From: Pseudovibrio ascidiaceicola
GTDB lineage: Bacteria; Pseudomonadota; Alphaproteobacteria; Rhizobiales; Stappiaceae
DNA length: 64,000 nucleotides
Direction of reading: 5' to 3'
Assembly: GCF_900114245.1 (NCBI RefSeq)
Contig: NZ_FOSK01000005.1
Span: forward strand, 186,001-250,000
In this document: positions 1-64,000 of the stretch, one piece after another
How positions within the stretch are numbered: position 1 is the stretch's first letter
Layout of the letters: every line of letters begins with the position of its first letter
Notes under the pieces: generated by a model
Seen by the model: only the letters and a program-made list of their open reading frames with translations
The model's database searches: none
What the model was told of the DNA's origin: nothing
Program-made: the position numbers and the translations under genes

Positions 1-517
1 GAACCCATGCAACAATGTCACCAGCGGTGTGGGCACGGCCCAGATGCATCAGCTCAACCTTGCGGCTGCCCATGTTGATGGTCATCCGGTCTTTGAAGGT
101 CATAGTTGGCCATGTGAGACCGGGAATGGAGTCCGCTGCATCAAACAGGCGTGGGAAGCGACCAAACTCAGAATCCCAGTCTTCCTGACCGCGCTCATAG
201 ATCATGCCCTCACACTTTTCAGAGGCAATGATTTCTGAAGCGCCGTAGCCTGAAGCACCCAGCACGCGCACTGCGTGGTAGTGAGACAGAGTTACGTATT
301 TGATCGGTTTGTCAGTGACTTCGCGGATTTTATCTACCACGAGCTGAGCCATGACAGGGGTTGCCTGCGCATCAACCACCATGACGCTGTCATCACCAAT
401 GATAACGCCGGTGTTTGGATCACCTTCAGCGGTGAACGCATACAGATCGCGTCCAACTTCGGTGAAGGAGATCTTTTTGGCTTCCATGTCGCCACTGGAT
501 GCAAATGCTTTAGCCAT
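1..517 (-). CDS. MBL-fold metallo-hydrolase, partial (3' end outside window)
   Basis: About 172 N-terminal residues of a metallo-beta-lactamase-fold protein are present; the frame runs open to the window edge. The start is the ATG beginning MAKAFASSGDMEAKK, 15 bases after the fumarylacetoacetase stop, so the two genes form one transcript. Near residue 80 the usual metal motif HxHxDH reads HYHAVR: the first two histidines are kept but the Asp-His pair is replaced by Val-Arg. A further histidine lies in LMHLGRAHTAGD, as expected for the family. My recollection is that such variant MBL proteins accompany homogentisate genes in alphaproteobacteria; the reaction is unknown to me. The neighbourhood suggests a role in aromatic amino acid breakdown. 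Confidence 0.8.
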   Translation of the reverse strand, partial: MAKAFASSGDMEAKKISFTEVGRDLYAFTAEGDPNTGVIIGDDSVMVVDAQATPVMAQLVVDKIREVTDKPIKYVTLSHYHAVRVLGASGYGASEIIASEKCEGMIYERGQEDWDSEFGRFPRLFDAADSIPGLTWPTMTFKDRMTINMGSRKVELMHLGRAHTAGDIVAWV

Positions 518-532
518 CGTCACTATCCTAAA

Positions 533-1801
533 TTATGCTTTGAAATCTGGAGCTGGCAGAATTTTGCCGGTACATTCGCCGAAGCCGATGCGGAAGCCAT
601 CGCCCTGTGCCCAGCCTGTCAGCGTCAGGGTGTCACCATCCTCGATGAACGTGCGGCTTTCACCGCTGTCCAGAGTGATCGGCTCTTTGCCACCCCATGT
701 GAGTTCCATCAGGGAACCAAACTCAGCCTTGTCCGCACCGGAAATGGTGCCGGAGCCGAGCAGATCGCCCGTGTTCATTTTACAGCCGCCAATGGCGTGG
801 TGTGTCAGCTGCTGTGCCGCAGAGTAGTACATGCGGTTGTAATTGGTGTGGCAGAGCAAAGTCGCTTTGTCAGCGCCTTCTGGCTGCATGTAGGCCTGCA
901 GCTCAATGTCGTAGATCATCGGACCCGGCTCATTGAGATAAGGCAGAAGCTCTTTTTCACGCTCTGGTGTGCTGGTGCGGAAGGATTCCAGTGCTGCCTT
1001 CGTCACAACCCACGGGCTGATGGAGGTTGCAAATGCTTTCGCCTGAAACGGACCAAGCGGCTGATATTCCCAGCCTTGAATGTCGCGTGCGGACCAGTCG
1101 TTGAGCAGCACATAACCGAAGATCATATCATCGGCTTCCTGCACGGTGATCGGCTGACCCATAGTGCTTGGCGTACCAACAACCGCGCCCATTTCCAGCT
1201 CGATGTCGAGGCGTGCACAGGCTTTGAAAGAAGGCACCTGAGCCGTTGGCGCTTTGGTTTGACCTAGAGGGCGCTTGATATCTGTACCGGATACAATGAC
1301 CGTTGAGGCGCGGCCATTGTATCCGATTGGGATATGCAACCAGTTTGGTGGTAGTGCATTCTCAGCGCCGCGAAGAATAGTGCCAATGTTCATGGCATGC
1401 TGCTTGCCGGCGTAAAAGTCGGTGTATTCAGAAACTGCAAAAGGCAGGTACATCTGCGCAGCGCTCATTGGCACCAGCGCTTTTGCTTTCAACGTATCAT
1501 TGCCAGAAAGCGCGTCATTGCCGCCTTTCGCAAACAGCGATGTGAGCTGCTCGCGAACGCTGTCCCAGGATGTTTTGCCAAGGCCCATGAAGGCATTCAG
1601 AGTTGGCTTATCGAAAACTGTAGTGGCGGCGCCCGCTTTGAGAAGGCCGGCAGATTCCAGCACAGCCATGTCAACAACCATGTCACCGATCGCAACACCA
1701 CAACGTGGCTCTTCACCGTTTTTGGCAAACACGCCGTAGGGAAGATTTTGGATTGGGAAATGGCAGTGCGCTGCATTCGCACTCTCGATCCAACTCGTCA
1801 T
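533..1801 (-). CDS. fahA: Fumarylacetoacetase
   Basis: Cytosolic hydrolase that splits fumarylacetoacetate into fumarate and acetoacetate, the last step of homogentisate breakdown. The 422-residue length is typical of the family. Residues known from mammalian FAH are conserved with an offset of two: D128, E201, E203 and D235 for the metal, H135 as catalytic base (in DFYAGKQHA), R239 and Q242 (NDWSARDIQGWEY) for substrate. It is the first gene of a minus-strand transcript followed by the MBL gene and is divergent from the MarR regulator, whose operator-like palindrome lies in the shared promoter region. Homogentisate dioxygenase itself is not in the window. Confidence 0.96.
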   Translation of the reverse strand: MTSWIESANAAHCHFPIQNLPYGVFAKNGEEPRCGVAIGDMVVDMAVLESAGLLKAGAATTVFDKPTLNAFMGLGKTSWDSVREQLTSLFAKGGNDALSGNDTLKAKALVPMSAAQMYLPFAVSEYTDFYAGKQHAMNIGTILRGAENALPPNWLHIPIGYNGRASTVIVSGTDIKRPLGQTKAPTAQVPSFKACARLDIELEMGAVVGTPSTMGQPITVQEADDMIFGYVLLNDWSARDIQGWEYQPLGPFQAKAFATSISPWVVTKAALESFRTSTPEREKELLPYLNEPGPMIYDIELQAYMQPEGADKATLLCHTNYNRMYYSAAQQLTHHAIGGCKMNTGDLLGSGTISGADKAEFGSLMELTWGGKEPITLDSGESRTFIEDGDTLTLTGWAQGDGFRIGFGECTGKILPAPDFKA

Positions 1802-2108
1802 AACACATCCTTGGCAATTGAAGATCGCAGCAAAGTCCTCCCAGACTCAGGCAATCTGTAATTTATCTAATCTCAGAATAGTTTCACTTGTAACTTTGTC
1901 AATAACATTTTCCGCTAAAACAAATTCCCTAAGCGTAAGAAAGCGGGCTAAAATGCTGCAAAATGGCTAAAAATAGCTGATTATTCTACTTTGGGATATA
2001 TATCAGTGAGCTGTTTGATGGTCTTGACATATAGTTGCAATTGATACTATCAGGATAATTGTGCAAGTATCTATGTGCAATAGTTTCATTTTAAACCAAC
2101 GAGACGTG
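1802..2108. other. Divergent promoter region between fahA and marR
   Basis: No gene is visible here. The part next to fahA is AT-rich. A TTGACA box at 2024-2029 with TACTAT at 2045-2050 (15-base spacer) could be a promoter firing towards marR, and it is covered by the palindrome at 2031-2050. A near copy (9 of 10) of the GATATATCAG motif, TATATATCAG, sits at 1997-2006. Confidence 0.5.
2031..2050. promoter_or_regulatory. Palindromic operator candidate for MarR
   Basis: ATAGTTGCAATTGATACTAT is symmetric at 16 of 20 positions: arms ATAGT/ACTAT and core CAATTG. It begins two bases after a TTGACA -35 box and covers the likely -10, so a bound repressor would block transcription of marR and possibly of divergent fahA. 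Binding by the adjacent MarR protein is inferred from position. Confidence 0.5.
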
Positions 2109-2612
2109 ATGATGGTGACTGCGAATAACACGATGGATAAGGAAGACTTCCAGCTTGGGTCGTTCTTTCCCTACAAGGTTCGTGTTTTTGGCACAGCCGT
2201 TAGTACTGCTGTCTCAAGTGTTTATCGGGAACGGTATGGCCTCAGCGTATCTGAGTGGCGCACCATGGCGATCCTGGGTCGCAATCAGGCGCTGTCTGCT
2301 TCAGAGATTGTTGAGCGCTCCAGTATGGACAAGGTGAATGTCAGCCGCGCCGTTCAGGCCCTTCGCAAGAAGGAGTTTCTGCGCCGCGATATTGACGGAG
2401 AGGATCGCCGCAAGTCCGTGCTGCGTCTGACCGAAAAAGGTCTTGCCGTGTTCAACGATGTCATTCCGCTGGTGCGGGATGTGGAAGCGGCACTGACTGA
2501 GAACCTTTCCGCAGAAGAACAGGCGGTTCTTCTGAAATTGATGGAAAAGGTTCAAAAAAACGCAGAGGGACTTATTGGGGAAATGAGTGCCGAGGCTGCC
2601 AACGGGGCCTGA
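2109..2612 (+). CDS. MarR-family transcriptional regulator
   Basis: Winged-helix dimeric repressor. The helix-turn-helix region (SASEIVERSSMDKVNVSRAV) and the wing (RRDIDGEDRRKSVLRLTEKG) are plain. I chose the ATG opening MMVTANNTMDKED, giving 167 residues, because an upstream GTG at 2061 would lie almost on the predicted transcription start and lacks a ribosome site. The gene lies between fahA (divergent) and maiA (same strand), so it most likely controls homogentisate-pathway genes in response to a pathway aromatic; the ligand is inferred only. Confidence 0.9.
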   Translation: MMVTANNTMDKEDFQLGSFFPYKVRVFGTAVSTAVSSVYRERYGLSVSEWRTMAILGRNQALSASEIVERSSMDKVNVSRAVQALRKKEFLRRDIDGEDRRKSVLRLTEKGLAVFNDVIPLVRDVEAALTENLSAEEQAVLLKLMEKVQKNAEGLIGEMSAEAANGA

Positions 2613-2613
2613 A

Positions 2614-2657
2614 GCGTATCTCCGAAGATCAGAACCGATTTTCGGACAAGGATACGC
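2614..2657. repeat. Nested palindromic repeat, GCGTAT type
   Basis: Outer arms GCGTATC/GATACGC enclose inner arms CCGAAgATC/GATtTTCGG around a short loop. It starts one base after the marR stop and precedes maiA. The form resembles palindromic intergenic repeats of alphaproteobacteria; related elements lie at 37316-37358 and 62559-62603. As RNA it would form a stable hairpin and may attenuate read-through. Confidence 0.6.
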
Positions 2658-2698
2658 GTAAGATCATGAATTGAGCTCTGGGAGGGGGCGCCAATACG

Positions 2699-3334
2699 AT
2701 GAGCAACATTAGATTATATGATTACTGGCGTTCTTCCGCGAGCTACCGGGTCCGCATCGCATTGAACCTGAAAGGGCTCTCCTACGATATGGTCACGGTC
2801 AATCTGCTTAAAGGCGAGCAGAAGGCTGATGAAAACCTCAGCCGCAACCCGCAGGGCTTTGTGCCGTCGCTGGACTTGGACGGCGATATGCTGACCCAGT
2901 CTCTCGCCATCATCGAATATCTGGATGAGTTGCACCCAGCCCCTGCCCTGATGCCAACCTCAGCCCGTGAGCGTGCCCGTGTGCGAGCACTGTCTCATGC
3001 CATCGCTATGGATATTCACCCGGTTTGTAATCTGGGTGTGGTTCAGCGCATTGTAGAGCTGGCTGGCGGAGATGATCAGGTCAAAGTTGACTGGATGCGC
3101 GAGTTCATCGCCAAGGGCCTTGATGCTTTTGAGCAGATGCTGGCAGATGGGCAGAGCGACACATTCTGTCATGGGGATCAGGTGACACTGGCCGATATCT
3201 GCCTTGTACCGCAAGTTTACAATGCGGATCGCTGGGGTGTGGACCGATCTCACCTCTCCCGCATCAATGCCATTATCAAGCAAACTGAGCAGATTGAAGC
3301 CTTTCAGAAGGCAGCACCTAAACAGGATGCGTGA
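2699..3334 (+). CDS. maiA: Maleylacetoacetate isomerase (zeta-class GST)
   Basis: Converts maleylacetoacetate to fumarylacetoacetate with glutathione, the step before FahA. The 211 residues have the zeta-GST layout: thioredoxin-like N-terminal half with the active-site loop RSSASYRVRIALNLKG, the glutathione-binding QSLAIIEYLDE, and an all-helical C-terminal half. The usual SSCS loop reads SSAS, so the cysteine is absent while both serines remain; this is tolerated in the family. An AG-rich stretch (GGGAGGGGG) lies about a dozen bases upstream of the ATG. It follows marR on the same strand, with a palindromic repeat between them. Confidence 0.95.
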   Translation: MSNIRLYDYWRSSASYRVRIALNLKGLSYDMVTVNLLKGEQKADENLSRNPQGFVPSLDLDGDMLTQSLAIIEYLDELHPAPALMPTSARERARVRALSHAIAMDIHPVCNLGVVQRIVELAGGDDQVKVDWMREFIAKGLDAFEQMLADGQSDTFCHGDQVTLADICLVPQVYNADRWGVDRSHLSRINAIIKQTEQIEAFQKAAPKQDA

Positions 3335-3350
3335 GGGAAAATATCCCTCA
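3332..3350 (+). terminator. Stem-loop at the end of maiA
   Basis: TGAGGGA and TCCCTCA form a perfect seven-base stem around AAATA and include the maiA stop codon. No T-run follows, so it may be a processing or weak termination site. Confidence 0.4.
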
Positions 3351-3747
3351 GTTCAATGAATGGTGTTCATTTTTAACGCGGTGTTGGAAAAATATTCCTG
3401 CGCCGCGTTTCTTTGTCTGGAAAGCCGTATTCCAGAATAAATCAATTGTTTGGCTCCGAGATTGTTAGAAACATACCAAGTTTCCTAGGAATAATGTGCG
3501 CAAGTTTCTCTCAGTGAAACTGTGATTTTAGCAATATTTCACCCCTAAACCATCTCCCTGTCTCGCTTTGTTGTCGTGAAAATTCTTCTTTACTGAGTTT
3601 TGCCTCTTGCAAACAGAGATATATCAGAGATAATACTGATATATCACCGGTGGCTAATGGATTTATTGGGAGAGGCCACCACCTGCACGCCACCATGCAT
3701 CATAAAATAATAAGCAGGCCCGGCGTGTATCAATTGAGGGGACTATC
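3351..3747. other. Promoter region of the peptide ABC operon
   Basis: About 400 AT-rich bases without a credible gene. It holds the perfect inverted repeat at 3618-3645 and ends in a GAGGGGAC ribosome site just before the binding-protein ATG. Confidence 0.5.
3618..3645. promoter_or_regulatory. Perfect inverted repeat GATATATCAG-n8-CTGATATATC
   Basis: Two ten-base arms are exact reverse complements with an eight-base spacer, about 100 bases upstream of the ABC binding-protein gene. The same ten-mer occurs three more times in the window, each time between genes (54371, 57258, 58659). This is probably an operator for an unidentified regulator. Confidence 0.6.
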
Positions 3748-5325
3748 ATGAAGACTTTGTTGATTGCCGCGCTTGCAGGCGTGTCGATGCTCGCCATCAA
3801 TTCGGCTCAGGCCGTAGAACGTGGTGGCACGCTCACCTTCGCCCGCTATGATGATTCCAACCTGGTTGATCCAGTTTATGCAGATCGGAACCCAGATATC
3901 TGGATGGTCACAAACCTCTACGATACTCTGCTTCGCACCAAGGCAGATGGCAAGACCATCGTACCGGGTCTGGCGTCCGGTTATGAGGTTTCCGCAGATG
4001 GTAAAACCATTTCCATCACCCTACGCGACGGCATTAAGTTTTCCGATGGCTCTGCAATTACACCGGCTGATGTAAAGTTCTCGCTGGAGCGCGCCACCAA
4101 CCCTGATTTCGGTCCGTGGTCCGGTCTTCTGGGCTCTGTTGAAAGCATCACTGAGACCGATAATGGCGTGACGCTCGCCATGAAGAACCCTGACCCGACC
4201 ATCATCTCAATTCTGGCGACCTTCAACACCGCGATCGTGTCCAAGGCTGCATTTGAGGCAGCACCGGGAGCTAATGATCAGGAAAAAGCAACGGCTCTTT
4301 TCGCTCCGGGCACGCCTGTTTCCGGTCCATTCACGCTGAAGGACCGCACACGCGGCAGCACCATGACCTTCTCCGCCAACCCGCATTACTGGCGTCAGGG
4401 CGAAGATGGTAAGCCGTTGCCGTATCTGGATGAAGTAAGCTTCGTCGTGATTCCGGATGATGCAACACGTATTCTGAAGTTGCAGGCGGGTGAAGTGAAC
4501 GGTGCTGAATTTGTGCCATTCTCTCGCGTAGCAGAACTGAAGGCAGATCCTGCAATCAACATGGAGCTGTATCCATCCACCCGTATCATCTACAGCCCGA
4601 TCAACTCTCGTGAAACCCGGGCAGATGGCTCTCCAAACCCAATGGCGACCAAAGAGGCGCGTCAGGCGCTGAACTATGCCATCAACAAAGACGCGCTGGT
4701 TCAGCTGATCACGCATGGAACTGGCAAGTCCATGACATCCCCGTTGATGGCATCGACAACCCAGCTGGCACATGATGGTGGCCCGCTTTACCCATATGAT
4801 GTTGCCAAGGCGAAAGAACTGGCAGCTGCATCAGGCCTTGAGGGTGCAGAAATCACACTGACCACGCTTGCAGGCTCTTCTGATGATGCAACTCTGTTTG
4901 CTGCGATCCAGCAAATGTGGGGTGCAATCGGCGTCAACGTGAAAGTGGAGCAGGTCGATAACCCAACCCGCGGCGCGAAGAACCGTTCCGGCGAGTTCGA
5001 CATTCATACCTACGGCTGGGTGAATGATGTGAACGATCCGGCACAGGTGGCAGGTTGGTTAGGCTATTACCCAACCCGTAAAGCTGTTGGCACTGGTTGG
5101 AACAACGCAGAATTCAACTCCCTGTTTGAAGCCTCCAATACCGAGATTGATCCGGAAAAGCGCAGCGAGCAATACAAGCGCATGCAGGAAATCTATGCAG
5201 ATGCTGCTCCGCTTCTGTTCCTCTATGAAACGCCATTTGCTGTTGCTCTGTCTGCCAACGTAAACGGTTATCTCCAGACACCGTTGGGGAACAACGAGTT
5301 CTCCTCGGCGTGGATTGCAAAATAA
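3748..5325 (+). CDS. ABC transporter substrate-binding protein, peptide/nickel type (SBP_bac_5)
   Basis: Periplasmic binding protein of 525 residues with a Sec signal peptide (MKTLLIAALAGVSMLAINSA, cleavage after AQA). The mature protein has the DppA/OppA-type architecture, including DGKTISITLRDGIKFSDG and SAITPADVKFSLERA near the N-terminus. It is the first gene of the operon, with a GAGGGGAC ribosome site. Permeases, two ATPases and an aminopeptidase P follow, so the ligand is probably a short peptide. A hairpin after the gene may protect this highly expressed part of the message, and an inverted repeat upstream may control it. Confidence 0.93.
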   Translation: MKTLLIAALAGVSMLAINSAQAVERGGTLTFARYDDSNLVDPVYADRNPDIWMVTNLYDTLLRTKADGKTIVPGLASGYEVSADGKTISITLRDGIKFSDGSAITPADVKFSLERATNPDFGPWSGLLGSVESITETDNGVTLAMKNPDPTIISILATFNTAIVSKAAFEAAPGANDQEKATALFAPGTPVSGPFTLKDRTRGSTMTFSANPHYWRQGEDGKPLPYLDEVSFVVIPDDATRILKLQAGEVNGAEFVPFSRVAELKADPAINMELYPSTRIIYSPINSRETRADGSPNPMATKEARQALNYAINKDALVQLITHGTGKSMTSPLMASTTQLAHDGGPLYPYDVAKAKELAAASGLEGAEITLTTLAGSSDDATLFAAIQQMWGAIGVNVKVEQVDNPTRGAKNRSGEFDIHTYGWVNDVNDPAQVAGWLGYYPTRKAVGTGWNNAEFNSLFEASNTEIDPEKRSEQYKRMQEIYADAAPLLFLYETPFAVALSANVNGYLQTPLGNNEFSSAWIAK

Positions 5326-5340
5326 CTCCTCCACTGAGTG

Positions 5341-5372
5341 CGCCGGGTCTGCATCAACAGGCAAGCCGGGCG
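5341..5372 (+). promoter_or_regulatory. Stem-loop after the binding-protein gene
   Basis: CGCCGGG and CCGGGCG pair with one mismatch, 15 bases after the stop. Intercistronic hairpins after binding-protein genes often give the first gene more stable mRNA than the permease genes. Confidence 0.35.
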
Positions 5373-5512
5373 TGAAGTAAACAGAGCAGATGGTCTGATC
5401 AGAAAACGGCAGGACCAGACCACCTGCCCCATGCAATCCGGAAAGCCGAAGCGCCAATCTCATAACTCTGTCGCTTCGGCTCTCAATACTCTCGCCCTAT
5501 TAGGACTCAGGA

Positions 5513-6454
5513 ATGTCGTCACTTTCCTATCTGGTGTCACGGCTGCTGCAGATTATTCCGACCTTTCTTCTTGTGATGGTCGTTATCTTTCTGCTGGTGC
5601 GTATGTTGCCAGGGGATCCGGCCATTGCCATGGCCGATGCCAAAGCCACCGAAGCTCAGCTGGAACTCATCCGCCAAAAACTCGGGTTAAATGAACCGCT
5701 GGTCATGCAGTTCTTCTATTTTGTAAAGAACACTTTGAGTGGAGATATGGGCACATCCATTCTTCTCAAAGCGCCTGTTCTGGAAGTTATTATTGAACGT
5801 ATTCCAGTCACGGCGTTCCTCACTCTCTATGCCGTTTGCCTTTCCATTCTCATTGCCGGCCCGCTGGCCTTTGTTGCCGCGCTGAATAAAAATGGTGGTC
5901 TGGATATTGCCATTCGCAGCGGCTTTCAGGTGGGGCTTTCAACCCCGGTGTTTTACATTGGTCTGTTGCTGCTCACCTTCCTTGCAGCGTCCCTGCGGCT
6001 GTTTCCGGTTGGTGGTTACGGCACCACGTTTTTGCAACACCTGCACCACTTGATGCTGCCCGCCCTGACGGTTGCGCTTTACACTTCTGCCATCATCATG
6101 CGGAACTTGCGTTCTGCGGTGATTGAGGTGCTGGATGCTGACTATGTTCAGTTCGCCCGCTCCAAAGGCTTGTCCCGAAGTGTCATTCTGGGCCGCCATG
6201 TTCTGCGCAACGCAATGATTTCCACTGTCACACTGCTTGGCCTTTCCATTGGCAACCTGATGAGTGGGACGCTGGTGACGGAGACGGTATTCGCGGTGCC
6301 CGGCCTTGGCCGGTTGATGCTGGAAGCGATCTTTGCCCGTGACTATCCGTTGATACAGGGCCTCACACTCACCTTCGCTGTTATGGTTTCTCTCGTATTT
6401 CTGTTCACCGACATGGTGCAGGCATGGCTTGATCCGAGGTTGCGCCTGTCATGA
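5513..6454 (+). CDS. ABC transporter permease, DppB type
   Basis: Inner-membrane permease of 313 residues with six expected membrane segments. It starts with the typical LVSRLLQIIPTFLLVMVVIF helix and LPGDPA loop and carries the EAA-like coupling loop (ARSKGLSRSVILGRHVLRNA) that docks on the ATPases. It overlaps the next permease by four bases (ATGA), which indicates translational coupling. Together with the DppC-type protein it forms the transmembrane channel. Confidence 0.94.
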   Translation: MSSLSYLVSRLLQIIPTFLLVMVVIFLLVRMLPGDPAIAMADAKATEAQLELIRQKLGLNEPLVMQFFYFVKNTLSGDMGTSILLKAPVLEVIIERIPVTAFLTLYAVCLSILIAGPLAFVAALNKNGGLDIAIRSGFQVGLSTPVFYIGLLLLTFLAASLRLFPVGGYGTTFLQHLHHLMLPALTVALYTSAIIMRNLRSAVIEVLDADYVQFARSKGLSRSVILGRHVLRNAMISTVTLLGLSIGNLMSGTLVTETVFAVPGLGRLMLEAIFARDYPLIQGLTLTFAVMVSLVFLFTDMVQAWLDPRLRLS

Positions 6455-7326
6455 CCCAGCTCGATACTCTTCAAGCCACCACACCGCAGAAGAAAAAGCT
6501 CCACCCACGGGTCAAAGCTCTGCTTCGCCCTGGGTTCTTGTTGGGCTTCTTCATCCTGTCCTCTTCCATCCTGCTTGCCGTATTCCCATGGGCATTTGCA
6601 CCGTATGATCCCAATGCCTTTGACTTTAATGCGATCCAGAAGTCACCAAGCTGGGCGCATCCGTTTGGCACGGACAATCTAGGCCGCGACACGCTTTCTC
6701 GTGTCATCTGGGCGTATCAGGTGGATATGCAGATTGCGTTCTTCGCCACCTTCTTTGCCATGGTGATCGGCGTGATTGTTGGATCACTGGTCGCTTATCA
6801 CGGCGGCATTGCCGATGTGCTCTTTGGCCGATTGGTGGACGTCACCATCACCTTCCCGTTTCTGGTGCTGGTCATTGCTGTTGTTGCGGTTCTGGGACCG
6901 GGACTGACCAACATGTACGTGGCGGTGACGCTGGTACAGTGGGTCTATTATGCCCGCCTCACTCGTGCAGAAATCATGACGCAGATGACCAGTGATTATG
7001 CCTCCGCTGGAAAGGTGATGGGATACTCCTCCACTCGCATCATCTTCCGACATTTGCTGCCCAACGCCACAACGCCGCTGATCACCTATTGGATGACCGA
7101 TATGGCGCTCGCCATCCTGCTTGGGTCTTCTCTTGGTTATCTCGGCCTTGGCGCACAGCCACCGCAGGCAGAATGGGGCGTGCTGATCGCAGAAGGGCGC
7201 AACTTCATCACCACCGCCTGGTGGATGAGCCTGATGCCGGGGATTGCGATTGTTGTGACTGGGCTTGGATTCTCTCTTGTGGGAGACAGTCTTGCTGATG
7301 TTCTCAGACCACGGGGGGCATCATAA
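6451..7326 (+). CDS. ABC transporter permease, DppC type
   Basis: Second permease, 291 residues. A hydrophilic N-terminal tail is followed by the first membrane helix, the HPFGTDNLGRDTLSRV motif typical of DppC/OppC, and the coupling loop around SAGKVMGYSSTRIIFRHLLP. It overlaps its upstream partner by four bases and abuts the ATPase gene, whose ATG shares one base with its stop. It pairs with the DppB-type permease. Confidence 0.94.
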   Translation: MTQLDTLQATTPQKKKLHPRVKALLRPGFLLGFFILSSSILLAVFPWAFAPYDPNAFDFNAIQKSPSWAHPFGTDNLGRDTLSRVIWAYQVDMQIAFFATFFAMVIGVIVGSLVAYHGGIADVLFGRLVDVTITFPFLVLVIAVVAVLGPGLTNMYVAVTLVQWVYYARLTRAEIMTQMTSDYASAGKVMGYSSTRIIFRHLLPNATTPLITYWMTDMALAILLGSSLGYLGLGAQPPQAEWGVLIAEGRNFITTAWWMSLMPGIAIVVTGLGFSLVGDSLADVLRPRGAS

Positions 7327-8321
7327 TGACCAACCAAAACGAGAGCCTGTTACAGGTTCGCGATCTCACCACCACCTTCCACAGCAAAGGCCGCGTTCTG
7401 CGCGCTGTTGATGGCATTTCGTTTGATGTACGTGCTGGTGAGGTGCTTGGACTGGTGGGCGAAAGTGGCTCTGGTAAATCCATCAGTTTGCGCTCCATCA
7501 TCGGCCTTGCTCGCGACTATGGCACGGTGGAAGGCAACGTTTACTGGAAGGGGGAGGATCTGCTCACTCAAACAGACAAACAGTTGCAGTGCGTTCGTGG
7601 CAGCCAGATCTCGATGATCTTTCAGGAACCCATGACCTCACTCAACCCGCTGCTCACTGTTGGGTTGCAAATTGAGGAAAACCTGAAAGCCCACACCGAT
7701 CTGGACCGCCGCGCCCGCAAAGCACGTGCCATCGAACTGCTGGATATGGTGGGCATCCCCAGCGCGTCATCACGGCTCAAGGACTTTCCGCACCAGTTCT
7801 CCGGCGGCATGCGGCAGCGTGTGATGATCGCCATCGCATTGGCGTCCAATCCGGAGCTGTTGCTGGCTGATGAACCGACCACCGCACTTGATGTCACCAT
7901 TCAGGATCAGATCTTGCAGCTGCTGTTGTCGCTGGCCAAAGATCTCAATATGGCGATTGTGCTGGTGACCCATGATCTGGGGGTCGTCGCACAAACCTGT
8001 GATCGTGTTGCGGTGATGTACGCTGGTCGCCTGGTAGAAACCGGTTCAGTTCGTGATGTCCTGAAACGACCTCAGCACCCATACACACTTGGCCTGCTGA
8101 AGTCGGTACCAGAAAACATGCCACCCCGCACACCGCTGTACTCTGTTCCCGGCACACCACCGGCGCTGGATGCTCTGCCCAAAGGATGTGCCTTCGCGCC
8201 GCGCTGCCACAAAGCGGAGGATGTGTGCCTTGGTACTAAACCACCACTCTCGGTGTTGGGAGATGGAATTTCATCTGCCTGCCATTTCACAGCAGACATT
8301 CGTGAGGAGGTGCTGGCATGA
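7326..8321 (+). CDS. ABC transporter ATP-binding protein, DppD type
   Basis: Cytosolic ATPase of 331 residues. Walker A is GLVGESGSGKS, the signature FSGGMRQRV and Walker B LLADEPTTALD. The C-terminal oligopeptide-transporter extension carries the Cys-containing GCAFAPRCHKAEDVC segment, a site that binds an iron-sulfur cluster in some DppD proteins. It overlaps the second ATPase gene by four bases. DppD and DppF work as a heterodimer. Confidence 0.95.
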   Translation: MTNQNESLLQVRDLTTTFHSKGRVLRAVDGISFDVRAGEVLGLVGESGSGKSISLRSIIGLARDYGTVEGNVYWKGEDLLTQTDKQLQCVRGSQISMIFQEPMTSLNPLLTVGLQIEENLKAHTDLDRRARKARAIELLDMVGIPSASSRLKDFPHQFSGGMRQRVMIAIALASNPELLLADEPTTALDVTIQDQILQLLLSLAKDLNMAIVLVTHDLGVVAQTCDRVAVMYAGRLVETGSVRDVLKRPQHPYTLGLLKSVPENMPPRTPLYSVPGTPPALDALPKGCAFAPRCHKAEDVCLGTKPPLSVLGDGISSACHFTADIREEVLA

Positions 8322-9319
8322 CCTATGAAGCTCCGGTTTTGGAAGTTGAAGACCTTCATTTACACTTTCCGCTCAAAAGAACCCTCTTCGATGCAATTCA
8401 ACGCAAACAAAAACGCATCGTCAAAGCACTCAACGGGGTGAGCCTTGAAGTAAAACGGGGTGAAACTCTTGGCATTGTTGGAGAATCTGGCTGCGGGAAG
8501 TCCACTTTAGCCCGCTGTCTGGCCCGCCTTTATGAGGCAGATGCGGGCAAAATACATTATGACGGGCAAGAGGTTGCGGCCAAGGATGCCGCTGCCTTGC
8601 GAGAGTATAACCGCAAGGTCCAGATGATGTTTCAGGACCCGTATTCCTCCCTCAATCCCCGCATGACAGTGCGACAGGTCTTGAGCGAGGCGCTGCGTGT
8701 TCACAACATGCGGCCACCTGAGCAAATCAATGATCGCATAGCCGAGTTGCTGGACTTGGTGCGCCTGCCGCAAGATGCTGCGGATAAGCTGCCCTACGAG
8801 TTTTCTGGCGGACAACGCCAACGCATTGCTATTGCGCGTGCTTTGTCGGTTGAACCAGAGGTGCTGGTTGCGGATGAACTGGTGTCGGCTCTGGATGTAT
8901 CAGTTCAGGCGCAGGTGGTGAACTTGCTCCTGGAACTGCAAGATAAGCTGGATCTGACCATCTTGTTTGTGGCGCATGACCTCAGACTTGTCCGCCATGT
9001 ATCCCACAGGGTCGCCGTGATTTATTTGGGCACAATTGTTGAAATCGGCGATTCAGAACAGCTCTTCAACGCCCCCAAACACCCCTACTCCAAGGCACTT
9101 CTGGCAGCAGCCCCTTCTCTTGATCCAGACAAGCGCCATACTCGACCTTCAATATCAGGCGAACTGCCCAGCCCGCTCAACGTGCCAAAGGGCTGCGCAT
9201 TCCATGCAAGATGTCCCCATGCCTCGGGGCAATGCCAAAGTGAAACTCCCAGATTGAGGGCATTAGACGAGCTCGGTAAAGTGGCTTGTCATCATGCCGA
9301 AGCTCTTCTATCAGCATAA
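8318..9319 (+). CDS. ABC transporter ATP-binding protein, DppF type
   Basis: Partner ATPase of 333 residues. Walker A is GIVGESGCGKST, the signature FSGGQRQRIAIARAL, and Walker B VADELVSALD, where Leu replaces the usual Pro of DEPVSALD without loss of catalytic Asp/Glu. The C-terminal extension again contains a Cys segment, GCAFHARCPHASGQC. It is translationally coupled to the DppD-type gene and followed after 26 bases by the aminopeptidase gene, so uptake and hydrolysis are co-transcribed. Confidence 0.95.
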   Translation: MTYEAPVLEVEDLHLHFPLKRTLFDAIQRKQKRIVKALNGVSLEVKRGETLGIVGESGCGKSTLARCLARLYEADAGKIHYDGQEVAAKDAAALREYNRKVQMMFQDPYSSLNPRMTVRQVLSEALRVHNMRPPEQINDRIAELLDLVRLPQDAADKLPYEFSGGQRQRIAIARALSVEPEVLVADELVSALDVSVQAQVVNLLLELQDKLDLTILFVAHDLRLVRHVSHRVAVIYLGTIVEIGDSEQLFNAPKHPYSKALLAAAPSLDPDKRHTRPSISGELPSPLNVPKGCAFHARCPHASGQCQSETPRLRALDELGKVACHHAEALLSA

Positions 9320-9345
9320 AACCCCATCACACGATCGAGCTAAAA

Positions 9346-11151
9346 ATGTTGGAAAATCAGAAATTTGAGAGAACCACTGACCGCTTGAACCTCCTGCGAG
9401 ACGAGCTGAAGCGCACCGGATTGGATGCAGTTATCATCCCGCGTTTTGATGAGCATCAGGGGGAATATTGCGCCCCGCATGATGAGCGTCTGGCATGGGC
9501 AACTGGCTTCACTGGCTCCGCAGGTCTGGCGATTGTCACGGTAGATCAAGCGGTTATGTTTGTTGATGGCCGCTACACCGTTCAGGTGCGCAACCAATGT
9601 AGCAGCGAGTTCTTCTCCTACCAGCATATCTTTGATGAACCACTGGAAAATTGGATTTCCACCAATATGAAGGCAGGTCAGCAAATCGGCGTCGATCCGA
9701 TGCTTATCCCCTCAGCTTGGTGGGATCGTTTTGCTGGTGGAGCTAAAGACACAAGTGCCTTACTGGTGGCAACAGCTAGCAATATCATTGATGCAGTCTG
9801 GTCGGACCAACCAGAAAAACCGCTCTCTCCAGTTACGCCGTACTCTCTTGAAAAAGCAGGTAAAACCAGCCTTGAGAAACGGACTGAAATTGCAGCGCAT
9901 CTGAAGCACAAAGGCGCGAAGGTGCTGGTGGAAACCCAGCCCGACAACATCGCCTGGCTTCTAAATGTTCGCGGTGATGACGTTGAGTTCAACCCTATCC
10001 CACATTCCTTCCTGCTGCTAAAAGACGATGGCTCTGCGAGTTGGTTCGTGGATTCTCGAAAACTTTCCAATAGCTTGGATGAGTATGAACTGGAGAAGGT
10101 AGAAACCGCAGACCCTGCCAGCTTCATCAGCTCGTTGGAAAAAATGACCGGAGAAGGAACGCAGGTTCTGATCGATCCGCTGTTCTCCCCCGTCGCAACC
10201 CGTCTTGCTGTTCAGGCTTCTGGTGGTATTCCCGTCATGGAACAGGGTGCGATTACGCTCACCAAGGCTAAGAAGAACGTAAATGAACTCAAAGGGTTGC
10301 GCGACTGTCATGTGCGTGATGGCATTGCATGGACCGAGTTTTCTGCTTGGTTAAAACGGGAAGTGCCGCAAAGAGCCAAGGCAGGCGATCCGGTGCACGA
10401 GCTGGAAGCGGAAGAACGCATTCTGACCGAGCGTAAACGTCAGAAAGACTTTGTTTATCCGAGCTTTAGAAGCATTTCAGCTGCCGCCGGCAACGCTGCA
10501 ATGTGCCATTATGCAGCCACGGATGCCTCCAATACCGCGATCCTTCCTGAACATACATATCTGCTGGATTCCGGCGGCCAGTATCAGGATGGCACTACCG
10601 ACGCGACACGCACCTTTGCGTTCTCGGAAACATCGGAAGAGTTTAAAGCCGCCTACACCGCTGTTTTCAAAGGCTTTGTAGCGTTGGCTTCACTGCGTTT
10701 CCCGAAAGGCACACAAGGCCATCACATCGACGGGTTTGCCCGCAGGCCGCTTTGGGATCTGGGGCTCGATTATGATCACGGTACCGGTCATGGGATCGGG
10801 CACTTCCTCTCCGTTCACGAACAGCCGCAACGCATCGGTAAGCAATACAATCCGGTGGACCTTGTTGCTGGCATGGTAATGTCCATTGAACCGGGATATT
10901 ACGTTGCAAATCAATACGGTATCCGGATTGAGAACCTTTTTGAGATCGTAGAGGAAGACGATGGTTTCCTCGTTTTCAAGAACCTCTCCTACATTCCCAT
11001 TGAACCGCAGATGCTCAACATGGTTGATCTCACCCGTGCTGAAATCAAATGGCTTGGCGACTACAATGCTGATTTGAAACGGGTTCTTGGCCCGGAACTG
11101 AGCCCGGACGCCTATGACTATCTGATAAGTTGTTGTGAACTGCCGGAGTAA
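9346..11151 (+). CDS. Aminopeptidase P / Xaa-Pro aminopeptidase (M24B)
   Basis: Removes the N-terminal residue from peptides whose second residue is proline. It is the long three-domain form, 601 residues, with two creatinase-like N-terminal domains and a C-terminal pita-bread domain. The five metal ligands are recognisable: two Asp in LDSGGQYQDGTTDATRTF, His in GTGHGIGHFLSVHE, Glu in SIEPGYY and Glu in YGIRIENLF. The start at MLENQKFER fits the family better than an in-frame ATG 60 bases upstream that lies inside the ATPase gene. No signal peptide is seen, so it should act in the cytosol on peptides brought in by the preceding transporter. Confidence 0.94.
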   Translation: MLENQKFERTTDRLNLLRDELKRTGLDAVIIPRFDEHQGEYCAPHDERLAWATGFTGSAGLAIVTVDQAVMFVDGRYTVQVRNQCSSEFFSYQHIFDEPLENWISTNMKAGQQIGVDPMLIPSAWWDRFAGGAKDTSALLVATASNIIDAVWSDQPEKPLSPVTPYSLEKAGKTSLEKRTEIAAHLKHKGAKVLVETQPDNIAWLLNVRGDDVEFNPIPHSFLLLKDDGSASWFVDSRKLSNSLDEYELEKVETADPASFISSLEKMTGEGTQVLIDPLFSPVATRLAVQASGGIPVMEQGAITLTKAKKNVNELKGLRDCHVRDGIAWTEFSAWLKREVPQRAKAGDPVHELEAEERILTERKRQKDFVYPSFRSISAAAGNAAMCHYAATDASNTAILPEHTYLLDSGGQYQDGTTDATRTFAFSETSEEFKAAYTAVFKGFVALASLRFPKGTQGHHIDGFARRPLWDLGLDYDHGTGHGIGHFLSVHEQPQRIGKQYNPVDLVAGMVMSIEPGYYVANQYGIRIENLFEIVEEDDGFLVFKNLSYIPIEPQMLNMVDLTRAEIKWLGDYNADLKRVLGPELSPDAYDYLISCCELPE

Positions 11152-11162
11152 TTACGGCTGAC

Positions 11163-11199
11163 AAAAAAAGCCCCACAGAGCTTGAAGCTTTGCGGGGCT
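11163..11199 (-). terminator. Rho-independent terminator of the alcohol dehydrogenase operon
   Basis: AGCCCC/GGGGCT arms with an inner AGCTT/AAGCT pairing, followed on the minus strand by a run of seven T. It lies between the convergent aminopeptidase and alcohol dehydrogenase genes and is oriented for the minus-strand operon. Confidence 0.85.
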
Positions 11200-11223
11200 A
11201 ATCGTGTGTAAGTTAGACAGAAA

Positions 11224-12387
11224 TCAGGCAGACACCTGTTCTCCAATCGCTTCAATGAGCAGAGCTTTCGCAGCTTCCAGCGTAAACTCGACCGGATTGC
11301 CGCCAGCACTTGGATCTTTCACTGCTTCTTCTGCAAGCACGTCAATCTTGTCAGTGCCTACGCCAAGCTCAGCAAGGGTATTTGGCACGCCCATATCCGA
11401 GCGCATCTTCATAACAAAATCAAAGAAACCGTCGAAACCGCCGGGAATATCAAGGTAAGACGCCAGTTTCTCAATGCGCTCTTCAATCTCTGCACGGTTG
11501 AACTTGAGCACAGTTGGCATGATCACAGCATTGGTCAGACCATGATGCGTGTTGTAAACCGCCCCAACTGGATGCGCCAGCGCGTGAATACCGCCAAGGC
11601 CTTTCTGGAAGGCGACAGCACCCATCGCAGCGGCACTCATCATGTGACCGCGAGCTTCGATATCATTCGGATTTGCAACGACTTTTGGCAGATTCTCCTT
11701 CACAAGACGCATGCCTTCCAGCGCGATGCCCTGAGACATCGGGTGGTAGTGTGGAGAGCTGTAGGCTTCCAAACAATGCACGAATGCATCGATGCCGGTC
11801 CCAACAGTGATCATCTTCGGCATGCCAACAGTCAGCTCTGGATCACAGATCACAACGCTTGGGAGAATCTTTGGATGGAAGATGATCTTCTTTACGTGGC
11901 TCTCAGAATTGGTGATCACGCTTGCGCGGCCAACTTCTGAGCCAGTGCCAGCAGTGGTTGGAACAGCAATGTTCGGGTAGATCGCATCCGCGTCAGCCCG
12001 TGTCCACCAATCACCAATATCTTCGAAATCCCAAACAGGGCGCGTTTGACCTGCCATGAACGCAATCAGCTTGCCAAGATCAAGGCCTGAGCCGCCACCG
12101 AATGCAATCACGCCATCATGCCTACCAGCGTTGAAGGCTGCAACGCCTGCTTCCAGATTGATCTCGGTTGGGTTTGGATCGACCTCAAAGAACATGGCAC
12201 GACCAAGGCCTGCCTCTTCCATCACGTCCAAGGTACTTGCGGTCACCGGCAGGCTAGCAAGGCCCTTATCAGTTACGAGCAATGGCTTCTTGATGCCAGC
12301 CGCAGCGCACGCATCGGCCAGTTCCTTAATGCGTCCGGCACCAAAGCGGATGGCGGTCGGGTAGCTCCAGTTTGCTGTCAGAGTCAT
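11224..12387 (-). CDS. Iron-containing alcohol dehydrogenase
   Basis: NAD(P)-dependent group III alcohol dehydrogenase, 387 residues. The nucleotide site GGGSGLDLGK, the TTAGTGSEVG motif and the metal-binding histidines (FVHCLEAYSS and GIHALAHPVGA) are in place. It is the last gene of the minus-strand operon, five bases after the aldehyde dehydrogenase gene, and ends at a clear terminator. With the neighbouring aldehyde dehydrogenase it would take an alcohol to the acid; the preceding glutamine-synthetase-like gene hints at a gamma-glutamylated amino alcohol as substrate (inference). Confidence 0.92.
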   Translation of the reverse strand: MTLTANWSYPTAIRFGAGRIKELADACAAAGIKKPLLVTDKGLASLPVTASTLDVMEEAGLGRAMFFEVDPNPTEINLEAGVAAFNAGRHDGVIAFGGGSGLDLGKLIAFMAGQTRPVWDFEDIGDWWTRADADAIYPNIAVPTTAGTGSEVGRASVITNSESHVKKIIFHPKILPSVVICDPELTVGMPKMITVGTGIDAFVHCLEAYSSPHYHPMSQGIALEGMRLVKENLPKVVANPNDIEARGHMMSAAAMGAVAFQKGLGGIHALAHPVGAVYNTHHGLTNAVIMPTVLKFNRAEIEERIEKLASYLDIPGGFDGFFDFVMKMRSDMGVPNTLAELGVGTDKIDVLAEEAVKDPSAGGNPVEFTLEAAKALLIEAIGEQVSA

Positions 12388-12392
12388 TTTTC

Positions 12393-13775
12393 TTATGCCT
12401 TTTTAAGATGATACGATTTTGGACGGGTCAGGTTCAGGTAGCCGATTTCCGACAGAGCGCCTCCGCGACCAGTATCTTTGCAGCCTGTCCAGCACAGAGC
12501 CGGGTCCAAATAGTCCGCACGGTTCATGAACACGGTACCGGTCTCAATCTGAGCGCCGAGCTTTGCTGCCCGTGCAGGGTCCTGTGTCCAGAGAGACGCC
12601 GTCAGGCCGTAGTGACTGTCGTTCATCAGGCGGATTGCTTCTTCGTCACTCTCCACTTTCATGATGCCGACGACAGGACCGAAGCTCTCTTCGCGCATCA
12701 CTTCCATATCGTGGTTTACATCCACGAGGATTTGAGGTGCGAGGTAAGCGCCACCATCATCTTCCGGGAAAAGGCTTGCGTCGATCATAGGCTTTGCGCC
12801 GTGCTCAACCGCATCTGCGACCTGCTTACGTACCAGTTCTGCAAATCGAACGTTCGCCATAGGGCCGATGGTGGTTTTCTCATCCAGCGGGTTGCCGAGT
12901 TTGTAACCGGAAACGATCTCGACAGCCTTCTTCACGAAAGCATCGTATTTGGAAGAATGCACGTAGATGCGCTCGATACCACAGCAACACTGGCCGGAGT
13001 TGAACATAGCACCATCAATGAGTGTTTCAGCCGCAGCCTCAACATCTGCATCATCCATCACGTAGCCCGGATCTTTACCGCCCAGCTCAAGTCCAAGACC
13101 CGTGAAGGTGCCAGCTGCAGCGATCTCCATCGCACGTCCACCACCAACAGAACCTGTAAAGTTGACGAAGCCGAAATTGCGGCCTGCGATCAGGTGCGAT
13201 GTGGTGTCATGATCAAGAAAGAGGTTCTGGAATACTTCTGCCGGAACACCTGCTTCTGCAAAGGCACTGGCCATACGTTCACCAACCAAAAGCGTCTGAG
13301 TGGCGTGCTTCAGGATCACCGCATTGCCTGCGATCAAAGCAGGTGCAACGGTGTTGATCGCCGTCATGTATGGATAGTTCCAAGGCGCAATCACGAGGAT
13401 GACGCCGTGCGGCTCCTTCTCGATGCGGCGCTCGAAGTTGTCGCTCTCTTCGGCAATGATCGGCTTAAGGCTCTCTTCTGCGATCTTTGCCATGTGAGAG
13501 GCACGTTCGTTAAAGCCGCCGAACTCACCGCCATAACGGACCGGGCGGCCCATCATCTTAGCAAGTTCAGGAACGATTTCGTCGTTCTGTTCACCAATCT
13601 TTGCGACGCCAGCCATCACCAGTTTGATACGCTCTTCGAGTGGACGAACAGCCCACTCTTTCTGCGCAGTTTTGGCACTGGCAATGACGGCTTCTGCTTC
13701 TTTCTGGCTTGCCACCGGACGTTCTGCAAATACAGAACCATCAACCGGCGAAATACATTTTAGTGTTTTTGTCAT
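12393..13775 (-). CDS. NAD(P)-dependent aldehyde dehydrogenase
   Basis: Standard ALDH-superfamily enzyme, 460 residues from the ATG of MTKTLKCISPVDG; a GTG six codons upstream is a less likely start. The catalytic Cys lies in FNSGQCCCGIER, a run of three cysteines with the middle one in the nucleophile position; the general base Glu is in GLELGGKDP. APWNYPY and FTGSVGGGRA mark the cofactor fold. It is placed between the GS-like ligase and the iron alcohol dehydrogenase, so it probably oxidises the aldehyde formed by the latter. I cannot assign the exact substrate. Confidence 0.93.
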   Translation of the reverse strand: MTKTLKCISPVDGSVFAERPVASQKEAEAVIASAKTAQKEWAVRPLEERIKLVMAGVAKIGEQNDEIVPELAKMMGRPVRYGGEFGGFNERASHMAKIAEESLKPIIAEESDNFERRIEKEPHGVILVIAPWNYPYMTAINTVAPALIAGNAVILKHATQTLLVGERMASAFAEAGVPAEVFQNLFLDHDTTSHLIAGRNFGFVNFTGSVGGGRAMEIAAAGTFTGLGLELGGKDPGYVMDDADVEAAAETLIDGAMFNSGQCCCGIERIYVHSSKYDAFVKKAVEIVSGYKLGNPLDEKTTIGPMANVRFAELVRKQVADAVEHGAKPMIDASLFPEDDGGAYLAPQILVDVNHDMEVMREESFGPVVGIMKVESDEEAIRLMNDSHYGLTASLWTQDPARAAKLGAQIETGTVFMNRADYLDPALCWTGCKDTGRGGALSEIGYLNLTRPKSYHLKKA

Positions 13776-13810
13776 GGTCAACTCATCATTCACAGCGTGG
13801 GCTGGTTCTA

Positions 13811-15208
13811 TCAGGCCCGTTCAAACCCGCGTGCAACTTCCCAGTCGGTTACACGGCGGTCATATTCATCCTGCTCGATCTTGGCGGCATGTGCGTAGTG
13901 ATCAATCACATCGCCCCCAAACGCACCACGAAGCATTTCAGATGATTTCATCTCGGTAGCAGCATCGCGCAAGGTCGTCGGGATTTCGCGAGCGCCCTCA
14001 CCTCCATAAGCATCGCCTCTGAATTCCGGCTCCAGCTCGAGTTCGTTTTCGATGCCATCAATGCCAGCAGCAAGCAGAGCTGCCATTGCCAGATATGGGT
14101 TCAGGTCTGCGCCGCCAACGCGGCATTCAACACGCACAGCCTTGGTGCCATCGCCGCATACACGGTAGCCAGCGGTGCGGTTGTCCATGCTCCAGATGGC
14201 TTTGGTTGGCGCAAAGGTGCCAGCGGCAAAGCGCTTGTAGGAGTTGATGTTTGGCGCGAGGAAATAGGTGATGGCACTCGCATGCTTCAGCAAACCAGCA
14301 AGGTAATGGCGCATCATCTTAGACATGCCGTAGTCGCCGGATGGATCGTAAAACAGAGACTCGCCATCCTTGCCCCAGAGAGACTGGTGCACGTGGGAGG
14401 AACTGCCGGAAGCATCATAGTGCCACTTCGCCATAAAGCTGATGCTCTGGCCGTTCTGCCATGCGATCTCTTTACAGCCGTTTTTGATGATGGAATGGCG
14501 ATCTGCCATGTTCAACGCATCGGAATAACGGACGTTGATCTCTTCCTGACCCGCGTCGGCCTCACCTTTGGAACACTCGACCGGAATGTCGGCGCCGTTA
14601 AGGCCATTACGGATGGCACGCATCACGTTCTCTTCCTTGGTGGTCTGGAAGATGTGATAGTCCTCGTTGTACGCAGAAACTGGAGAAATACCGCGGTAAC
14701 CCTTGGCGTGGGCTTCTTCAAAACTCTCTTTGAACAGGAAGAACTCCAGCTCAGTTGCCATGTTAGCGGTCATGCCCATGCCTTCGAGGCGGTCGACCTG
14801 GCTTTTCAAAATGGCGCGTGGAGAATGTGGAACTTCTTTGTGGGTGTGGTGGTCTAGCACGTCGCACAGTACCAGTGCGGTGCCTTCCAGCCATGGAATA
14901 ACGCGCAAGGTGGCAAGGTCTGGCTTCATGACGTAGTCGCCATAGCCCGCTTCCCAGCTTGTGGCCTTGTAGCCATCCGGAGTGGCCATCTCCATATCGG
15001 TTGCAAGCAGATAATTACAGCTGTGGGTCTCTTCCCAGGCGCTGTTCACGAAGAACTCGCCCTGAAAACGCTTGCCCATCAAGCGGCCCTGCATGTCCAC
15101 TTGCGCTGCGATAATGGTGTCTATCTCACCGGTGGCGACCAGCTCGCGTAATTCGTCGAGGGTCAGCTTTCCGGTTCTACGTGTCTTTTTGGTTTCTTCT
15201 CGCAACAT
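13811..15208 (-). CDS. Glutamine synthetase family protein (gamma-glutamyl-amine ligase type)
   Basis: GS-fold ligase of 465 residues. The metal-binding ATELEFFLF, the glutamate/nucleotide-site SGSSSHVHQSLW (standing for GSGMHVHQS) and the C-terminal VECRVGGADLNPYLAMAALLAAG are seen. It departs from housekeeping GlnA and resembles PuuA/GlnT-type enzymes that join glutamate to an amine at the cost of ATP. It lies 34 bases upstream of the aldehyde dehydrogenase gene. With the alcohol and aldehyde dehydrogenases and the amidohydrolase of the same operon, it suggests gamma-glutamylation of an imported amine, later oxidised and released. The amine is unknown. Confidence 0.85.
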   Translation of the reverse strand: MLREETKKTRRTGKLTLDELRELVATGEIDTIIAAQVDMQGRLMGKRFQGEFFVNSAWEETHSCNYLLATDMEMATPDGYKATSWEAGYGDYVMKPDLATLRVIPWLEGTALVLCDVLDHHTHKEVPHSPRAILKSQVDRLEGMGMTANMATELEFFLFKESFEEAHAKGYRGISPVSAYNEDYHIFQTTKEENVMRAIRNGLNGADIPVECSKGEADAGQEEINVRYSDALNMADRHSIIKNGCKEIAWQNGQSISFMAKWHYDASGSSSHVHQSLWGKDGESLFYDPSGDYGMSKMMRHYLAGLLKHASAITYFLAPNINSYKRFAAGTFAPTKAIWSMDNRTAGYRVCGDGTKAVRVECRVGGADLNPYLAMAALLAAGIDGIENELELEPEFRGDAYGGEGAREIPTTLRDAATEMKSSEMLRGAFGGDVIDHYAHAAKIEQDEYDRRVTDWEVARGFERA

Positions 15209-15296
15209 ACCTGTTCCCCGAGGACCCTGTTAAAGCGGCGGATGCCCGTGCCTCTCCTGCATGGCATCACCGACACTGCTTCGTTACTGTGTGGTG

Positions 15297-15323
15297 TGGC
15301 CAGCCCAAAAACCGGGCTGGCCA
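15297..15323 (-). promoter_or_regulatory. Strong intercistronic stem-loop after dctP
   Basis: TGGCCAGCCC and GGGCTGGCCA are perfect ten-base arms around AAAAACC, 17 bases beyond the dctP stop and before the GS-like gene. No T-run follows on the minus strand, so mRNA stabilisation or partial attenuation is more likely than full termination. Confidence 0.6.
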
Positions 15324-15339
15324 ATCTTGGAAAAACAGC

Positions 15340-16395
15340 TTAGCCGTAACGGTAAGGACGACCGGCTTTTGCCATCGCTGCGTTGTATTCCTTCAGGATT
15401 TTAACAACGCGTGCATTACGCTCGGACTTGGCTGCGATCTCATCCCAGAACTTGAGAGCTTCTGTTTCAACAGTTGCCCACTCTTCATCAGGAATGGAGG
15501 TCAGCTCCATCTTCTCGCCCTGTGTGCGCAGCTTTGCTTCGCCTGCCCAGTACCAGTGCTGGCGGTAGTAGTGAGAACTATCCATGCACAGGTTAAAGAG
15601 GGTCTTCAGGTGATCAGGCAGTTCATTCCAGCGCTCTTCGTTGGCAAAGTAAGAGCCAGCCCAAGCACCGGAAATGTTGTTGGTGAGGAAGTAGTTGGTC
15701 ACATCAGCCCAGCCTACAGTGTAATCCTCAGTGATACCGGACCACGCAATCCCGTCCAATTCGCCAGTCTGCATAGCAACTTCAATGTCTTCCCATGGCA
15801 GGGTAACCGGAACAACGCCAAAGCGTGTCAGAAATTTACCAGCAGTTGGGAAGGTGAAGACGCGCTTGCCTTTAAGGTCAGCAAGGCTGCGGATCGGATC
15901 TTTTGTCGCAAAATGACAAGGATCCCATGCACCAGCGGAAAGCCACTTAACGCCTTCGACTTCGTCGTAAGCTTCTTCCCAGATCTCTTTCAGACCCCAA
16001 TGGTTAAACAGGGCTGGAACATCAAGGCTGTAACGGGAAGCGAATGGGAAATAGCCACCGAAAACAGATACGTCTACTGGTGCTGCAATGGAGTCATCAT
16101 CAGACTGCACAGCATCAATGGTGCCGCGCTGCATAGCACGGAACAGTTCACCAGTTGGAACCAGCTGGTCGGCGTAGTACAGCTCGATTTCCATTTCGCC
16201 ATTTGCTGCCTTGTTGAAGGCGTCAATGGATGGCTTGATCACGTGCTGAGCAAGTGCTGCACCAGCATATGTCTGAAGGCGCCATTTGATAGGACGACCT
16301 GCTGCATGAACAGCCGGAGCTGCAAGAGTAGATGCACCAGCAGCGGCGACGGTTGTCAAACCAGCTTTTTTAAGAAAATCACGTCTATTCGTCAT
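15340..16395 (-). CDS. TRAP transporter substrate-binding protein DctP, Tat-exported
   Basis: Periplasmic binding protein of 351 residues. The N-terminus MTNRRDFLKKAG followed by a mild hydrophobic stretch and AVHAAG is a textbook twin-arginine signal, so it is exported folded, as known for some TRAP binding proteins of the FcbT1/2-oxoacid group. The conserved DctP arginine region appears around KDPIRSLADLKGKRVF. The ATG two codons inside the frame is chosen because GGGGA lies just upstream. Membrane partners DctQ and DctM lie upstream in the operon. The ligand cannot be read from the sequence. Confidence 0.92.
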   Translation of the reverse strand: MTNRRDFLKKAGLTTVAAAGASTLAAPAVHAAGRPIKWRLQTYAGAALAQHVIKPSIDAFNKAANGEMEIELYYADQLVPTGELFRAMQRGTIDAVQSDDDSIAAPVDVSVFGGYFPFASRYSLDVPALFNHWGLKEIWEEAYDEVEGVKWLSAGAWDPCHFATKDPIRSLADLKGKRVFTFPTAGKFLTRFGVVPVTLPWEDIEVAMQTGELDGIAWSGITEDYTVGWADVTNYFLTNNISGAWAGSYFANEERWNELPDHLKTLFNLCMDSSHYYRQHWYWAGEAKLRTQGEKMELTSIPDEEWATVETEALKFWDEIAAKSERNARVVKILKEYNAAMAKAGRPYRYG

Positions 16396-16534
16396 ACTCA
16401 ATTCCCCTTGGAATATGAATTTCTGGATCCCTCAGAACCGGTGGACTTTTTATAGCGAGGGGTGTGATTTTTATCTGTCTCCATCCGGAATTCGCTAATT
16501 ACTTCAATGGGTACGTTGATGATGCCTTGTCATG

Positions 16535-17860
16535 TCACCTCGCGTAATAAAGGTTGGGCAGCCAGAGTGCGATTTGCGGGAAGATCGTGACCAGAGCCAA
16601 TCCAAACACCATGATTGCCACGAATGGAATGATGGATTTGTAGATGTCTGTCAGAGAGATCTCCGGCGGCGCCATGGCACGCATCAGGAACAGGTTGTAA
16701 CCAAAAGGCGGTGTCATATAGGCGATCTGACAGGTGATGGTGTACAGCACGCCGTACCAGACCAGATCAAACCCAAGCACTTTGACCAATGGCACGTAGA
16801 GTGGAGCCACAATAACCAGCATTGCAGTGTCATCCAGGAACATGCCCATGACGATGTAGGAAAGCTGCATCAGTAGAAGGATTTCCCATGGGCCAAGACC
16901 AAGGTCACCCACGAAGAAGCCTTCAATCGCACGCACAGCACCCAGCCCATCAAACACTGCGCCAAAGGCGAGAGCTGCAAGGATGATCCACATGAACATA
17001 CAGCTGATCTGAAGCGTTTTCTCAGTTGTGATGTGCAGTAAGCGGAATGTGAGGCGTCGCTTGAATGCAGCTGCCAGTGTTGCAGCTGTTGCACCAACGG
17101 CGGAACTTTCCACGAGGCTGGTCACACCCATCAGAAACAGGCCAGTCATGGCAAAGAAGATAAACAGCGGGATCACGCCGGCTTGCAAAAGGCGGATCTT
17201 TTCGGACCACGTGATCTCTTTGCGCTCTTCTTCAGAAAGGGTTGGGCCCAGTTCTGGCTGAAGGCGGCAACGAACTACGATGTAAAGAATGAACAGCCCT
17301 GCCAGCAGCAGACCTGGAATAGCTCCTGCGAGCCAGAGTTTACCAACCGGCTGGCGGGCGATCATGCCATAAAGAACCAGAACGACACTTGGCGGTACGA
17401 GAATGCCCAGTGAAGAACCAGCCTGAATAACGCCGGTTACCATGACTTTGTCATAGCCACGACGAAGCAGTTCAGGCAGAGCGATTGTTGCGCCGATGGC
17501 CATACCGGCCACAGACAGACCGTTCATGGCTGAAATCATCACCATGAGGCCGACTGTGCCGATGGCCAATCCACCATGAAGGCCACCTGTCCAGACATGG
17601 AACATCTTATAAAGATCTTCGGCAATGCCTGATTCAGAGAGCATATAGCCCATGAAAATGAACAGTGGCAGCGTGAGGAGCGGGTACCACTTCATCAGCT
17701 TCATGCTGGCGGAGAAGGCGATTTCGGAGCCACCATCACCCCACAGCAGAAGGGCGGCGATAACAGCAACGGAACCAATAGCAGCAAAAACACGTTGCCC
17801 GGTCAGGAGCATCAGCATCATGCTGGAGAACATCAAAATTGCGATCAGTTCATAACTCAT
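16535..17860 (-). CDS. TRAP transporter large permease DctM
   Basis: Integral membrane subunit, 441 residues, about twelve helices, which carries the Na+-driven translocation path. Typical stretches are FIFMGYMLSESGIAEDLY, GLSVAGMAIGATIALPELLRRGYDK, LGILVPPSVVLVLYG and TPPFGYNLFLMRA. It overlaps dctQ by four bases and is followed after 139 bases by the Tat-exported binding protein. It forms the membrane part of the transporter with DctQ. Confidence 0.95.
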   Translation of the reverse strand: MSYELIAILMFSSMMLMLLTGQRVFAAIGSVAVIAALLLWGDGGSEIAFSASMKLMKWYPLLTLPLFIFMGYMLSESGIAEDLYKMFHVWTGGLHGGLAIGTVGLMVMISAMNGLSVAGMAIGATIALPELLRRGYDKVMVTGVIQAGSSLGILVPPSVVLVLYGMIARQPVGKLWLAGAIPGLLLAGLFILYIVVRCRLQPELGPTLSEEERKEITWSEKIRLLQAGVIPLFIFFAMTGLFLMGVTSLVESSAVGATAATLAAAFKRRLTFRLLHITTEKTLQISCMFMWIILAALAFGAVFDGLGAVRAIEGFFVGDLGLGPWEILLLMQLSYIVMGMFLDDTAMLVIVAPLYVPLVKVLGFDLVWYGVLYTITCQIAYMTPPFGYNLFLMRAMAPPEISLTDIYKSIIPFVAIMVFGLALVTIFPQIALWLPNLYYAR

Positions 17861-18366
17861 GGCGCAGGCCTCCCAAGGGCGGCGGCCAAGTCCTTAAAGA
17901 ACGTCGCGATTGCCTGAAGCAGCATCAAGAATATTCCAAAACACATAATGGCTTTGATCGGCGCCATAGGTGGTGCCCAAGCCGAGTAGCTTTCCTCACC
18001 GTATTTGACTGCGTATTCCAACGAGGAAAGACCGCCGTAAAGGAGGAAGATGAGGTACAGGATCAGAAGCAGGATGGTCATGACATCCATGGTGGCTTTA
18101 CGCCGAGGAGACCAGCTTCCGTAAAACAGGTCCATGCGCACGTGAGACTGTGTCTGCATGGAATAGGCGCCACCCAGAAGGTAGTAGGCTGCCATGGTGA
18201 ACTGGGCTGTTTCCAGCGTCCAGAGTGGCGGCGCGAAAAAGGTCTTCGCGATTGAGGAGTACAACAGCACCCCCAGCATCACGAAGATGAGGTACATGGC
18301 GAAGCGGCCAACATATTTGTTGATCCAGTCCACATACCTGACGAAAACAACTATTCCCCTTGGCAT
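17857..18366 (-). CDS. TRAP transporter small permease DctQ
   Basis: Membrane protein of 169 residues with four predicted helices (around YLIFVMLGVLLYSSIAKTF, FTMAAYYLLGGAYSM, VMTILLLILYLIFLL and MAPIKAIMCFGIFLML). The motif HVRMDLFY after helix two is typical of DctQ. Its ATG overlaps the stop of the amidohydrolase-like gene by one base and its end overlaps dctM by four, so translation is coupled across three genes. Confidence 0.93.
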   Translation of the reverse strand: MPRGIVVFVRYVDWINKYVGRFAMYLIFVMLGVLLYSSIAKTFFAPPLWTLETAQFTMAAYYLLGGAYSMQTQSHVRMDLFYGSWSPRRKATMDVMTILLLILYLIFLLYGGLSSLEYAVKYGEESYSAWAPPMAPIKAIMCFGIFLMLLQAIATFFKDLAAALGRPAP

Positions 18367-19217
18367 TAATCTACTGCCCTTGCTTTTGTTGTTGCTCCCT
18401 GCCCGCTCACAGTTGTTTCAGCGCTAAACTGTGGCAGGACTTGCAGAATTGCCTCTCCTAACAAGTCTGCAATTTTCTTCTGGTCTGCGCGCTCCGCGAT
18501 TAAGTCGTTGCGAACTTCAATCATAACGTTTAGCAGGCCGCGGGATTGTGCCTGATCAACGAGGGTATGCGTAACCCCGTCTTCCGGCCCATATGGTTCG
18601 TTTCTTTGGATGTCGTAGAGATCCGATGGGCACAGTGCTTCCAGCAGTGCATCGGCAAAGCGGGTATCGCTGTCATGCAGCACACCCACCTCGACGGCTC
18701 TTTTCTTGCCGTTGTAAACCGGTGTGAACGAGTGGATCGTGACCATCACTGGAAGCTGACCCGCCGTATACTTGGCGTCGATCACCTGTTTTACTTCAGA
18801 CTGGAAGGGGCGATAAAATTTGTTGGCCCGGTCTTGCCGCTGTTCATCATTCAACGAAACATTGCCCGGCACCTCGTAGATCTCGCTTTTTTCCGGCATT
18901 GCACTGAGTGCTTCCGGTGGGCGGTTACAATCATAAACGAGGCGCGAAATTCGTTGAGCGACCAAAGGTGCGTTCAGCTTGGTGGAGAGAAGTTTGGCAA
19001 TCGCCAAAGCTCCTGGATCCCAAGCTGCATGGCTGCTTGCAGCTTCTTCACTTAGACCGAGGCCATTTAGGTATGCAGGAATAAACTTGGATGCATGTTC
19101 GCAGATCAACACAACTGGAGCCGTTCCTCCTGTATTGATCGTTTCAACAGTGTCGTTGCCAACAGATTCTATCTGGTCAGTTTTGACTTCAGACAAGAAC
19201 AGTCCCCCCGATTGCAT
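18366..19217 (-). CDS. N-formylglutamate amidohydrolase family protein
   Basis: 283-residue member of the FGase (HutG/HutD-like) family: VVLICEHASKFIPAYLNGLG near the N-terminus and VTIHSFTPVY in the middle match the Zn-hydrolase motifs. No histidine-degradation gene is nearby. I start it at MQSGGLFLSEVK, with AAGGAAA upstream; extension upstream would run through the tandem operator repeats. It leads an operon with a TRAP transporter, a GS-like ligase and two dehydrogenases. A role in hydrolysing a gamma-glutamyl or N-acyl amide in that pathway is plausible but inferred. Confidence 0.82.
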   Translation of the reverse strand: MQSGGLFLSEVKTDQIESVGNDTVETINTGGTAPVVLICEHASKFIPAYLNGLGLSEEAASSHAAWDPGALAIAKLLSTKLNAPLVAQRISRLVYDCNRPPEALSAMPEKSEIYEVPGNVSLNDEQRQDRANKFYRPFQSEVKQVIDAKYTAGQLPVMVTIHSFTPVYNGKKRAVEVGVLHDSDTRFADALLEALCPSDLYDIQRNEPYGPEDGVTHTLVDQAQSRGLLNVMIEVRNDLIAERADQKKIADLLGEAILQVLPQFSAETTVSGQGATTKARAVD

Positions 19218-19263
19218 CTTGTTTTTCCTTGTACTTTCAGTCTTTTTATTCGTAAAAGAGTTT

Positions 19264-19308
19264 CTGAAAGAAACGTTTCCATGGAGACTAGTCTGAAAGG
19301 AACGTTTC
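19264..19308. promoter_or_regulatory. Two direct operator repeats between rpiR and the TRAP operon
   Basis: CTGAAAGAAACGTTTC (19264-19279) and CTGAAAGGAACGTTTC (19293-19308) differ at one base and start 29 bases apart. The core GAAACGTTTC is self-complementary. They lie 33 bases upstream of the rpiR start and between the divergent transcripts, the expected place for RpiR binding. Confidence 0.65.
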
Positions 19309-19340
19309 ACAAAGCCTAAAAACTAGGCAAATATACATAC

Positions 19341-20234
19341 ATGAGGCAGGTGAGAGACGTGAGAGACCCAAATGAACAGACTGTCGCAGAAAAATTACGC
19401 GGACATTTTAATGGGTTAACTCGTGCGGAGCGTCAGCTGGCCGTCTCTTTGCTTGCAAATTATCCAGTCAGCGGATTAGGCAGCGTTTCCGAGCTTGCAA
19501 AATCTGCAAATGTCTCTGGCCCAACAGTTGTCAGAATGGCGCAAAAGATTGGTTTTGCTGGGTTTACGGAATTACAGTCCGCTTTGCGATTAGAGGTGGA
19601 AGAAACAATTTCCAACCCAATCTCCAAACAAGAGCGCTGGACCAGAAATGCACCCGATGCACATATTCTGAACAGGTTTGCTGACGCTGTCATCGACAAC
19701 CTGAAACAAACCTTACAGCAGCTCGACACGCAGGATTTCGATCAGGCAGTGCGTTTGCTGACTGATCGTGAGCGCGCTGTCCACATTGTTGGTGGCCGTA
19801 TTACACGCGCTTTGTCGGACTATTTTTTCACCCATTTGCAGGTGATCCGCGACGATGTGATTGCCATCGCTTCCAACTCAAACACGTGGCCGCATTATCT
19901 CCTGAATATGAAACAGGGTGATGTGGTCGTGGTGTTTGATATCCGAAGATACGAACACGATATTCTGCGATTTGTCGATTTAGCACGTGAACGTGGGGCG
20001 GTTGTGATCGTCTTTACTGATCAGTGGACGTCACCTGCTGCCGTTAATGCGGAGTATGTTTTCAACGCCCGCATTGAAGCCCCGTCAGCTTGGGACAGTA
20101 GCGTTGTCATCATGTTCATTCTGGAAGCTATGATCGAAGCCATGACCACCTCCACATGGAAAGTGACCAAGGAGCGGATGAACACGCTGGAGAACCTGTT
20201 CGACAAGACCAAGATGTTCAGTAAATCCAGCTAG
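19341..20234 (+). CDS. RpiR-family transcriptional regulator (HTH + SIS domains)
   Basis: 297 residues: N-terminal HTH_6 region (GSVSELAKSANVSGPTVVRM, AQKIGFAGFTELQ) and C-terminal SIS sugar-isomerase-like domain (AVHIVGGRITRALSDYF, QGDVVVVFDIRRYEHD). Starts at 19341 or a GTG a few codons later are both possible. It is divergent from the TRAP/ligase operon with two repeat operators between, so it most likely controls that operon. SIS domains usually bind phosphorylated metabolites; the effector is unknown. Its 3' end overlaps the convergent exporter gene by four bases. Confidence 0.92.
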   Translation: MRQVRDVRDPNEQTVAEKLRGHFNGLTRAERQLAVSLLANYPVSGLGSVSELAKSANVSGPTVVRMAQKIGFAGFTELQSALRLEVEETISNPISKQERWTRNAPDAHILNRFADAVIDNLKQTLQQLDTQDFDQAVRLLTDRERAVHIVGGRITRALSDYFFTHLQVIRDDVIAIASNSNTWPHYLLNMKQGDVVVVFDIRRYEHDILRFVDLARERGAVVIVFTDQWTSPAAVNAEYVFNARIEAPSAWDSSVVIMFILEAMIEAMTTSTWKVTKERMNTLENLFDKTKMFSKSS

Positions 20235-21208
20235 TTGGTCTGCTGCTCCGTTGAGCGCGCTGGCAATAGGGCTGGTGCGAAGAATGTCAGGTATTTGAAG
20301 CTCACATAGAGAACAACTGCTATCGCCACATAAAGCTCAATGTGTGCCAAAGCTCTGATCTGCGCGACAAGACTGGCATTCGCACCCAGACTTTCCATCC
20401 ATGTTACCGTTTTAAAGAGCGCTGTTGCGCCAATTACGAGCGGAAATGTGAAGGCAGAAAAGCCCGGAGAAAACGGTAAGCGGAACAAGCGCAGGAATGA
20501 GATGTAAATCAGCGCCGTCATCGCGACAGCAATTCCGCCGAGCACGGCGACCATAATTGGAGATGGATTGCTCGTCAGTGTGAGGTAACCAGCAAGCGAG
20601 AGGCTGGCTGGTGCAGCGAGGATCGCGATGGTCGGTTTGGCTGCATCCGGCACTTCGGCGTGAAAAATCAAACGATAGAGCATCATTGGGAGCATCAGCG
20701 CGTAGGCAACCAGTCCAAACCAGAGCAAAGCGTTTGCAAAGCCTTCAAACATACCGCCGGGAAAAGCAACAGCGGCCACAATGATTCCAACTGGCGGCAC
20801 AAACCAGCTTGGCACCATATGTTGTAGATTGAAGCCTTTTGCGCGATGAAAAATGAACACAGATAAGAACGTGAGATGCAGGGCAATCCCCAACAACCAG
20901 AGCATTTGCCCGATGGCGAAGTTGTATTGCGCGATTGCATAGGAAACGATCATCAGCGCCATAGCGGTTGTCGGGAGCACACTTCCAACAACAGGATGCC
21001 TCAGATCTTCAAAAACCGCAGTGTGCGCAAAAAAGATTTTACCAAGCAAAAGCACTAGCAATACGCTGGAAATCAATGCGCCTGTGAGTTGCAGTGCCCC
21101 TCCAAAATCGCCGGCATTTTCCATCGACCAGCCGAGACTTGCTATCCCTAGGGCGAGACCACCGAGAGGGGCCGGAACGTGAGCCAGTTTGTTTCGAAGA
21201 GTATTCAT
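20231..21208 (-). CDS. TDT-family transporter (SLAC1/TehA fold)
   Basis: About 325 residues with ten hydrophobic segments (for example LQLTGALISSVLLVLLLGKIF and FANALLWFGLVAYALMLPMM). PLGGLALGIASLGWSM near the N-terminus and HPVVGSVLPTTAMALM match the tellurite-resistance/dicarboxylate (TDT) family, whose members move small anions such as malate or sulfite across the inner membrane. The ATG of MNTLRNKLAH is preferred to one 16 codons upstream. A divergent LysR gene lies 155 bases away. The substrate cannot be told. Confidence 0.85.
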   Translation of the reverse strand: MNTLRNKLAHVPAPLGGLALGIASLGWSMENAGDFGGALQLTGALISSVLLVLLLGKIFFAHTAVFEDLRHPVVGSVLPTTAMALMIVSYAIAQYNFAIGQMLWLLGIALHLTFLSVFIFHRAKGFNLQHMVPSWFVPPVGIIVAAVAFPGGMFEGFANALLWFGLVAYALMLPMMLYRLIFHAEVPDAAKPTIAILAAPASLSLAGYLTLTSNPSPIMVAVLGGIAVAMTALIYISFLRLFRLPFSPGFSAFTFPLVIGATALFKTVTWMESLGANASLVAQIRALAHIELYVAIAVVLYVSFKYLTFFAPALLPARSTEQQTN

Positions 21209-21308
21209 CGGAAATGCCAGTAACCTGAGGGTGAGAAGATAAAGTATGCAACTCAAGTTCCTAGCTGATTTGATATGTCCTGAAAATCTGAATATATTGA
21301 ATAGGTCG

Positions 21309-21323
21309 TTCAGTAAAATTGAA
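21309..21323. promoter_or_regulatory. LysR-type box
   Basis: TTCAGTAAAATTGAA is an inverted repeat containing T-N11-A, the consensus form for LysR regulators, placed 40 bases upstream of the lysR start in the divergent promoter. Confidence 0.45.
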
Positions 21324-21363
21324 CCTCATACAATACTGTCCCACATATAGGCTCTAATGAGAA

Positions 21364-22257
21364 ATGAATGTAACGTTTCGTCAGCTCAAAGTGTTTGTTT
21401 CGATTACGCAGGAAGGGTCGATCACAGCTGCGGCAGAAAAACTGTTTCTCACCAAATCAGCCATTTCCATGGCTCTTGCGGAGTTGGAACGCCAGCTGGG
21501 GCGCAAGATGTTTGATCGCGCCAACAAGCAACTCATCTTAAACGAGCAAGGCCGCCGTTTACTCCCTCTGGCAGATGAACTGCTGGATAGGTCTGAAGCG
21601 ATCACGCAGCTTTTTGAAGGGGACGATGCAACCAACGGTAACTTGCGCATTGGGTCCAGCTACACAATCGGCAATCATTTATTGCCCACCTTGCTTGGAG
21701 ATTTCCGTGAAAACACGGGTTATCTGCACCAGTCCATGAGCCTTTCCAACTCCACCAAAACCTGCCGGATGCTGCTGGATTTTGAGTTGGACCTGGGGTT
21801 CATTGAGGCAAAGGTCAGTGACAAGCGCCTCAAGGTTGAGCCGTGGATGACAGACGAAATGGTGGTGGTCTGCGCGCCATCTCAATGCCCCTCGGCGGAT
21901 GAGCCACTTGATTTGGAGACGCTGGAAAGAAAGAGCTGGGTTTTGCGTGAGCCGGGATCTGGCACACGAGAATACTTTCTGACGGAAGTTGCAGCGAACC
22001 TGGAGGAGTGGACAGAAGCGTTCGAGCTCAACAGCACCACTGCCATTGTCAACTCAGTCATTGCAGGGCTCGGTCTGACAGTGCTTTCTCGTCGTTCTGT
22101 GAGTGCCGCCGTTCAAGATGGCCGCTTGTCGATCGTTCCCTTGAAACGCAAGATGATCCGGCAATTTTCGCTGGTCTATAACACCGAGAAGTACCAGAGC
22201 CCTGTCTTCAAGTCCTTCCGGGAGTTCGCCCACAATTGGGCCTTAGGCCGGGAATAA
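21364..22257 (+). CDS. LysR-family transcriptional regulator (YeiE-like)
   Basis: 297 residues; winged HTH at the N-terminus (QEGSITAAAEKLFLTKSAIS, MALAELERQLGRKMFDR) and a type-2 periplasmic-binding-like effector domain containing LREPGSGTREYF, a stretch I associate with CysB/YeiE-like members. It is divergent from the TDT exporter, so it is the likely regulator of that gene. If both analogies hold, sulfite or a related anion could be effector and cargo, but this is speculative. Confidence 0.9.
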   Translation: MNVTFRQLKVFVSITQEGSITAAAEKLFLTKSAISMALAELERQLGRKMFDRANKQLILNEQGRRLLPLADELLDRSEAITQLFEGDDATNGNLRIGSSYTIGNHLLPTLLGDFRENTGYLHQSMSLSNSTKTCRMLLDFELDLGFIEAKVSDKRLKVEPWMTDEMVVVCAPSQCPSADEPLDLETLERKSWVLREPGSGTREYFLTEVAANLEEWTEAFELNSTTAIVNSVIAGLGLTVLSRRSVSAAVQDGRLSIVPLKRKMIRQFSLVYNTEKYQSPVFKSFREFAHNWALGRE

Positions 22258-22530
22258 CGACCAATGAGCGTAATATGAGTTCCATGGAATTGCAAATAAG
22301 CAGTGTTTGAATGTATTTTGACTACTGTGCCTATTCTTGTGGTTTGACTGCCTTACATCCTAATAAAACTCTGTTTTACAATAGTATATACAAAGTTCGC
22401 TTAGCTGAACTGACCGTTGAAACTGAGTTGGTATGAATATGAAATAGGTCATTTATAGGAAAATGCATATATCTGGCTTGATTGCTGTTTAGATTCTTTC
22501 TAGCATTCCCTTTGGTTAGGGGAGGCGCCA

Positions 22531-23499
22531 GTGTGTATTCAGATACCTTCAAATCAATCCTGCCGATTTGAGCTGGATGAATGGAACACACGGCTGACCG
22601 AAATCTGTGGTCACTTCGTCACAAACACAGAAGCTGGAAGTGTCACGGGAAATGCCTCCATACTCCAGCTTGGTGATGTTGATTGCGCCCGTGTCACTCA
22701 CAACGCAAAAGAGATCACCCGCGGGCCTGCTGATATTAGTAAGGACGGTGAGGCCTATTATTTCCTGATCCTGCAACTTCGCGGTGAAGCTGAGTTGGAA
22801 CAGAACGGACAAACCGCGCTGCTTTCCAAGCCTGGAGATATGACGTTGATCGACTCCGTCAAATCTTCCAGTTTCAGGGCAAACCATACCTTAGGGTCTG
22901 ACCAGATTTCCATCCACATCCCCCGCCATTTACTGCATCGTCACTTCAACTCCACCTATGCATGTGGCCGCAAGATCCCGGCATTTTCTGGGTCTGGTCA
23001 ACTGATCAACGCCCATTTGAATTTGCTGCTTGAAGCGCAACCGGGAAGCCAGAAGCAACATTTGCTCTCAGGGGCGTTCAACGATGTGGTGAGTGCGACT
23101 TTTCTTGAAGAAGATACTGGCGCCCTGCAAGAGGGCTACGACAAGTTGCAGCTGTTGTTGTCTCTTATTCATGACAACGCGTTGGAAGAGAGTTTCAATA
23201 TCGACGAGCTTTCAAAGCTTTCCAGTATGTCACGCAGTAGCATTTATCGGCTCTTCAGAGAACATGGGTTGAGCTGCAACGAACAGATCGCCAAGGTACG
23301 TGTCAGTCGGTTTAAACGCGAATTGTCGCGCCGTCTGCATACCCGGCAAGCCTTCAGAATCTCACAACTGGCGTTCGAGTTTGGATTTCGCGATCTATCG
23401 ACATTCAACCGGGCATTTCGGGCGCAGGTGGGCATGTCGCCGCGTACCTTTGCGGAGCAGATCAGGCAAAACGAGCCGACTGTGAACCGATATGCCTAG
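22531..23499 (+). CDS. AraC-family transcriptional regulator, FeaR-like
   Basis: 322 residues. The N-terminal half is an AraC-binding-like cupin domain (YYFLILQLRGEAELEQNG, LLSKPGDMTLID) and the C-terminal half holds two HTH motifs (FNIDELSKLSSMSRSSIYRL and FRISQLAFEFGFRDLSTFNR). The start is a GTG preceded by GGGGAGG. FeaR of E. coli activates the tyramine oxidase gene, and here a copper amine oxidase gene follows on the same strand 116 bases downstream, so activation by an aromatic amine or its aldehyde is a reasonable inference. Confidence 0.9.
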   Translation: MCIQIPSNQSCRFELDEWNTRLTEICGHFVTNTEAGSVTGNASILQLGDVDCARVTHNAKEITRGPADISKDGEAYYFLILQLRGEAELEQNGQTALLSKPGDMTLIDSVKSSSFRANHTLGSDQISIHIPRHLLHRHFNSTYACGRKIPAFSGSGQLINAHLNLLLEAQPGSQKQHLLSGAFNDVVSATFLEEDTGALQEGYDKLQLLLSLIHDNALEESFNIDELSKLSSMSRSSIYRLFREHGLSCNEQIAKVRVSRFKRELSRRLHTRQAFRISQLAFEFGFRDLSTFNRAFRAQVGMSPRTFAEQIRQNEPTVNRYA

Positions 23500-23615
23500 T
23501 AAATTGCACAGGATGCGCAGACACAGCGATCCGGGCTCGCCTAAGCTTTGATTGGACGGATTTAGGGGGAGAAGACACAGGTGGGTTCATCTCCCCTTCC
23601 GATGGGAGGGAACCA

Positions 23616-25607
23616 ATGACTTTAAAGATGCTGGGGGGGCTTGTAGCCGCCTCAATGCTCACGACTGCCGCGTATGCTGCAGATCCTCATCCACTCGATG
23701 GCCTGACAGGAGATGAACTCAATGCAGTTCGGGCAACCCTGATTGAAGCCAATGCTGCCAGTGATAAAACGCTATATCCGTTGATCGAGCTTTTGGAGCC
23801 GCACAAAAAAGCGGTCATGAGCAATGCGACAGATGGGAGCCTTGATCGCAGAGCGACTGTGCATTTTCAGGAAAATGACAAGTTCTACCAAGCCGTAGTG
23901 AACATCACTAAGGGAGCAGTGGAAAGCACTTCTGAGCTTGAAGGTCAGCCCATGATCATGTTGGCAGATTTTATGTCAGCCATGGAGATTGCGCTTGGAG
24001 ATGAGCGTATGGTTGCTGGTCTTGCCAAACGCGGGTTAACGCCAGATGACGTATTTTGCCTTCCATTGACCGCTGGAAACTTCTTCACAGATGCAGAGCA
24101 GGGCAAGCGCCTGATGAAGGTGCCTTGCTACGTGAACCCGACAAGTTCCAACTTCTATGCCAAGCCGGTCGAGGGGCTGGTGGCTGTGGTAGAGCTTTCT
24201 GAGCGCGAAGTGCTGGAAGTTCTTGATGAAGGCGCCGTGCCGCTGCCAGAAGATGACTGGGGCTATAATGAGGACGAAGTTGCCAAACGCACAGCATTAA
24301 GGGCTAAAACCAATCCGGCGCGCCTGCGTCAGGAAGGTGGTCCAAACTTCAGCATTGATGGCAGTGAGATCACCTGGGACATCTGGAAGATGCGGTATCG
24401 CGTCGATAAACGTCCGGGCCTTGTTCTGTCGCAGGTCAAAGCCAATGATGGTGCGAACTGGCGTTCAGTGCTCTATCAAGCCTCCCTGTCTGAAGTGTTC
24501 GTACCGTATATGGACCCATCGGCAGGTTGGTATTGGCGGACCTATATGGACAGCGGCGAATATGGATTTGGCCTGTTCCTGACTCCCCTGCGCAAGAATG
24601 TAGATTGCCCGGATTACGCGACTTTCCTTCCGGCATTGATCCATGATGATATGGGCCAGCCACTGGAAATTCCTGACGCGATTTGCATTTTTGAGCGCGA
24701 TATTGGGAACCCGGCATGGCGTCACTTTGAAGTCTTTGCTCAATCAGAAACGGAGTTTGTGCCTGCAGAAGGTCGGCCAGAAACTGAACTGGTCATCCGC
24801 ACAGCCTCTGAGGTTGGCAACTACGACTACCTGATCGATTACCGCTTCAAGCAGGATGGCACGATTTACTTGAAAGTCGGTGCATCCGGTCTGGATGCCG
24901 TGAAGGGCGTCGCTTCTAAAACCTTGCAGGATCCAACTGCTGCCGAAGACACCAAATATGGCTCGCTCATTGCGCCGCATCTGGTGGCACCGTTCCATGA
25001 CCACTACTTTAACTTCCGTCTGGACTTTGACGTGGACGGACCAGACAACACCATGATGGTGCAGGAGATTGTTGGCGGTGAACCTCCGGTCAACGTTCCA
25101 CGTCGTTCACTCTGGACCGTTAAGAACACACCGGTCAAAAGTGAGATGGAAGGTCGTTTCCGCCTCAGCTCTATGAAGCCGAAAGCCTTTATGGTGATGA
25201 ACGGGAATGTTGACGGTTACCTTGGTCACAAGCCAGCCTACATGCTCCACCACGGCAGCGTGTCCTATGCTCCATTTGACTTTGAAAACGATGCTCCGTT
25301 CGTGCGTAACCGCTACATCGAGTACAGCGTCTGGAACACTGCTTATGATCCAAAGGAGCGTTATGCAGGTGGCGCGCTCGCTATGGGATCTGACGGGTCT
25401 GATGGTCTGGCAGAATGGGTCAAGCAGGACCGCGAACTCATGAACAAGGATGTAGTCACATGGTTCACTGCTGGCTTCCACCACGTACCACGTTTGGAAG
25501 ACTGGCCGGTCATGTCAACGGAATGGAAGACCATCCATATTCAGCCAATGAACTTCTTCCCTCGCAATCCGGCTCTCACAATCCGGTTGCCTGACGAGTC
25601 CAGCTAA
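23616..25607 (+). CDS. Periplasmic copper amine oxidase (primary-amine oxidase)
   Basis: Oxidises primary amines to aldehydes with release of ammonia and hydrogen peroxide. 663 residues with a Sec signal (ending AAYAADPH). The topaquinone precursor is Y403 in GNYDYLIDY, the catalytic base D312 in YMDSGEYGFG, and the copper ligands H461, H463 (APFHDHYFN) and a histidine at 622-623 (GFHHVPRLEDWPVM). It lacks the extra N-terminal domain of E. coli TynA. The FeaR-like gene upstream suggests control by aromatic amines, but no adjacent phenylacetaldehyde dehydrogenase is seen. Confidence 0.95.
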   Translation: MTLKMLGGLVAASMLTTAAYAADPHPLDGLTGDELNAVRATLIEANAASDKTLYPLIELLEPHKKAVMSNATDGSLDRRATVHFQENDKFYQAVVNITKGAVESTSELEGQPMIMLADFMSAMEIALGDERMVAGLAKRGLTPDDVFCLPLTAGNFFTDAEQGKRLMKVPCYVNPTSSNFYAKPVEGLVAVVELSEREVLEVLDEGAVPLPEDDWGYNEDEVAKRTALRAKTNPARLRQEGGPNFSIDGSEITWDIWKMRYRVDKRPGLVLSQVKANDGANWRSVLYQASLSEVFVPYMDPSAGWYWRTYMDSGEYGFGLFLTPLRKNVDCPDYATFLPALIHDDMGQPLEIPDAICIFERDIGNPAWRHFEVFAQSETEFVPAEGRPETELVIRTASEVGNYDYLIDYRFKQDGTIYLKVGASGLDAVKGVASKTLQDPTAAEDTKYGSLIAPHLVAPFHDHYFNFRLDFDVDGPDNTMMVQEIVGGEPPVNVPRRSLWTVKNTPVKSEMEGRFRLSSMKPKAFMVMNGNVDGYLGHKPAYMLHHGSVSYAPFDFENDAPFVRNRYIEYSVWNTAYDPKERYAGGALAMGSDGSDGLAEWVKQDRELMNKDVVTWFTAGFHHVPRLEDWPVMSTEWKTIHIQPMNFFPRNPALTIRLPDESS

Positions 25608-25619
25608 GGCTGCACCCTT

Positions 25620-25667
25620 GGTTAGAGCATCCTCCTTGATTACCTTCAAACGGAAGGTGCTCTAACC
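25620..25667. repeat. Palindromic element with terminator potential
   Basis: GGTTAGAGCA and TGCTCTAACC are perfect ten-base arms around an inner partial stem. It lies between convergent genes and overlaps the stop of the DJ-1-like gene. The form recalls alphaproteobacterial TTAGAGCA palindromes; it could end both transcripts. Confidence 0.55.
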
Positions 25668-26306
25668 GAGGCTTTTGTAAGTATATCCTTCTCCGGGAGT
25701 GGGTTTCACGCGGCCAGCTTTGGGGGGCAAATCTATGATGACCCCAAGCTTTTCCATGAAGGCTTGCATCCACGTCCAAAGGCCATGCCATTCCACGCCA
25801 TAAACAATGTTTCCATCTACCACGACACCTTCGTACCCCAGTTTTTCGTAGGTATTGCCAGACATCTGAACTTCTGTCTGACACACAAAATTCCCCGTCA
25901 TGGTTTTGCCCTTCAAAAGCCCCGTGGCAAGCAGGATCTGCACCCCTCGGCAAATGGAAGCGATCGGTTTGTTTTCCTTGATGAAATGAGATGTTACATC
26001 ACGGACAATTGGGTATGTGCGCAAGTATTCGCAGGAGCGACCTCCGGGAAGCACAAGGGCGATGTAATCGGCAGGGTTCAGACGCTCAAGAGACACGTTG
26101 ATGTTGATCCGGTGCCCTTCCCACTCGGTGACTGTTTGATAGTCCTTATTGATATCGTGAATGGACGAGGCGACCGTTTCACCCTCCCGCTTTTTGGGGC
26201 AAGCAACATGCACTTCATAACCGATGGCTTTCAGCAACATGAATGGAACAATGACTTCATAGTCCTCGCCAAAGTCACCGGTAATCAATAAGATCTTGAG
26301 CTTCAT
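25662..26306 (-). CDS. DJ-1/PfpI family protein
   Basis: 214 residues from the ATG preceded by GGAGGGATG. The class I glutamine-amidotransferase-like fold is shown by KILLITGDFGEDYEVIVPF, VLPGGRSCEYLR and the nucleophile elbow ASICRGVQILLATG with Cys119. The family covers proteases, glyoxalases and chaperone-like proteins, so I cannot set a reaction. It follows the amine oxidase gene convergently, which may hint at handling of reactive aldehydes, but no operon links them. Confidence 0.88.
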   Translation of the reverse strand: MKLKILLITGDFGEDYEVIVPFMLLKAIGYEVHVACPKKREGETVASSIHDINKDYQTVTEWEGHRININVSLERLNPADYIALVLPGGRSCEYLRTYPIVRDVTSHFIKENKPIASICRGVQILLATGLLKGKTMTGNFVCQTEVQMSGNTYEKLGYEGVVVDGNIVYGVEWHGLWTWMQAFMEKLGVIIDLPPKAGRVKPTPGEGYTYKSLG

Positions 26307-26414
26307 AAGGACATCCCTCCAAAATAATTGGTGTGAAAGATGCCATGGTGCACTGAGCAAACTGTTTGGCGATCAACTCAATTTTGATCCGTGATTAGTT
26401 CAGTTTGTGTCGAG

Positions 26415-27806
26415 TTACTCGTTGATTGGTGGATGGAAGACAAACTGAATACTGAGGCCTTTACCAGAAGCTGGAGAGGATAAAACGAGTTCTGCTTGGT
26501 GCAGATCGGCAATGGCTTTCACCAAAGCAAGCCCTAACCCAGCGCCTGGTGTACTCCTGCTCTGCTCCATTCGATACATAGGCTCGACAACGCGTGGATA
26601 GTACGCCTCGGGTATACCCGGCCCATTGTCCCGCAGACCAATCGTGTTTCTTGAAACGAACAGCGTAACTTTGGCCTTTATGGGTGTGTGGCGTAAGGCA
26701 TTTTCAATGAGATTAGCAAGTGCCTGAACAAGAAGTACCTGATCGCCGGATATGCTTCCAGCTTCTTCAATTTCAACGGAAAAAGAACGGCCAGTTTCTT
26801 CAACGACAGCTTGATAGATCTCAGCAACATTATGGATCAAGTCAGCCAGTTGGATGTGTTGGAACTGCTTTTTTCTCTCGCCAGACTGAACACGCGAAAT
26901 TCGCAACAGGGCGTCAAATACCTCAAGCAGATTATCTGTTTTCTTAAGTGCTCCGGCAACGCCTTCTGCATCGCTGACACCTTTTTGATTTTGCTCCTGT
27001 GTCTGTTCCAGTTGCGCTCTGAGACGAGTGAGAGGAGTCTTTAAATCGTGTGCGATATTGACTGACAGGTCGCGAACTTGCTGAAGTGTGGTTGAAAGTC
27101 GCTGTGTGGTTTCATCCAGTTTGACGGAAAGAATATCCAGATCGTCTCTGCAGCTTGAAGGTGCAATGCGGGTTGCCAGATCACCTGCTGCGATCTGGTC
27201 CAGAGCATTCGTTATTTTGGAGAGCCTTCGCTGCGTGCGCCAGCCAAACCAGAGGCCACCGCTCAGCGTTATAAACATCATAACACCGCCACTGAACAAA
27301 AACGCATAAGGCAATGTGTTCAGCAGTTGGTTACTGGCGCGAAGACTTGAGCCTACGGCAAGCGTGCCACCGAGGACGGTGCCAACATAAACGCGCCAGC
27401 TGGTTTCTGTTTCTACATGGTCCTCTGCCTCTTCGCCCTCTTCCTCATGGAAGTAATAGGGAGCGAGGTTTACAAAGCCTGTCTGTCCATAAACGTCTGG
27501 GATTGAATACCCATATATCCTGCCGGAATCTGATTTGAAGCTGACAAATTCATCAACGCTGAAGTGCTCACTCTCAGATTGATAGGAACCCGCAATGGAT
27601 TGGTAGGAAATACCTTTAGCGAGATCAGCTTTGATCTGATTGAATTTTGTAAGAAGGTCGTTGTCGATAGTTTGGTTGAGGTTGGCGCGAATAGAAACAT
27701 CTGCCAGAAAGCCCGTTGCAACCAAGCCCCCCAAAAACACCAGTGTGAGCGCAAATGCCTGACGCAGCGCGGACATCTGCCAGAGATGTTTCAGAGAGTT
27801 AGTCAT
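26415..27806 (-). CDS. Sensor histidine kinase with acidic, His-containing periplasmic loop
   Basis: 463 residues. Two membrane helices (about residues 17-37 and 165-190) flank a periplasmic domain with a strongly acidic patch, HEEEGEEAEDHVETE, near residues 120-134. A HAMP domain, phospho-acceptor H253 (IAHDLKTPLTRLR), N box (LANLIENALRHTP) and G boxes (RDNGPGIPEA, GAGLGLALVKA) follow. Its start overlaps the end of the response regulator gene by eight bases. The acidic patch and the Asp/His-rich secreted protein gene upstream suggest sensing of divalent metal or cationic stress (inference). Confidence 0.94.
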   Translation of the reverse strand: MTNSLKHLWQMSALRQAFALTLVFLGGLVATGFLADVSIRANLNQTIDNDLLTKFNQIKADLAKGISYQSIAGSYQSESEHFSVDEFVSFKSDSGRIYGYSIPDVYGQTGFVNLAPYYFHEEEGEEAEDHVETETSWRVYVGTVLGGTLAVGSSLRASNQLLNTLPYAFLFSGGVMMFITLSGGLWFGWRTQRRLSKITNALDQIAAGDLATRIAPSSCRDDLDILSVKLDETTQRLSTTLQQVRDLSVNIAHDLKTPLTRLRAQLEQTQEQNQKGVSDAEGVAGALKKTDNLLEVFDALLRISRVQSGERKKQFQHIQLADLIHNVAEIYQAVVEETGRSFSVEIEEAGSISGDQVLLVQALANLIENALRHTPIKAKVTLFVSRNTIGLRDNGPGIPEAYYPRVVEPMYRMEQSRSTPGAGLGLALVKAIADLHQAELVLSSPASGKGLSIQFVFHPPINE

Positions 27807-28476
27807 CAAGAATATACCCTGCTCCGCGGATTGTTCGAATGAGCTCAATACCAAACGGCTTTTCGATTTTGGTGCGCAGCCGGCTGATATGGGTTTCCAC
27901 GACGCTGCTGGTTGGGTCGAAGTTCATATCCCAGACCTTCTCCAGCAACATGTTCTTGGTCAAAACACGTCCTTTGTTGCGAATAAAGGTCTCAAACAGG
28001 CGAAATTCTTTGGCGTTGAGCGGGACAGGTTGACCAGCACGGGTACATTGCTGTTTGAGCAGGTTCAACTGAAACTTCTCAACCTCGAGGCAACTCACCG
28101 TATCAGTAGTGTTTGAACTTGGCCGTCGTCCAAGGGCAGATACACGGGCCAACAGTTCCGAAAACGCAAAGGGTTTGGGCAGATAGTCATCTCCGCCAGC
28201 ATCCAGCCCTTCAACACGGTCTTCTACTGAACCTAAGGCTGTGAGAAACAGGACCGGAACCGCATTCTTGGTTGAGCGTAGTGCCTTTAGAACCGAGAGG
28301 CCATCAAGGCCTGGTGTCATCCGATCCAGCACAATGACATCGTAGTCTCGTGTCGTTGCATTCAAGAATGCATCGTGCCCGTCTTTGACCCAATCGATGA
28401 CATGCCCGGCTTTGGAAAGTCCATCTTCGACCCATGTTCCGATTTCGATGTCGTCTTCAAGCAAAAGAATGCGCAT
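27799..28476 (-). CDS. OmpR-family response regulator
   Basis: 225 residues: receiver domain with D8/D9 and phospho-acceptor D51 (VIVLDRMTPGLDG), switch residues in VPVLFLTALG and PKPFAFSEL, and a C-terminal winged-helix domain (LNAKEFRLFETFIRNKG, TSSVVETHISRLRTKI). Translation is coupled to the kinase gene. A gene for an Asp/His-rich secreted protein starts upstream on the same strand and is a candidate target. Confidence 0.95.
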   Translation of the reverse strand: MRILLLEDDIEIGTWVEDGLSKAGHVIDWVKDGHDAFLNATTRDYDVIVLDRMTPGLDGLSVLKALRSTKNAVPVLFLTALGSVEDRVEGLDAGGDDYLPKPFAFSELLARVSALGRRPSSNTTDTVSCLEVEKFQLNLLKQQCTRAGQPVPLNAKEFRLFETFIRNKGRVLTKNMLLEKVWDMNFDPTSSVVETHISRLRTKIEKPFGIELIRTIRGAGYILDD

Positions 28477-28605
28477 AAGATACTCTGGCTATAGCTCTAT
28501 GATGTGTTTGCACGAACGGATTGTTATGGTCAAGAAAGCGTATCAACACGCTTGAACGTTGATGCGCACTTTGTAGGGTAATGCTGGGGACTACCGTAGA
28601 TAATA

Positions 28606-28983
28606 TTAGCCGTTTACCCTGCTGGCACGCTCGTCTACGCGTTCTCGCTGAACCCCATCATCGTGATCATCACAATCGCCGTTTTCACGATCATCGTTGT
28701 GCCCCTGGTCGAAGTCGTCTTCTCTGTGTTCATCACGATCACTATGCTCATCGCGTCGATCGTCATCATGATTATCGCCATGCTCAGAGGATCCATCATA
28801 ATCCTTGCAAGCTTCAACGCCCTCGGTGCGAGGTTTGTCTTTATCGGAAGCTGCATCAGCGACAACAAATGGTGTTTTGGTCTGGAGACCTTCTTCTAGA
28901 TTGGAGGAACTCGCAGCAGCGACAAAACCGGTTGAGGCAACGGTCAAAAGAACGGAACTCATCAAAATACTGATTGTTTTCAT
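28606..28983 (-). CDS. Small secreted Asp/His/Arg-rich protein
   Basis: 125 residues. A Sec signal peptide (MKTISILMSSVLLTVASTGF, ending VAAA) is followed by about 35 ordinary residues and then, from about residue 60, a low-complexity stretch dense in Asp, His, Glu and Arg (for example DNHDDDRRDEHSDRDEH). Cysteines are at 59 and 104. The ATG is preceded by AAGGAGATACATT, a strong ribosome site. I do not know a named family. Composition suggests binding of divalent cations in the periplasm. It lies directly upstream of the two-component genes on the same strand. Confidence 0.75.
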   Translation of the reverse strand: MKTISILMSSVLLTVASTGFVAAASSSNLEEGLQTKTPFVVADAASDKDKPRTEGVEACKDYDGSSEHGDNHDDDRRDEHSDRDEHREDDFDQGHNDDRENGDCDDHDDGVQRERVDERASRVNG

Positions 28984-29063
28984 AATGTATCTCCTTGGGG
29001 GCGTTATTGCCGGGACATCCAAGGAATACTCATTCAGTTTTTCAGCTGCCGGACATGAGCTTT

Positions 29064-29081
29064 GTAAGTTTGTAAACTTAC
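29064..29081. promoter_or_regulatory. 18-base palindrome upstream of the Asp/His-rich protein gene
   Basis: GTAAGTTT-GT-AAACTTAC is perfectly symmetric, 81 bases upstream of the ATG. It also contains TTTGTAA twice at eight-base spacing. It is a candidate site for the neighbouring OmpR-type regulator. Confidence 0.45.
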
Positions 29082-29266
29082 GCAAATTCGTCAAACTCAA
29101 ATCAATAGAAGCTTTGAGCTTAGTGAATGGGAGAAAATCGTATCAACCTTGCGCAACATCCCCGGCCTCAACCCTGTGATTGCATGCTAGCTTTTCCGCT
29201 AAGGTCCTGAAGGATGCCGACTTGCAGCCCTAAGTGTGCCTGCAAACCAATGTGTGGAGAGCGTTT

Positions 29267-29875
29267 ATGGACGACCCCCAGCAACGGAGAGAGGATGTTC
29301 CCGCTGCTCTGCAGGATGATCGTATGATCATTCTCAACGGGTCACTGCGTTGTTTCGCACGCAACGGTTATTTCAACACTACGTTCAAGGATATTGCTAA
29401 GGAAACCGGCCTCTCGCAACAAAGTATTGGGTCCATTTTTGCCAGTAAGGATGAGATTCTGGCAGAATATCTGCAAATGTGTGATGACGAGATCGTTCAG
29501 CAAATTAAAGAAGAAACAGCATCAGATACGGATGTGCTGGAACGAATCCAGTCCATCTGCGTCACGACCCTGATCTATCTGGGCACACATTCTGAACTTA
29601 CAGCAATTTGGGTTGAGTTTTACAAGCACCATGTGGCGCGTGTGGTTCTAAAGAAATTCTTTGGCCTGCTTCGCACGCGTATTAGTGAGCAGATTGTTGA
29701 GGGAATGAAAAATGGTGTGATCCGGCAGGCAAATGCAACGCATATCGTTGAAGCGATTGTCGAGTTGTTTGAAGGCACCCTGATCCTAAGTCGTCTGGAA
29801 GGCACCAACAACGAAGTGGAACGACGCTTCCTTGCCTCTTGGGAGGTAATGGTGGAAGGGCTCATTCAGAAGTAA
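29267..29875 (+). CDS. TetR-family transcriptional regulator
   Basis: 202 residues from the ATG preceded by GGAGAGC; an in-frame GTG 11 codons upstream is less likely. The N-terminal HTH (LRCFARNGYFNTTFKDIAKE, TGLSQQSIGSIFASKDEI) is typical; the C-terminal ligand domain is poorly conserved as usual. It is convergent with the RidA/oxidase operon and shares a bidirectional terminator with it, so a regulatory link to that operon is not shown. Confidence 0.9.
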   Translation: MDDPQQRREDVPAALQDDRMIILNGSLRCFARNGYFNTTFKDIAKETGLSQQSIGSIFASKDEILAEYLQMCDDEIVQQIKEETASDTDVLERIQSICVTTLIYLGTHSELTAIWVEFYKHHVARVVLKKFFGLLRTRISEQIVEGMKNGVIRQANATHIVEAIVELFEGTLILSRLEGTNNEVERRFLASWEVMVEGLIQK

Positions 29876-29887
29876 CAGGAGTTGGCA

Positions 29888-29911
29888 AGAGCCCGCAAAA
29901 CCACGGGCTCT
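29888..29911 (+). terminator. Terminator between tetR and ridA
   Basis: AGAGCCCG and CGGGCTCT form an eight-base stem with an eight-base loop, followed on the plus strand by CTGTGTTTT. It suits tetR and may also serve the convergent operon. Confidence 0.75.
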
Positions 29912-29918
29912 CTGTGTT

Positions 29919-30269
29919 TTACTGAGCTGCAACCACAGTAAATTCAACCAGAATATCCGGACGGGCCATGCGTGCTTCAACGCAGGCACGCGCTGGTTTC
30001 TCACCTTCTGCAACCCATGCATCCCACACAGCGTTCATCGCTGCGAAGTCCTTCATATCGCGCACATAAATGGTGGTGGACAGGATTTTGTTGCGGTTGC
30101 TGCCAGCTTGTTCCAGCAGGGCATCAACTTTGGCCAGACAGCGTTTTGTCTGTTCGGTGATGTCCCAGCTTGGGTCATCGGCCGCAGTTTGACCACACAG
30201 GTAGACTGTTCCGTTGTGCTTTACGATCTTGCTCATGCGGTGGTTGGAATCCACCCGTTCAATTGTCAT
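29919..30269 (-). CDS. RidA family protein (reactive imine/enamine deaminase)
   Basis: 116 residues of the YjgF/YER057c/UK114 fold. The trimer active-site region [19 protein letters not shown] keeps the arginine needed for imine hydrolysis. [17 protein letters not shown] and MNAVWDAWV place it in the same subfamily as the copy at 52871-53224. It is the last gene of the TRAP/oxidoreductase operon, 36 bases after the FAD subunit, and probably hydrolyses the imine released by that dehydrogenase to a keto acid and ammonia. Confidence 0.92.
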
Positions 30270-30305
30270 GGTTTTACTTTCCTGTTGTCTTGGAAATATT
30301 GGGAG

Positions 30306-31421
30306 TTAAAGAACCTTGCGCTCAAAGCGATCAATGCGGAACGGGTTCAGATCAAAATTGGTTTTGCCTGTTGTGATCAGTTGTGTGAGCACATCACCAA
30401 CGACTGGCCCGAGCTGGAAGCCATGGGCCGAAAAGCCGAAGGCATGGTAGGCATTGCGTGCATTCACCCCTGCCCCGATTACAGGTAGGTTGTCGGGCAT
30501 GTAGGCTTCCAGTCCAGCCCACATCCGGTTGATGACGGCTGTCTTCATGATTGGGAAAAAGGTTTTGGTTGTCTCAGCTGCAAGGGCCAGCTTCTTGTAA
30601 TCCAGTGTCGTGTGATTGCTGTCGCGGTCTGCAAAGCCTTTGGCGCCACCACCGATGAGAACGGTGCCATTTTCAAATTGCTTGAATGAAAGCTGGCGAG
30701 AGATTGCGCCGACAACAGGACCAGCAAAATGCGGCATGCGGGCTGTGATCATCAACATAGGCGCGCTGTGTGAGAGCGGGGTGTTGTCGCCCATCATCAT
30801 GGCCGTTTTGTCCGCCCATGCCCCAGAGCAATTGATCACAGTGCCAGCGTCATAGGTGGCTTTATCGGTTCGTACCTGCCACGTATCACCAATCTGGCGC
30901 AGGTTTGCGAGTGTCTCGCCTTCATGAAACGTCGCGCCGAGCCGCTCAGCTGCCCGGCGAAAGGCAGTGGTTGCCTTGTAGGGGATCGCGTAGCCATCTT
31001 GTTCAGACACCACGCCGCCCACGCAATTATGCGCTACATGAGGTAGCCGCTCGCGCAATTCCTGCTGGTCGATCTGTACTTCGTGATTGTAACCCAGTCC
31101 GGCGAGGCTATTGATCCGCGTCTGGATCTTGCTCATGTCTGCATCATCAATCGCAATGTTGATCAGGCTGCGTCTGCGAAAACCAGTGTCACCGTCCAGC
31201 TCATCATCTAGTGTTTGCCAGCGGGACATGGCTTCTTTGGAGAGCGGAACTTCAGCAAAATCGCGGCCCAATAGACGTACACCGCCAGCATTGACACCGG
31301 ACGCATGACGGCCAACATAATCCTTTTCCAGCACCAGCGTCTTCAAACCAGCCTTCGCCAGATAGTAAGCTGTTGCGCTGCCGTGTATGCCGCCGCCAAT
31401 GATGATTGCATCAAAATTCAT
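30306..31421 (-). CDS. FAD-dependent amino acid/opine dehydrogenase, catalytic subunit (HcnC/OoxB-like)
   Basis: 371 residues of the DAO superfamily: dinucleotide motif IIIGGGIHGSATAYYLAKAG at the N-terminus, GVNAGGVRLLGRD flavin loop and a C-terminal LPVIGAGVNARNAYHAFGFS. Its start overlaps the upstream FAD/NAD subunit by four bases. Together with that subunit and the small 2Fe-2S subunit it matches the three-part HcnABC, opine oxidase and D-hydroxyproline dehydrogenase type. It likely oxidises a secondary amine or imino acid. Confidence 0.88.
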   Translation of the reverse strand: MNFDAIIIGGGIHGSATAYYLAKAGLKTLVLEKDYVGRHASGVNAGGVRLLGRDFAEVPLSKEAMSRWQTLDDELDGDTGFRRRSLINIAIDDADMSKIQTRINSLAGLGYNHEVQIDQQELRERLPHVAHNCVGGVVSEQDGYAIPYKATTAFRRAAERLGATFHEGETLANLRQIGDTWQVRTDKATYDAGTVINCSGAWADKTAMMMGDNTPLSHSAPMLMITARMPHFAGPVVGAISRQLSFKQFENGTVLIGGGAKGFADRDSNHTTLDYKKLALAAETTKTFFPIMKTAVINRMWAGLEAYMPDNLPVIGAGVNARNAYHAFGFSAHGFQLGPVVGDVLTQLITTGKTNFDLNPFRIDRFERKVL

Positions 31422-32833
31422 GCGGACACCTCAGCCGGTTTTTGAACTGGTTTTATGTTTTGGAACTGGCTCAACTCTTCAACACTGAGCAATCGTTGCG
31501 GAGAGCGCAGGCGATAATAGCCGATGTCGGAAACAGGCTTGTTTTGCCAGTCTGCCAGCAACTCGCTCACAGTGTGCCCGCATTGGCGGCCCTGGCACGG
31601 GCCCATACCGCAGCGGGTCAATGCTTTAAGCGCGTTCGGGTCTTTCGCTCCTTGCTCAAACCCGGCACGAAGTTGTCCCATTGTTTGTTCTTCGCAGCGG
31701 CATACCAGCGTGTTGGTTGCTACAGGGATGCGGTGCTCTGGTGTTGGAGGATAATACGCATCAAGAAAACTGCGGAAGGCTTTGAAGGACTTTATGGCCT
31801 TCAGGTTAGCAGAGCTTTCTTGCTGAAGGTCTGCGTCGTTGAGTTTGCCAAGTTTGTTCATAGCTTTGAGTGCAGCAAGGCGGCCTGCGTGGCGAGCTGC
31901 TTCAGCCCCCTGAATACCTGCTGCATCACCAACCACAGCAATGTGCGGGATTGAGCTCTGACCCCAGTCATCCAGCACTGGTGTCCAACACAGTTGCTGC
32001 TCTGCCCAGTGATGCTCCATACCGAGCGCCCGCGTCATGTTGAGGTTAGGTATGACACCTTGATGCAGGAATATATGACCAGCATTGATGGAGTGGGTTC
32101 GGCCATCCTGCTGAAACTGCAGGCCAACGGCCTTGCTTTCTCCGAGTATGCTCAAGTTGGAGGCATGGCGAAAGACCGGAACACCAGCACGGCGAATTTC
32201 ATTGAGGAGCTTCAGGCCTTTGATAAGATAAGCTGGTTTGCGGAGCGCACCACCAAGGTGCTGCATCGCGCGCCCAACCCCGCCAGCGGGCGTTGTATCC
32301 ACCACAGCGTTAACGGTTACGCCGAGCCGAAGATACTGTGCTACGATCAGGTAAAGCAATGGACCGGTGCCAGCAAAGATAGCGCCATCTTTGACCATGC
32401 CGTCGGATTTGAGCATCACCTGTGCGCTACCTGCTGTCATCACCCCCGGCAAGTGCCAGCCTTCAATAGGAAATGGGCGTTCCATTGCACCCGGGCTGAT
32501 AATGAGTTCACGCGCTACAAGACGGCGGGTCTGATTGTCTTGTGAGTACAGGACTTCGCCGTTTTCTCCAATGTGCCAGACATCCGCATTCTGGTGACGA
32601 TCAATGTCAGCTTCGAGGAAGGCTCGAACCAGCTCTGCGCCCTCGGTGTACTCCCTGCCGAGCACGGATGGGTCCAACAGCGGGCTCTGCGTCACATCCC
32701 GGTAGATCTGACCGCCGGGAGTTGCTTTGCGATCAAGCACAGCGACCGAAGCTCCCTGCTGTGCGGCCTCTAGTGCGGCGGACATACCGCCCGGGCCTGC
32801 ACCGATAATAGCGATATCGAAAATGTCACTCAT
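31418..32833 (-). CDS. FAD/NAD(P)-binding subunit with C-terminal BFD-type [2Fe-2S] site (HcnB/OoxA-like)
   Basis: 471 residues from the ATG of MSDIFDIAIIGAG. It has the N-terminal FAD motif IIGAGPGGMSAALEAAQQGA, a second dinucleotide region (VKDGAIFAGTGPLLYLIVAQ) and a C-terminal four-cysteine BFD-like site (CRCEE, then CGMGPCQGRQCG). This is the alpha subunit of HcnABC-type dehydrogenases. It overlaps the ferredoxin-like gene by eight bases and the catalytic subunit by four, so the three are made together and should assemble as one complex. Confidence 0.9.
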   Translation of the reverse strand: MSDIFDIAIIGAGPGGMSAALEAAQQGASVAVLDRKATPGGQIYRDVTQSPLLDPSVLGREYTEGAELVRAFLEADIDRHQNADVWHIGENGEVLYSQDNQTRRLVARELIISPGAMERPFPIEGWHLPGVMTAGSAQVMLKSDGMVKDGAIFAGTGPLLYLIVAQYLRLGVTVNAVVDTTPAGGVGRAMQHLGGALRKPAYLIKGLKLLNEIRRAGVPVFRHASNLSILGESKAVGLQFQQDGRTHSINAGHIFLHQGVIPNLNMTRALGMEHHWAEQQLCWTPVLDDWGQSSIPHIAVVGDAAGIQGAEAARHAGRLAALKAMNKLGKLNDADLQQESSANLKAIKSFKAFRSFLDAYYPPTPEHRIPVATNTLVCRCEEQTMGQLRAGFEQGAKDPNALKALTRCGMGPCQGRQCGHTVSELLADWQNKPVSDIGYYRLRSPQRLLSVEELSQFQNIKPVQKPAEVSA

Positions 32834-33155
32834 GATCAGCACTCTCTTTTTGATGAAGTGCAGCAATGGATTGTTCGGTCAGGTGTTGGCTGCTGACGTG
32901 CATGCCCTCTTCTACTGTCGTCATACAGGCCTGCTGGTTTGGCACACCGTTGATCTCAACAAGACACTCAAAGCACACGCCCATGGCGCAATAGGCAGAG
33001 CGTTGCTGACCTGAGACAGAGGCAAGGCGGGTTTGTGTTTCACCGTGCAATGCCATGGCTGCCCAAAGGCTGGAGCCTTCAGCAACCTGAACCGTCTGCC
33101 CGTTGATGTTGATGGAGACGCTTTGGGTCTCGGGTTTGCGCAGTGAGCGGAACAT
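32826..33155 (-). CDS. Small [2Fe-2S] ferredoxin-like subunit (HcnA-like)
   Basis: 109 residues. The plant-type ferredoxin cysteine pattern lies in SAYCAMGVCFECLVEING with the last cysteine in NQQACMTT. Size and order (small Fe-S, FAD/NAD, catalytic FAD) match the first subunit of HcnABC and opine oxidases. It carries electrons from the flavin subunits towards the respiratory chain. It follows dctP after a 145-base gap containing a large hairpin. Confidence 0.9.
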   Translation of the reverse strand: MFRSLRKPETQSVSININGQTVQVAEGSSLWAAMALHGETQTRLASVSGQQRSAYCAMGVCFECLVEINGVPNQQACMTTVEEGMHVSSQHLTEQSIAALHQKESADHE

Positions 33156-33213
33156 TGGACCTGACCTTTAGTGGCAAGCTTTAAAACAAGTGGGTTTCCC
33201 AATGAAACCGGGC

Positions 33214-33275
33214 GGATCAGGCAGACCGAATGAAACCGGGATTGGGATCCGGTTGGGAACAAAACTGCCTGATCC
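33214..33275 (-). promoter_or_regulatory. Large intercistronic hairpin between dctP and the Fe-S subunit
   Basis: Perfect eleven-base arms GGATCAGGCAG (33214-33224) and CTGCCTGATCC (33265-33275) enclose a GGG/CCG-rich loop with ATGAAACCGGG just inside; another copy of ATGAAACCGGG precedes the left arm. A smaller hairpin AGACC-TATC-GGTCT (33281-33294) lies next to the dctP stop. It could hold back expression of the enzyme genes relative to the binding protein. Confidence 0.6.
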
Positions 33276-33300
33276 TTTGGAGACCTATCGGTCTGGACTT

Positions 33301-34305
33301 TTAGTTCTTGATTTTTTCAAGAATGGACTGACCCCAGTCAGCGCCAACGTCGTTCAGGATCTGTGGCCATACGTCTGCGCGCACTTTCTTGGCCGCCGCT
33401 GCCAATTCATCATCAGAAAGGTTGACGATAGTCGCACCGTAGTCTGCCAGTTTCTGCTCAAACGCACCCTGATCGGATTCCGCTTTGGCCCAACGCTTGG
33501 CTTCAAACTCTTTCGCAGCTTCTACGAGAGCTTTGCGGGAGTTTTCATCAAGACCTTCAAAACGCTCGGAGTTGATGATCAGGTACCAGACTTCGAAGTG
33601 GGTGTTCACTGGGATGTAAGTCTTCGCGACATCACGGAAGGAGGCGTAATAACCTTCAGCACCGGAGCCCACGACGCCATCAACAACACCGGTCTGAACA
33701 GCGGTGAAGGCTTCGGAGAACGGGATTGGAGAGCTGATGTAACCCAGAGCATCTGCAGTCAGCTGGAAGCTTTTGATGCCTGGTACGCGAACCTTGATGC
33801 CTTTGTCTGCGTTTGGATCACCCGGAGCCACCGCATCACGGTTCAGCGCGATACCGCCGAAGTACACCGGATAAGCGGCCAGCATGGTGATGTCCTGCTT
33901 GGCGTAAAGCTCTTTCATTGCGTCGTGGATTGCGCCGCCTGGACCGTAGATCTTTTGCGCCTGCTCCCAGTTTTCAGCCACATACGGGAAGGCACTGATC
34001 TGCATCTTGCGCTCAACAGCAGTTGCTGCTGGCTGTACGGCCATGTCGATAGCGCCAACAGAAATACGCTCTTGTACAGTGGTGTAGTCACCAAGTGCGC
34101 TTGCTGCGAAGATCTTCATCTTCAGGTCGCCATTGGTTGCTTTCTTCAGCTCTTCAGCAAGGTCCTTCACTTCCAGATCAACAGTTGCGCCCTGCGGACG
34201 GATGTGACTGATCTTCAGTGTTTTGGCCTGCGCGACAGATGCTGCACTTACACCACCAATGATGGTTGCCAGCGCGAGGGTTGTTTTCAATGCCTTCAAA
34301 ATCAT
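33301..34305 (-). CDS. TRAP transporter substrate-binding protein DctP
   Basis: 334 residues with a Sec signal peptide ending SVAQA. The mature protein begins KTLKISHIRPQG and has the DctP pattern, including KGIKVRVPGIKSFQLTADAL (conserved arginine) and FSEAFTAVQTGVVDGVVGSG. It is the third gene after dctQ and dctM and is followed by the three dehydrogenase subunits and RidA. The ligand is therefore likely the substrate of that dehydrogenase, an amino or imino acid or opine (inference). Confidence 0.94.
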   Translation of the reverse strand: MILKALKTTLALATIIGGVSAASVAQAKTLKISHIRPQGATVDLEVKDLAEELKKATNGDLKMKIFAASALGDYTTVQERISVGAIDMAVQPAATAVERKMQISAFPYVAENWEQAQKIYGPGGAIHDAMKELYAKQDITMLAAYPVYFGGIALNRDAVAPGDPNADKGIKVRVPGIKSFQLTADALGYISSPIPFSEAFTAVQTGVVDGVVGSGAEGYYASFRDVAKTYIPVNTHFEVWYLIINSERFEGLDENSRKALVEAAKEFEAKRWAKAESDQGAFEQKLADYGATIVNLSDDELAAAAKKVRADVWPQILNDVGADWGQSILEKIKN

Positions 34306-34400
34306 AGTTCACCTCTGTGTTTTGTTTTCAATCGCAACTGAGGTTGCTGTTATCGGAGCTGCTCCCACAGCTCGCTTTGGGCTCTTGTCTGGTGATGGGG

Positions 34401-35699
34401 TCAGTAACCAAAGAGCCGGGGAATGAAGAGAGACAGATCTGCCCAGAAGGAGGTCAGGAACACCACCGGCAGATAGCCAAACAGGATGAGGATCATGGCC
34501 GGGCGGATCACTTGCGTGACTGGCACCTTGCCGATGCGTGCGCCCAGATAGAGGATCGAAGCATATGGCGGGGTTACACCACCCATGGCTGTGTTGACGC
34601 CCATGATCGCTGCAAACTGGATCGGGCTAATGCCGATTGCTTCCATGAGAGGTAGAAGCAACGGGGCAATCAGGATGATCGCGGTCACATCATTCACCAC
34701 CATCCCCACAAGGAACAGCAGGATGTTGATGAGGATCAGCAGCAGAACCTTGTTCTCGGTGATGGAGAAGATCGCCTCCACCAGTTCCTGTGGCACGCTT
34801 TCCAGCACGAACATCTGGGAGAGGATCATTGAGAACAGGATCATCAGCATGATCGCGCCAACGGATGTTGCCGCTTCTTTACCAGCGCCAAGGAATGTTT
34901 TGGCATCCAGCCCGCGGTAAATAAGGAACCCGACAGGGATTGCGTAGATTACTGCAACAGCAGCAGCTTCTGTCGGGGTCATGATGCCGCCGTAGATGCC
35001 GCCAAGGATGATGACTGGCATGAGAAGCGCTGGAGTCGCCTTGAACCCGCGATGACTTGCTTCCTGCACGAAAGCTTTGCCGCGTGGGCGGTCTTCCAGT
35101 TTCAGGTCAAACTTGCGGGCCAGACGCAGGTTCACCACAGAGAAGCTGGACATGATCAGCAAGCCGGGACCAAGCGTTGCAAGGAAGCAGGCGAGGATGG
35201 ATGTGTCTGTTACCCAGCCATAAACGATCATGGTCACGCTTGGTGGGATAAGCAGGCCAAGCAAGGATGCATTGGCGATGAGCGCAGTTGCATAAGCCCG
35301 CGGATAGCCTTGCTTTTCCATCTCAGGAATGAGGAGAGGACCGATGGCGGCAACGCCTGTGAGACCAGAGCCGGAAATTGCACCGATCAACGCACAGCTG
35401 ACGGTCGCTACAACACCCAGACCGCCACGCAAATGGCCGATGAAGATGTTGACGAAGTTAAGCAAACTAGCGGCGATGCCACTGACGCTCATAATCGTGC
35501 CCGCCAGAACAAACAGCGGAATAGCAAGCAGAACAGGATTGCCGAGCTGCTGGAAGCCCCAGAGCATGTTGCCCTTCATGATGACATCACCAGCGAAGTA
35601 CATAGTCATCAGACCCGCGCCAAAGCAGTACGGCAGCGGAACGCCAAGAGTGAGCAGAATTACGAGAACTGCAACGGAAAGAAGTGCAATCTCAACCAT
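34401..35699 (-). CDS. TRAP transporter large permease DctM
   Basis: 432 residues, about twelve helices. Landmarks are PLFVLAGTIMSVSGIA, GSGLTGVAAIGPLLIPEME, LGLLIPPSVTMIVYGWVT and MGVNTAMGGVTPPYASILY. It lies one base after the dctQ stop. It forms the Na+-driven membrane channel of the TRAP system with DctQ. Confidence 0.95.
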   Translation of the reverse strand: MVEIALLSVAVLVILLTLGVPLPYCFGAGLMTMYFAGDVIMKGNMLWGFQQLGNPVLLAIPLFVLAGTIMSVSGIAASLLNFVNIFIGHLRGGLGVVATVSCALIGAISGSGLTGVAAIGPLLIPEMEKQGYPRAYATALIANASLLGLLIPPSVTMIVYGWVTDTSILACFLATLGPGLLIMSSFSVVNLRLARKFDLKLEDRPRGKAFVQEASHRGFKATPALLMPVIILGGIYGGIMTPTEAAAVAVIYAIPVGFLIYRGLDAKTFLGAGKEAATSVGAIMLMILFSMILSQMFVLESVPQELVEAIFSITENKVLLLILINILLFLVGMVVNDVTAIILIAPLLLPLMEAIGISPIQFAAIMGVNTAMGGVTPPYASILYLGARIGKVPVTQVIRPAMILILFGYLPVVFLTSFWADLSLFIPRLFGY

Positions 35700-35700
35700 A

Positions 35701-36216
35701 TCAGGCCAGCTCCTCTTTTGGGGGTTCTGTTGAGGTTGGAAGTGGCTCCGGGAATGTCCCTGTCAACACCTGATGGATGTGTCGGCCCAGCTGAATTGCG
35801 GTGAACACCATCATCAGGACAAGGCCAGTGATCAGCGCGATGTCCACGTAAAAGGTCGGGATGTAGAGGGTCGGGCTCTCGCGCCATACACGCATCGAAT
35901 ACTTGGTAAAGTCCCATGCCCAGTAGGTGAGCCAGCAACCAATTGCGAGGCTCAGCGCTTCACCAACGAGGGCGAGCACGGCCACTTGCTTCGGCGTTTT
36001 CAGGAAGATTTCCAGAACGTTAGCACGGATATGGCTGTTCTCGCGGGAGGCATTAACTGCGCCCACCATGTAGAGCCACATTGTTGGATAGAGCAGACTT
36101 TCTTCCAGCCCCAAAACTGGAATCTCAAGCAGGTATCGCGTGATCACCTGTACAAATTGGCCCAGTGCAACAAGGCATATCAGCCCCGTCAGCAGCAGGC
36201 TCATTAAGCGATCCAT
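35701..36216 (-). CDS. TRAP transporter small permease DctQ
   Basis: 171 residues with four helices (LLTGLICLVALGQFVQVITR; LYPTMWLYMVGAV; VAVLALVGEALSLAIGCWLT; VDIALITGLVLMMVFTAIQL). ENSHIRANVLEIFL is the typical loop after helix two. I start at the ATG preceded by GGGAGG; a TTG two codons upstream is less likely. First gene of the operon, divergent from the LysR gene, with a symmetric operator between them. Confidence 0.92.
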   Translation of the reverse strand: MDRLMSLLLTGLICLVALGQFVQVITRYLLEIPVLGLEESLLYPTMWLYMVGAVNASRENSHIRANVLEIFLKTPKQVAVLALVGEALSLAIGCWLTYWAWDFTKYSMRVWRESPTLYIPTFYVDIALITGLVLMMVFTAIQLGRHIHQVLTGTFPEPLPTSTEPPKEELA

Positions 36217-36280
36217 CAGCAATCCTCCCTAAGTAGATGTCCGCAGCGCTGTTCGGGGAAGATTTCGATTTTGACCTATA

Positions 36281-36295
36281 AAATCAAAGTGATTT
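36281..36295. promoter_or_regulatory. Inverted repeat in the dctQ-lysR promoter
   Basis: AAATCA-AAG-TGATTT is a perfect inverted repeat, extended by one more matching base pair at each side, 65 bases from the dctQ start and 65 from lysR. It suits binding by the divergent LysR protein. Confidence 0.5.
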
Positions 36296-36359
36296 AATCT
36301 ATTAAGGTATAGAAAAAAATTATGGGGTTGGTAATTGCCTCACAATAACAGGTGGTTAC

Positions 36360-37301
36360 ATGAACCTGAGTTTTCGACAGTTGCAGGCATTTCGTGAAGT
36401 AATGCGAACAGGCTCTATCTCTGAAGCAGCACGTACCCTAGGCCGCACGCAACCTGCGGTAAGTTCCCTCATTGCGAACCTTGAGCAGGAGCTTGGGATC
36501 GAACTGTTTGAACGTCAGCGCGGGAAACTGATCCGCAAACCGGAAGCGCAGTTCTTCTTGGGGGAAGCGGAAGCTATTCTGGACCGTCTGGCTCGTTCCA
36601 CCCGCACCATGCGCGAGATCGGCTCTTTGCAGCAAGGACGGCTCAATGTGGCGTTCATGCCTGCGTCCTCTCAGGTGCTCATTCCTCAACTGATTTCAGA
36701 GTTCGTGCATGACAAGCCGGAGGTGAAGGTTTCGCTGATGATGCGCGGGTCTAACGTGATTGAAGAGTGGGTCGCCTCTCAGCAATATGATGTGGGACTG
36801 GCAGAAACTCCCGCTCCCAACAGTGCGCTGATCACGCATGATTTCCTGCTCAATTGCATTTGTGCTTTGCGCAGCGATGATCCACTGGCACGCAAGGAGG
36901 TTATTGAAGCGAAAGACCTCTCAGGCAAGCCATTAGCGACACTGCCAGAGATGCACCCAAATTGCGTTTCCACGCGGATGGCATTTGATGACCAGAAAGC
37001 GGTGTTCAATCAACGCTTCGAGTTACGCAACTTCCTCCCTGCACTGAAGCTTGTGGAAGATGGCTTGTGCTATTGCATTTGTGATCCGATGACGGCGGAT
37101 GGGTATCTGAACACTGCACGGGAGCACAGTTCTCTCGTTTTTCGACCGTTCGCGCCCAAGGTGGTGCTGGCAATTTCAATCTTGCTCCCATCACAACGGC
37201 CTGCCTCCGCACTCGCAGATGCGTTTGGGCAAAAGCTGCTGAGTGCTGTCACGGAGATTGAAAAGAAGCAATGGGGTGATTTTTATGGGGGGCCACAATA
37301 G
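36360..37301 (+). CDS. LysR-family regulator, OccR/NocR-like
   Basis: 313 residues. The N-terminal HTH (RTGSISEAARTLGRTQPAVS followed by SLIANLEQELGIELFER) resembles, from memory, the opine regulators OccR and NocR. The effector domain spans the rest. It is divergent from the TRAP/HcnABC-like/RidA operon, so it likely activates that operon when the imported compound is present. The resemblance supports an opine- or amino-acid-type substrate but does not prove it. Confidence 0.9.
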   Translation: MNLSFRQLQAFREVMRTGSISEAARTLGRTQPAVSSLIANLEQELGIELFERQRGKLIRKPEAQFFLGEAEAILDRLARSTRTMREIGSLQQGRLNVAFMPASSQVLIPQLISEFVHDKPEVKVSLMMRGSNVIEEWVASQQYDVGLAETPAPNSALITHDFLLNCICALRSDDPLARKEVIEAKDLSGKPLATLPEMHPNCVSTRMAFDDQKAVFNQRFELRNFLPALKLVEDGLCYCICDPMTADGYLNTAREHSSLVFRPFAPKVVLAISILLPSQRPASALADAFGQKLLSAVTEIEKKQWGDFYGGPQ

Positions 37302-37315
37302 CGGTGAGAGGTAGT

Positions 37316-37358
37316 GCGTATTCCCGATATTAGGGCCAGATAAGTTTCGGGAATACGC
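37316..37358. repeat. GCGTATTCCCGA inverted repeat
   Basis: Perfect twelve-base arms GCGTATTCCCGA and TCGGGAATACGC around a 19-base loop, between the convergent lysR and PNPOx genes. It resembles the elements at 2614-2657 and 62559-62603 and can act as a bidirectional terminator. Confidence 0.6.
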
Positions 37359-37396
37359 AGTAACAGGTGAGTTCGCCCACCTGCTATTCGATATAA

Positions 37397-38014
37397 TCAG
37401 TTCGCTTGTACGACGCTTTGCAGCTTCTGGATTTGTGCTTCCAGCTCTGCGATCTTCTGTTCTTTTTCTTCCAGAGCGGATTTGACCCACTCGGCGTCAA
37501 TGCGGACCGGAATGTGCTGCGGGCAATTGGCATCCCACGCCTCAACACGGAAGATAATCGCCTGCTCTGGAGCTGCGCGGTACGGTTGATCGTAATCCAT
37601 CAGCTGTTCAACCAATCCCGGATCATCCTCAACAACCTTGGCTGTACCCCAGATCTTGATCCGCGTCTTCTGCACGTAATCAATCAGAAAAATGAAGGCC
37701 TTGGAGTTATCTTCCAGATTGCCCTGACTGATGTACTGACGGTTGCCGCGAAAATCTGCAAAGCCAAGATGGTGATTGTCCAGCACCTTAAGGAAGCCTG
37801 CTGGGCCTCCGCGATGCTGAATGTAAGGTTGGCCATCAGCATTGGACGTTGCCAGAAAGAAACTGCGCTGATCTGCAATGTACTGCGCCAGTTCTTCTGT
37901 CACTTCGCTCTTCCAACCGCCGCGCTCTTCCATACTGGCATAGCCGCGGCGGGAGCCTTTGCGGCTCTGGATGGCTTTCACTGTGGGAGTGAAGCCGATA
38001 TCACTGGAATACAT
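37397..38014 (-). CDS. Pyridoxamine 5'-phosphate oxidase-family flavin-binding protein
   Basis: 205 residues. The split-barrel FMN-binding fold is seen from about residue 30 to 165 (QRSFFLATSNADGQPYIQHR; NRQYISQGNLEDNSKAFIFL; KIWGTAKVVEDD). The C-terminal 35 residues form a short coiled coil (ALEEKEQKIAELEAQIQKLQ), unusual for small PNPOx proteins and suggesting oligomerisation. It is the last gene of a three-gene operon with NTF2-like and AhpD-like genes. A redox or detoxification role is likely; the substrate is unknown. Confidence 0.85.
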   Translation of the reverse strand: MYSSDIGFTPTVKAIQSRKGSRRGYASMEERGGWKSEVTEELAQYIADQRSFFLATSNADGQPYIQHRGGPAGFLKVLDNHHLGFADFRGNRQYISQGNLEDNSKAFIFLIDYVQKTRIKIWGTAKVVEDDPGLVEQLMDYDQPYRAAPEQAIIFRVEAWDANCPQHIPVRIDAEWVKSALEEKEQKIAELEAQIQKLQSVVQAN

Positions 38015-38028
38015 GGGGTTTCCTCCAG

Positions 38029-38493
38029 TTACAGACCTAAATCACTCAGGCTTGCATGCTCATCAGGGCGGCGACCCAACGGCCAATGGAACTTGCGTTC
38101 CTCTTGTGTGATCGGATGTTCATTGATGCTTGCAATCCGGCGCTTCATCAGGCCGTCCTCAGCGAACTCCCAGTTTTCATTGCCGTAGGCTCTGAACCAC
38201 TGTCCGGAGTCGTCATGATACTCATAGGCAAAGCGAACCGCGATTCGGTCTCCCTCAAAGGCCCATAGCTCTTTAATTAGGCGGTAATCGAGCTCTCGGG
38301 TCCATTTGCGAGTAAGCAACTGCTCAATCTCGGGGCGTCCAGTTACAAATTCTGCTCTGTTCCGCCATTGGCAGTCTGGCGTGTAGGCCAGAGCTACCTT
38401 TTGCGGGTCTCTAGAGTTCCAGCCATCTTCCGCCGCACGGATTTTGGCGCTGGCTGTTTCCCGTGTGAACGGAGGGAGTGGTGGTCTGGTCAT
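38029..38493 (-). CDS. NTF2-like / DUF1348 family protein
   Basis: 154 residues from the ATG preceded by [46 protein letters not shown] and [20 protein letters not shown] match the nuclear-transport-factor-2-like family known as DUF1348. Such small cone-shaped proteins are enzymes or binding proteins of unknown activity. It is 14 bases upstream of the PNPOx gene and 51 bases downstream of the AhpD-like gene, same strand. Confidence 0.85.
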
Positions 38494-38544
38494 GACGATC
38501 TCCGGAAGGGTGGCAGGTGGATTGGGCTCCACCCGCCCGTTGTA

Positions 38545-39090
38545 TCAGGCAAGTTCTTTAACAGCAGGGAAGTCCACTTCGGTTCCCAGAACTTCGTTCA
38601 TATAGTTGGTCAGCGTGTTCAGGGCGACATGACCAACAATCTCAACCAGTTCTGCGTCGGAATAACCCGCATCGCGCACGGCCTGTACCTGTGCATCCGA
38701 AACCTTTCCACGGTTCTTGACGATTGCGACAGCAAACTCGACAGCAACAGCTGCTTTCGCATCTTCAGAACTACCGCGACGGTTCTTTGCAATTTCGTCA
38801 GCGGAGAGTTTGGCAAGGTTGGAAGCAAGGTATGTGTGTGCGGAAAGGCAGTAGTTACAGCCATTCTGCTCGCCAACAGCCAGCGCAAGGCGCTCACGAG
38901 TAGCAGCTGGTAGAGTTCCTTTGCCAAGTGCGCCGTTCAAACCGAGGTAACCTTCCAGCGCCTGCGGGCTGTTAGCAACGATGCGGAAGAGGTTTGGCAC
39001 AGAGCCGAGCTGGGAGTTGACGGCCTGAAGGGAAGCCTGGGAATCCTGAGGAGCGGCCTCAATGGAAGATGGGGTAGGAATGCGTGACAT
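38545..39090 (-). CDS. Carboxymuconolactone decarboxylase / AhpD-like peroxidase-related protein
   Basis: 181 residues from the ATG preceded by AAGGAGATA. The AhpD core motif EQNGCNYCLSAHTYLA carries C78, C81 and H85, the redox-active set of alkylhydroperoxidase-D-like proteins. First gene of the three-gene operon and divergent from a LysR regulator. A much longer open frame continues upstream across the divergent promoter but has no ribosome site and no family similarity. Probable role: reduction of peroxides or other electrophiles. Confidence 0.9.
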   Translation of the reverse strand: MSRIPTPSSIEAAPQDSQASLQAVNSQLGSVPNLFRIVANSPQALEGYLGLNGALGKGTLPAATRERLALAVGEQNGCNYCLSAHTYLASNLAKLSADEIAKNRRGSSEDAKAAVAVEFAVAIVKNRGKVSDAQVQAVRDAGYSDAELVEIVGHVALNTLTNYMNEVLGTEVDFPAVKELA

Positions 39091-39220
39091 TGTGTATCTC
39101 CTTATTTTTAAAATCGGATGATGGTCTTCATGTAACCAATGTTTGAAAAGAAATAATTGGGCTAATGTGCAATTCACTATTACAACTAGCGCAATAAATG
39201 AGATTGATTGCGGGATTGAT

Positions 39221-40120
39221 ATGGACAAACTTGAAACAATGCAGGTGTTTGTGGAGGTGGCTGAACGGGAGAGCTTCGTGGAAGCCAGCAAGAAGCTTGG
39301 CCTTTCAGCTCCTGCCGTCACTCGCTCCATTGCGCGGCTAGAGCAATCCCTTGGCACAAGATTATTCAACCGAACCACTCGTCACGTCCGACTGACGGAT
39401 GCGGGCCGGCATTATCTTTGCGATGTAAAAGGCATTTTAGAGAGTGTTGAACAGGCAGAAGCGTTTGTCAGCGGCAGCTATGCCAAGCCAATCGGCGAGC
39501 TTTCCATCACTGCACCCATACTGTTTGGGCAGAAATACATCATCCCGCTGATCACAGAGTATCTCGACCTCTACCCTGAAGTGACCGCCAATGCGGAGTT
39601 CTATGATCGCATCGTCAACATGGTGGAAGATAATCTGGATGTCGCATTCCGCATCGGACATCTGCAGGATTCCGGGCTCTATGCCACCCGCGTAGGCAGT
39701 ATCCGCCGCGTGATTTGTGCATCACCATCGTATTTTAGTGAGCGTGGCACACCGCAAACACCGTCAGACCTTACAAAGCACAAGATTATCCAGCCGACCT
39801 CGGTTGAAACGAGCAGCCATTGGAAGTTTGCCGGTGGGAAGACTGAGGTGGTGAAGATCAGCCCGCATTTGCGCTGTAATCACAACTGTGCAGCTATTCA
39901 GGCCGCAATAGGTGGGGCTGGTATTACCCGTTTGCTGTCCTATCAGGTAGCAAAAGATGTGGCGAATGGCGTGCTCCAATTGGCGCTGGAGGACTATGAG
40001 CCTGAGCCGCTTCCAGTCCATATCGTTTATATGGAAGGCCGACGAGCCAGCGCAAAAGTGCGGTCATTCGTAGACTTCGCCGCTGAGCACTTGCGAGACA
40101 ATCCGTTTATCGGAGACTGA
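39221..40120 (+). CDS. LysR-family transcriptional regulator
   Basis: 299 residues from MDKLETMQVFVEVAERESF. The HTH continues with ASKKLGLSAPAVTRSIARLE, a form typical of the large LysR subgroup with short upstream HTH. It is divergent from the AhpD/NTF2/PNPOx operon by 130 bases, so it is the likely regulator. That promoter contains ATTG-type half sites (around 39157-39173) but no clear symmetric box. A strong hairpin follows the gene. Confidence 0.9.
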   Translation: MDKLETMQVFVEVAERESFVEASKKLGLSAPAVTRSIARLEQSLGTRLFNRTTRHVRLTDAGRHYLCDVKGILESVEQAEAFVSGSYAKPIGELSITAPILFGQKYIIPLITEYLDLYPEVTANAEFYDRIVNMVEDNLDVAFRIGHLQDSGLYATRVGSIRRVICASPSYFSERGTPQTPSDLTKHKIIQPTSVETSSHWKFAGGKTEVVKISPHLRCNHNCAAIQAAIGGAGITRLLSYQVAKDVANGVLQLALEDYEPEPLPVHIVYMEGRRASAKVRSFVDFAAEHLRDNPFIGD

Positions 40121-40136
40121 TACCTAAAAAGTGAAA

Positions 40137-40166
40137 CGCCCGGAATGTTCACATGGTATCCGGGCG
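40137..40166 (+). terminator. Terminator between lysR and the crotonase gene
   Basis: CGCCCGGA and TCCGGGCG form a perfect eight-base GC-rich stem with a 14-base loop, followed by CCTCTCATTTATTT. It lies between convergent genes and may serve both. Confidence 0.75.
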
Positions 40167-40178
40167 CCTCTCATTTAT

Positions 40179-40967
40179 TTAAGCATCTTCCAGCTCTGCT
40201 TGCTCATTGAAGTTTGGCGGCCGCTTTTCAAGGAAGGCGGCCATGCCCTCTTTCTGGGCAGGAGAACCAAACAAGGCATGGTACATCTGCCGTTCAAAAC
40301 GAATGCCATTTTCCAATGAGTTTTCATCCGCCGCATTCACGCAGGCCCGTGCCATCATCGTGATGTCGCGTGCATAGCCAGCAACAGTCTTTGCTGTTTC
40401 ATTTGCAACGGGCATCAGCTCATCTGCAGGGATCTTTCTGCTAATGAGACCCATGTCGTAAGCCTCTTGCGCATCAATCATGCGGCCTGTGAGGATGAGA
40501 TCCATGGCCCGTGCTTTGCCAACCAGCTTGGTCAGACGCTGAGAACCGCCAATACCCGGGATACAGCCGATCTTCACTTCCGGCTGGCCGAATCTGGCGG
40601 TGTCTGACGCCAAAATAATATCGCACATCATGGCGACCTCACAGCCGCCTCCCAAGGCATAGCCAGAGACAGCCGCAATCTTCGGGATGCGAAGCGCCGC
40701 AAAACGATCCCATCCGGTGAAGAAGTTGCTGGAGTACATGCTGGCGTAATCCTGCACGTTAAGCTCTGCGATATCAGCACCTGCTGCAAAGGCTCGCTCG
40801 TTGCCTGTCAGGATAAGACAACCGATGGCAGAGTCTGCATCATACTTGGTCGCAGCGTCCAGTACCTCTTCCAGAACCTGAGAGTTAAGTGCATTCAGAG
40901 CCTTTGGGCGATTGAAGCGAATAGTCGCAACGCGGCCTTCGACGGATGTTTCAATAGTTTCATACAT
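40179..40967 (-). CDS. Enoyl-CoA hydratase/isomerase (crotonase) family protein
   Basis: 262 residues. FNRPKALNALNSQVLEEV, RAFAAGADIAEL (oxyanion loop), GYALGGGCEVAMMCD and FGQPEVKIGCIPGIGGSQRL contain both glutamates expected of a hydratase. On sequence alone it looks like a beta-oxidation enzyme. It lies two bases after the membrane flavoprotein gene, which itself overlaps the adenylating enzyme, so it is probably the third protein of that system, perhaps acting on an acyl thioester. A generic hydratase by chance of position is also possible. Confidence 0.9.
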   Translation of the reverse strand: MYETIETSVEGRVATIRFNRPKALNALNSQVLEEVLDAATKYDADSAIGCLILTGNERAFAAGADIAELNVQDYASMYSSNFFTGWDRFAALRIPKIAAVSGYALGGGCEVAMMCDIILASDTARFGQPEVKIGCIPGIGGSQRLTKLVGKARAMDLILTGRMIDAQEAYDMGLISRKIPADELMPVANETAKTVAGYARDITMMARACVNAADENSLENGIRFERQMYHALFGSPAQKEGMAAFLEKRPPNFNEQAELEDA

Positions 40968-40969
40968 GT

Positions 40970-42283
40970 TCAGCTATCCCAGATTGCGCCATAGGCCGGA
41001 ATGCCGAAGCTTTCCATGTCATGAACAAGTTTGCGGGTCAGTTTCTGGTTGGAAATGACGATGACAGCTTCGGCTCCACTCTCCTCAACCGCTTTCAGAG
41101 TTAATGCGGTCAGGTCTGGTTTACCTTGGGAGTCTGTGTCCCAGATCACCGGGTTCTCAGTGCTTGCCTCAATCTCATCAACGAAGGCATCGCCATAGGT
41201 TTTACGTGGGTTGCGTGTTGACCAAATCACCTTATTCGGTACGTCACCTGCAAGCAGGTGCGGAACAATTGGGCCAATGCCAGAACCAGTCCCAACGTAA
41301 ACGACCTTCTTGAACAGCACCTCAATACGCGCAACGCCAGAGGTGGTGATGCCCTTCACCCAAACATGACTTGGCGGGTTTTCAATAAAGTCTCCGGTCC
41401 AATCCCCTGCCCGACTGATGGCGAGGCGATAGCCTGGCTCAGCTGGAGATGGGATATTTGCAAACGCATGATACTCGCCAAATGGAGTGTGACTGATTGC
41501 GTTTGAGCTGCCCGGGAATGGCGTATCGCCATAATCGAACTTCGCCAAAACTGCATGGTTGGATGGCTTCACCACATCCACTTTAACGCGCTTCAGCGAG
41601 AGCCAAGGTGAGACGATGGACAGTGTGATGAGGCAGAGCATCCAGAATGCTGGAGTTTCCATAAGAACGCCGCCAGTGTCCTGTGTGATGGAAACAGTCT
41701 GTGCCCAAAACAAGCCCAGCACTGTCCAACCAACAAAACGGTGCACCTTCTCGAAGGTGTTGTGATGGCGCGCGCGGAAACCTCCTTGTGCCGTGACGAT
41801 AAGTAGAACCATCAACGCGACCATTGCCCCACTGAGAGCAAGCGTCTGATCTGATGGAAGTGCGGCCCCTTCAACGCGGTTCGCAACCATGGCGTAAAGC
41901 AGGAAGCCAAACCAGATTGTGCCGGACACCGTGCTGCTGGAGTGAAGCCCCCCGAAATGGAACACCTTGCCAGCGCCCCAACGAAGCCATAGCGGCCAGC
42001 TGGTTGGAATGCGGGTTGCCAGCCAAAACAAGGCGTTGACCACCCGTTGCTGCCGGATGAGGATGCCAAGAGACAGGTTGATCAGCGCCATATCTGCAAT
42101 AGCACCAAGGGCAAAGCCAGTTTCTGCAAACCAGCGTCCATCCTGTAAACCTGCGATAAAGACTGCAATGTTGACCACGGCGACCAGCATCACCAGTCGG
42201 TTGTACTCCATCAAGGATGGATGGCGCGTTATCCGTCGCCAGTTGTAACTGCGAGTTTCAGCAGTTGTTGCTTCAATAGTCAT
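40970..42283 (-). CDS. Membrane flavoprotein oxidoreductase, TmpA-like
   Basis: 437 residues in two parts. Residues 25-235 hold about six membrane helices with histidines suited to haem (GKVFHFGGLHSSS; ARHHNTFEKVHRF). The C-terminal half has a ferredoxin-reductase-type FAD/NAD(P)H module with VVYVGTGSGIGPIVPHLLAG and VIWSTRNPRKTYG. From memory this resembles the fungal TmpA family of membrane flavoproteins, which also occur beside adenylation enzymes. Its ATG shares a base with the stop of the adenylation gene. It probably moves electrons from NAD(P)H across or within the membrane; the acceptor is unknown. Confidence 0.75.
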   Translation of the reverse strand: MTIEATTAETRSYNWRRITRHPSLMEYNRLVMLVAVVNIAVFIAGLQDGRWFAETGFALGAIADMALINLSLGILIRQQRVVNALFWLATRIPTSWPLWLRWGAGKVFHFGGLHSSSTVSGTIWFGFLLYAMVANRVEGAALPSDQTLALSGAMVALMVLLIVTAQGGFRARHHNTFEKVHRFVGWTVLGLFWAQTVSITQDTGGVLMETPAFWMLCLITLSIVSPWLSLKRVKVDVVKPSNHAVLAKFDYGDTPFPGSSNAISHTPFGEYHAFANIPSPAEPGYRLAISRAGDWTGDFIENPPSHVWVKGITTSGVARIEVLFKKVVYVGTGSGIGPIVPHLLAGDVPNKVIWSTRNPRKTYGDAFVDEIEASTENPVIWDTDSQGKPDLTALTLKAVEESGAEAVIVISNQKLTRKLVHDMESFGIPAYGAIWDS

Positions 42284-43920
42284 TAATTTAACTCCACACC
42301 CTGAGCGTCAATATGGTCTTGTGCCAGCTTCAAAAGCAGGCGCTTGTCCAACTTCCCGCGTGGTGTGCGAGGCAACTCATCCATGGAAAGGATCAGCGTT
42401 GGACTACAATAGTAAGGAAGTTTGTCTTTCACGGACTGGGCCGCAGTGTTGGTGCACACATTCGCCGGACTGACGAAGGCAACCAGATTGCGGCTGTCGA
42501 ACTTGAGCGTCACTGCCTGATCACAGCCTTCCGTTGCTTCCAATGTGTTGGAAACACCGTCCAGTTCCACACGGAAACCGCGGATTTTGACCAGATCATC
42601 AACTCGCCCAAAATGTTCCAACTCACCTGTGTTGGTCCAGCGACCAAGGTCTTTGGTGCGGAACATCATGTGACCGGGACGGAACGGATCTGGACGATAA
42701 CGGTCAAGCGTAAGATCGGGATTGGCGAGATATCCAGCAGTCACACAATCACCACCAGCCCACATTTCGCCCTTCTCGCCAATGGCAACGGGCCGTAAGT
42801 TTTCGTCTAGTACATAGACCGTGTTGTTGGGTGTCGGACGACCTATGGAGAGGATTTCCTTGCCCGGATAGTGCGGCTCAGCCGTGTTGATGATGGTGGT
42901 TTCGGTTGGACCGCAAGAATTGTAGAAGCGGCAGAAGCTGCTCCATGCATCTGCAAGTGGTCTTGGGCATGGTTCGCCTGCGACAGCAGCAGTTTGCATT
43001 TGCTGGCAACGGCTGTGGTCAAGCGAGTTTAGAATTGACGGTGTTGCAATCAGCACGTCCACCTTTTCGGCTGTTTCCTGAATGCTTTTGCCGCGAATAA
43101 CCAGCGTAGCGCCGTTTGAAACAGCACCAAGAGTTTCCCAAGCCGCCATATCAAACGCGATGGAAAGAATTTGACCCACCCGCAACCCAGGACGCATGCC
43201 AAGATCACCGGGGCTGGTTTGCAATATGTTGCAGAGGTTTTTGTGGGTGACCTGAACGCCATTTGGGACGCCTGTGGTGCCAGAGGTGAACAGGATCATG
43301 CACAGATCGTCCGGCTGTGCTTTGTGTTGCTCACCCTCTAACGGCGTGGTCGGCAGAGTTTCATCCTCGATCACATCTTCTATCGCGATGAGAGTTTGCC
43401 CTTCGGCGACCGGCACCTGATCTTTAAGGCTGCGAAGCGTTAGGATGACTTCGGCACCAGTCACAGAGGCAATGTGGTTCAACGCCTTTTCTGGCGCAAC
43501 ACCCACATGCTGCGGAATATACGCTGCACCAACGCGCAGGGCGGCAACAATACCAACCAACATTGGAATGGAACGATGCAGGTACAAGCAAACGGCGTCT
43601 CCTCTCTTAACGCCGTGCTGTGCCAAAGTGTGAGCGAGCCGGTTAGCGGCTTCATTCAGCTCACCGTAGCTGATTTCGTGGTCTTGATACTCGGCTGCAA
43701 CGGCATTTGGCTGTGCAGTCATAAAGTGGTTCATTGCGGAAATGATAGTTGGAAAACGTGGAGCGGTTTCTGGTCCCCAGCCAAAATCCAGAAAACGTTC
43801 CTGATCAAAATCGCTTAATGCCGACAGAAGTGGATTGCGTGGTGCAACTCTTGTCAGTTTTGGCATGGCCGGAAACACTGGCCGAATGTCATTTAGATAA
43901 TCTGCAGCAATATCCCGCAT
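42283..43920 (-). CDS. Stand-alone adenylate-forming enzyme (NRPS A-domain type)
   Basis: 545 residues with the full set of core motifs: LFTSGTTGVPNG (A3), SIAFDMAAWE (A4 with its Asp, usual in amino-acid-activating domains), NSCGPTETT (A5), FRTKDLGRW (A7), GRVDDLVKIRGFRVEL (A8) and RTPRGKLDK (A10). The protein ends soon after A10, so there is no carrier or condensation domain. An approximately 60-residue N-terminal extension precedes the domain. It leads a three-gene coupled operon with a membrane flavoprotein and a crotonase. An amino acid or aryl/acyl acid is probably activated. Confidence 0.9.
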   Translation of the reverse strand: MRDIAADYLNDIRPVFPAMPKLTRVAPRNPLLSALSDFDQERFLDFGWGPETAPRFPTIISAMNHFMTAQPNAVAAEYQDHEISYGELNEAANRLAHTLAQHGVKRGDAVCLYLHRSIPMLVGIVAALRVGAAYIPQHVGVAPEKALNHIASVTGAEVILTLRSLKDQVPVAEGQTLIAIEDVIEDETLPTTPLEGEQHKAQPDDLCMILFTSGTTGVPNGVQVTHKNLCNILQTSPGDLGMRPGLRVGQILSIAFDMAAWETLGAVSNGATLVIRGKSIQETAEKVDVLIATPSILNSLDHSRCQQMQTAAVAGEPCPRPLADAWSSFCRFYNSCGPTETTIINTAEPHYPGKEILSIGRPTPNNTVYVLDENLRPVAIGEKGEMWAGGDCVTAGYLANPDLTLDRYRPDPFRPGHMMFRTKDLGRWTNTGELEHFGRVDDLVKIRGFRVELDGVSNTLEATEGCDQAVTLKFDSRNLVAFVSPANVCTNTAAQSVKDKLPYYCSPTLILSMDELPRTPRGKLDKRLLLKLAQDHIDAQGVELN

Positions 43921-43959
43921 GGCGAGTCCCTCTTATGGTGATAATCACTGATCCTAAAT

Positions 43960-43978
43960 AATGGGAAAAATTCCCATT
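43960..43978. promoter_or_regulatory. Perfect palindrome in the divergent promoter of the adenylation operon
   Basis: AATGGGAA-AAA-TTCCCATT, eight-base perfect arms, lies 40 bases upstream of the adenylation-gene ATG and about 95 bases before the divergent DUF6502 gene. Candidate operator for one or both; the regulator is unknown. Confidence 0.5.
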
Positions 43979-44072
43979 TGAGTATAACAAGTGTTCAACA
44001 AGCAGTAACGAATTCGTAGGATGAAAAATTCTGGTGTAATGATTAGAGAACTGGACAGCACAGGAAACGGAA

Positions 44073-44894
44073 ATGAGTCCCGAGCAAACAGACCCTTTTG
44101 AGACTGCCCTCACAGCGCTCCTTGCCCCACTGGCAAAAGCGATGGTGGCGCGTGGCGTCACAATCGGGCCAGCGACCGAGGCACTAAAACGGGCCCTGCT
44201 CCAGGCCGCAATTGAAGAAACTCCCGGCAAGACGACCGATAGCCGTGTCAGCCTTAAAACCGGCATTCACCGCAAAGATGTCAAACGGTTACGATCTGAT
44301 GAAAACGGCAGTTCTCTCAAGAAATCCATCAATGCGACGGCTCTGGCGATTAGTTACTGGGCGACGGCTCCAGAGTTTCAAAGCGCAGAAGGAACGCCCC
44401 GAAACTTGCCTCGACAAGGCAGTGACAAGGAACCCGGCTTTGATGAGTTAGTCCGCCTTACACGCGCAGATATGGCACCTGGAACAGTGCTTGAGGCACT
44501 TATTGAGCAGGGTGTCGTTGCGGAATTAGATGACGGATTTTATCGTTTATTGACTCATGCCCTTTTGCCGGCACCTGGAAGTGCAGAGCAAGTTGCCGCC
44601 TATCAGGCGACGCTTTCGACCCATTTATCAGCCGCTACCCACAACTTAATTGCCCCTCAGGGAGAAGCTCTCAATTTTGATCGAATCCTGCGTTATTCGC
44701 ATTTGTCAGAGGAGTCAGTGGAGACTCTGAACAGGTTGACGCAAGAGAAAGCCCAGATGCTTTTGGAAGAAGTCAACGCTCTGGCACGGGAGATGCAAAT
44801 GAATGATGCGGAACAGACCGCCAATGGCCGTTTTGCCTTTGGGGCCTACGTCCTTCCAAAAAAAAAGCCAAAATCAGATGAGGCTGCTGCATAA
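44073..44894 (+). CDS. DUF6502 family protein
   Basis: 273 residues with no signal peptide or membrane helix. The N-terminal part (LTALLAPLAKAMVARGVTIG, SRVSLKTGIHRKDVKRLRS) looks like a winged-helix DNA-binding segment, and a C-terminal helical region (TLNRLTQEKAQMLLEEVNAL) could mediate self-association. I match it from memory to DUF6502. Its stop shares a base with the start of the DUF5666 gene; I recall that the two families often occur together. A regulatory or chaperone role for the exported partner is possible. Function unknown. Confidence 0.72.
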   Translation: MSPEQTDPFETALTALLAPLAKAMVARGVTIGPATEALKRALLQAAIEETPGKTTDSRVSLKTGIHRKDVKRLRSDENGSSLKKSINATALAISYWATAPEFQSAEGTPRNLPRQGSDKEPGFDELVRLTRADMAPGTVLEALIEQGVVAELDDGFYRLLTHALLPAPGSAEQVAAYQATLSTHLSAATHNLIAPQGEALNFDRILRYSHLSEESVETLNRLTQEKAQMLLEEVNALAREMQMNDAEQTANGRFAFGAYVLPKKKPKSDEAAA

Positions 44895-45784
44895 TGGTTT
44901 GGAGGCACACACTTTCCGCTTTAATTGCATCCACTTTTCTGATCGCTCCAGCTGCAGGCCATGCAGAGGAAGAGCGTGAAGGCGGTATTCTGGGGACAGG
45001 CATTGTTGGCACGATTACGCGCCTTGGCAGCATCATTGTAAATGATCAGCGCATCACCTTCCCTCCAGACCTGCCGGTCAAAAATGAACTTGGACCACTG
45101 ACGGCCTCGCAGTTGGTGCCCGGAGATACTGTCGCTGTTGTTGCAGCCCTGACTGGTGCAAACTGGGAAGCGCAAAGTATCCGCAGAATTGTGCCGATCA
45201 TTGGCCCGGTTTCTGAGGTGAAGTCGGATGAGGCAGGCAGAACCTTTGAGATTATGGGAACGTTCGTTCACGTACCAGAGGCTATTGCGACCACGGTGAA
45301 ACAAGGAGATTGGGTGGCAATCAGCGGTCTGTGGCAAGATGAGGACGTGGTTGCAACACGTGTTGAGGTTGTTCCGCCCCGCCAGTCCGCTGTCATCATC
45401 GGCAGCAATCTTTCCGTTGGTGCAAGCAATGTTCCTCAAATCGGCAACACCTTGATTGCAGGCATTATTCCGCAACACGTTCAGTCTGGTGATGTAATCC
45501 GGGTTACAGGGGTTCCTGAGGCTGGCAGTATCCGTGCGACATCGCTTGAAACCGGCATCTTTGATGGGAAAGTCGGATTGGTTCAGGCAGAAGGTTACTT
45601 GTCTCCGCCAAACTCAACCGGCCTTTACACCTTGCTCGGCTCCGGCATGGTAGCCTTCACTGATCAACCTGACATGATCGACGAAACAGCAAAAGTGCTC
45701 GTGTGCGGATATGGTGGCAAACTAGGAAGCGACACAACCAAAACAGTAGATCCTGAACTGCTGGAGAAGCTAGGCTGTCAGTAG
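44894..45784 (+). CDS. DUF5666 domain exported protein
   Basis: 296 residues with a Sec signal (ending AAGHAEE). The mature part contains repeated small beta-barrel units of about 70 residues (GIVGTITRLGSIIVNDQRIT; GPVSEVKSDEAGRTFEIMGT; TKVEV-type strands such as VVATRVEVVPP), the pattern of DUF5666 proteins. Two cysteines near the C-terminus (VLVCGYGG and KLGCQ) could form a disulfide. Translationally coupled to the DUF6502 gene. Periplasmic or envelope location is expected; function unknown. Confidence 0.75.
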   Translation: MVWRHTLSALIASTFLIAPAAGHAEEEREGGILGTGIVGTITRLGSIIVNDQRITFPPDLPVKNELGPLTASQLVPGDTVAVVAALTGANWEAQSIRRIVPIIGPVSEVKSDEAGRTFEIMGTFVHVPEAIATTVKQGDWVAISGLWQDEDVVATRVEVVPPRQSAVIIGSNLSVGASNVPQIGNTLIAGIIPQHVQSGDVIRVTGVPEAGSIRATSLETGIFDGKVGLVQAEGYLSPPNSTGLYTLLGSGMVAFTDQPDMIDETAKVLVCGYGGKLGSDTTKTVDPELLEKLGCQ

Positions 45785-45969
45785 TCTGTTGGGAGCGCGT
45801 GGTTAAGCGGCTACGCGTTCCTTATCAATATCATATACTTGCGTATATCTACCCCATATAGTTGTGATTGAATAGACATAGCGTCACTGGCTCTTTGCTT
45901 CTTTCGTTCCTTCTGCCTAAAAGGTTTGAAAACTGAAGCAACTATAAGTGAACTTGGTGGGGAAATAAG

Positions 45970-46365
45970 ATGATCAAGTATATTGCTGGAGTAGCGTTTT
46001 TAGTTGCGGGTCTAAGTACCGCTGCGGCGGAAACGCATTCGCGCGATGTCCCAGCACGCAAAGCGTCTGTTGTTAACGGACATGTCTATTACGATCAAAA
46101 CCAATGTACGTCAGGCCCAATTGCTCAGGTGAAGGTTAAAGTTGAACCTAAGCATGGAAGCGTACAAATTCGCAGAACAACATATAGCCCGCCTAAAGGT
46201 AGACGCTGTTACGGAAAGAAATTCAACGCAGTTGTTGTTGTATATACTCCGAAGAAAGGCTATCGCGGCAAGGATGCATTTAAGACCAGCTATTCAATGC
46301 CGAAGTATGTTCAAGGTAGTCAAATGAATTACTTTTCAGACACCTATAAGATAAACGTAAAATAG
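45970..46365 (+). CDS. Small secreted protein with Ig-like/cadherin-like strand motif
   Basis: 131 residues with a Sec signal (VAFLVAGLSTAAAE). The mature domain has two cysteines (QNQCTSGP and GRRCYGKK), probably a disulfide, and the phrase VVYTPKKGYRGKDAFKTSYS, which resembles the Y-P-GY-G-D-F signature of Ig-like surface domains. A GGTGGGGA ribosome site precedes the ATG. It stands alone between the DUF5666 gene and pntB and ends before a strong terminator. I do not recognise a named function. Confidence 0.65.
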   Translation: MIKYIAGVAFLVAGLSTAAAETHSRDVPARKASVVNGHVYYDQNQCTSGPIAQVKVKVEPKHGSVQIRRTTYSPPKGRRCYGKKFNAVVVVYTPKKGYRGKDAFKTSYSMPKYVQGSQMNYFSDTYKINVK

Positions 46366-46400
46366 ATATACGACTTACTTTTTTGTGATGATGAAGAAAA

Positions 46401-46433
46401 AAGCCCCGGAACGTGAAGAACGCTCCGGGGCTT
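46401..46433. terminator. Bidirectional terminator between the secreted-protein gene and pntB
   Basis: AAGCCCCGGA and TCCGGGGCTT are perfect ten-base arms with T-runs on both strands (TTTTT on plus, TTTTTT on minus). Confidence 0.92.
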
Positions 46434-46457
46434 TTTGTACATCAATTACGGACCAAA

Positions 46458-47846
46458 CTAGCTGATCTTACCCAGTAGGTTGTTCATAGAGCTCTTCGCA
46501 TCACCGTAGTACATGCGGGAGTTCTCTTTGTAGAACAGTGGGTTTTCGATACCGGAGTAACCGGTGCCCTGACCGCGCTTGGAGATAAACACGTGCTTGG
46601 CTTTCCAAACTTCCAGAACTGGCATGCCAGCGATTGGTGAGTTTGGATCTTCCTGAGCAGCTGGGTTTACAATGTCGTTCGCGCCAATGATGATCACAAC
46701 ATCCGTATCAGGAAAATCATCGTTGATCTCGTCCATTTCCAGAACGATATCGTAAGGCACTTTCGCCTCTGCAAGCAGCACGTTCATGTGGCCTGGCAGA
46801 CGGCCTGCAACCGGATGGATTGCGAAGCGGACGTTTTTGCCTTTTGCACGCAGACGCTTGGTCAGTTCAGAAACGGACTGCTGTGCCTGAGCAACAGCCA
46901 TGCCGTAACCTGGTACAATCACAACGCTATCTGCATCATTGAGTGTTTCAGCTACGAAGTCCGTATCAGTTGGAACCATCTCGCCTTCGATTTCCTGTGC
47001 CGGACCAGTTGTGGTGCCAAAGCCGCCCAGAATAACGGAAACAAAGTGGCGGTTCATAGCCTTACACATGATGTACGAGAGGATCGCACCGGAGGAACCA
47101 ACCAGAGCACCTGTAACGATCAGCAGATCGTTGCCAAGCAGGAAGCCTGTCGCTGCTGCTGCCCAACCGGAGTAGGAGTTCAGCATGGAAACAACAACTG
47201 GCATGTCGGCGCCGCCGATGGCCATAACCATGTGCCAACCGATGAAGAAGGCGATCAGGGTCATCAGGTAGAGCGTCCAGGAACCAGCATGGTTCATGTA
47301 CATGAACATCAGGATCACTGCGAGAACAAGCAGACCTGCGTTGAGGGCGTGACGACCCGGCAACAACAGTGCTTTACCACCGATCTTTCCAGCAAGCTTG
47401 CCGTAAGCGACAATGGAGCCAGTAAAGGTGATAGCACCGATGAAGACGCCGATGAAGATTTCAGCTTCATGGATGACCAACTCAGCGCCTGCCAGACCTG
47501 CTGGTGGAGCGATATCTGAATTGATGCCGATGAACACAGCAGCCAGACCCACGAAGGAGTGCAGAGCAGCCACAAGCTGCGGCATGCCAGTCATTTCAAC
47601 ACGTTGAGCCACAATCGCGCCGGCAGTGGAGCCAACGGTTACGGTTACAAGCAACATGATCAAAACGGCTGGGCTTGTAAGATCGACACCTGGACCAAAT
47701 ACTGTTGCAAGAACAGCTAGTCCCATGCCGACGATGCCAAACCAAACAGCGCGTTTTGCGCTTTCCTGATTGGACAGACCGCCCAGAGACAGGATGAAGA
47801 GTACAGTTGCCGCAATATAAGCGGCGGTTTGAAGTCCAATAGACAT
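46458..47846 (-). CDS. pntB: NAD(P) transhydrogenase subunit beta
   Basis: Proton-translocating transhydrogenase, membrane and NADP(H)-binding part, 462 residues. The N-terminal 260 residues form about nine helices; the C-terminal dIII domain has [40 protein letters not shown] and [18 protein letters not shown]. With PntA it uses the proton gradient to reduce NADP+ with NADH. It follows pntA by 18 bases and ends at a strong terminator. Confidence 0.97.
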
Positions 47847-47864
47847 AATGCTTCCCTCCCCCGC

Positions 47865-49433
47865 TTAAGACTTGTTGAACATCTGGAGCATACGGCGCGT
47901 GACCATAAACCCACCAACGATATTGACCGATGCAATCAGCACCGAGATGCCAGCGAGGAACCAAACGATCCAACTGCCGGAGCCAAGCTGCAACAGCGCA
48001 CCAAGAATGATGATGCCGGAGATTGCGTTGGTCACAGCCATAAGTGGTGTATGCAGGGAGTGAGCCACGCCCCAGATCACCTGGAAGCCTACAAACACTG
48101 CGAGGACAAATACGATGAAGTGTTGCATAAAGCTTTCAGGCGCATAGGCACCTATTAACGCCATAACAGCACCACCACCAATCAGAAGACCGAGCTGTTT
48201 GCGACCAGCAGCTTTGGCAGCTGCGGCCTCTTCAACCGCGAGTTCCTCTGGGGTTTTCTCAGGCGCCTTTGGCTTTTGAGCAGCAATTGCAGCAATCTTC
48301 GGCTTAGGCGGCGGGAAGGTGATTTCCCCGTCTTTGGTCGCCGTTGCACCGCGGATAACATCATCTTCCATGTTGATATTGGCCTGACCGTCCTTCTCAG
48401 GAGTCAGATCAAACATCATGTGGCGAATGTTGGTTGCGTATAGCGTGGAGGACTGTGTTGCCATGCGGGATGGGAAGTCAGTGTAGCCGATCACGGTAAC
48501 ACCGTTGTCGGTTACGATCTTCTCGTCCATCTTGGTTAGTTTACAGTTGCCGCCTTTTTCTGCTGCAAGGTCAACAATCACAGAACCCGGCTTCATGGAT
48601 TGAACCATGTCTTCGGTCCAGAGCTCAGGCGCATCGCGGCCTGGGATCAGTGCTGTGGTGATGACGATGTCAACTTCTGGTGCCAACTCGCGGAACTTCG
48701 CCAGCTGCGCTTCGCGGAATTCCGGTGAAGAAACAGAGGCATAGCCGCCAGTGGAGGCGCCGTCCTGCTGCTCTTCCTCAAAGTCCAGATAAACGAACTC
48801 AGCGCCCATGGACTCGACCTGTTCAGCCACTTCCGGGCGAACGTCGAACGCTAGGGTGATGGCGCCGAGAGAGGTGGATGCGCCAATGGCAGCAAGGCCA
48901 GCGACGCCAGCGCCGATGACGAGCACTTTGGCTGGTGGCACTTTACCGGCAGCGGTGATCTGGCCGGTGAAGAAGCGCGGGAAGTTGTTACCAGCTTCCA
49001 TAACAGCGCGGTAACCAGCGATGTTGGCCATGGATGACAGAGCATCCATCTTCTGTGCGCGCGAGATACGCGGCACCATATCCATCGCCAGCACGTTGAC
49101 CTTTTTATCGGCAAACTGCTGAAGAAGCTCACCATTTTGCGCTGGCCAGAAGAAGCTGATGAGAGTTTGTCCCTCGTGTGTCAGTTTCAGTTCAGATGCT
49201 TCGGGCGGACGGACTTTGATGACAATATCTGCGGTTTCCCAGAGCGTTTTTGCATCTGCGATAACCTTTACGCCAGCATCTGTATAATCTGTGTCAGAGA
49301 AGTTTGCAGCTTCACCGGCGCCGGATTCAATAGCGCACTCATATCCCAGCTTTTGCAGCTGTTGGGCGCTGTCCGGCGTCAACGCGACCCGACGTTCCCC
49401 GTCAAGGACTTCCTTGGCAGCCCCTATGATCAT
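47865..49433 (-). CDS. pntA: NAD(P) transhydrogenase subunit alpha
   Basis: 522 residues in the fused form known from E. coli: an N-terminal NAD(H)-binding domain ([51 protein letters not shown]) followed by a flexible Pro/Lys/Glu-rich linker (about residues 375-425) and four C-terminal membrane helices. Many alphaproteobacteria split these parts into two genes, so the fusion is worth noting. AGAGGTTAGAAC precedes the ATG. First gene of the pntAB operon. Confidence 0.97.
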
Positions 49434-49822
49434 GTTCTAACCTCTTGCCTGTTAAATAGGTTTCCAGCAGAAATCGCTCGTTACCAACTGTTCCAATCGT
49501 TTTTTATTCTCTTTCCCAGCGTAGTGGCTGGTTCCGTTTTTGTGCAATGCACCAAAGGCCCTAAACTTTGCCAAACCGTCAAAGGAATCTCTTTGACCAA
49601 TCTTACTCGCAAGGCAGGTTAAGCTCCTTTGCGTAAACTGCAAGTCTCTCCTAAAAACTTCGAAAATCCCTTCATCTTTAAAAGGGAGCCCGTTCAAATC
49701 CCAGTAGGGTAAAGCCCTATCTGAACGATAGTTGATCACCTTTACCCAAGTGTTTGAGTTCAAACTAAAGAACGAGGTGGATAAGTGAAATTGAATGAAT
49801 CTCAATATAGTTCACATATATA

Positions 49823-49887
49823 AGAGCGAAGGTGAGTATAAACCGCATTTCACGCAGATCATCGGGGTTTATACTTGCATTTGCTCT
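49823..49887. repeat. Long imperfect palindrome
   Basis: Perfect arms AGTATAAACC and GGTTTATACT enclose 21 bases; further out AGAGC and GCTCT pair at equal seven-base distances, so the whole can fold as one stem of about 22 positions with an internal loop. No T-run follows. It could be a small RNA element or a protein site. Confidence 0.5.
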
Positions 49888-50054
49888 TGGCCCACGCAGA
49901 GGAAAACTGTGCTCAAAGTGGGATTTTAACTGAAATATATTTATATCTCAGTCTGAAGTCGAAGGTAGATATACCAGCTCATCACTTCGGTGCATGCGAC
50001 AACCTGACATAGAAACAGCGCTTTCAACCGTTCACGAAAACCACTTTCCGCCCT

Positions 50055-50100
50055 TGCGTTAATCTGTGCGTTTCTTTGCGCGATTTTGCGTTTTTATGCG
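50055..50100. repeat. Phased TGCG repeats
   Basis: Five TGCG copies start at 50055, 50067, 50077, 50087 and 50097, the last four exactly ten bases apart, separated by T-rich spacers. Ten-base phasing puts them on one face of the helix. Confidence 0.5.
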
Positions 50101-50319
50101 TTGCTATGGGAAAAGCGGCTGAAAATGGACCTTCAGGAACGTGGCGTACCACTCCACCACGGTAGGTTCTCACCGTTGTACGCTGATAGGCCTCACTCTG
50201 CTGATGATTGCTCTTTGCATATGTGCTAAGGGCGCCCTTCACTAAATTAAAAGATCAATGTTACGGCGCTTCATCGCATGGGCATAAGTTGGCTTACTGG
50301 GGGGCATAAGACAAATCAG

Positions 50320-50613
50320 ATGATGGATACAATCTTTACGATCGGCATATTCGTGATTTTCGCTGGAGGTGTCATCTCTTATCAGTTGATCCGCCGCCGA
50401 GATGAGTATGCAGAGCTTCGCAAACGCAAGCTCGCTCAGAATTTGAACCCCGTCTTTTTGCTTCCAGCGTATTTTCGAAAGAAAGATGACCCGCTGAAAC
50501 CTGCTTATGTCAAGTTGGCTACGATAGGCCTATTACATGCTGTCGGCGTACCACTAGGGATTGTTTGGTATGCGATACTTCTGGTGGTTATTTCAAATTA
50601 TCTGGGCTTGTAG
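50320..50613 (+). CDS. Small two-helix membrane protein
   Basis: 97 residues from the ATG of MMDTIFTIGIF. Helix one is IFTIGIFVIFAGGVISYQLI, then the charged RRRDEYAELRKRKLAQ, a polar middle and a second helix (GVPLGIVWYAILLVVISNYL). An ATG 14 codons upstream is possible; neither start has a strong ribosome site. Helix one and the charged segment match the tiny protein encoded at 50744. No family is recognised. Confidence 0.55.
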   Translation: MMDTIFTIGIFVIFAGGVISYQLIRRRDEYAELRKRKLAQNLNPVFLLPAYFRKKDDPLKPAYVKLATIGLLHAVGVPLGIVWYAILLVVISNYLGL

Positions 50614-50743
50614 CTAAGTCCTTTTTCTCTGATTTGAGAAAGAATTTATCCCCCTCCTCCAAGCATGTGACATTCTACTTGAACGGAATGCACTCGAAGA
50701 ATAGACACTCAGAGATAACTGGCTGCAGGGAGAAAACCAAGAA

Positions 50744-50869
50744 ATGGACGCCGCGCTCTATATTGGCATCTTCCTGATCTGTATCGGCAGCCTCCTCACC
50801 TTTTACAAGATCACTCAGAGGCCCGAATATGACCTGTTGCGAAAACACTCGTTCGGCAGAGGACCATAA
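50744..50869 (+). CDS. 41-residue single-helix membrane protein
   Basis: A short frame, MDAALYIGIFLICIGSLLTF followed by YKITQRPEYDLLRKHSFGRGP, with GCAGGGAG about a dozen bases before the ATG. One membrane helix is followed by a basic/acidic segment. IGIF-(helix)-Y-[KQ]-[IL]-x-[RQ]-x-[PD]-EY-[DA]-x-LRK is shared with the N-terminus of the protein at 50320-50613, so the two look like a tandem duplication. Function unknown. Confidence 0.55.
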   Translation: MDAALYIGIFLICIGSLLTFYKITQRPEYDLLRKHSFGRGP

Positions 50870-51020
50870 GCTCGCTGTTCTAACGCTCTCTTTTTGGCGC
50901 CGTCAGATTACCGCGTTCAGGCGCACATCCGCCAGACTTTTCACAATAGAGCTATGCCCTTGGCTTGCCACTCACAACCTGGCTCTACTCGAGCTTCACG
51001 TGGCGGGCCGTTTATAAACC

Positions 51021-51053
51021 CTCAGAGAGAAAGACCATGTCCCCCTCTCTGAG
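51021..51053. terminator. Stem-loop between the small-protein gene and the beta-propeller gene
   Basis: CTCAGAGAG and CTCTCTGAG are perfect nine-base arms with a 15-base loop, between convergent genes. No T-run, so termination is tentative. Confidence 0.35.
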
Positions 51054-51136
51054 TGTATTGCAATTCTGATCAGGAAGAACAGTTGTAAGCCAACAGCTAT
51101 TCGAAGAGTTCGAAGTTGCTGACTCGCATGCTCGAC

Positions 51137-52678
51137 TTAGACAAACTGGAAATCATCTGCGTGAAGGTCTGCCAATGAAACATTTTTCAATGTGACTGAG
51201 TTATCAGCGTCAAGGGTGATGACCGTATCAGCACCATTCTCGCTAGCAGCTGCAATCACGGCATCGAAGTCAGAAAACATCGCTTGATCAAATTCGATTA
51301 CATCATTTGAGCCTTCGCCCACTTCAAAATCTACAAGTGTTGCCTGACCAAACCCACTTTGTGAGAAATCGAAGGTTTCGTTTTCAGCCATTTCTGGCTG
51401 TGTCTCATTAGCCGTACTGGCGTAGTTGCCGTGCTCGTCTGGTTCAATGACGTAAATTGCGCCCGTATCAAAGGCGGTTTCTGTGTCTTCACCTGGTTTG
51501 CCGATGATAATTGTTCCGGCTTCATTGATGGCTATAGAATATCCAAACTCATCGTCATAAATTGTATCAGGTACCGCGACTTTAAATTCTTTGTAGCTGC
51601 CGTCATCCTGAACTGTGAATACTGAGACAAAACCACCTGTTTCCGTTGCCCTTGCTCCGATGACGACTACACCAGAAGAACTCATGGCAACAGAGGAGCC
51701 AAACATATGGCCATCAGCTGGGTCGGATACAGTAAACTCAATTTTTTGAGTGTAGTTTCCTTGTGAGTCTGGTTTGAAAAGCAAAACAGAACCTGCAATA
51801 TATTTTCCATCAACCATGTTGCCTGGCTGACTCACCAAAATCTCTCCGACATCATTGACTGACACAGCAGCTCCAAACTGGTCATTGAAGAACGGGTCAT
51901 CTACTTCGAGTTTGATTGGGTCTTCATATCCGTTCTCTGTGGGTTTGTAGATGTATAAAGCCCCTGTTGAGTGTTGCTCGCCAGAAGCTCCGACAGCAAT
52001 AAGACCATCTTCATTGATGGAGACTGATGAACCAAAGTAGGAGGCTACAGAAGGCGAACTCAGTTTTAGTTCTGTGTAACTCCCATCTTCTTGAGGAGTA
52101 AAGACGTAGATAGCGCCGGCGTTATAGATACCGTCTGCATCATCACCCTTTGCTGCTACTACAATTTGGCCATTTTCATTTACGGTGACAGCTGAGCCGA
52201 AGTAGTCACCATGATTGGTATCTGACGCTATCAGTTTGATGGGGGCAGAATAGTGTCCATCGTCATCAAGTGGGTACACATAAACTGCGCCTCCCCAAAT
52301 AAAGCCGTCTAGACTGAAATGAGGAGCGCCAACTATTAACGTTCCATCATTCATGATACTTATCGAGTTGCCGAAGGAAAAGACATCTGTGACATCTGTG
52401 ACATCTCTGGCATCTGGTGCAGCTATATAGATTTCTTCATAATTGCCATCGCCCAGAGGTCGAAAAACTGTAACGGAGCCAGGTTGGATCACCAATGCTT
52501 CAGCAGCCGTACTTGCTCCTACAGCGATAACCCCTGCTTCATTAACTGAAACAGAACTTCCTAATCTGCTTTCGTGGCTGGTGCCTGGTACCGTTAACTT
52601 CAGAAACTCAGTAATTAGGTTGGTCTCTTCTGATGAAAGAGTAAGGTTGCTTGCGGTGTTTTGAACTGTGTTGCTCAT
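51137..52678 (-). CDS. FG-GAP-type beta-propeller protein with type I secretion-like C-terminus
   Basis: 513 residues from MSNTVQNTASN. Seven or so repeats of about 55-60 residues carry the phrase FGSSVSINEDGLIAVGA (variants FGSAVTVNENGQIVVAA, FGAAVSVNDVGEILVSQ, FGYSIAINEAGTIIIGK), which would fold as a propeller. There is no N-terminal signal. The tail (NGADTVITLDADNSVTLKNV, SLADLHADDFQFV) looks like the uncleaved secretion signal of type I substrates in alphaproteobacteria. No secretion ATPase lies in the window. Probably an extracellular or surface protein; its role is unknown. Confidence 0.78.
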   Translation of the reverse strand: MSNTVQNTASNLTLSSEETNLITEFLKLTVPGTSHESRLGSSVSVNEAGVIAVGASTAAEALVIQPGSVTVFRPLGDGNYEEIYIAAPDARDVTDVTDVFSFGNSISIMNDGTLIVGAPHFSLDGFIWGGAVYVYPLDDDGHYSAPIKLIASDTNHGDYFGSAVTVNENGQIVVAAKGDDADGIYNAGAIYVFTPQEDGSYTELKLSSPSVASYFGSSVSINEDGLIAVGASGEQHSTGALYIYKPTENGYEDPIKLEVDDPFFNDQFGAAVSVNDVGEILVSQPGNMVDGKYIAGSVLLFKPDSQGNYTQKIEFTVSDPADGHMFGSSVAMSSSGVVVIGARATETGGFVSVFTVQDDGSYKEFKVAVPDTIYDDEFGYSIAINEAGTIIIGKPGEDTETAFDTGAIYVIEPDEHGNYASTANETQPEMAENETFDFSQSGFGQATLVDFEVGEGSNDVIEFDQAMFSDFDAVIAAASENGADTVITLDADNSVTLKNVSLADLHADDFQFV

Positions 52679-52803
52679 TGTAGCCAACTCGATAAATGAT
52701 TGCAGTATGCACAAAACAGAAATTAGGTGTGATTATAATTTTATGCAACTTAAAAGTGTTTAGGCTACAACAATAAGAAATGTTCTAAGTTACATCCTTG
52801 AAG

Positions 52804-52848
52804 TGCCGATTTAGAAGCTATCGGCATGGGCTCAAAATGAGCCCATGC
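52804..52848. terminator. Two overlapping stem-loops after ridA
   Basis: TGCCGAT/ATCGGCA (52804-52826) and GCATGGGCTCA-AAA-TGAGCCCATGC (52824-52848) share three bases, so the two hairpins exclude one another. The second has perfect eleven-base arms. They lie just beyond the stop of the minus-strand RidA gene. Confidence 0.5.
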
Positions 52849-52870
52849 ATTGAATTCTGTGTCACTCTTA

Positions 52871-53224
52871 TCAGGCAGCAGCTGCCGCTGTGATGAGGAT
52901 TTCTACTTTGAGGCTGTCTAGGGCGAGTTTGCATTCGCCGCAGGCGCGGGCCGGTGGGTTTTGTGGGTCAACCCATGCGTCCCAGACGGAGTTCATCTCA
53001 TCAAAGTCGGCAACATCGTTCAGCCAGATGGTGGCTTGCAGGATGCGGGATTTGTTGGAGCCGGCTTCTTCCAGCAGTTTTTCGATGTTTGCCAGAATGG
53101 CGTGGGTCTGGTCGGCTGCGGTTTTGCCGTTTGTGTCGACCTGACCGGAAAGGTGCACGATGCCGTTGTAAACGACGATTTGGCTCATGCGCGGGCCTTT
53201 GTTCAGGCGGATAATGTCAGACAT
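52871..53224 (-). CDS. RidA family protein (second copy)
   Basis: 117 residues of the imine-deaminase fold, clearly related to the protein at 29919-30269 (EEAGSNKSRILQATIWLNDV; MNSVWDAWVDPQNPPARACG). The active-site arginine in PARAC is kept. It follows an FAD-dependent oxidoreductase gene by 16 bases. RidA would hydrolyse the imine formed by that oxidase. Confidence 0.92.
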   Translation of the reverse strand: MSDIIRLNKGPRMSQIVVYNGIVHLSGQVDTNGKTAADQTHAILANIEKLLEEAGSNKSRILQATIWLNDVADFDEMNSVWDAWVDPQNPPARACGECKLALDSLKVEILITAAAAA

Positions 53225-53240
53225 GGGGTATTCCTATGCT

Positions 53241-54341
53241 TTATGTAAATCGGTTTGGTGAAAGCGCTGCCAAAATCTCCTCCGGCAGTTCGCAGGGGCG
53301 ATTGAGGCAGAGATCTGCGGTGAGGCGGGAAAGAGCCGGGCTGGTTTGAATGCCATACCCACCTTGGGCGGCGAGCCAGAAGAAGCCGTCTGCATCCGGT
53401 GCAAAGCCGACGACGGGGCTGCGATCTTCAACGAAACTGCGCAAGCCTGCCCAACTGTGCTCCACGCGTGTGACGGGGAAATTGACGGCGTTTTCAAATC
53501 TGTAGAGGCCTTCGGCGAGCACCATGTCATCAACAAAGGCATCGTGCGGCTCTACAGGGTCGGCATCCACGGGAGAGACAAGCAGTTTGCCTGCTTCCGG
53601 TTTGGCGTAAAAGGGTTCTGCTGCGCCTTCAAACAAGGGCCAGTTGCTGCTGTCGACACCTTCCGGCAAAGGCAGGATTGCAGCGGTCCGGCGTTTGGGG
53701 GTGAGCCCAATTGTTTTAAGGCCTGCAAGTTCGGCAATTTTATCAGCCCAAGCTCCCGCGGCGTTGATCAGAACAGGGGCGCAAAACACGCCTTTGGGTG
53801 TGGTGACCTGCCAAAGCCCATCTTGCCGTTCAATCTGAGTGGCAGGTGCTGAGAGGATGATCTCTCCACCACGGGATTTGAAGAGGCGGGCGTAGCCCTG
53901 AAACAATCGGTCCACGTCAATGTCCAATGCGTTGGGCTCGTAAAGCGCGGAGGAGACTTTTTCCGGATCAAGGATTGGAACCATGGCGAGGGCTTCTTCA
54001 GCGCTGCGTGTCTCCAACCCCTCTGCGTCTTCCTCGTAGGTTTCCAGCAGGTCTTCCTTGCCCTCTTCCGCCAACATCAAAAGTCCTCGGCGCGTGAGCA
54101 CGGACCCCTCACAGATGCCTTGCGGGTTCATGAGCGTAGGTTCTGAAGCAGCGTTTAAGGCACGGATGACGGCATTGCCGTAGTTGCGAATGAAGATTGC
54201 GGCAGAGCGGCCTGTCGAGTGGTGGCCGATCACATCTTCCATCTCCAGCACAATGGTTTTTGCTGTCTCTGCCAGTTGAGAGGCAGCACTGATGCCAGCG
54301 ATGCCGCCGCCGATAATCAGAAAATCGCAGTGCTGTGCCAT
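53241..54341 (-). CDS. FAD-dependent oxidoreductase (DadA/glycine oxidase-like)
   Basis: 366 residues from the ATG preceded by GCGAGG. FLIIGGGIAGISAASQLAE is the flavin motif; IGHHSTGRSAAIFIRNYGN and RSPVVGFAPDADGFFWLAAQ complete the DAO-fold signatures. Single-subunit form, unlike the HcnABC-type set upstream. It oxidises a D-amino acid, sarcosine-like or related amine; the exact substrate cannot be told. The ten-mer CTGATATATC lies 30 bases upstream of the ATG, in promoter position. Confidence 0.9.
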   Translation of the reverse strand: MAQHCDFLIIGGGIAGISAASQLAETAKTIVLEMEDVIGHHSTGRSAAIFIRNYGNAVIRALNAASEPTLMNPQGICEGSVLTRRGLLMLAEEGKEDLLETYEEDAEGLETRSAEEALAMVPILDPEKVSSALYEPNALDIDVDRLFQGYARLFKSRGGEIILSAPATQIERQDGLWQVTTPKGVFCAPVLINAAGAWADKIAELAGLKTIGLTPKRRTAAILPLPEGVDSSNWPLFEGAAEPFYAKPEAGKLLVSPVDADPVEPHDAFVDDMVLAEGLYRFENAVNFPVTRVEHSWAGLRSFVEDRSPVVGFAPDADGFFWLAAQGGYGIQTSPALSRLTADLCLNRPCELPEEILAALSPNRFT

Positions 54342-55034
54342 GTCAAACCTCGCAAATATAAAAAGCAAAGCTGATATATCTAGCAAAGGGCGCGGCGATG
54401 CGAGGAAAAACCGATCTTACTCACTTTTATATTGTTCCCATAACAATGTTGGAACGTGGATTTTCACTTGGTTGAGATGGTTTTGGATATTGGTCAGCCA
54501 ATTTCAAGAGGGCAAAGAGCTGCCAAAAAATGCGAATCTCTCTGGACACAGAGTGGGAGTTGTTCTGAATTTTTGAATATTTGGTCGACCTATTGGAAGG
54601 TTTTTGGTCGAAAGGTCGGACATTATCTGAGATCGGCTGTCAATGCGCTCCAATTAGTATACTTGAATGTAAATTTCCGGAAAATATAGCATTGGATATA
54701 GCTTTAAAGTAAAGAGAGTGGTTACTGCGAAGGCTGCTCGATATAAGTTGATACTATTATTATTATTACTCAGAAAGTGCTATTAAATCACGCTTTTCAT
54801 AAAGATTATGTGACTTGCATCATCTATGGTTTGCTTTTCGGAGCGCATTCCGTGAGGCGTGACCAATTGTCAGTGCCAACACCTAGAATTGATATTTTGG
54901 TTGACCTTTTTGTGAAATTGGTCAGAAATACGGGTAAGAGATGTCGCCGGAGGGAAGATCGGCTCATTTCGATAAATCGGGAATTCCGTACCAGGCGTCT
55001 CTTGTCTGTGTACTTCAAGGGAGAATTTAGAAGA
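54342..55034. other. AT-rich divergent promoter region
   Basis: Nearly 700 bases between the FAD-oxidoreductase and dctP genes, AT-rich and without a supported gene. An open frame continues upstream of dctP from 54777 in phase but lacks any signal or ribosome site. It contains CTGATATATC at 54371. Confidence 0.45.
54371..54380. promoter_or_regulatory. CTGATATATC motif upstream of the FAD oxidoreductase
   Basis: An exact copy of the ten-mer seen at 3618-3645, 57258 and 58659, 30 bases before the oxidoreductase start, where a bound protein would overlap the promoter. Confidence 0.5.
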
Positions 55035-56018
55035 ATGTTCCGCAAGTCTCATTTTATTGGTGCTGTGCTTACATCTGCTCTTATGGTGGGCGCTACTGTT
55101 GCAGAAGCAAAGACCTTGAAGGTCAGCCATAACCTGCCGACTGACAACCCGGCACATATCTCTCTGGAGTTCATGGCAAAGCGCGTTAAAGAGCTTTCCG
55201 GCGGCGATGTTAAAATGCGCATTTTCGCCAATGCACAGCTTGGCACACAGCGTGAATCCGTTGAACTGATGCAGAACGGCCTTTTGGACATGGCTCGTTC
55301 CAACGCAGCAGAAATGGAAGCTTTTGAACCATCCTATTCCGCGTTGACCCTCCCATACATCTTTGAGAGTGAAGACCATTATTACAAAGTGTTGACCTCA
55401 GATGTTGCTGAAGACGTCTTCATGGCTTCCAAAGACAAGGGCTTTGTTGGTCTGGCCTTTATGGTAGACGGCTCCCGCTCTTTCTATGCAAACAAAGCCA
55501 TCAACAGCCCAGCTGATCTGAAGGGTATGAAGATCCGCGTGCAGCCTTCCCCGTCCGCAATCCAGATGGTTGAACTGCTCGGCGGCGCGCCAACCCCGAT
55601 CTCCTTCGGTGAGCTTTACTCTGCGCTGCAGCAGGGCGTGGTTGATGGTGCTGAAAACAACCCGCAGGCACTTGTTGATGTGCGCCACGGCGAAGTTGCA
55701 AAAGTATACTCCCGCGATGAACACACCATGATCCCAGGCGTTCTGATGATCTCCACCAAGGTTTGGGATGGTCTGGAAGCTGACAGCCAGAAAGCGCTGA
55801 AAACAGCTGCTCGTGAAATGATGGACTTCCACCGCGACCTTTACAACAAGCAGACCCTCGAAGCGATTGAAACTGCAAAAACAAAGCTCGACGTTAAGTT
55901 TGTTGAAGTTGAAAAGGGTCCGTTCATCAGCGCGGTTCTGCCAATGCACGATGCACTTTCAGAAAAGTCACCTAAACTGGCTGATCTGGTTGCACGCATC
56001 AAAGGCCTTGCGAAATAA
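55035..56018 (+). CDS. Orphan TRAP substrate-binding protein DctP
   Basis: 327 residues with a Sec signal ending TVAEA and a mature start KTLKVSHNLPTDNPAHISLE. The DctP signature with the ligand arginine (DLKGMKIRVQPSPSAIQMVE) and FGELYSALQQGVVDGAENNP is clear. TTTAGAAGA precedes the ATG. No dctQ or dctM gene is next to it; a strong terminator follows directly. It must use membrane partners encoded elsewhere. Its place beside an oxidase/RidA pair suggests an amino or organic acid ligand. Confidence 0.93.
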   Translation: MFRKSHFIGAVLTSALMVGATVAEAKTLKVSHNLPTDNPAHISLEFMAKRVKELSGGDVKMRIFANAQLGTQRESVELMQNGLLDMARSNAAEMEAFEPSYSALTLPYIFESEDHYYKVLTSDVAEDVFMASKDKGFVGLAFMVDGSRSFYANKAINSPADLKGMKIRVQPSPSAIQMVELLGGAPTPISFGELYSALQQGVVDGAENNPQALVDVRHGEVAKVYSRDEHTMIPGVLMISTKVWDGLEADSQKALKTAAREMMDFHRDLYNKQTLEAIETAKTKLDVKFVEVEKGPFISAVLPMHDALSEKSPKLADLVARIKGLAK

Positions 56019-56045
56019 GTAAAACACTCTCCGGGCAATGACCTT

Positions 56046-56075
56046 AAACCCCGCCTTCTTGGAGGCGGGGTTTTT
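56046..56075 (+). terminator. Rho-independent terminator of the orphan dctP
   Basis: AAACCCCGCC and GGCGGGGTTT pair perfectly and run into TTTTTG on the plus strand. Confidence 0.93.
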
Positions 56076-56095
56076 GTATGGAAAAGGCTGCTGTT

Positions 56096-56884
56096 TTAGT
56101 CTGGCTCAACTTTGATGCCGAGGCCCTGCAAAAGCAGATGTTGCTGGCTGGCTGAAATCAACATGCCGCGGTATCCGCGCAAGGTTGTTAAGAAGAGCGC
56201 GCCAAGGTTCGTACCTCTTAAGTCCGCATAGGTGAGATCCAGACCTTCCGTCTCTGCATCAGAGAGCGTGCTGCGCTTCAGGTCTGCATTTGTCAGGTTC
56301 GTGTTGGACAGGTTGCTGCTGGTCAGATCACAGTCGGTCAGAATGCACTCTTCTAAGTCCAGATCAGACAGGGTTGCATAGTTCAGCTGGCAGTCTGTAA
56401 ATGTTGCGCGTGTCTTCAGGGCCCGTTTGCCCGCAACCTTGCCAAAGTCACAGCCCTCCAGTGAAGCGCCCGTCAAGCGGGAGTTTTGGAAGGCAATGCA
56501 GAACATTTGCGAATAGGGGAAGGTGGTAAGGCGCAGGTCGCAGTTGTGAAACTCCACGTTGCTCAGGTCCGCATGCCGAAAGCACCCTCCTGCCCGTGTG
56601 TCGGCATAATAAAAACTGCAGTTTTCAAACTTCGCATCTCTTAGATCGCAGCTTTTGAAGGTGCTGGCCGGGAACTGGGAGTCCTTCCAGCTGCTTTCAC
56701 GAAAATCTACGGCATTGAAGTCGCAGCCGGGCTCAAAACTACAATTGAAGAACTGCGCGTCCCGCAGGTCTTTGCCTTCAAGCCATGTCGCTTCCAACTC
56801 TGCATCGATAATTGGTCTGCCAGATTCCAAAAGAGCAGAGAATGTTTCAAAGGAGAGAGCAGCGGAAATATCTGAGGATGTCAT
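56096..56884 (-). CDS. Pentapeptide-repeat protein
   Basis: 262 residues, most of them in A(D/N)LXX-type pentapeptide repeats (for example DLRDAQFFNCSFEPG, SNLSNTNLTNADLKRSTLSD, GLDLTYADLRGTNLG) that fold as a right-handed quadrilateral helix. No signal peptide. Members of this family include Qnr-like DNA mimics, but nothing here points to gyrase. The C-terminal 30 residues (TLRGYRGMLISASQQHLLLQ, GLGIKVEPD) leave the repeat pattern and are typical of the cytosolic type. Function unknown. Confidence 0.9.
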   Translation of the reverse strand: MTSSDISAALSFETFSALLESGRPIIDAELEATWLEGKDLRDAQFFNCSFEPGCDFNAVDFRESSWKDSQFPASTFKSCDLRDAKFENCSFYYADTRAGGCFRHADLSNVEFHNCDLRLTTFPYSQMFCIAFQNSRLTGASLEGCDFGKVAGKRALKTRATFTDCQLNYATLSDLDLEECILTDCDLTSSNLSNTNLTNADLKRSTLSDAETEGLDLTYADLRGTNLGALFLTTLRGYRGMLISASQQHLLLQGLGIKVEPD

Positions 56885-57366
56885 GTGAGCACCGTGATGA
56901 ACGAAGAGATACCCACTGTGCCATGTGCAGTGTGAGCGTTCAATCGGGCAGGTTCAATTAGGCAAGAAAAGACCGGCGTCGCCTTTTGAAATATGGAAGG
57001 CTAAGCCGGCTAGGCAATAATTTGCAACAATACAAGCAGCTCATTTCCCAAGCAAACGAACCACCAAACAGCAAACTTAAGGACCGAATTGCGGTTGAAG
57101 GTATGCCTTCTGTGCCAAGACTGCCTCCGAAAACCTGTGCTCCCGACGCCTCTTGTTTGCTGAGTTAAATTTACTCAGAATTTTTCGAGGTGACTTGATG
57201 CAATTGCACTAATTTTCTGCAGAAAAAGACAAAACTCTAAAATTAGCTGATAACGCTCTGATATATCTAATAAAAATATCAGATTATTTTCCTCTCCGAT
57301 ATGTCGGGTGCATGAAATTGAGGGGGCAGGATTAGGCGACTGAGGGAAATCCCTGAAGGGATTGTA
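56885..57366. other. Intergenic region with a split motif copy
   Basis: About 480 bases with no supported gene between the pentapeptide-repeat and LuxR genes. Holds the inverted motif at 57258-57282 and a weak hairpin AATCCC-TGAA-GGGATT at 57348-57363 just after the luxR stop. Confidence 0.45.
57258..57282. promoter_or_regulatory. CTGATATATC-n7-AAAATATCAG inverted motif
   Basis: The left arm is an exact copy of the ten-mer; the right arm matches its complement at eight of ten bases. Arm order is reversed relative to the site at 3618-3645. It lies about 370 bases upstream of the pentapeptide-repeat gene. Confidence 0.5.
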
Positions 57367-58512
57367 TTAGGTCTGCCACGGATAACGCGAGAGTGTCGTC
57401 ATCACCAGTCGCACGATCTCGGTTTGTGAGCCAACATCCAGCCGGCGAGACACGTTGGCGATGTGGTTTCGTGCGGTATTGTAAGAAATACCGAGTTGCT
57501 CAGCAGCGTCTCGTGTTGACGCTCCATTGGTCAGCGCCTTCACGACCTCGGTTTCTTTCGGGGTAAGATTCAGCAGGTGGCTGATCATTTTGTCTGGCAC
57601 TTCGGCAAAATCGGTCGGATCAAACACCATCAAAAGGCAGTATTTTGGTCTGGCCAAAAAATGCGAAAGATAGTCTGGAGCGTCCTTTTGAGTCTCAATA
57701 GGCTGGATGAAGACCAGTGTGTTCGGACCAAACTCATTACGGATGATAACCGGAGACGGCAGGGTATGCGTGTAAATGGACTGTCTGACCGCGCTTTCCA
57801 ATGCGCTGGCCTCATCTACTGCCTTGGCAGAGAGCCGCATGTAACGCCCTAGCTGCAAGTTGGTGTGTTTGCTCAGCAGCTTTTCTGCGCGCCCGTTCAT
57901 CACCTGCACGCTGCTGTTTTCATCAACCACGAGAGCGCTGAAGGGCATCTGCTCCAACCAGAACTTGCCTAACGCCTTGGTGGGGGCAACTGCCTCACGC
58001 ATGCGACGCTGCAAAGCCAGCTGAAAAGCATTGCGGAAATACGGCTGCAAGAACTTCACTTCCTCAAAAAGCTGGTCTTCGTCATTTTCTGAGACGGCAT
58101 AGGGAAGCGAAATGTTGATGTAGGAGCACAGACCGTTTTGACGATCGATCATTAGCGTAATGGCGCGGTCGATGTTTTGGTTGGGCTCAATGAAATTGCC
58201 AACATAATCCGCGTGAATGTCTTCCTTACGGAAATGCCGATGCGGCCGGCAGGGCTCTTCAATATCAACCCGCTTTAAAACGGAGGGTAGAGGATTCAGC
58301 TGAGCTACGGGCGCAAAACTGTCATGGAACGCCTGCCCCACATTCAAAACCTTGCGATAGTCATAGTGACGGTCTGCCAGGCTTTGCACATTGATGGCAA
58401 AGGGAAACTCTGAGTACTTTGTCTGCAGTTGCTTCAACGCATTTTCCAACGGCTCTTCATTCATGAAGGTCCGGAAGATGTCGCTGATACTTTGATCAAG
58501 GAGCGGTGTCAT
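57367..58512 (-). CDS. LuxR-type transcriptional regulator
   Basis: 381 residues. The C-terminal GerE/LuxR HTH is clear (LTPKETEVVKALTNGASTRD, AAEQLGISYNTARNHIANVS). The N-terminal 200 residues do not look like an acyl-homoserine-lactone domain; a PAS-like segment may lie near residues 195-300 (FSALVVDENSSVQVMNGRAE). The ATG at 58512 is preferred to a TTG two codons upstream. The ten-mer GATATATCAG lies 147 bases upstream, so autoregulation is possible. Target genes are unknown. Confidence 0.85.
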   Translation of the reverse strand: MTPLLDQSISDIFRTFMNEEPLENALKQLQTKYSEFPFAINVQSLADRHYDYRKVLNVGQAFHDSFAPVAQLNPLPSVLKRVDIEEPCRPHRHFRKEDIHADYVGNFIEPNQNIDRAITLMIDRQNGLCSYINISLPYAVSENDEDQLFEEVKFLQPYFRNAFQLALQRRMREAVAPTKALGKFWLEQMPFSALVVDENSSVQVMNGRAEKLLSKHTNLQLGRYMRLSAKAVDEASALESAVRQSIYTHTLPSPVIIRNEFGPNTLVFIQPIETQKDAPDYLSHFLARPKYCLLMVFDPTDFAEVPDKMISHLLNLTPKETEVVKALTNGASTRDAAEQLGISYNTARNHIANVSRRLDVGSQTEIVRLVMTTLSRYPWQT

Positions 58513-58658
58513 AATCAATGGTCTGCAATAGGGCTCGAAAGGAGTGGTACAGAGCGGTAATCAAAGATCTCTAATAAAGAAACCGCTTAAGTATTGAGCC
58601 GTCAGACGGGTTAAATCAAGTAAGTTGACCGTTTGGTCTAAAAAGAAACTGACCCTGC

Positions 58659-58668
58659 GATATATCAG
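58659..58668. promoter_or_regulatory. GATATATCAG motif upstream of luxR-type gene
   Basis: An exact copy of the ten-mer, between the LuxR-type gene start and the nnrS terminator, placed to act on the LuxR-type promoter. Confidence 0.5.
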
Positions 58669-58727
58669 CAACAGTGCATAGGTATATATGAGAATATTCT
58701 GAATAAAGATGTGTGCTTGAATACAGG

Positions 58728-58751
58728 AAAGGCCCGGAAAACCGGGCCTTT
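58728..58751 (-). terminator. Terminator of nnrS
   Basis: AAAGGCCCGG and CCGGGCCTTT are perfect ten-base arms around AAAA, seven bases beyond the nnrS stop on the minus strand. Confidence 0.85.
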
Positions 58752-58757
58752 GTGATG

Positions 58758-59972
58758 TCAGAAGATTGTATTTGGCCGGGTGACAATGCCCCAGTATCTA
58801 ATAGTAAAGAGGCCAAATGCACCGACCCAGCACAGGGCTGAAAGCCCCAGAACCATGAAATATCCCTGCGGATATAGAAGAATGCCAAATACCCGCACCG
58901 CTGCACTCATGACAATGAGATAGTAGATTGCAATCTCAACCCATGTTGGCTGGAGTGGTCTGCCGGAGTGACCCAGCGCACTGCGTGTCATCATGGCCAG
59001 CATCATACCCGCGATGGAACCAACGGTGATCGCGTGGATGGCCAGTACCTGATCCCATGGTGCATCCAGCAGGGCCCCTGCCCGCAACAACAATGCAATT
59101 GGTAGCCAAGCGTAGGAGACCGGCAGGATCCAGAGGATCGGTTTGCCCCATGTGATCTGAGGACGCCATAGGCCCATCTTCACAATGTGCAGCCCGGCGA
59201 GCACCAGCAAGCCCACCGCGCGTAGGGTTGCGGCTTCGTAGCTCATGCCAAAATAGATGTCGCTGACCAATAGCAGAACCATGCCAAGACCAATTGCATC
59301 TTCAAGGCGCTGGTTACGCACTGCGCGTTTCACGCCAAGGGCATTGTTGGTGAAGAGCGGGATAATACGGCCGCCAATGACGGTTACAAAGATCGCGAAG
59401 ACATCAACCGCCCAGAGGAACACATCGGCAGAGTCATAATTGATGAGATCCAGCGCAATGGCGTGGAACAGACCGTTTGCCACCGCCAGCACCAGCAGCA
59501 AAGCCACCGCAAAGTAGTTGCGTTTGTTTTTCGCCTGATAAAGCGGAATTGCGATGCCAAGAGCGGCAAGAGGAAGGAAGAGAAGATCAAGAATTTGCCC
59601 CAGAGACCCAAGTGGTCCGCTGCCCACAAACAAGAGCACGCGCGCCGCCAGCCATAAGGCGAGCAATCCACCCAAAACCAAGCCATTTGGAGTGCGTCGG
59701 CCCGTCCAGTTTTGAACGGCGGTGTAAAGGAAGCCGATGAGAATGGCGACCGCGAAGCCGAAGATCAACTCATGAGAGTGCCATAACACGCCTTCGAGCG
59801 GGCCGTTGATTTCGACAAACCCGATGATGGAGGCAACCCAAAGCGGAACGCTGATGGCCGCATATGCTGCACCAACAATATAGAACGGACGAAAGCCGAG
59901 GGACAAAAATGCTTCCCAGGAGAAAGCTGTGCTCGCGCTGGGAGGCTTCGGCATAGTTTGTGTTTGCTGCAT
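58758..59972 (-). CDS. nnrS: NnrS family membrane protein
   Basis: 404 residues with about twelve helices. FLSLGFRPFYIVGAAYAAIS, WHSHELIFGFAVAILIGFLY, TAVQNWTGRRTPNGLVLGGL and GGRIIPLFTNNALGVKR are hallmark NnrS segments, with conserved histidines for haem/copper. NnrS proteins relieve nitric oxide stress and are usually under NnrR/DNR control. A TTG-N8-CAA box lies 143 bases upstream. No denitrification genes are in the window, so it may serve NO defence alone. Confidence 0.93.
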   Translation of the reverse strand: MQQTQTMPKPPSASTAFSWEAFLSLGFRPFYIVGAAYAAISVPLWVASIIGFVEINGPLEGVLWHSHELIFGFAVAILIGFLYTAVQNWTGRRTPNGLVLGGLLALWLAARVLLFVGSGPLGSLGQILDLLFLPLAALGIAIPLYQAKNKRNYFAVALLLVLAVANGLFHAIALDLINYDSADVFLWAVDVFAIFVTVIGGRIIPLFTNNALGVKRAVRNQRLEDAIGLGMVLLLVSDIYFGMSYEAATLRAVGLLVLAGLHIVKMGLWRPQITWGKPILWILPVSYAWLPIALLLRAGALLDAPWDQVLAIHAITVGSIAGMMLAMMTRSALGHSGRPLQPTWVEIAIYYLIVMSAAVRVFGILLYPQGYFMVLGLSALCWVGAFGLFTIRYWGIVTRPNTIF

Positions 59973-60311
59973 GTGTCAGGTCTCGGTCGGCGAAGGATTA
60001 GCCTTCGCTCATTTTCTTATCAAGGCACAGGAAACGCATTCGACCAGAAGTGATGGAGCGATGGTCGAACTTCTCCACTTATCACCCCTTATAAACATGA
60101 AACTAATACTCATATTTGTGCAATGTCAAATAATTCTAAATTAGCCACCCAAACCGGCCTGCAAGCGAGACGTAAGGTACTGATTTCAGAGAGAGGGCGG
60201 TCGTGTGCAATCAGTTGCGGGTAAGTTGAAATGTGAGAAGTTCTGCCGGATTTTTGCCTTGTTCTGCCACGAGTCTGGCAACTTCCAGGGGCGAGACACA
60301 GGATTGATTCA
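59973..60311. other. Divergent region between nnrS and the DUF930 gene
   Basis: About 340 bases without a supported gene. Contains the FNR/NnrR-type box at 60115-60130. Confidence 0.45.
60115..60130. promoter_or_regulatory. FNR/NnrR-type box upstream of nnrS
   Basis: TTTGTGCAATGTCAAA contains TTG-N8-CAA with symmetric TTTG/CAAA ends, the general form bound by CRP/FNR-family NO and oxygen regulators. Distance to the nnrS start (143 bases) is long but possible with a leader. Confidence 0.5.
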
Positions 60312-61019
60312 TTGCACGTTTTGCAAGCAGACAGAAACAGCTATGTGATAGCAGGGTCAAACAAGACCTATACGCTGGTGTTTGCGTCCTCATTAATGGT
60401 GCACCTGTTCGCTTACTGGGTGCTGGCCATGTCACATTTGCCTCGTAGCTTTCGTGGAAGCCCGGTGAAAAGCATTGGTGTCGAACTCATTGGCACCGCT
60501 CAGTTTGAGCAACTCATCGCGCCGCCAGTTCAACAAGAGCCACCAACGGCATCTCTCTCATCTGCTCCGCCGGAAGATGCAACCCCGCAACCTTTGCCGC
60601 CACCAGTTGTGAGAGAGGAAGTCATTCAAACGCCGCAACCTGTCATTGCGCAACACTTTCAGTTGGGCCGTTTGCTGCACGCGCCTGAAAACAAGGAGCT
60701 GAAAGAGTCGCTGGTTCTGTTTGATCCATCCGATCAGCGCGAGCAGTTGTGCAATCTGGAGGTGATGGAGCAAATCCAGTTATGGGACGAGAGCTTCAAC
60801 CCGGAACGCGTGGTCGCCTTTGCCTACAAAGACCCTGTGGTGTTCGGCAACAGCGTCAGCGCAGATGGCGCAGCTTTCCGCAGCAAGGGTGACTGGTACC
60901 ACCTCACCTACAAATGCACCTACAACCCCACCACCAACCTCGTCACCGCCTTGGAGTTCCTGGCAGATGACGTCATCGCACGGTCAGAGTGGGAAGATCA
61001 TTTTCTGTTTGCTGAGTAA
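60312..61019 (+). CDS. DUF930 domain protein with N-terminal membrane anchor
   Basis: 235 residues. One helix near residues 22-40 (YTLVFASSLMVHLFAYWVLA) is followed by a Pro-rich linker (PPVQQEPPTASLSSAPPEDA; PQPLPPPVVREEV), a TonB-like layout, then a C-terminal domain with three cysteines in place (LCNLEVMEQIQLWDE; HLTYKCTYNP) matching DUF930. The predicted start is a TTG after AGGATTGATTCA; a GTG 11 codons on is an alternative. It should be anchored in the inner membrane with a periplasmic domain. Function unknown. Confidence 0.75.
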   Translation: MHVLQADRNSYVIAGSNKTYTLVFASSLMVHLFAYWVLAMSHLPRSFRGSPVKSIGVELIGTAQFEQLIAPPVQQEPPTASLSSAPPEDATPQPLPPPVVREEVIQTPQPVIAQHFQLGRLLHAPENKELKESLVLFDPSDQREQLCNLEVMEQIQLWDESFNPERVVAFAYKDPVVFGNSVSADGAAFRSKGDWYHLTYKCTYNPTTNLVTALEFLADDVIARSEWEDHFLFAE

Positions 61020-61022
61020 GGG

Positions 61023-61550
61023 TTACTTGGTGTCGCGAACGGCCCGGACGGCCAGAGAGTAACCTTGGCTGTGAAAGTCGAGGACGTAGGTGACGAAGTC
61101 CAGATAGTAGTACATCCCTTTCAGCTTCTGATCGCCAGTGGCGGACCAAAAGTCGGCGTAGTCGACAAAGGCTGGGGCTGTAAGATCTGGAAACAGGGCG
61201 TGCAGTTCCTCTTTTTCCGCGCAGGTGGAATCCAGCAGTCCGTAAAGCTCGCGGATTGTTGGCAGGCGCCAGCCTTCAGTGTTCTCGGCAAAGTGAGAGA
61301 CAGCAATGTCTTGTCCAACCTGCATTGGCTCACCGGAACAACTCTGCGTATCGCTTTGCCATGTCATGCCCTCGGCGCAACGTTTCCATTCCAGCGCATA
61401 ACCGGTTTGCTTGAGCCGAGCTCCCTCAAGAGTGAAGCGCTCTTGCAAGGCAGGTTTGTTGCTGCAATCAAGTTGAGCAGCGGCAGGAAAGGCTGACAGG
61501 AAGAGGCTGAGAGTAGCCGCTGTGGTGAGGGAGAATGGCTTTTTTGTCAT
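61023..61550 (-). CDS. DUF1566 (Lcl-like) secreted protein
   Basis: 175 residues from the ATG of MTKKPFSLTTAATLSLFLSA with a Sec signal ending PAAAQ. The C-terminal part has GWRLPTIRELYGLLDSTCAE and ADFWSATGDQKLKGMYYYLD, the typical DUF1566 pattern of C-type-lectin-like surface domains. Four or more cysteines (LDCSNK, KRCAEG, QSCSGE, STCAEK) suggest disulfides. It is convergent with the DUF930 gene, stops four bases apart. Confidence 0.82.
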   Translation of the reverse strand: MTKKPFSLTTAATLSLFLSAFPAAAQLDCSNKPALQERFTLEGARLKQTGYALEWKRCAEGMTWQSDTQSCSGEPMQVGQDIAVSHFAENTEGWRLPTIRELYGLLDSTCAEKEELHALFPDLTAPAFVDYADFWSATGDQKLKGMYYYLDFVTYVLDFHSQGYSLAVRAVRDTK

Positions 61551-61700
61551 TATAAAACATCGCAAAGTGATTTTTGAAAGATCGCGGTGCATGCTTGTTT
61601 TTATCTAGCAAATCGCAGCACGATGGCACTTCACTGACGAGAAATAGTGGTGCGTTTATGGCAGGTTGGGTAATTCCGTGATTAACCTGTGCGTTCTGCA

Positions 61701-61729
61701 AAGAAGAGCGGATTGGGGCCGCTCTTCTT
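61701..61729 (-). terminator. Terminator of the GST gene
   Basis: AAGAAGAGCGG and CCGCTCTTCTT are perfect eleven-base arms with a seven-base loop, ten bases beyond the GST stop on the minus strand. Confidence 0.85.
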
Positions 61730-61739
61730 GCTCTCGTGC

Positions 61740-62441
61740 TTAACAGCAAGCGCCCGTCTTACAGACGTCCACCTTTGGGGAGTCGCAGCACTTTCCAGAC
61801 CCCAGATAGGTCTGATCGGAGAGATAAAACTCAACGAACAGCTTTTCGAAGTCTTCAGAAACGGACTTTTCTGCCAGACCAGTTTCCAACAGACGTTTCT
61901 GCCATGCCTTCACAGTAGGAAAGCCTTTTAGGAAGTCATAGCCAGCATGACGCGCGATGATGTTGGCACGATGCAACAATGGCAGCCATGCCATATCGAC
62001 GTTGCCGATCTGCGCGCCAGAGAAGAAGCCCTCGCCTGAAAGCTGCTGCTCAGCGTTGCCAAACAAAGCGCTCAGCTTCTCAGCACGCTCTTCCAGCGTT
62101 GCCTTGTCATGGCTGCGCATGGTGCTGCACTGAACCAGATAGTTCTTGGCGGCCTGATAGCTCCATGCCCGCTCAATCGCCTTCTGCTCTGGTGAGAGTC
62201 CTGGGTGCATTGGCGGTGCTATTTCGTCGATGTATTCAACAATGGCGTCAGACTCAAAGAGCGCAGTGCCGTTCTCGGTGATTAGAACTGGCACCTGTCC
62301 GTTTGGAGAGACGTCCAGAAACCAATCTGGCTTGTCCTTCAGGCTGATGTAATCGATCTGGTAAGGCATCTGCTTCGCTTCAAGCATGGCCGTAACACGC
62401 TGGACGAAGGGGCAGATTTTATAGCTGATGATTTTGAGCAT
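61740..62441 (-). CDS. Glutathione S-transferase family protein with Cys-rich tail
   Basis: 233 residues. The thioredoxin-like N-terminus has a CPFVQRV active site (ISYKICPFVQRVTAMLEAKQ) as in omega/beta-type GSTs, and ESDAIVEYIDEIAPP for glutathione. A helical domain follows. The last 18 residues, KCCDSPKVDVCKTGACC, add five cysteines not usual in GSTs and could bind metal or form mixed disulfides. It lies downstream of the SigZ-type sigma gene, whose own tail is also Cys-rich. Confidence 0.85.
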   Translation of the reverse strand: MLKIISYKICPFVQRVTAMLEAKQMPYQIDYISLKDKPDWFLDVSPNGQVPVLITENGTALFESDAIVEYIDEIAPPMHPGLSPEQKAIERAWSYQAAKNYLVQCSTMRSHDKATLEERAEKLSALFGNAEQQLSGEGFFSGAQIGNVDMAWLPLLHRANIIARHAGYDFLKGFPTVKAWQKRLLETGLAEKSVSEDFEKLFVEFYLSDQTYLGSGKCCDSPKVDVCKTGACC

Positions 62442-62558
62442 CTTAGTGTCCTCATTTAGTTTCGCTTGTTAGACGGGCGAGGACAGAAAAAGACGAAATA
62501 AAATCCAAGACAGACTGATTTTAGGAAGCTCACGGTCTGTTTGGATTTACTTTTGCCT

Positions 62559-62603
62559 GCGTATTCTTATCGGAAAACCAGTGTCCGCTTTTCGGGAATA
62601 CGC
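62559..62603. repeat. GCGTATTC palindromic element
   Basis: Arms GCGTATTC/GGAATACGC with inner GGAAAA/TTTTC pairing, two bases beyond the sigma factor stop. Same type as at 2614-2657 and 37316-37358. It may act as a terminator. Confidence 0.6.
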
Positions 62604-62604
62604 C

Positions 62605-63147
62605 CTAGCAACTTTTACAACTATCAGATTTTTCTTGATAATCTGCGACACGGCCTTTGGTGTCCAGGGTCATCTTGCAGCAGTCGTCATAGAGTTTGCG
62701 CATTTCACTGCGGCTTTTCTGGACGCGGGATTTCAGCGTGGAATAGCTGATGCCCATTTCTGCGGCCAGTTCCTTTTGTGAGATGCCATCCAGGTCAATG
62801 CGCGTCAGAAGCTGCGCGCTGTCATCCGGTAAGGAGGCAATGAACGGACGAATGCAAACTGCCAAATCCTGCTCAATGCTGGCAGCGTCTTGTTTGTGCC
62901 AATCTTCCGCCGCGGAGGTGTCACTGCGCGTGGCGTTCTTGCGATAATGGTCAATGATCGCGTTGTTGGCCACCTGAAACAGCCAGGATTTGAGCGCGGT
63001 CTGGTCTTTCAGCTCACTGCGCTTTTCAAACGTCTTGATCAAAATATCCTGCAACAGGTCGTCTACATCCGCCGGATTGCTCAGCTTTGAATGCAGAAAG
63101 GCTTTAAGCGCCGCACGATACTCCTGCCAGATCTGTTCAAGTGTCAT
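62605..63147 (-). CDS. sigZ: SigZ-type RNA polymerase sigma factor
   Basis: 180 residues. Region 2 (LSNPADVDDLLQDILIKTFE; SWLFQVANNAIIDHYRK) and region 4 (DGISQKELAAEMGISYSTLK) are those of an ECF/SigZ sigma factor. The C-terminal tail CCKMTLDTKGRVADY...DSCKSC with paired cysteines is a SigZ feature and may respond to metal or redox state. The ATG of MTLEQIWQEYR is taken over one five codons upstream. The GST gene with its Cys-rich tail follows about 160 bases downstream and is a candidate target. Confidence 0.88.
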   Translation of the reverse strand: MTLEQIWQEYRAALKAFLHSKLSNPADVDDLLQDILIKTFEKRSELKDQTALKSWLFQVANNAIIDHYRKNATRSDTSAAEDWHKQDAASIEQDLAVCIRPFIASLPDDSAQLLTRIDLDGISQKELAAEMGISYSTLKSRVQKSRSEMRKLYDDCCKMTLDTKGRVADYQEKSDSCKSC

Positions 63148-63210
63148 GTCTAGCCCCTGCATCTCGTTCTGGTCGAAAACGTGGGAGGTGGAACACGCTC
63201 TGTCAAGACA

Positions 63211-63242
63211 AGAGCCCGCAAACGGTTATGTTTGCAGGCTCT
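63211..63242. terminator. Strong hairpin between korB and sigZ
   Basis: AGAGCCCGCAAAC and GTTTGCAGGCTCT pair over 13 bases with one mismatch around six loop bases. It lies beyond the korB stop on the minus strand. Confidence 0.75.
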
Positions 63243-63268
63243 TTCCGGTTTTGAACGTGAAGAACGCG

Positions 63269-64000
63269 TTAAGCCGCGTCTTCGCCAACATCCCATGTTT
63301 CTGATGCGCGCAGGGTTGCAGAAAGGTGAATGAGTTTTTCGTTCATGCTCAGTGGTTTTTCTGGCAGGCCTATGCGGCTGGCGGCGCCGAATTCGGTGGC
63401 TTGTTCGCGGAACAGGATGCCGAGGACGGTTGGCTCGCCGTCTTTCTCACCAAGCTCTGCCAGAGCGACGGCCAGTGCGTGGTTGGTTTCATCATGGACC
63501 AGCAGGTCTGCTTCGGTCACGCCGTCTGCTTCCAATGAAACGATATCCAGCACGAACCCGCCGGGTTTTACGCGAATGCCTTTGTCTTTATTGACGCCAA
63601 ACACCATGGGCTGACCATGCTCGACGACAATGGTGTGGTCTGGACCCTGTTTCTTGTCCTTCAGGTGATCAAACACACCGTCGTTGAAAATCACGCAGTT
63701 CTGCAGCACTTCCACAAAGGCGGTGCCGTCGAAGTCGCGGGCTGCTTGCAAAATGGGGCCGAGCACTTTGGCCTGCGTGTCAATGCTGCGGGCGATGAAC
63801 TTGGAGCCTGCCCCGATGGCAAAGCGAGCCGGGTTGAGCGGCATTTCCACTGTGCCGCCCGGAGAGCTTGGCGTGCGCATGCCTTTTTGTGAGGTTGGGG
63901 AGTATTGGCCCTTGGTCAGGCCGTAAATCTGGTTGTTGAACAGCACTATCTGCATATCCAGATTTCGGCGCAGCGCGTGAAGCAGATGGTTGCCGCCGAT
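63269..64000 (-). CDS. korB: 2-oxoacid:ferredoxin oxidoreductase subunit beta, partial (5' end outside window)
   Basis: C-terminal 243 residues of the thiamine-diphosphate-binding beta subunit. IGGNHLLHALRRNLDMQIVL and FNNQIYGLTKGQYSPTS are the TPP-site and following signature of KorB/PorB-type enzymes that turn 2-oxoglutarate or a similar oxoacid plus CoA into acyl-CoA and reduced ferredoxin. The frame is open through base 64000, so the start lies outside the window. A terminator-like hairpin follows. Confidence 0.9.
   Translation of the reverse strand: MGGNHLLHALRRNLDMQIVLFNNQIYGLTKGQYSPTSQKGMRTPSSPGGTVEMPLNPARFAIGAGSKFIARSIDTQAKVLGPILQAARDFDGTAFVEVLQNCVIFNDGVFDHLKDKKQGPDHTIVVEHGQPMVFGVNKDKGIRVKPGGFVLDIVSLEADGVTEADLLVHDETNHALAVALAELGEKDGEPTVLGILFREQATEFGAASRIGLPEKPLSMNEKLIHLSATLRASETWDVGEDAA

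Follow-up and report, generated by a model that had tools for sequence, protein, structure and literature searches.

A predicted ethanolamine operon of the known EtoVWX/γ-glutamylation type in Pseudovibrio ascidiaceicola, and a possible pair of enzyme cassettes among its relatives

Within the 64-kb stretch of Pseudovibrio ascidiaceicola DNA analysed here (the window), a TRAP transporter is encoded together with a glutamine synthetase (GS)-like ligase, two dehydrogenases and an N-formylglutamate amidohydrolase-family protein, which raises the question of what compound this gene set takes up and degrades. A preliminary description of the locus, made from the sequence, had named ethanolamine or a propanolamine as options and called the substrate unknown; the ethanolamine option stood, while 'unknown' did not, because the literature already assigns ethanolamine to such genes (PMC10132767). 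We consider it highly probable that the cluster serves the uptake and breakdown of ethanolamine and belongs to the known EtoVWX/γ-glutamylation type, a pathway and gene set that are already published and not new.

Seven minus-strand genes lie opposite a divergent rpiR, and the open reading frame listing placed all eight where the preliminary description had located them (Table 1). The coordinates and Pfam matches bore out its seven genes of the named families, as did the two domain matches on the plus strand its divergent RpiR protein. The hydrolase and dctQ genes have 1 base in common and dctQ and dctM overlap by 4 bases, followed by gaps of 133 bp (dctM-dctP), 131 bp (dctP-ligase), 17 bp (ligase to aldehyde dehydrogenase, ALDH) and 5 bp (ALDH to alcohol dehydrogenase, ADH), and the seven genes are predicted as likely to form one operon. 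The hydrolase probably starts at ATG 19217 rather than at the listed GTG 19310. A terminator-like hairpin with a T run is found just beyond the last gene (11191-11167, minus strand), and scanning of 11000-20400 gave 6 promoter-like sites versus 6.1 in shuffled sequences and 9 terminator-like sites versus 9.3, i.e. no excess of either.

Table 1. Features of the predicted ethanolamine operon, in window coordinates
Feature	Coordinates	Strand	Family or basis
GETADH: iron-containing alcohol dehydrogenase, predicted γ-glutamylethanolamide dehydrogenase	11224..12387	-	PF00465/PF25137
GAADDH: aldehyde dehydrogenase, predicted γ-glutamyl-aldehyde dehydrogenase	12393..13793	-	PF00171
ETAGA: GS-like ligase, predicted ethanolamine γ-glutamylase	13811..15208	-	PF00120
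dctP / EtoX: predicted ethanolamine-binding protein, Tat-exported	15340..16401	-	PF03480; Phe182 replaces carboxylate-binding Arg
dctM / EtoW: TRAP large permease	16535..17860	-	PF06808
dctQ / EtoV: TRAP small permease	17857..18366	-	PF04290
GGAH: hydrolase, predicted γ-glutamylglycine amidohydrolase	18366..19310	-	PF05013, N-formylglutamate amidohydrolase family
Operator-like palindrome copy 1, TGAAAGAAACGTTTC (TGAAA-N6-TTTCC, one mismatch)	19265..19280	.	pattern search
Operator-like palindrome copy 2, TGAAAGGAACGTTTC (TGAAA-N6-TTTCA)	19294..19309	.	pattern search
rpiR: MurR/RpiR-type regulator (HTH_6 + SIS)	19341..20234	+	PF01418+PF01380; MED193_10021 counterpart by gene order only

The conserved Arg of TRAP binding proteins holds carboxylates, and in our alignment its column is occupied by Phe182 in the operon's DctP. 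Among this protein and 80 relatives, Phe was found in 80 of the 81 rows and Tyr in one, and the Arg is kept in all 15 aligned DctP paralogues of the same genome, which encodes 24 other DctP proteins. In a published survey, 199 (3%) of 6142 DctP-family sequences were without the Arg-147 equivalent, with Phe as the commonest replacement, and Csal_0678, one such protein, binds ethanolamine (PMC4646407). A PDB search matched the operon's DctP to chain 4uab with E 6.5e-172 (next match E 1.2e-14), 243 of 323 positions being identical, and a Tat signal was recognized by TIGR01409 (25.0 bits, cut-off 16.7). We take 4uab to be Csal_0678, and 4uab and 5dm3 to be Chromohalobacter salexigens proteins from neighbouring genes. 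On the binding-site position compared, the Arg column, the protein is classed as a putative EtoX-type binding protein without the TRAP carboxylate Arg.

The same chemistry might instead serve a close amino alcohol as its natural substrate, e.g. alaninol (2-amino-1-propanol) yielding alanine; 4uab and 4xf5 are two PDB entries with one binding-protein sequence, 4xf5 being presumably an amino-propanol complex, and a propanolamine was among the options first proposed. We regard this as improbable, given the extent of identity to 4uab. It is also opposed by the EtoX of Phaeobacter sp. MED193, which was measured to bind ethanolamine with a Kd of 7.9 μM and whose operon responds to phosphorylethanolamine (PMC10132767).

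The nearest PDB matches of the ligase were 5dm3 (E 6e-197) and, at E 2.3e-183, 11zs; 35 further matches listed had E 6e-55 or weaker. A GlnA glutamine synthetase identity was rejected, the score against TIGR00653 (271.2 bits) falling below the 429.15 cut-off. With GlnA of the same genome as reference, the column matching the Asp of 'FDGSS' was occupied by D or E in 22 of 30 rows, while the remaining 8 had S, G, Q, K or P there, so that the column is only a weak argument against ammonia as the substrate. Puu-type degradation of putrescine (polyamine) follows a similar logic of GS-like ligase, ALDH and hydrolase, and its model NF045547 (GGputSyn) did match the ligase with 204.4 bits; this reading is nevertheless most improbable and was rejected, since the score is far below the 650-bit cut-off and the operon contains no PuuD-type hydrolase. 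The hydrolase matched PF05013 only and no C26/GATase-type (PuuD) family, as anticipated by the proposal of a family other than Puu's, and against Puu stand also an iron alcohol dehydrogenase in place of the PuuB oxidoreductase and a binding protein near 4uab.

The hydrolase, whose PDB match was 2odf (E 5.3e-80), could by the name N-formylglutamate amidohydrolase of PF05013 be read as HutG in histidine/N-formylglutamate salvage, which is scarcely credible and was rejected: it had no NCBIfam match at E 0.001, and it was absent from the genome matches of TIGR02017 (HutG), for which one protein exceeded the cut-off (361.1 versus 278.75 bits, at C32:391204). The genome's HutG is thus a separate gene away from the operon. 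The Eut pathway was rejected with no EutB match in the strain's own genome (99.82% complete) and a positive E. coli control. PF00120, PF00465, PF00171 and PF05013 are all present, as in the published ethanolamine set.

The ethanolamine reading brings together the gene content and order, the close kinship with 4uab, a solved protein of the ethanolamine type, the loss of the carboxylate Arg, the lack of an EutB match and the separate HutG, and for the Pseudovibrio strain the function is predicted by homology. With the ligand, enzyme steps and phosphorylethanolamine response carried over from published relatives, periplasmic EtoX would bind ethanolamine and EtoVW would bring it into the cell, where the GS-like ligase would join it to glutamate at the expense of ATP, giving γ-glutamylethanolamide. 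The iron alcohol dehydrogenase and then the aldehyde dehydrogenase would oxidize the alcohol end to γ-glutamylglycine with the amine kept masked, and the PF05013 hydrolase would release glycine and return glutamate. Glutamylation of an amino alcohol, its oxidation and the hydrolysis of the amide had been proposed in that sequence and match the published assignment (PMC10132767, PMC9397018), and the proposed TRAP uptake agrees with the published assignment of EtoVWX for the same gene set (PMC10132767).

RpiR may control the divergent promoters via the tandem palindrome. The tandem operators first described were recovered as two operator-like palindromes 29 bp apart, RpiR binding to which we infer only. 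The two separate copies were resolved by pattern search and not by repeat search, which in 19200-19345 detected no direct repeats and a single palindrome that overlaps both copies. The listed GTG start of the hydrolase, 19310, adjoins the second copy. Allowing two mismatches, TGAAAGRAACGTTTC occurred at 3 sites in the window versus a mean of 0.27 in 100 shuffles, and the third, with two mismatches at 21365, where a LysR-like gene begins, was taken as chance. At one mismatch, 4 sites were found genome-wide, namely the tandem pair (exact) and two with one mismatch, and a backward control pattern also yielded 4, so that the rarity of the operator rests on the exact tandem pair and not on the genome count. 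TGAAA-N6-TTTCA (≤1 mismatch) was present in 19 of 30 rpiR-hydrolase regions, this operon's included, versus a mean of 0.74 and a maximum of 4 regions in 200 shuffles, a count that is partly circular because the motif was chosen from some of the same regions; with 11 of the 30 in which it was not found, the motif is not universal.

Conservation of the gene order had been left as a check, and the eight-gene order recurred in 20 of the relatives' 80 loci, so it is not unique to this strain. The transporter was accompanied by an operon-type GS and a PF05013 hydrolase in 26 of the 80 loci, and by a second GS subfamily (30.7-34.5% identical to the operon's ligase) and a PuuD-like class-I amidotransferase hydrolase in another 26, while mixed GS/hydrolase pairs were found in none. 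Twelve loci have a GS but gave no hydrolase: nine with the second GS type, searched with three amidotransferase queries and the operon's PF05013 protein at E 1e-6, one of which (L067) is a 5.3-kb contig, and three with the operon-type GS (L021, L064 and L075), all under 14 kb. No GS was found nearby in 16 of the 80 loci, so having the transporter need not mean having this pathway in cis; 11 of these are full length and 5 shorter, a PF05013 gene is present in 4 and the two dehydrogenases in 2, and in L012, L019 and L048 four genes near the transporter are ThiC, CorA and complex-I-like proteins by Pfam. On the EtoX tree, at least five changes of GS type were counted by a quick method. We tentatively raise the possibility, short of favouring it, that two enzyme cassettes have been swapped as units behind one ethanolamine TRAP transporter; if both perform the same chemistry, the final hydrolysis would have been recruited twice, from different families. 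This arrangement was not found in the literature searched, and the search being incomplete, it is not claimed as unreported; the possible two-cassette design is a modest new lead.

Ethanolamine is a phospholipid head group. If the ethanolamine reading is true, the operon would allow a bacterium whose genome has no EutB match to turn ethanolamine from phospholipids into glycine, and ethanolamine-pathway names would be due for genes otherwise called N-formylglutamate amidohydrolase, glutamine synthetase and DctP. Such routes have been argued to link marine phosphorus, nitrogen and carbon cycling (PMC10132767).

Among known systems, E. coli Puu shares the γ-glutamyl masking of an amine, an aldehyde dehydrogenase and the hydrolysis, but differs in the PuuP transporter, PuuB oxidoreductase, PuuD hydrolase and substrate (PMC9397018). 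In the Streptomyces coelicolor GlnA4 pathway, ethanolamine glutamylation was shown for GlnA4, and the predicted later steps employ a dehydrogenase, an ALDH and a formylglutamate-amidohydrolase-family hydrolase, as here (PMC6529630); the regulator differs, being EpuRI (PMC9397018), and no TRAP porter is named in the relevant parts of these two sources (PMC6529630, PMC9397018). C. salexigens is alike in lacking the Arg-147 equivalent in Csal_0678 (PMC4646407) and in the four enzyme Pfams, PF00120, PF00465, PF00171 and PF05013, given for it in a review table (PMC9397018). Its pathway is termed an in silico prediction (PMC6529630) or proposed (PMC9397018), and PMC10132767, which credits Vetting et al. 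2015 with the pathway in other bacteria, describes the genes of both C. salexigens and A. tumefaciens as demonstrated to function. The closest counterpart is the ethanolamine operon of MED193 (MED193_10021-10056), of which the hydrolase, EtoX, ligase, ALDH and ADH, five proteins, were raised on phosphorylethanolamine, and EtoX also without phosphorus (PMC10132767). Compared by gene names and order, it has the same eight kinds of genes in identical order, RpiR, GGAH, EtoV, EtoW, EtoX, ETAGA, GAADDH and GETADH, with no difference at that level (PMC10132767).

The preliminary description had placed seven genes and a divergent RpiR gene here, and all were recovered by gene calls and family searches with the families as stated, the seven on the minus strand. 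First in the cluster comes a PF05013 hydrolase, then the TRAP genes dctQ, dctM and dctP, the last with a Tat signal; a GS-like ligase follows, and after it the aldehyde dehydrogenase and the iron alcohol dehydrogenase. All eight genes are present (68–100% identity) in the five Pseudovibrio strains carrying the closest dctP, which rank first among the best 80 loci kept (98–100% identity), so the source is probably itself a Pseudovibrio. Adjoining the last gene of the cluster and convergent with it, two oligopeptide-type ABC ATPase genes (assigned by reading the translation) and then an M24/aminopeptidase P-like gene occupy 7326–11151 (plus strand); a SLAC1-type anion channel gene (20231–21256, minus) overlaps the rpiR 3′-end by 4 bases with its own 3′-end. 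Two more DctP-type binding-protein genes lie at 33376–34212 (minus) and 55125–55955 (plus).

Coordinates of the cluster, its candidate operators and example loci of relatives with the second GS subfamily
Feature	Position	Strand	Basis or remark
Seven-gene cluster	19310 down to 11224	minus	gene calls and family searches
MurR/RpiR-type regulator	19341-20234		divergent from the seven-gene cluster
Two palindromes	19265-19280; 19294-19309		29 bp apart, between the divergent genes
Second-GS EtoVWX example loci	L018:9126-13939; L028:9294-14210; L029:1194-5991		

The DctP protein (EtoX) matched best the PDB entries 4uab/4xf5 (E 6.5e-172; next match 1.2e-14), with 243 of 323 aligned residues identical to 4uab. 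Binding proteins of the DctP family normally hold a carboxylate through an Arg; according to PMC4646407, 199 of 6142 sequences (3%) lack it, most commonly having Phe instead, and Csal_0678, one without the Arg, binds ethanolamine. In our alignment this column is Phe182 in the window protein, and Phe in 80 and Tyr in one when its best 80 relatives are included. The 5.85-Mb source genome has 25 DctP matches including the operon's own, and the Arg is kept in all 15 of the 24 others that were aligned.

For the ligase, two solved relatives were hit at E 6e-197 and 2.3e-183, the remaining 35 in the list reaching 6e-55 at best. It shares 25–30% identity with the four other GS-type proteins of the source genome, and fell below the model cut-offs for GlnA, type III GS and gamma-glutamylputrescine synthetase. 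The Asp of 'FDGSS' in GlnA serves ammonium binding; with GlnA of the source genome as reference, this column in 30 rows of the ligase group holds E 14, D 8, S 3, G 2, Q 1, K 1 and P 1, being mostly acidic and not fixed, and is therefore weak evidence on the ligase. The hydrolase had no NCBIfam match, and its nearest solved structure is 2odf, 'Hypothetical protein Atu2144'; four PF05013 proteins are encoded in the source genome, and the sole one above the HutG cut-off sits on another contig, rejecting the cluster hydrolase as HutG.

Searching genome contigs with dctP matched at least 592 stretches, of which 584 were confirmed and the best 80 kept. The complete eight-gene order recurs in 20 of these 80, from Pseudovibrio, Cohaesibacter, Stappia, Aurantimonas, Nitratireductor, Nisaea, Sinorhizobium, Ferirhizobium and further alphaproteobacteria, so the refuting condition of a gene order found in no other strain falls away. 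Six more loci keep the order through the ligase with the two dehydrogenases not detected, among them one (L024) on a 6.5-kb contig and four from Kiloniella, in which they were not found 3′ of the ligase. In the Kiloniella locus L011 (10632–14160), the ligase is succeeded on the opposite strand by genes for a cache-domain histidine kinase and a sigma-54 response regulator. Nine of the best 80 loci (L012, L017, L019, L020, L038, L040, L048, L055 and L056; L048 and L055 are short) have an ethanolamine-type TRAP transporter and no pathway enzyme detected, where it perhaps serves enzymes encoded elsewhere.

Behind this transporter, the window's GS type accompanies a PF05013 hydrolase in 26 of the best 80 loci, and a second GS subfamily (30.7–34.5% identical to the window's) accompanies a relative of the L018, L028 and L029 class-I amidotransferases (PF00117; PF07722 weaker) in 26, with no mixed pair among the 80. 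No hydrolase was found in nine loci with the second GS type and three with the window's, and no GS in 16. The second subfamily occurs in 35 of the 80, in Halomonas and kin, Thalassospira, Vibrionaceae, and Pseudomonas and kin, and the 26 amidotransferases are PuuD-like, not PF05013. An EtoX tree, made by a quick method with 25 of 76 inner branches weakly supported and a long-branch warning, requires at least five changes of GS type and four of hydrolase type, and Alphaproteobacteria have both sets (Thalassospira the second, Kiloniella the first). The pair counts, tree changes and alphaproteobacterial distribution together suggest two enzyme sets exchanged behind a single transporter. A partial literature search that took in PMC10132767, PMC6529630 and PMC9397018 found no such arrangement, and novelty is not claimed.

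Across the source genome, TGAAAGRAACGTTTC has no exact match other than the two palindromes; at one mismatch it has four matches, as does the backward control. TGAAA-N6-TTTCA (at most one mismatch) was found in 19 of 30 rpiR-hydrolase regions versus a mean of 0.74 and a maximum of 4 in 200 shuffles; since it was derived from Pseudovibrio and Kiloniella regions, the independent part is the remaining matching regions. Seven of the 30 have at least two copies, spaced 29 bp in the window and in locus L009, 44 bp in four Kiloniella and 42 bp in Sinorhizobium. RpiR would bind these palindromes.

Gene order, enzyme Pfams and the binding protein uphold the earlier proposal of a TRAP-fed gamma-glutamylation pathway and now name ethanolamine as the substrate; EutB had no match in the source genome. 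From its sequence, the cluster is very probably an ethanolamine uptake/gamma-glutamylation operon of known type, our confidence being a shade lower for a conflict in the literature, where the pathway of C. salexigens counts as demonstrated in one paper and as predicted or proposed in others. PMC10132767 credits Vetting et al. 2015 with demonstrating the function of the related C. salexigens and A. tumefaciens genes; by contrast, PMC6529630 describes the pathway in C. salexigens as predicted in silico, and has identical steps proposed downstream of the ligase GlnA4 in Streptomyces. Likewise, the review PMC9397018 presents the steps as proposed for C. salexigens, ending in glycine and glutamate, with enzymes of PF00120, PF00465, PF00171 and PF05013, the same four as in the window cluster. 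Such an ethanolamine system is already known from the literature: PMC10132767 lists five operon proteins of Phaeobacter sp. MED193 as raised during growth on phosphorylethanolamine, one of them, EtoX, rising in the absence of phosphorus as well. In that work, ethanolamine was bound by the purified EtoX with a Kd of 7.9 uM. The MED193 operon runs RpiR, GGAH (the predicted gamma-glutamylglycine amidohydrolase), EtoV, EtoW, EtoX, ETAGA (the predicted ligase), GAADDH and GETADH (the predicted aldehyde and alcohol dehydrogenases), an eight-gene order identical to that of the window.
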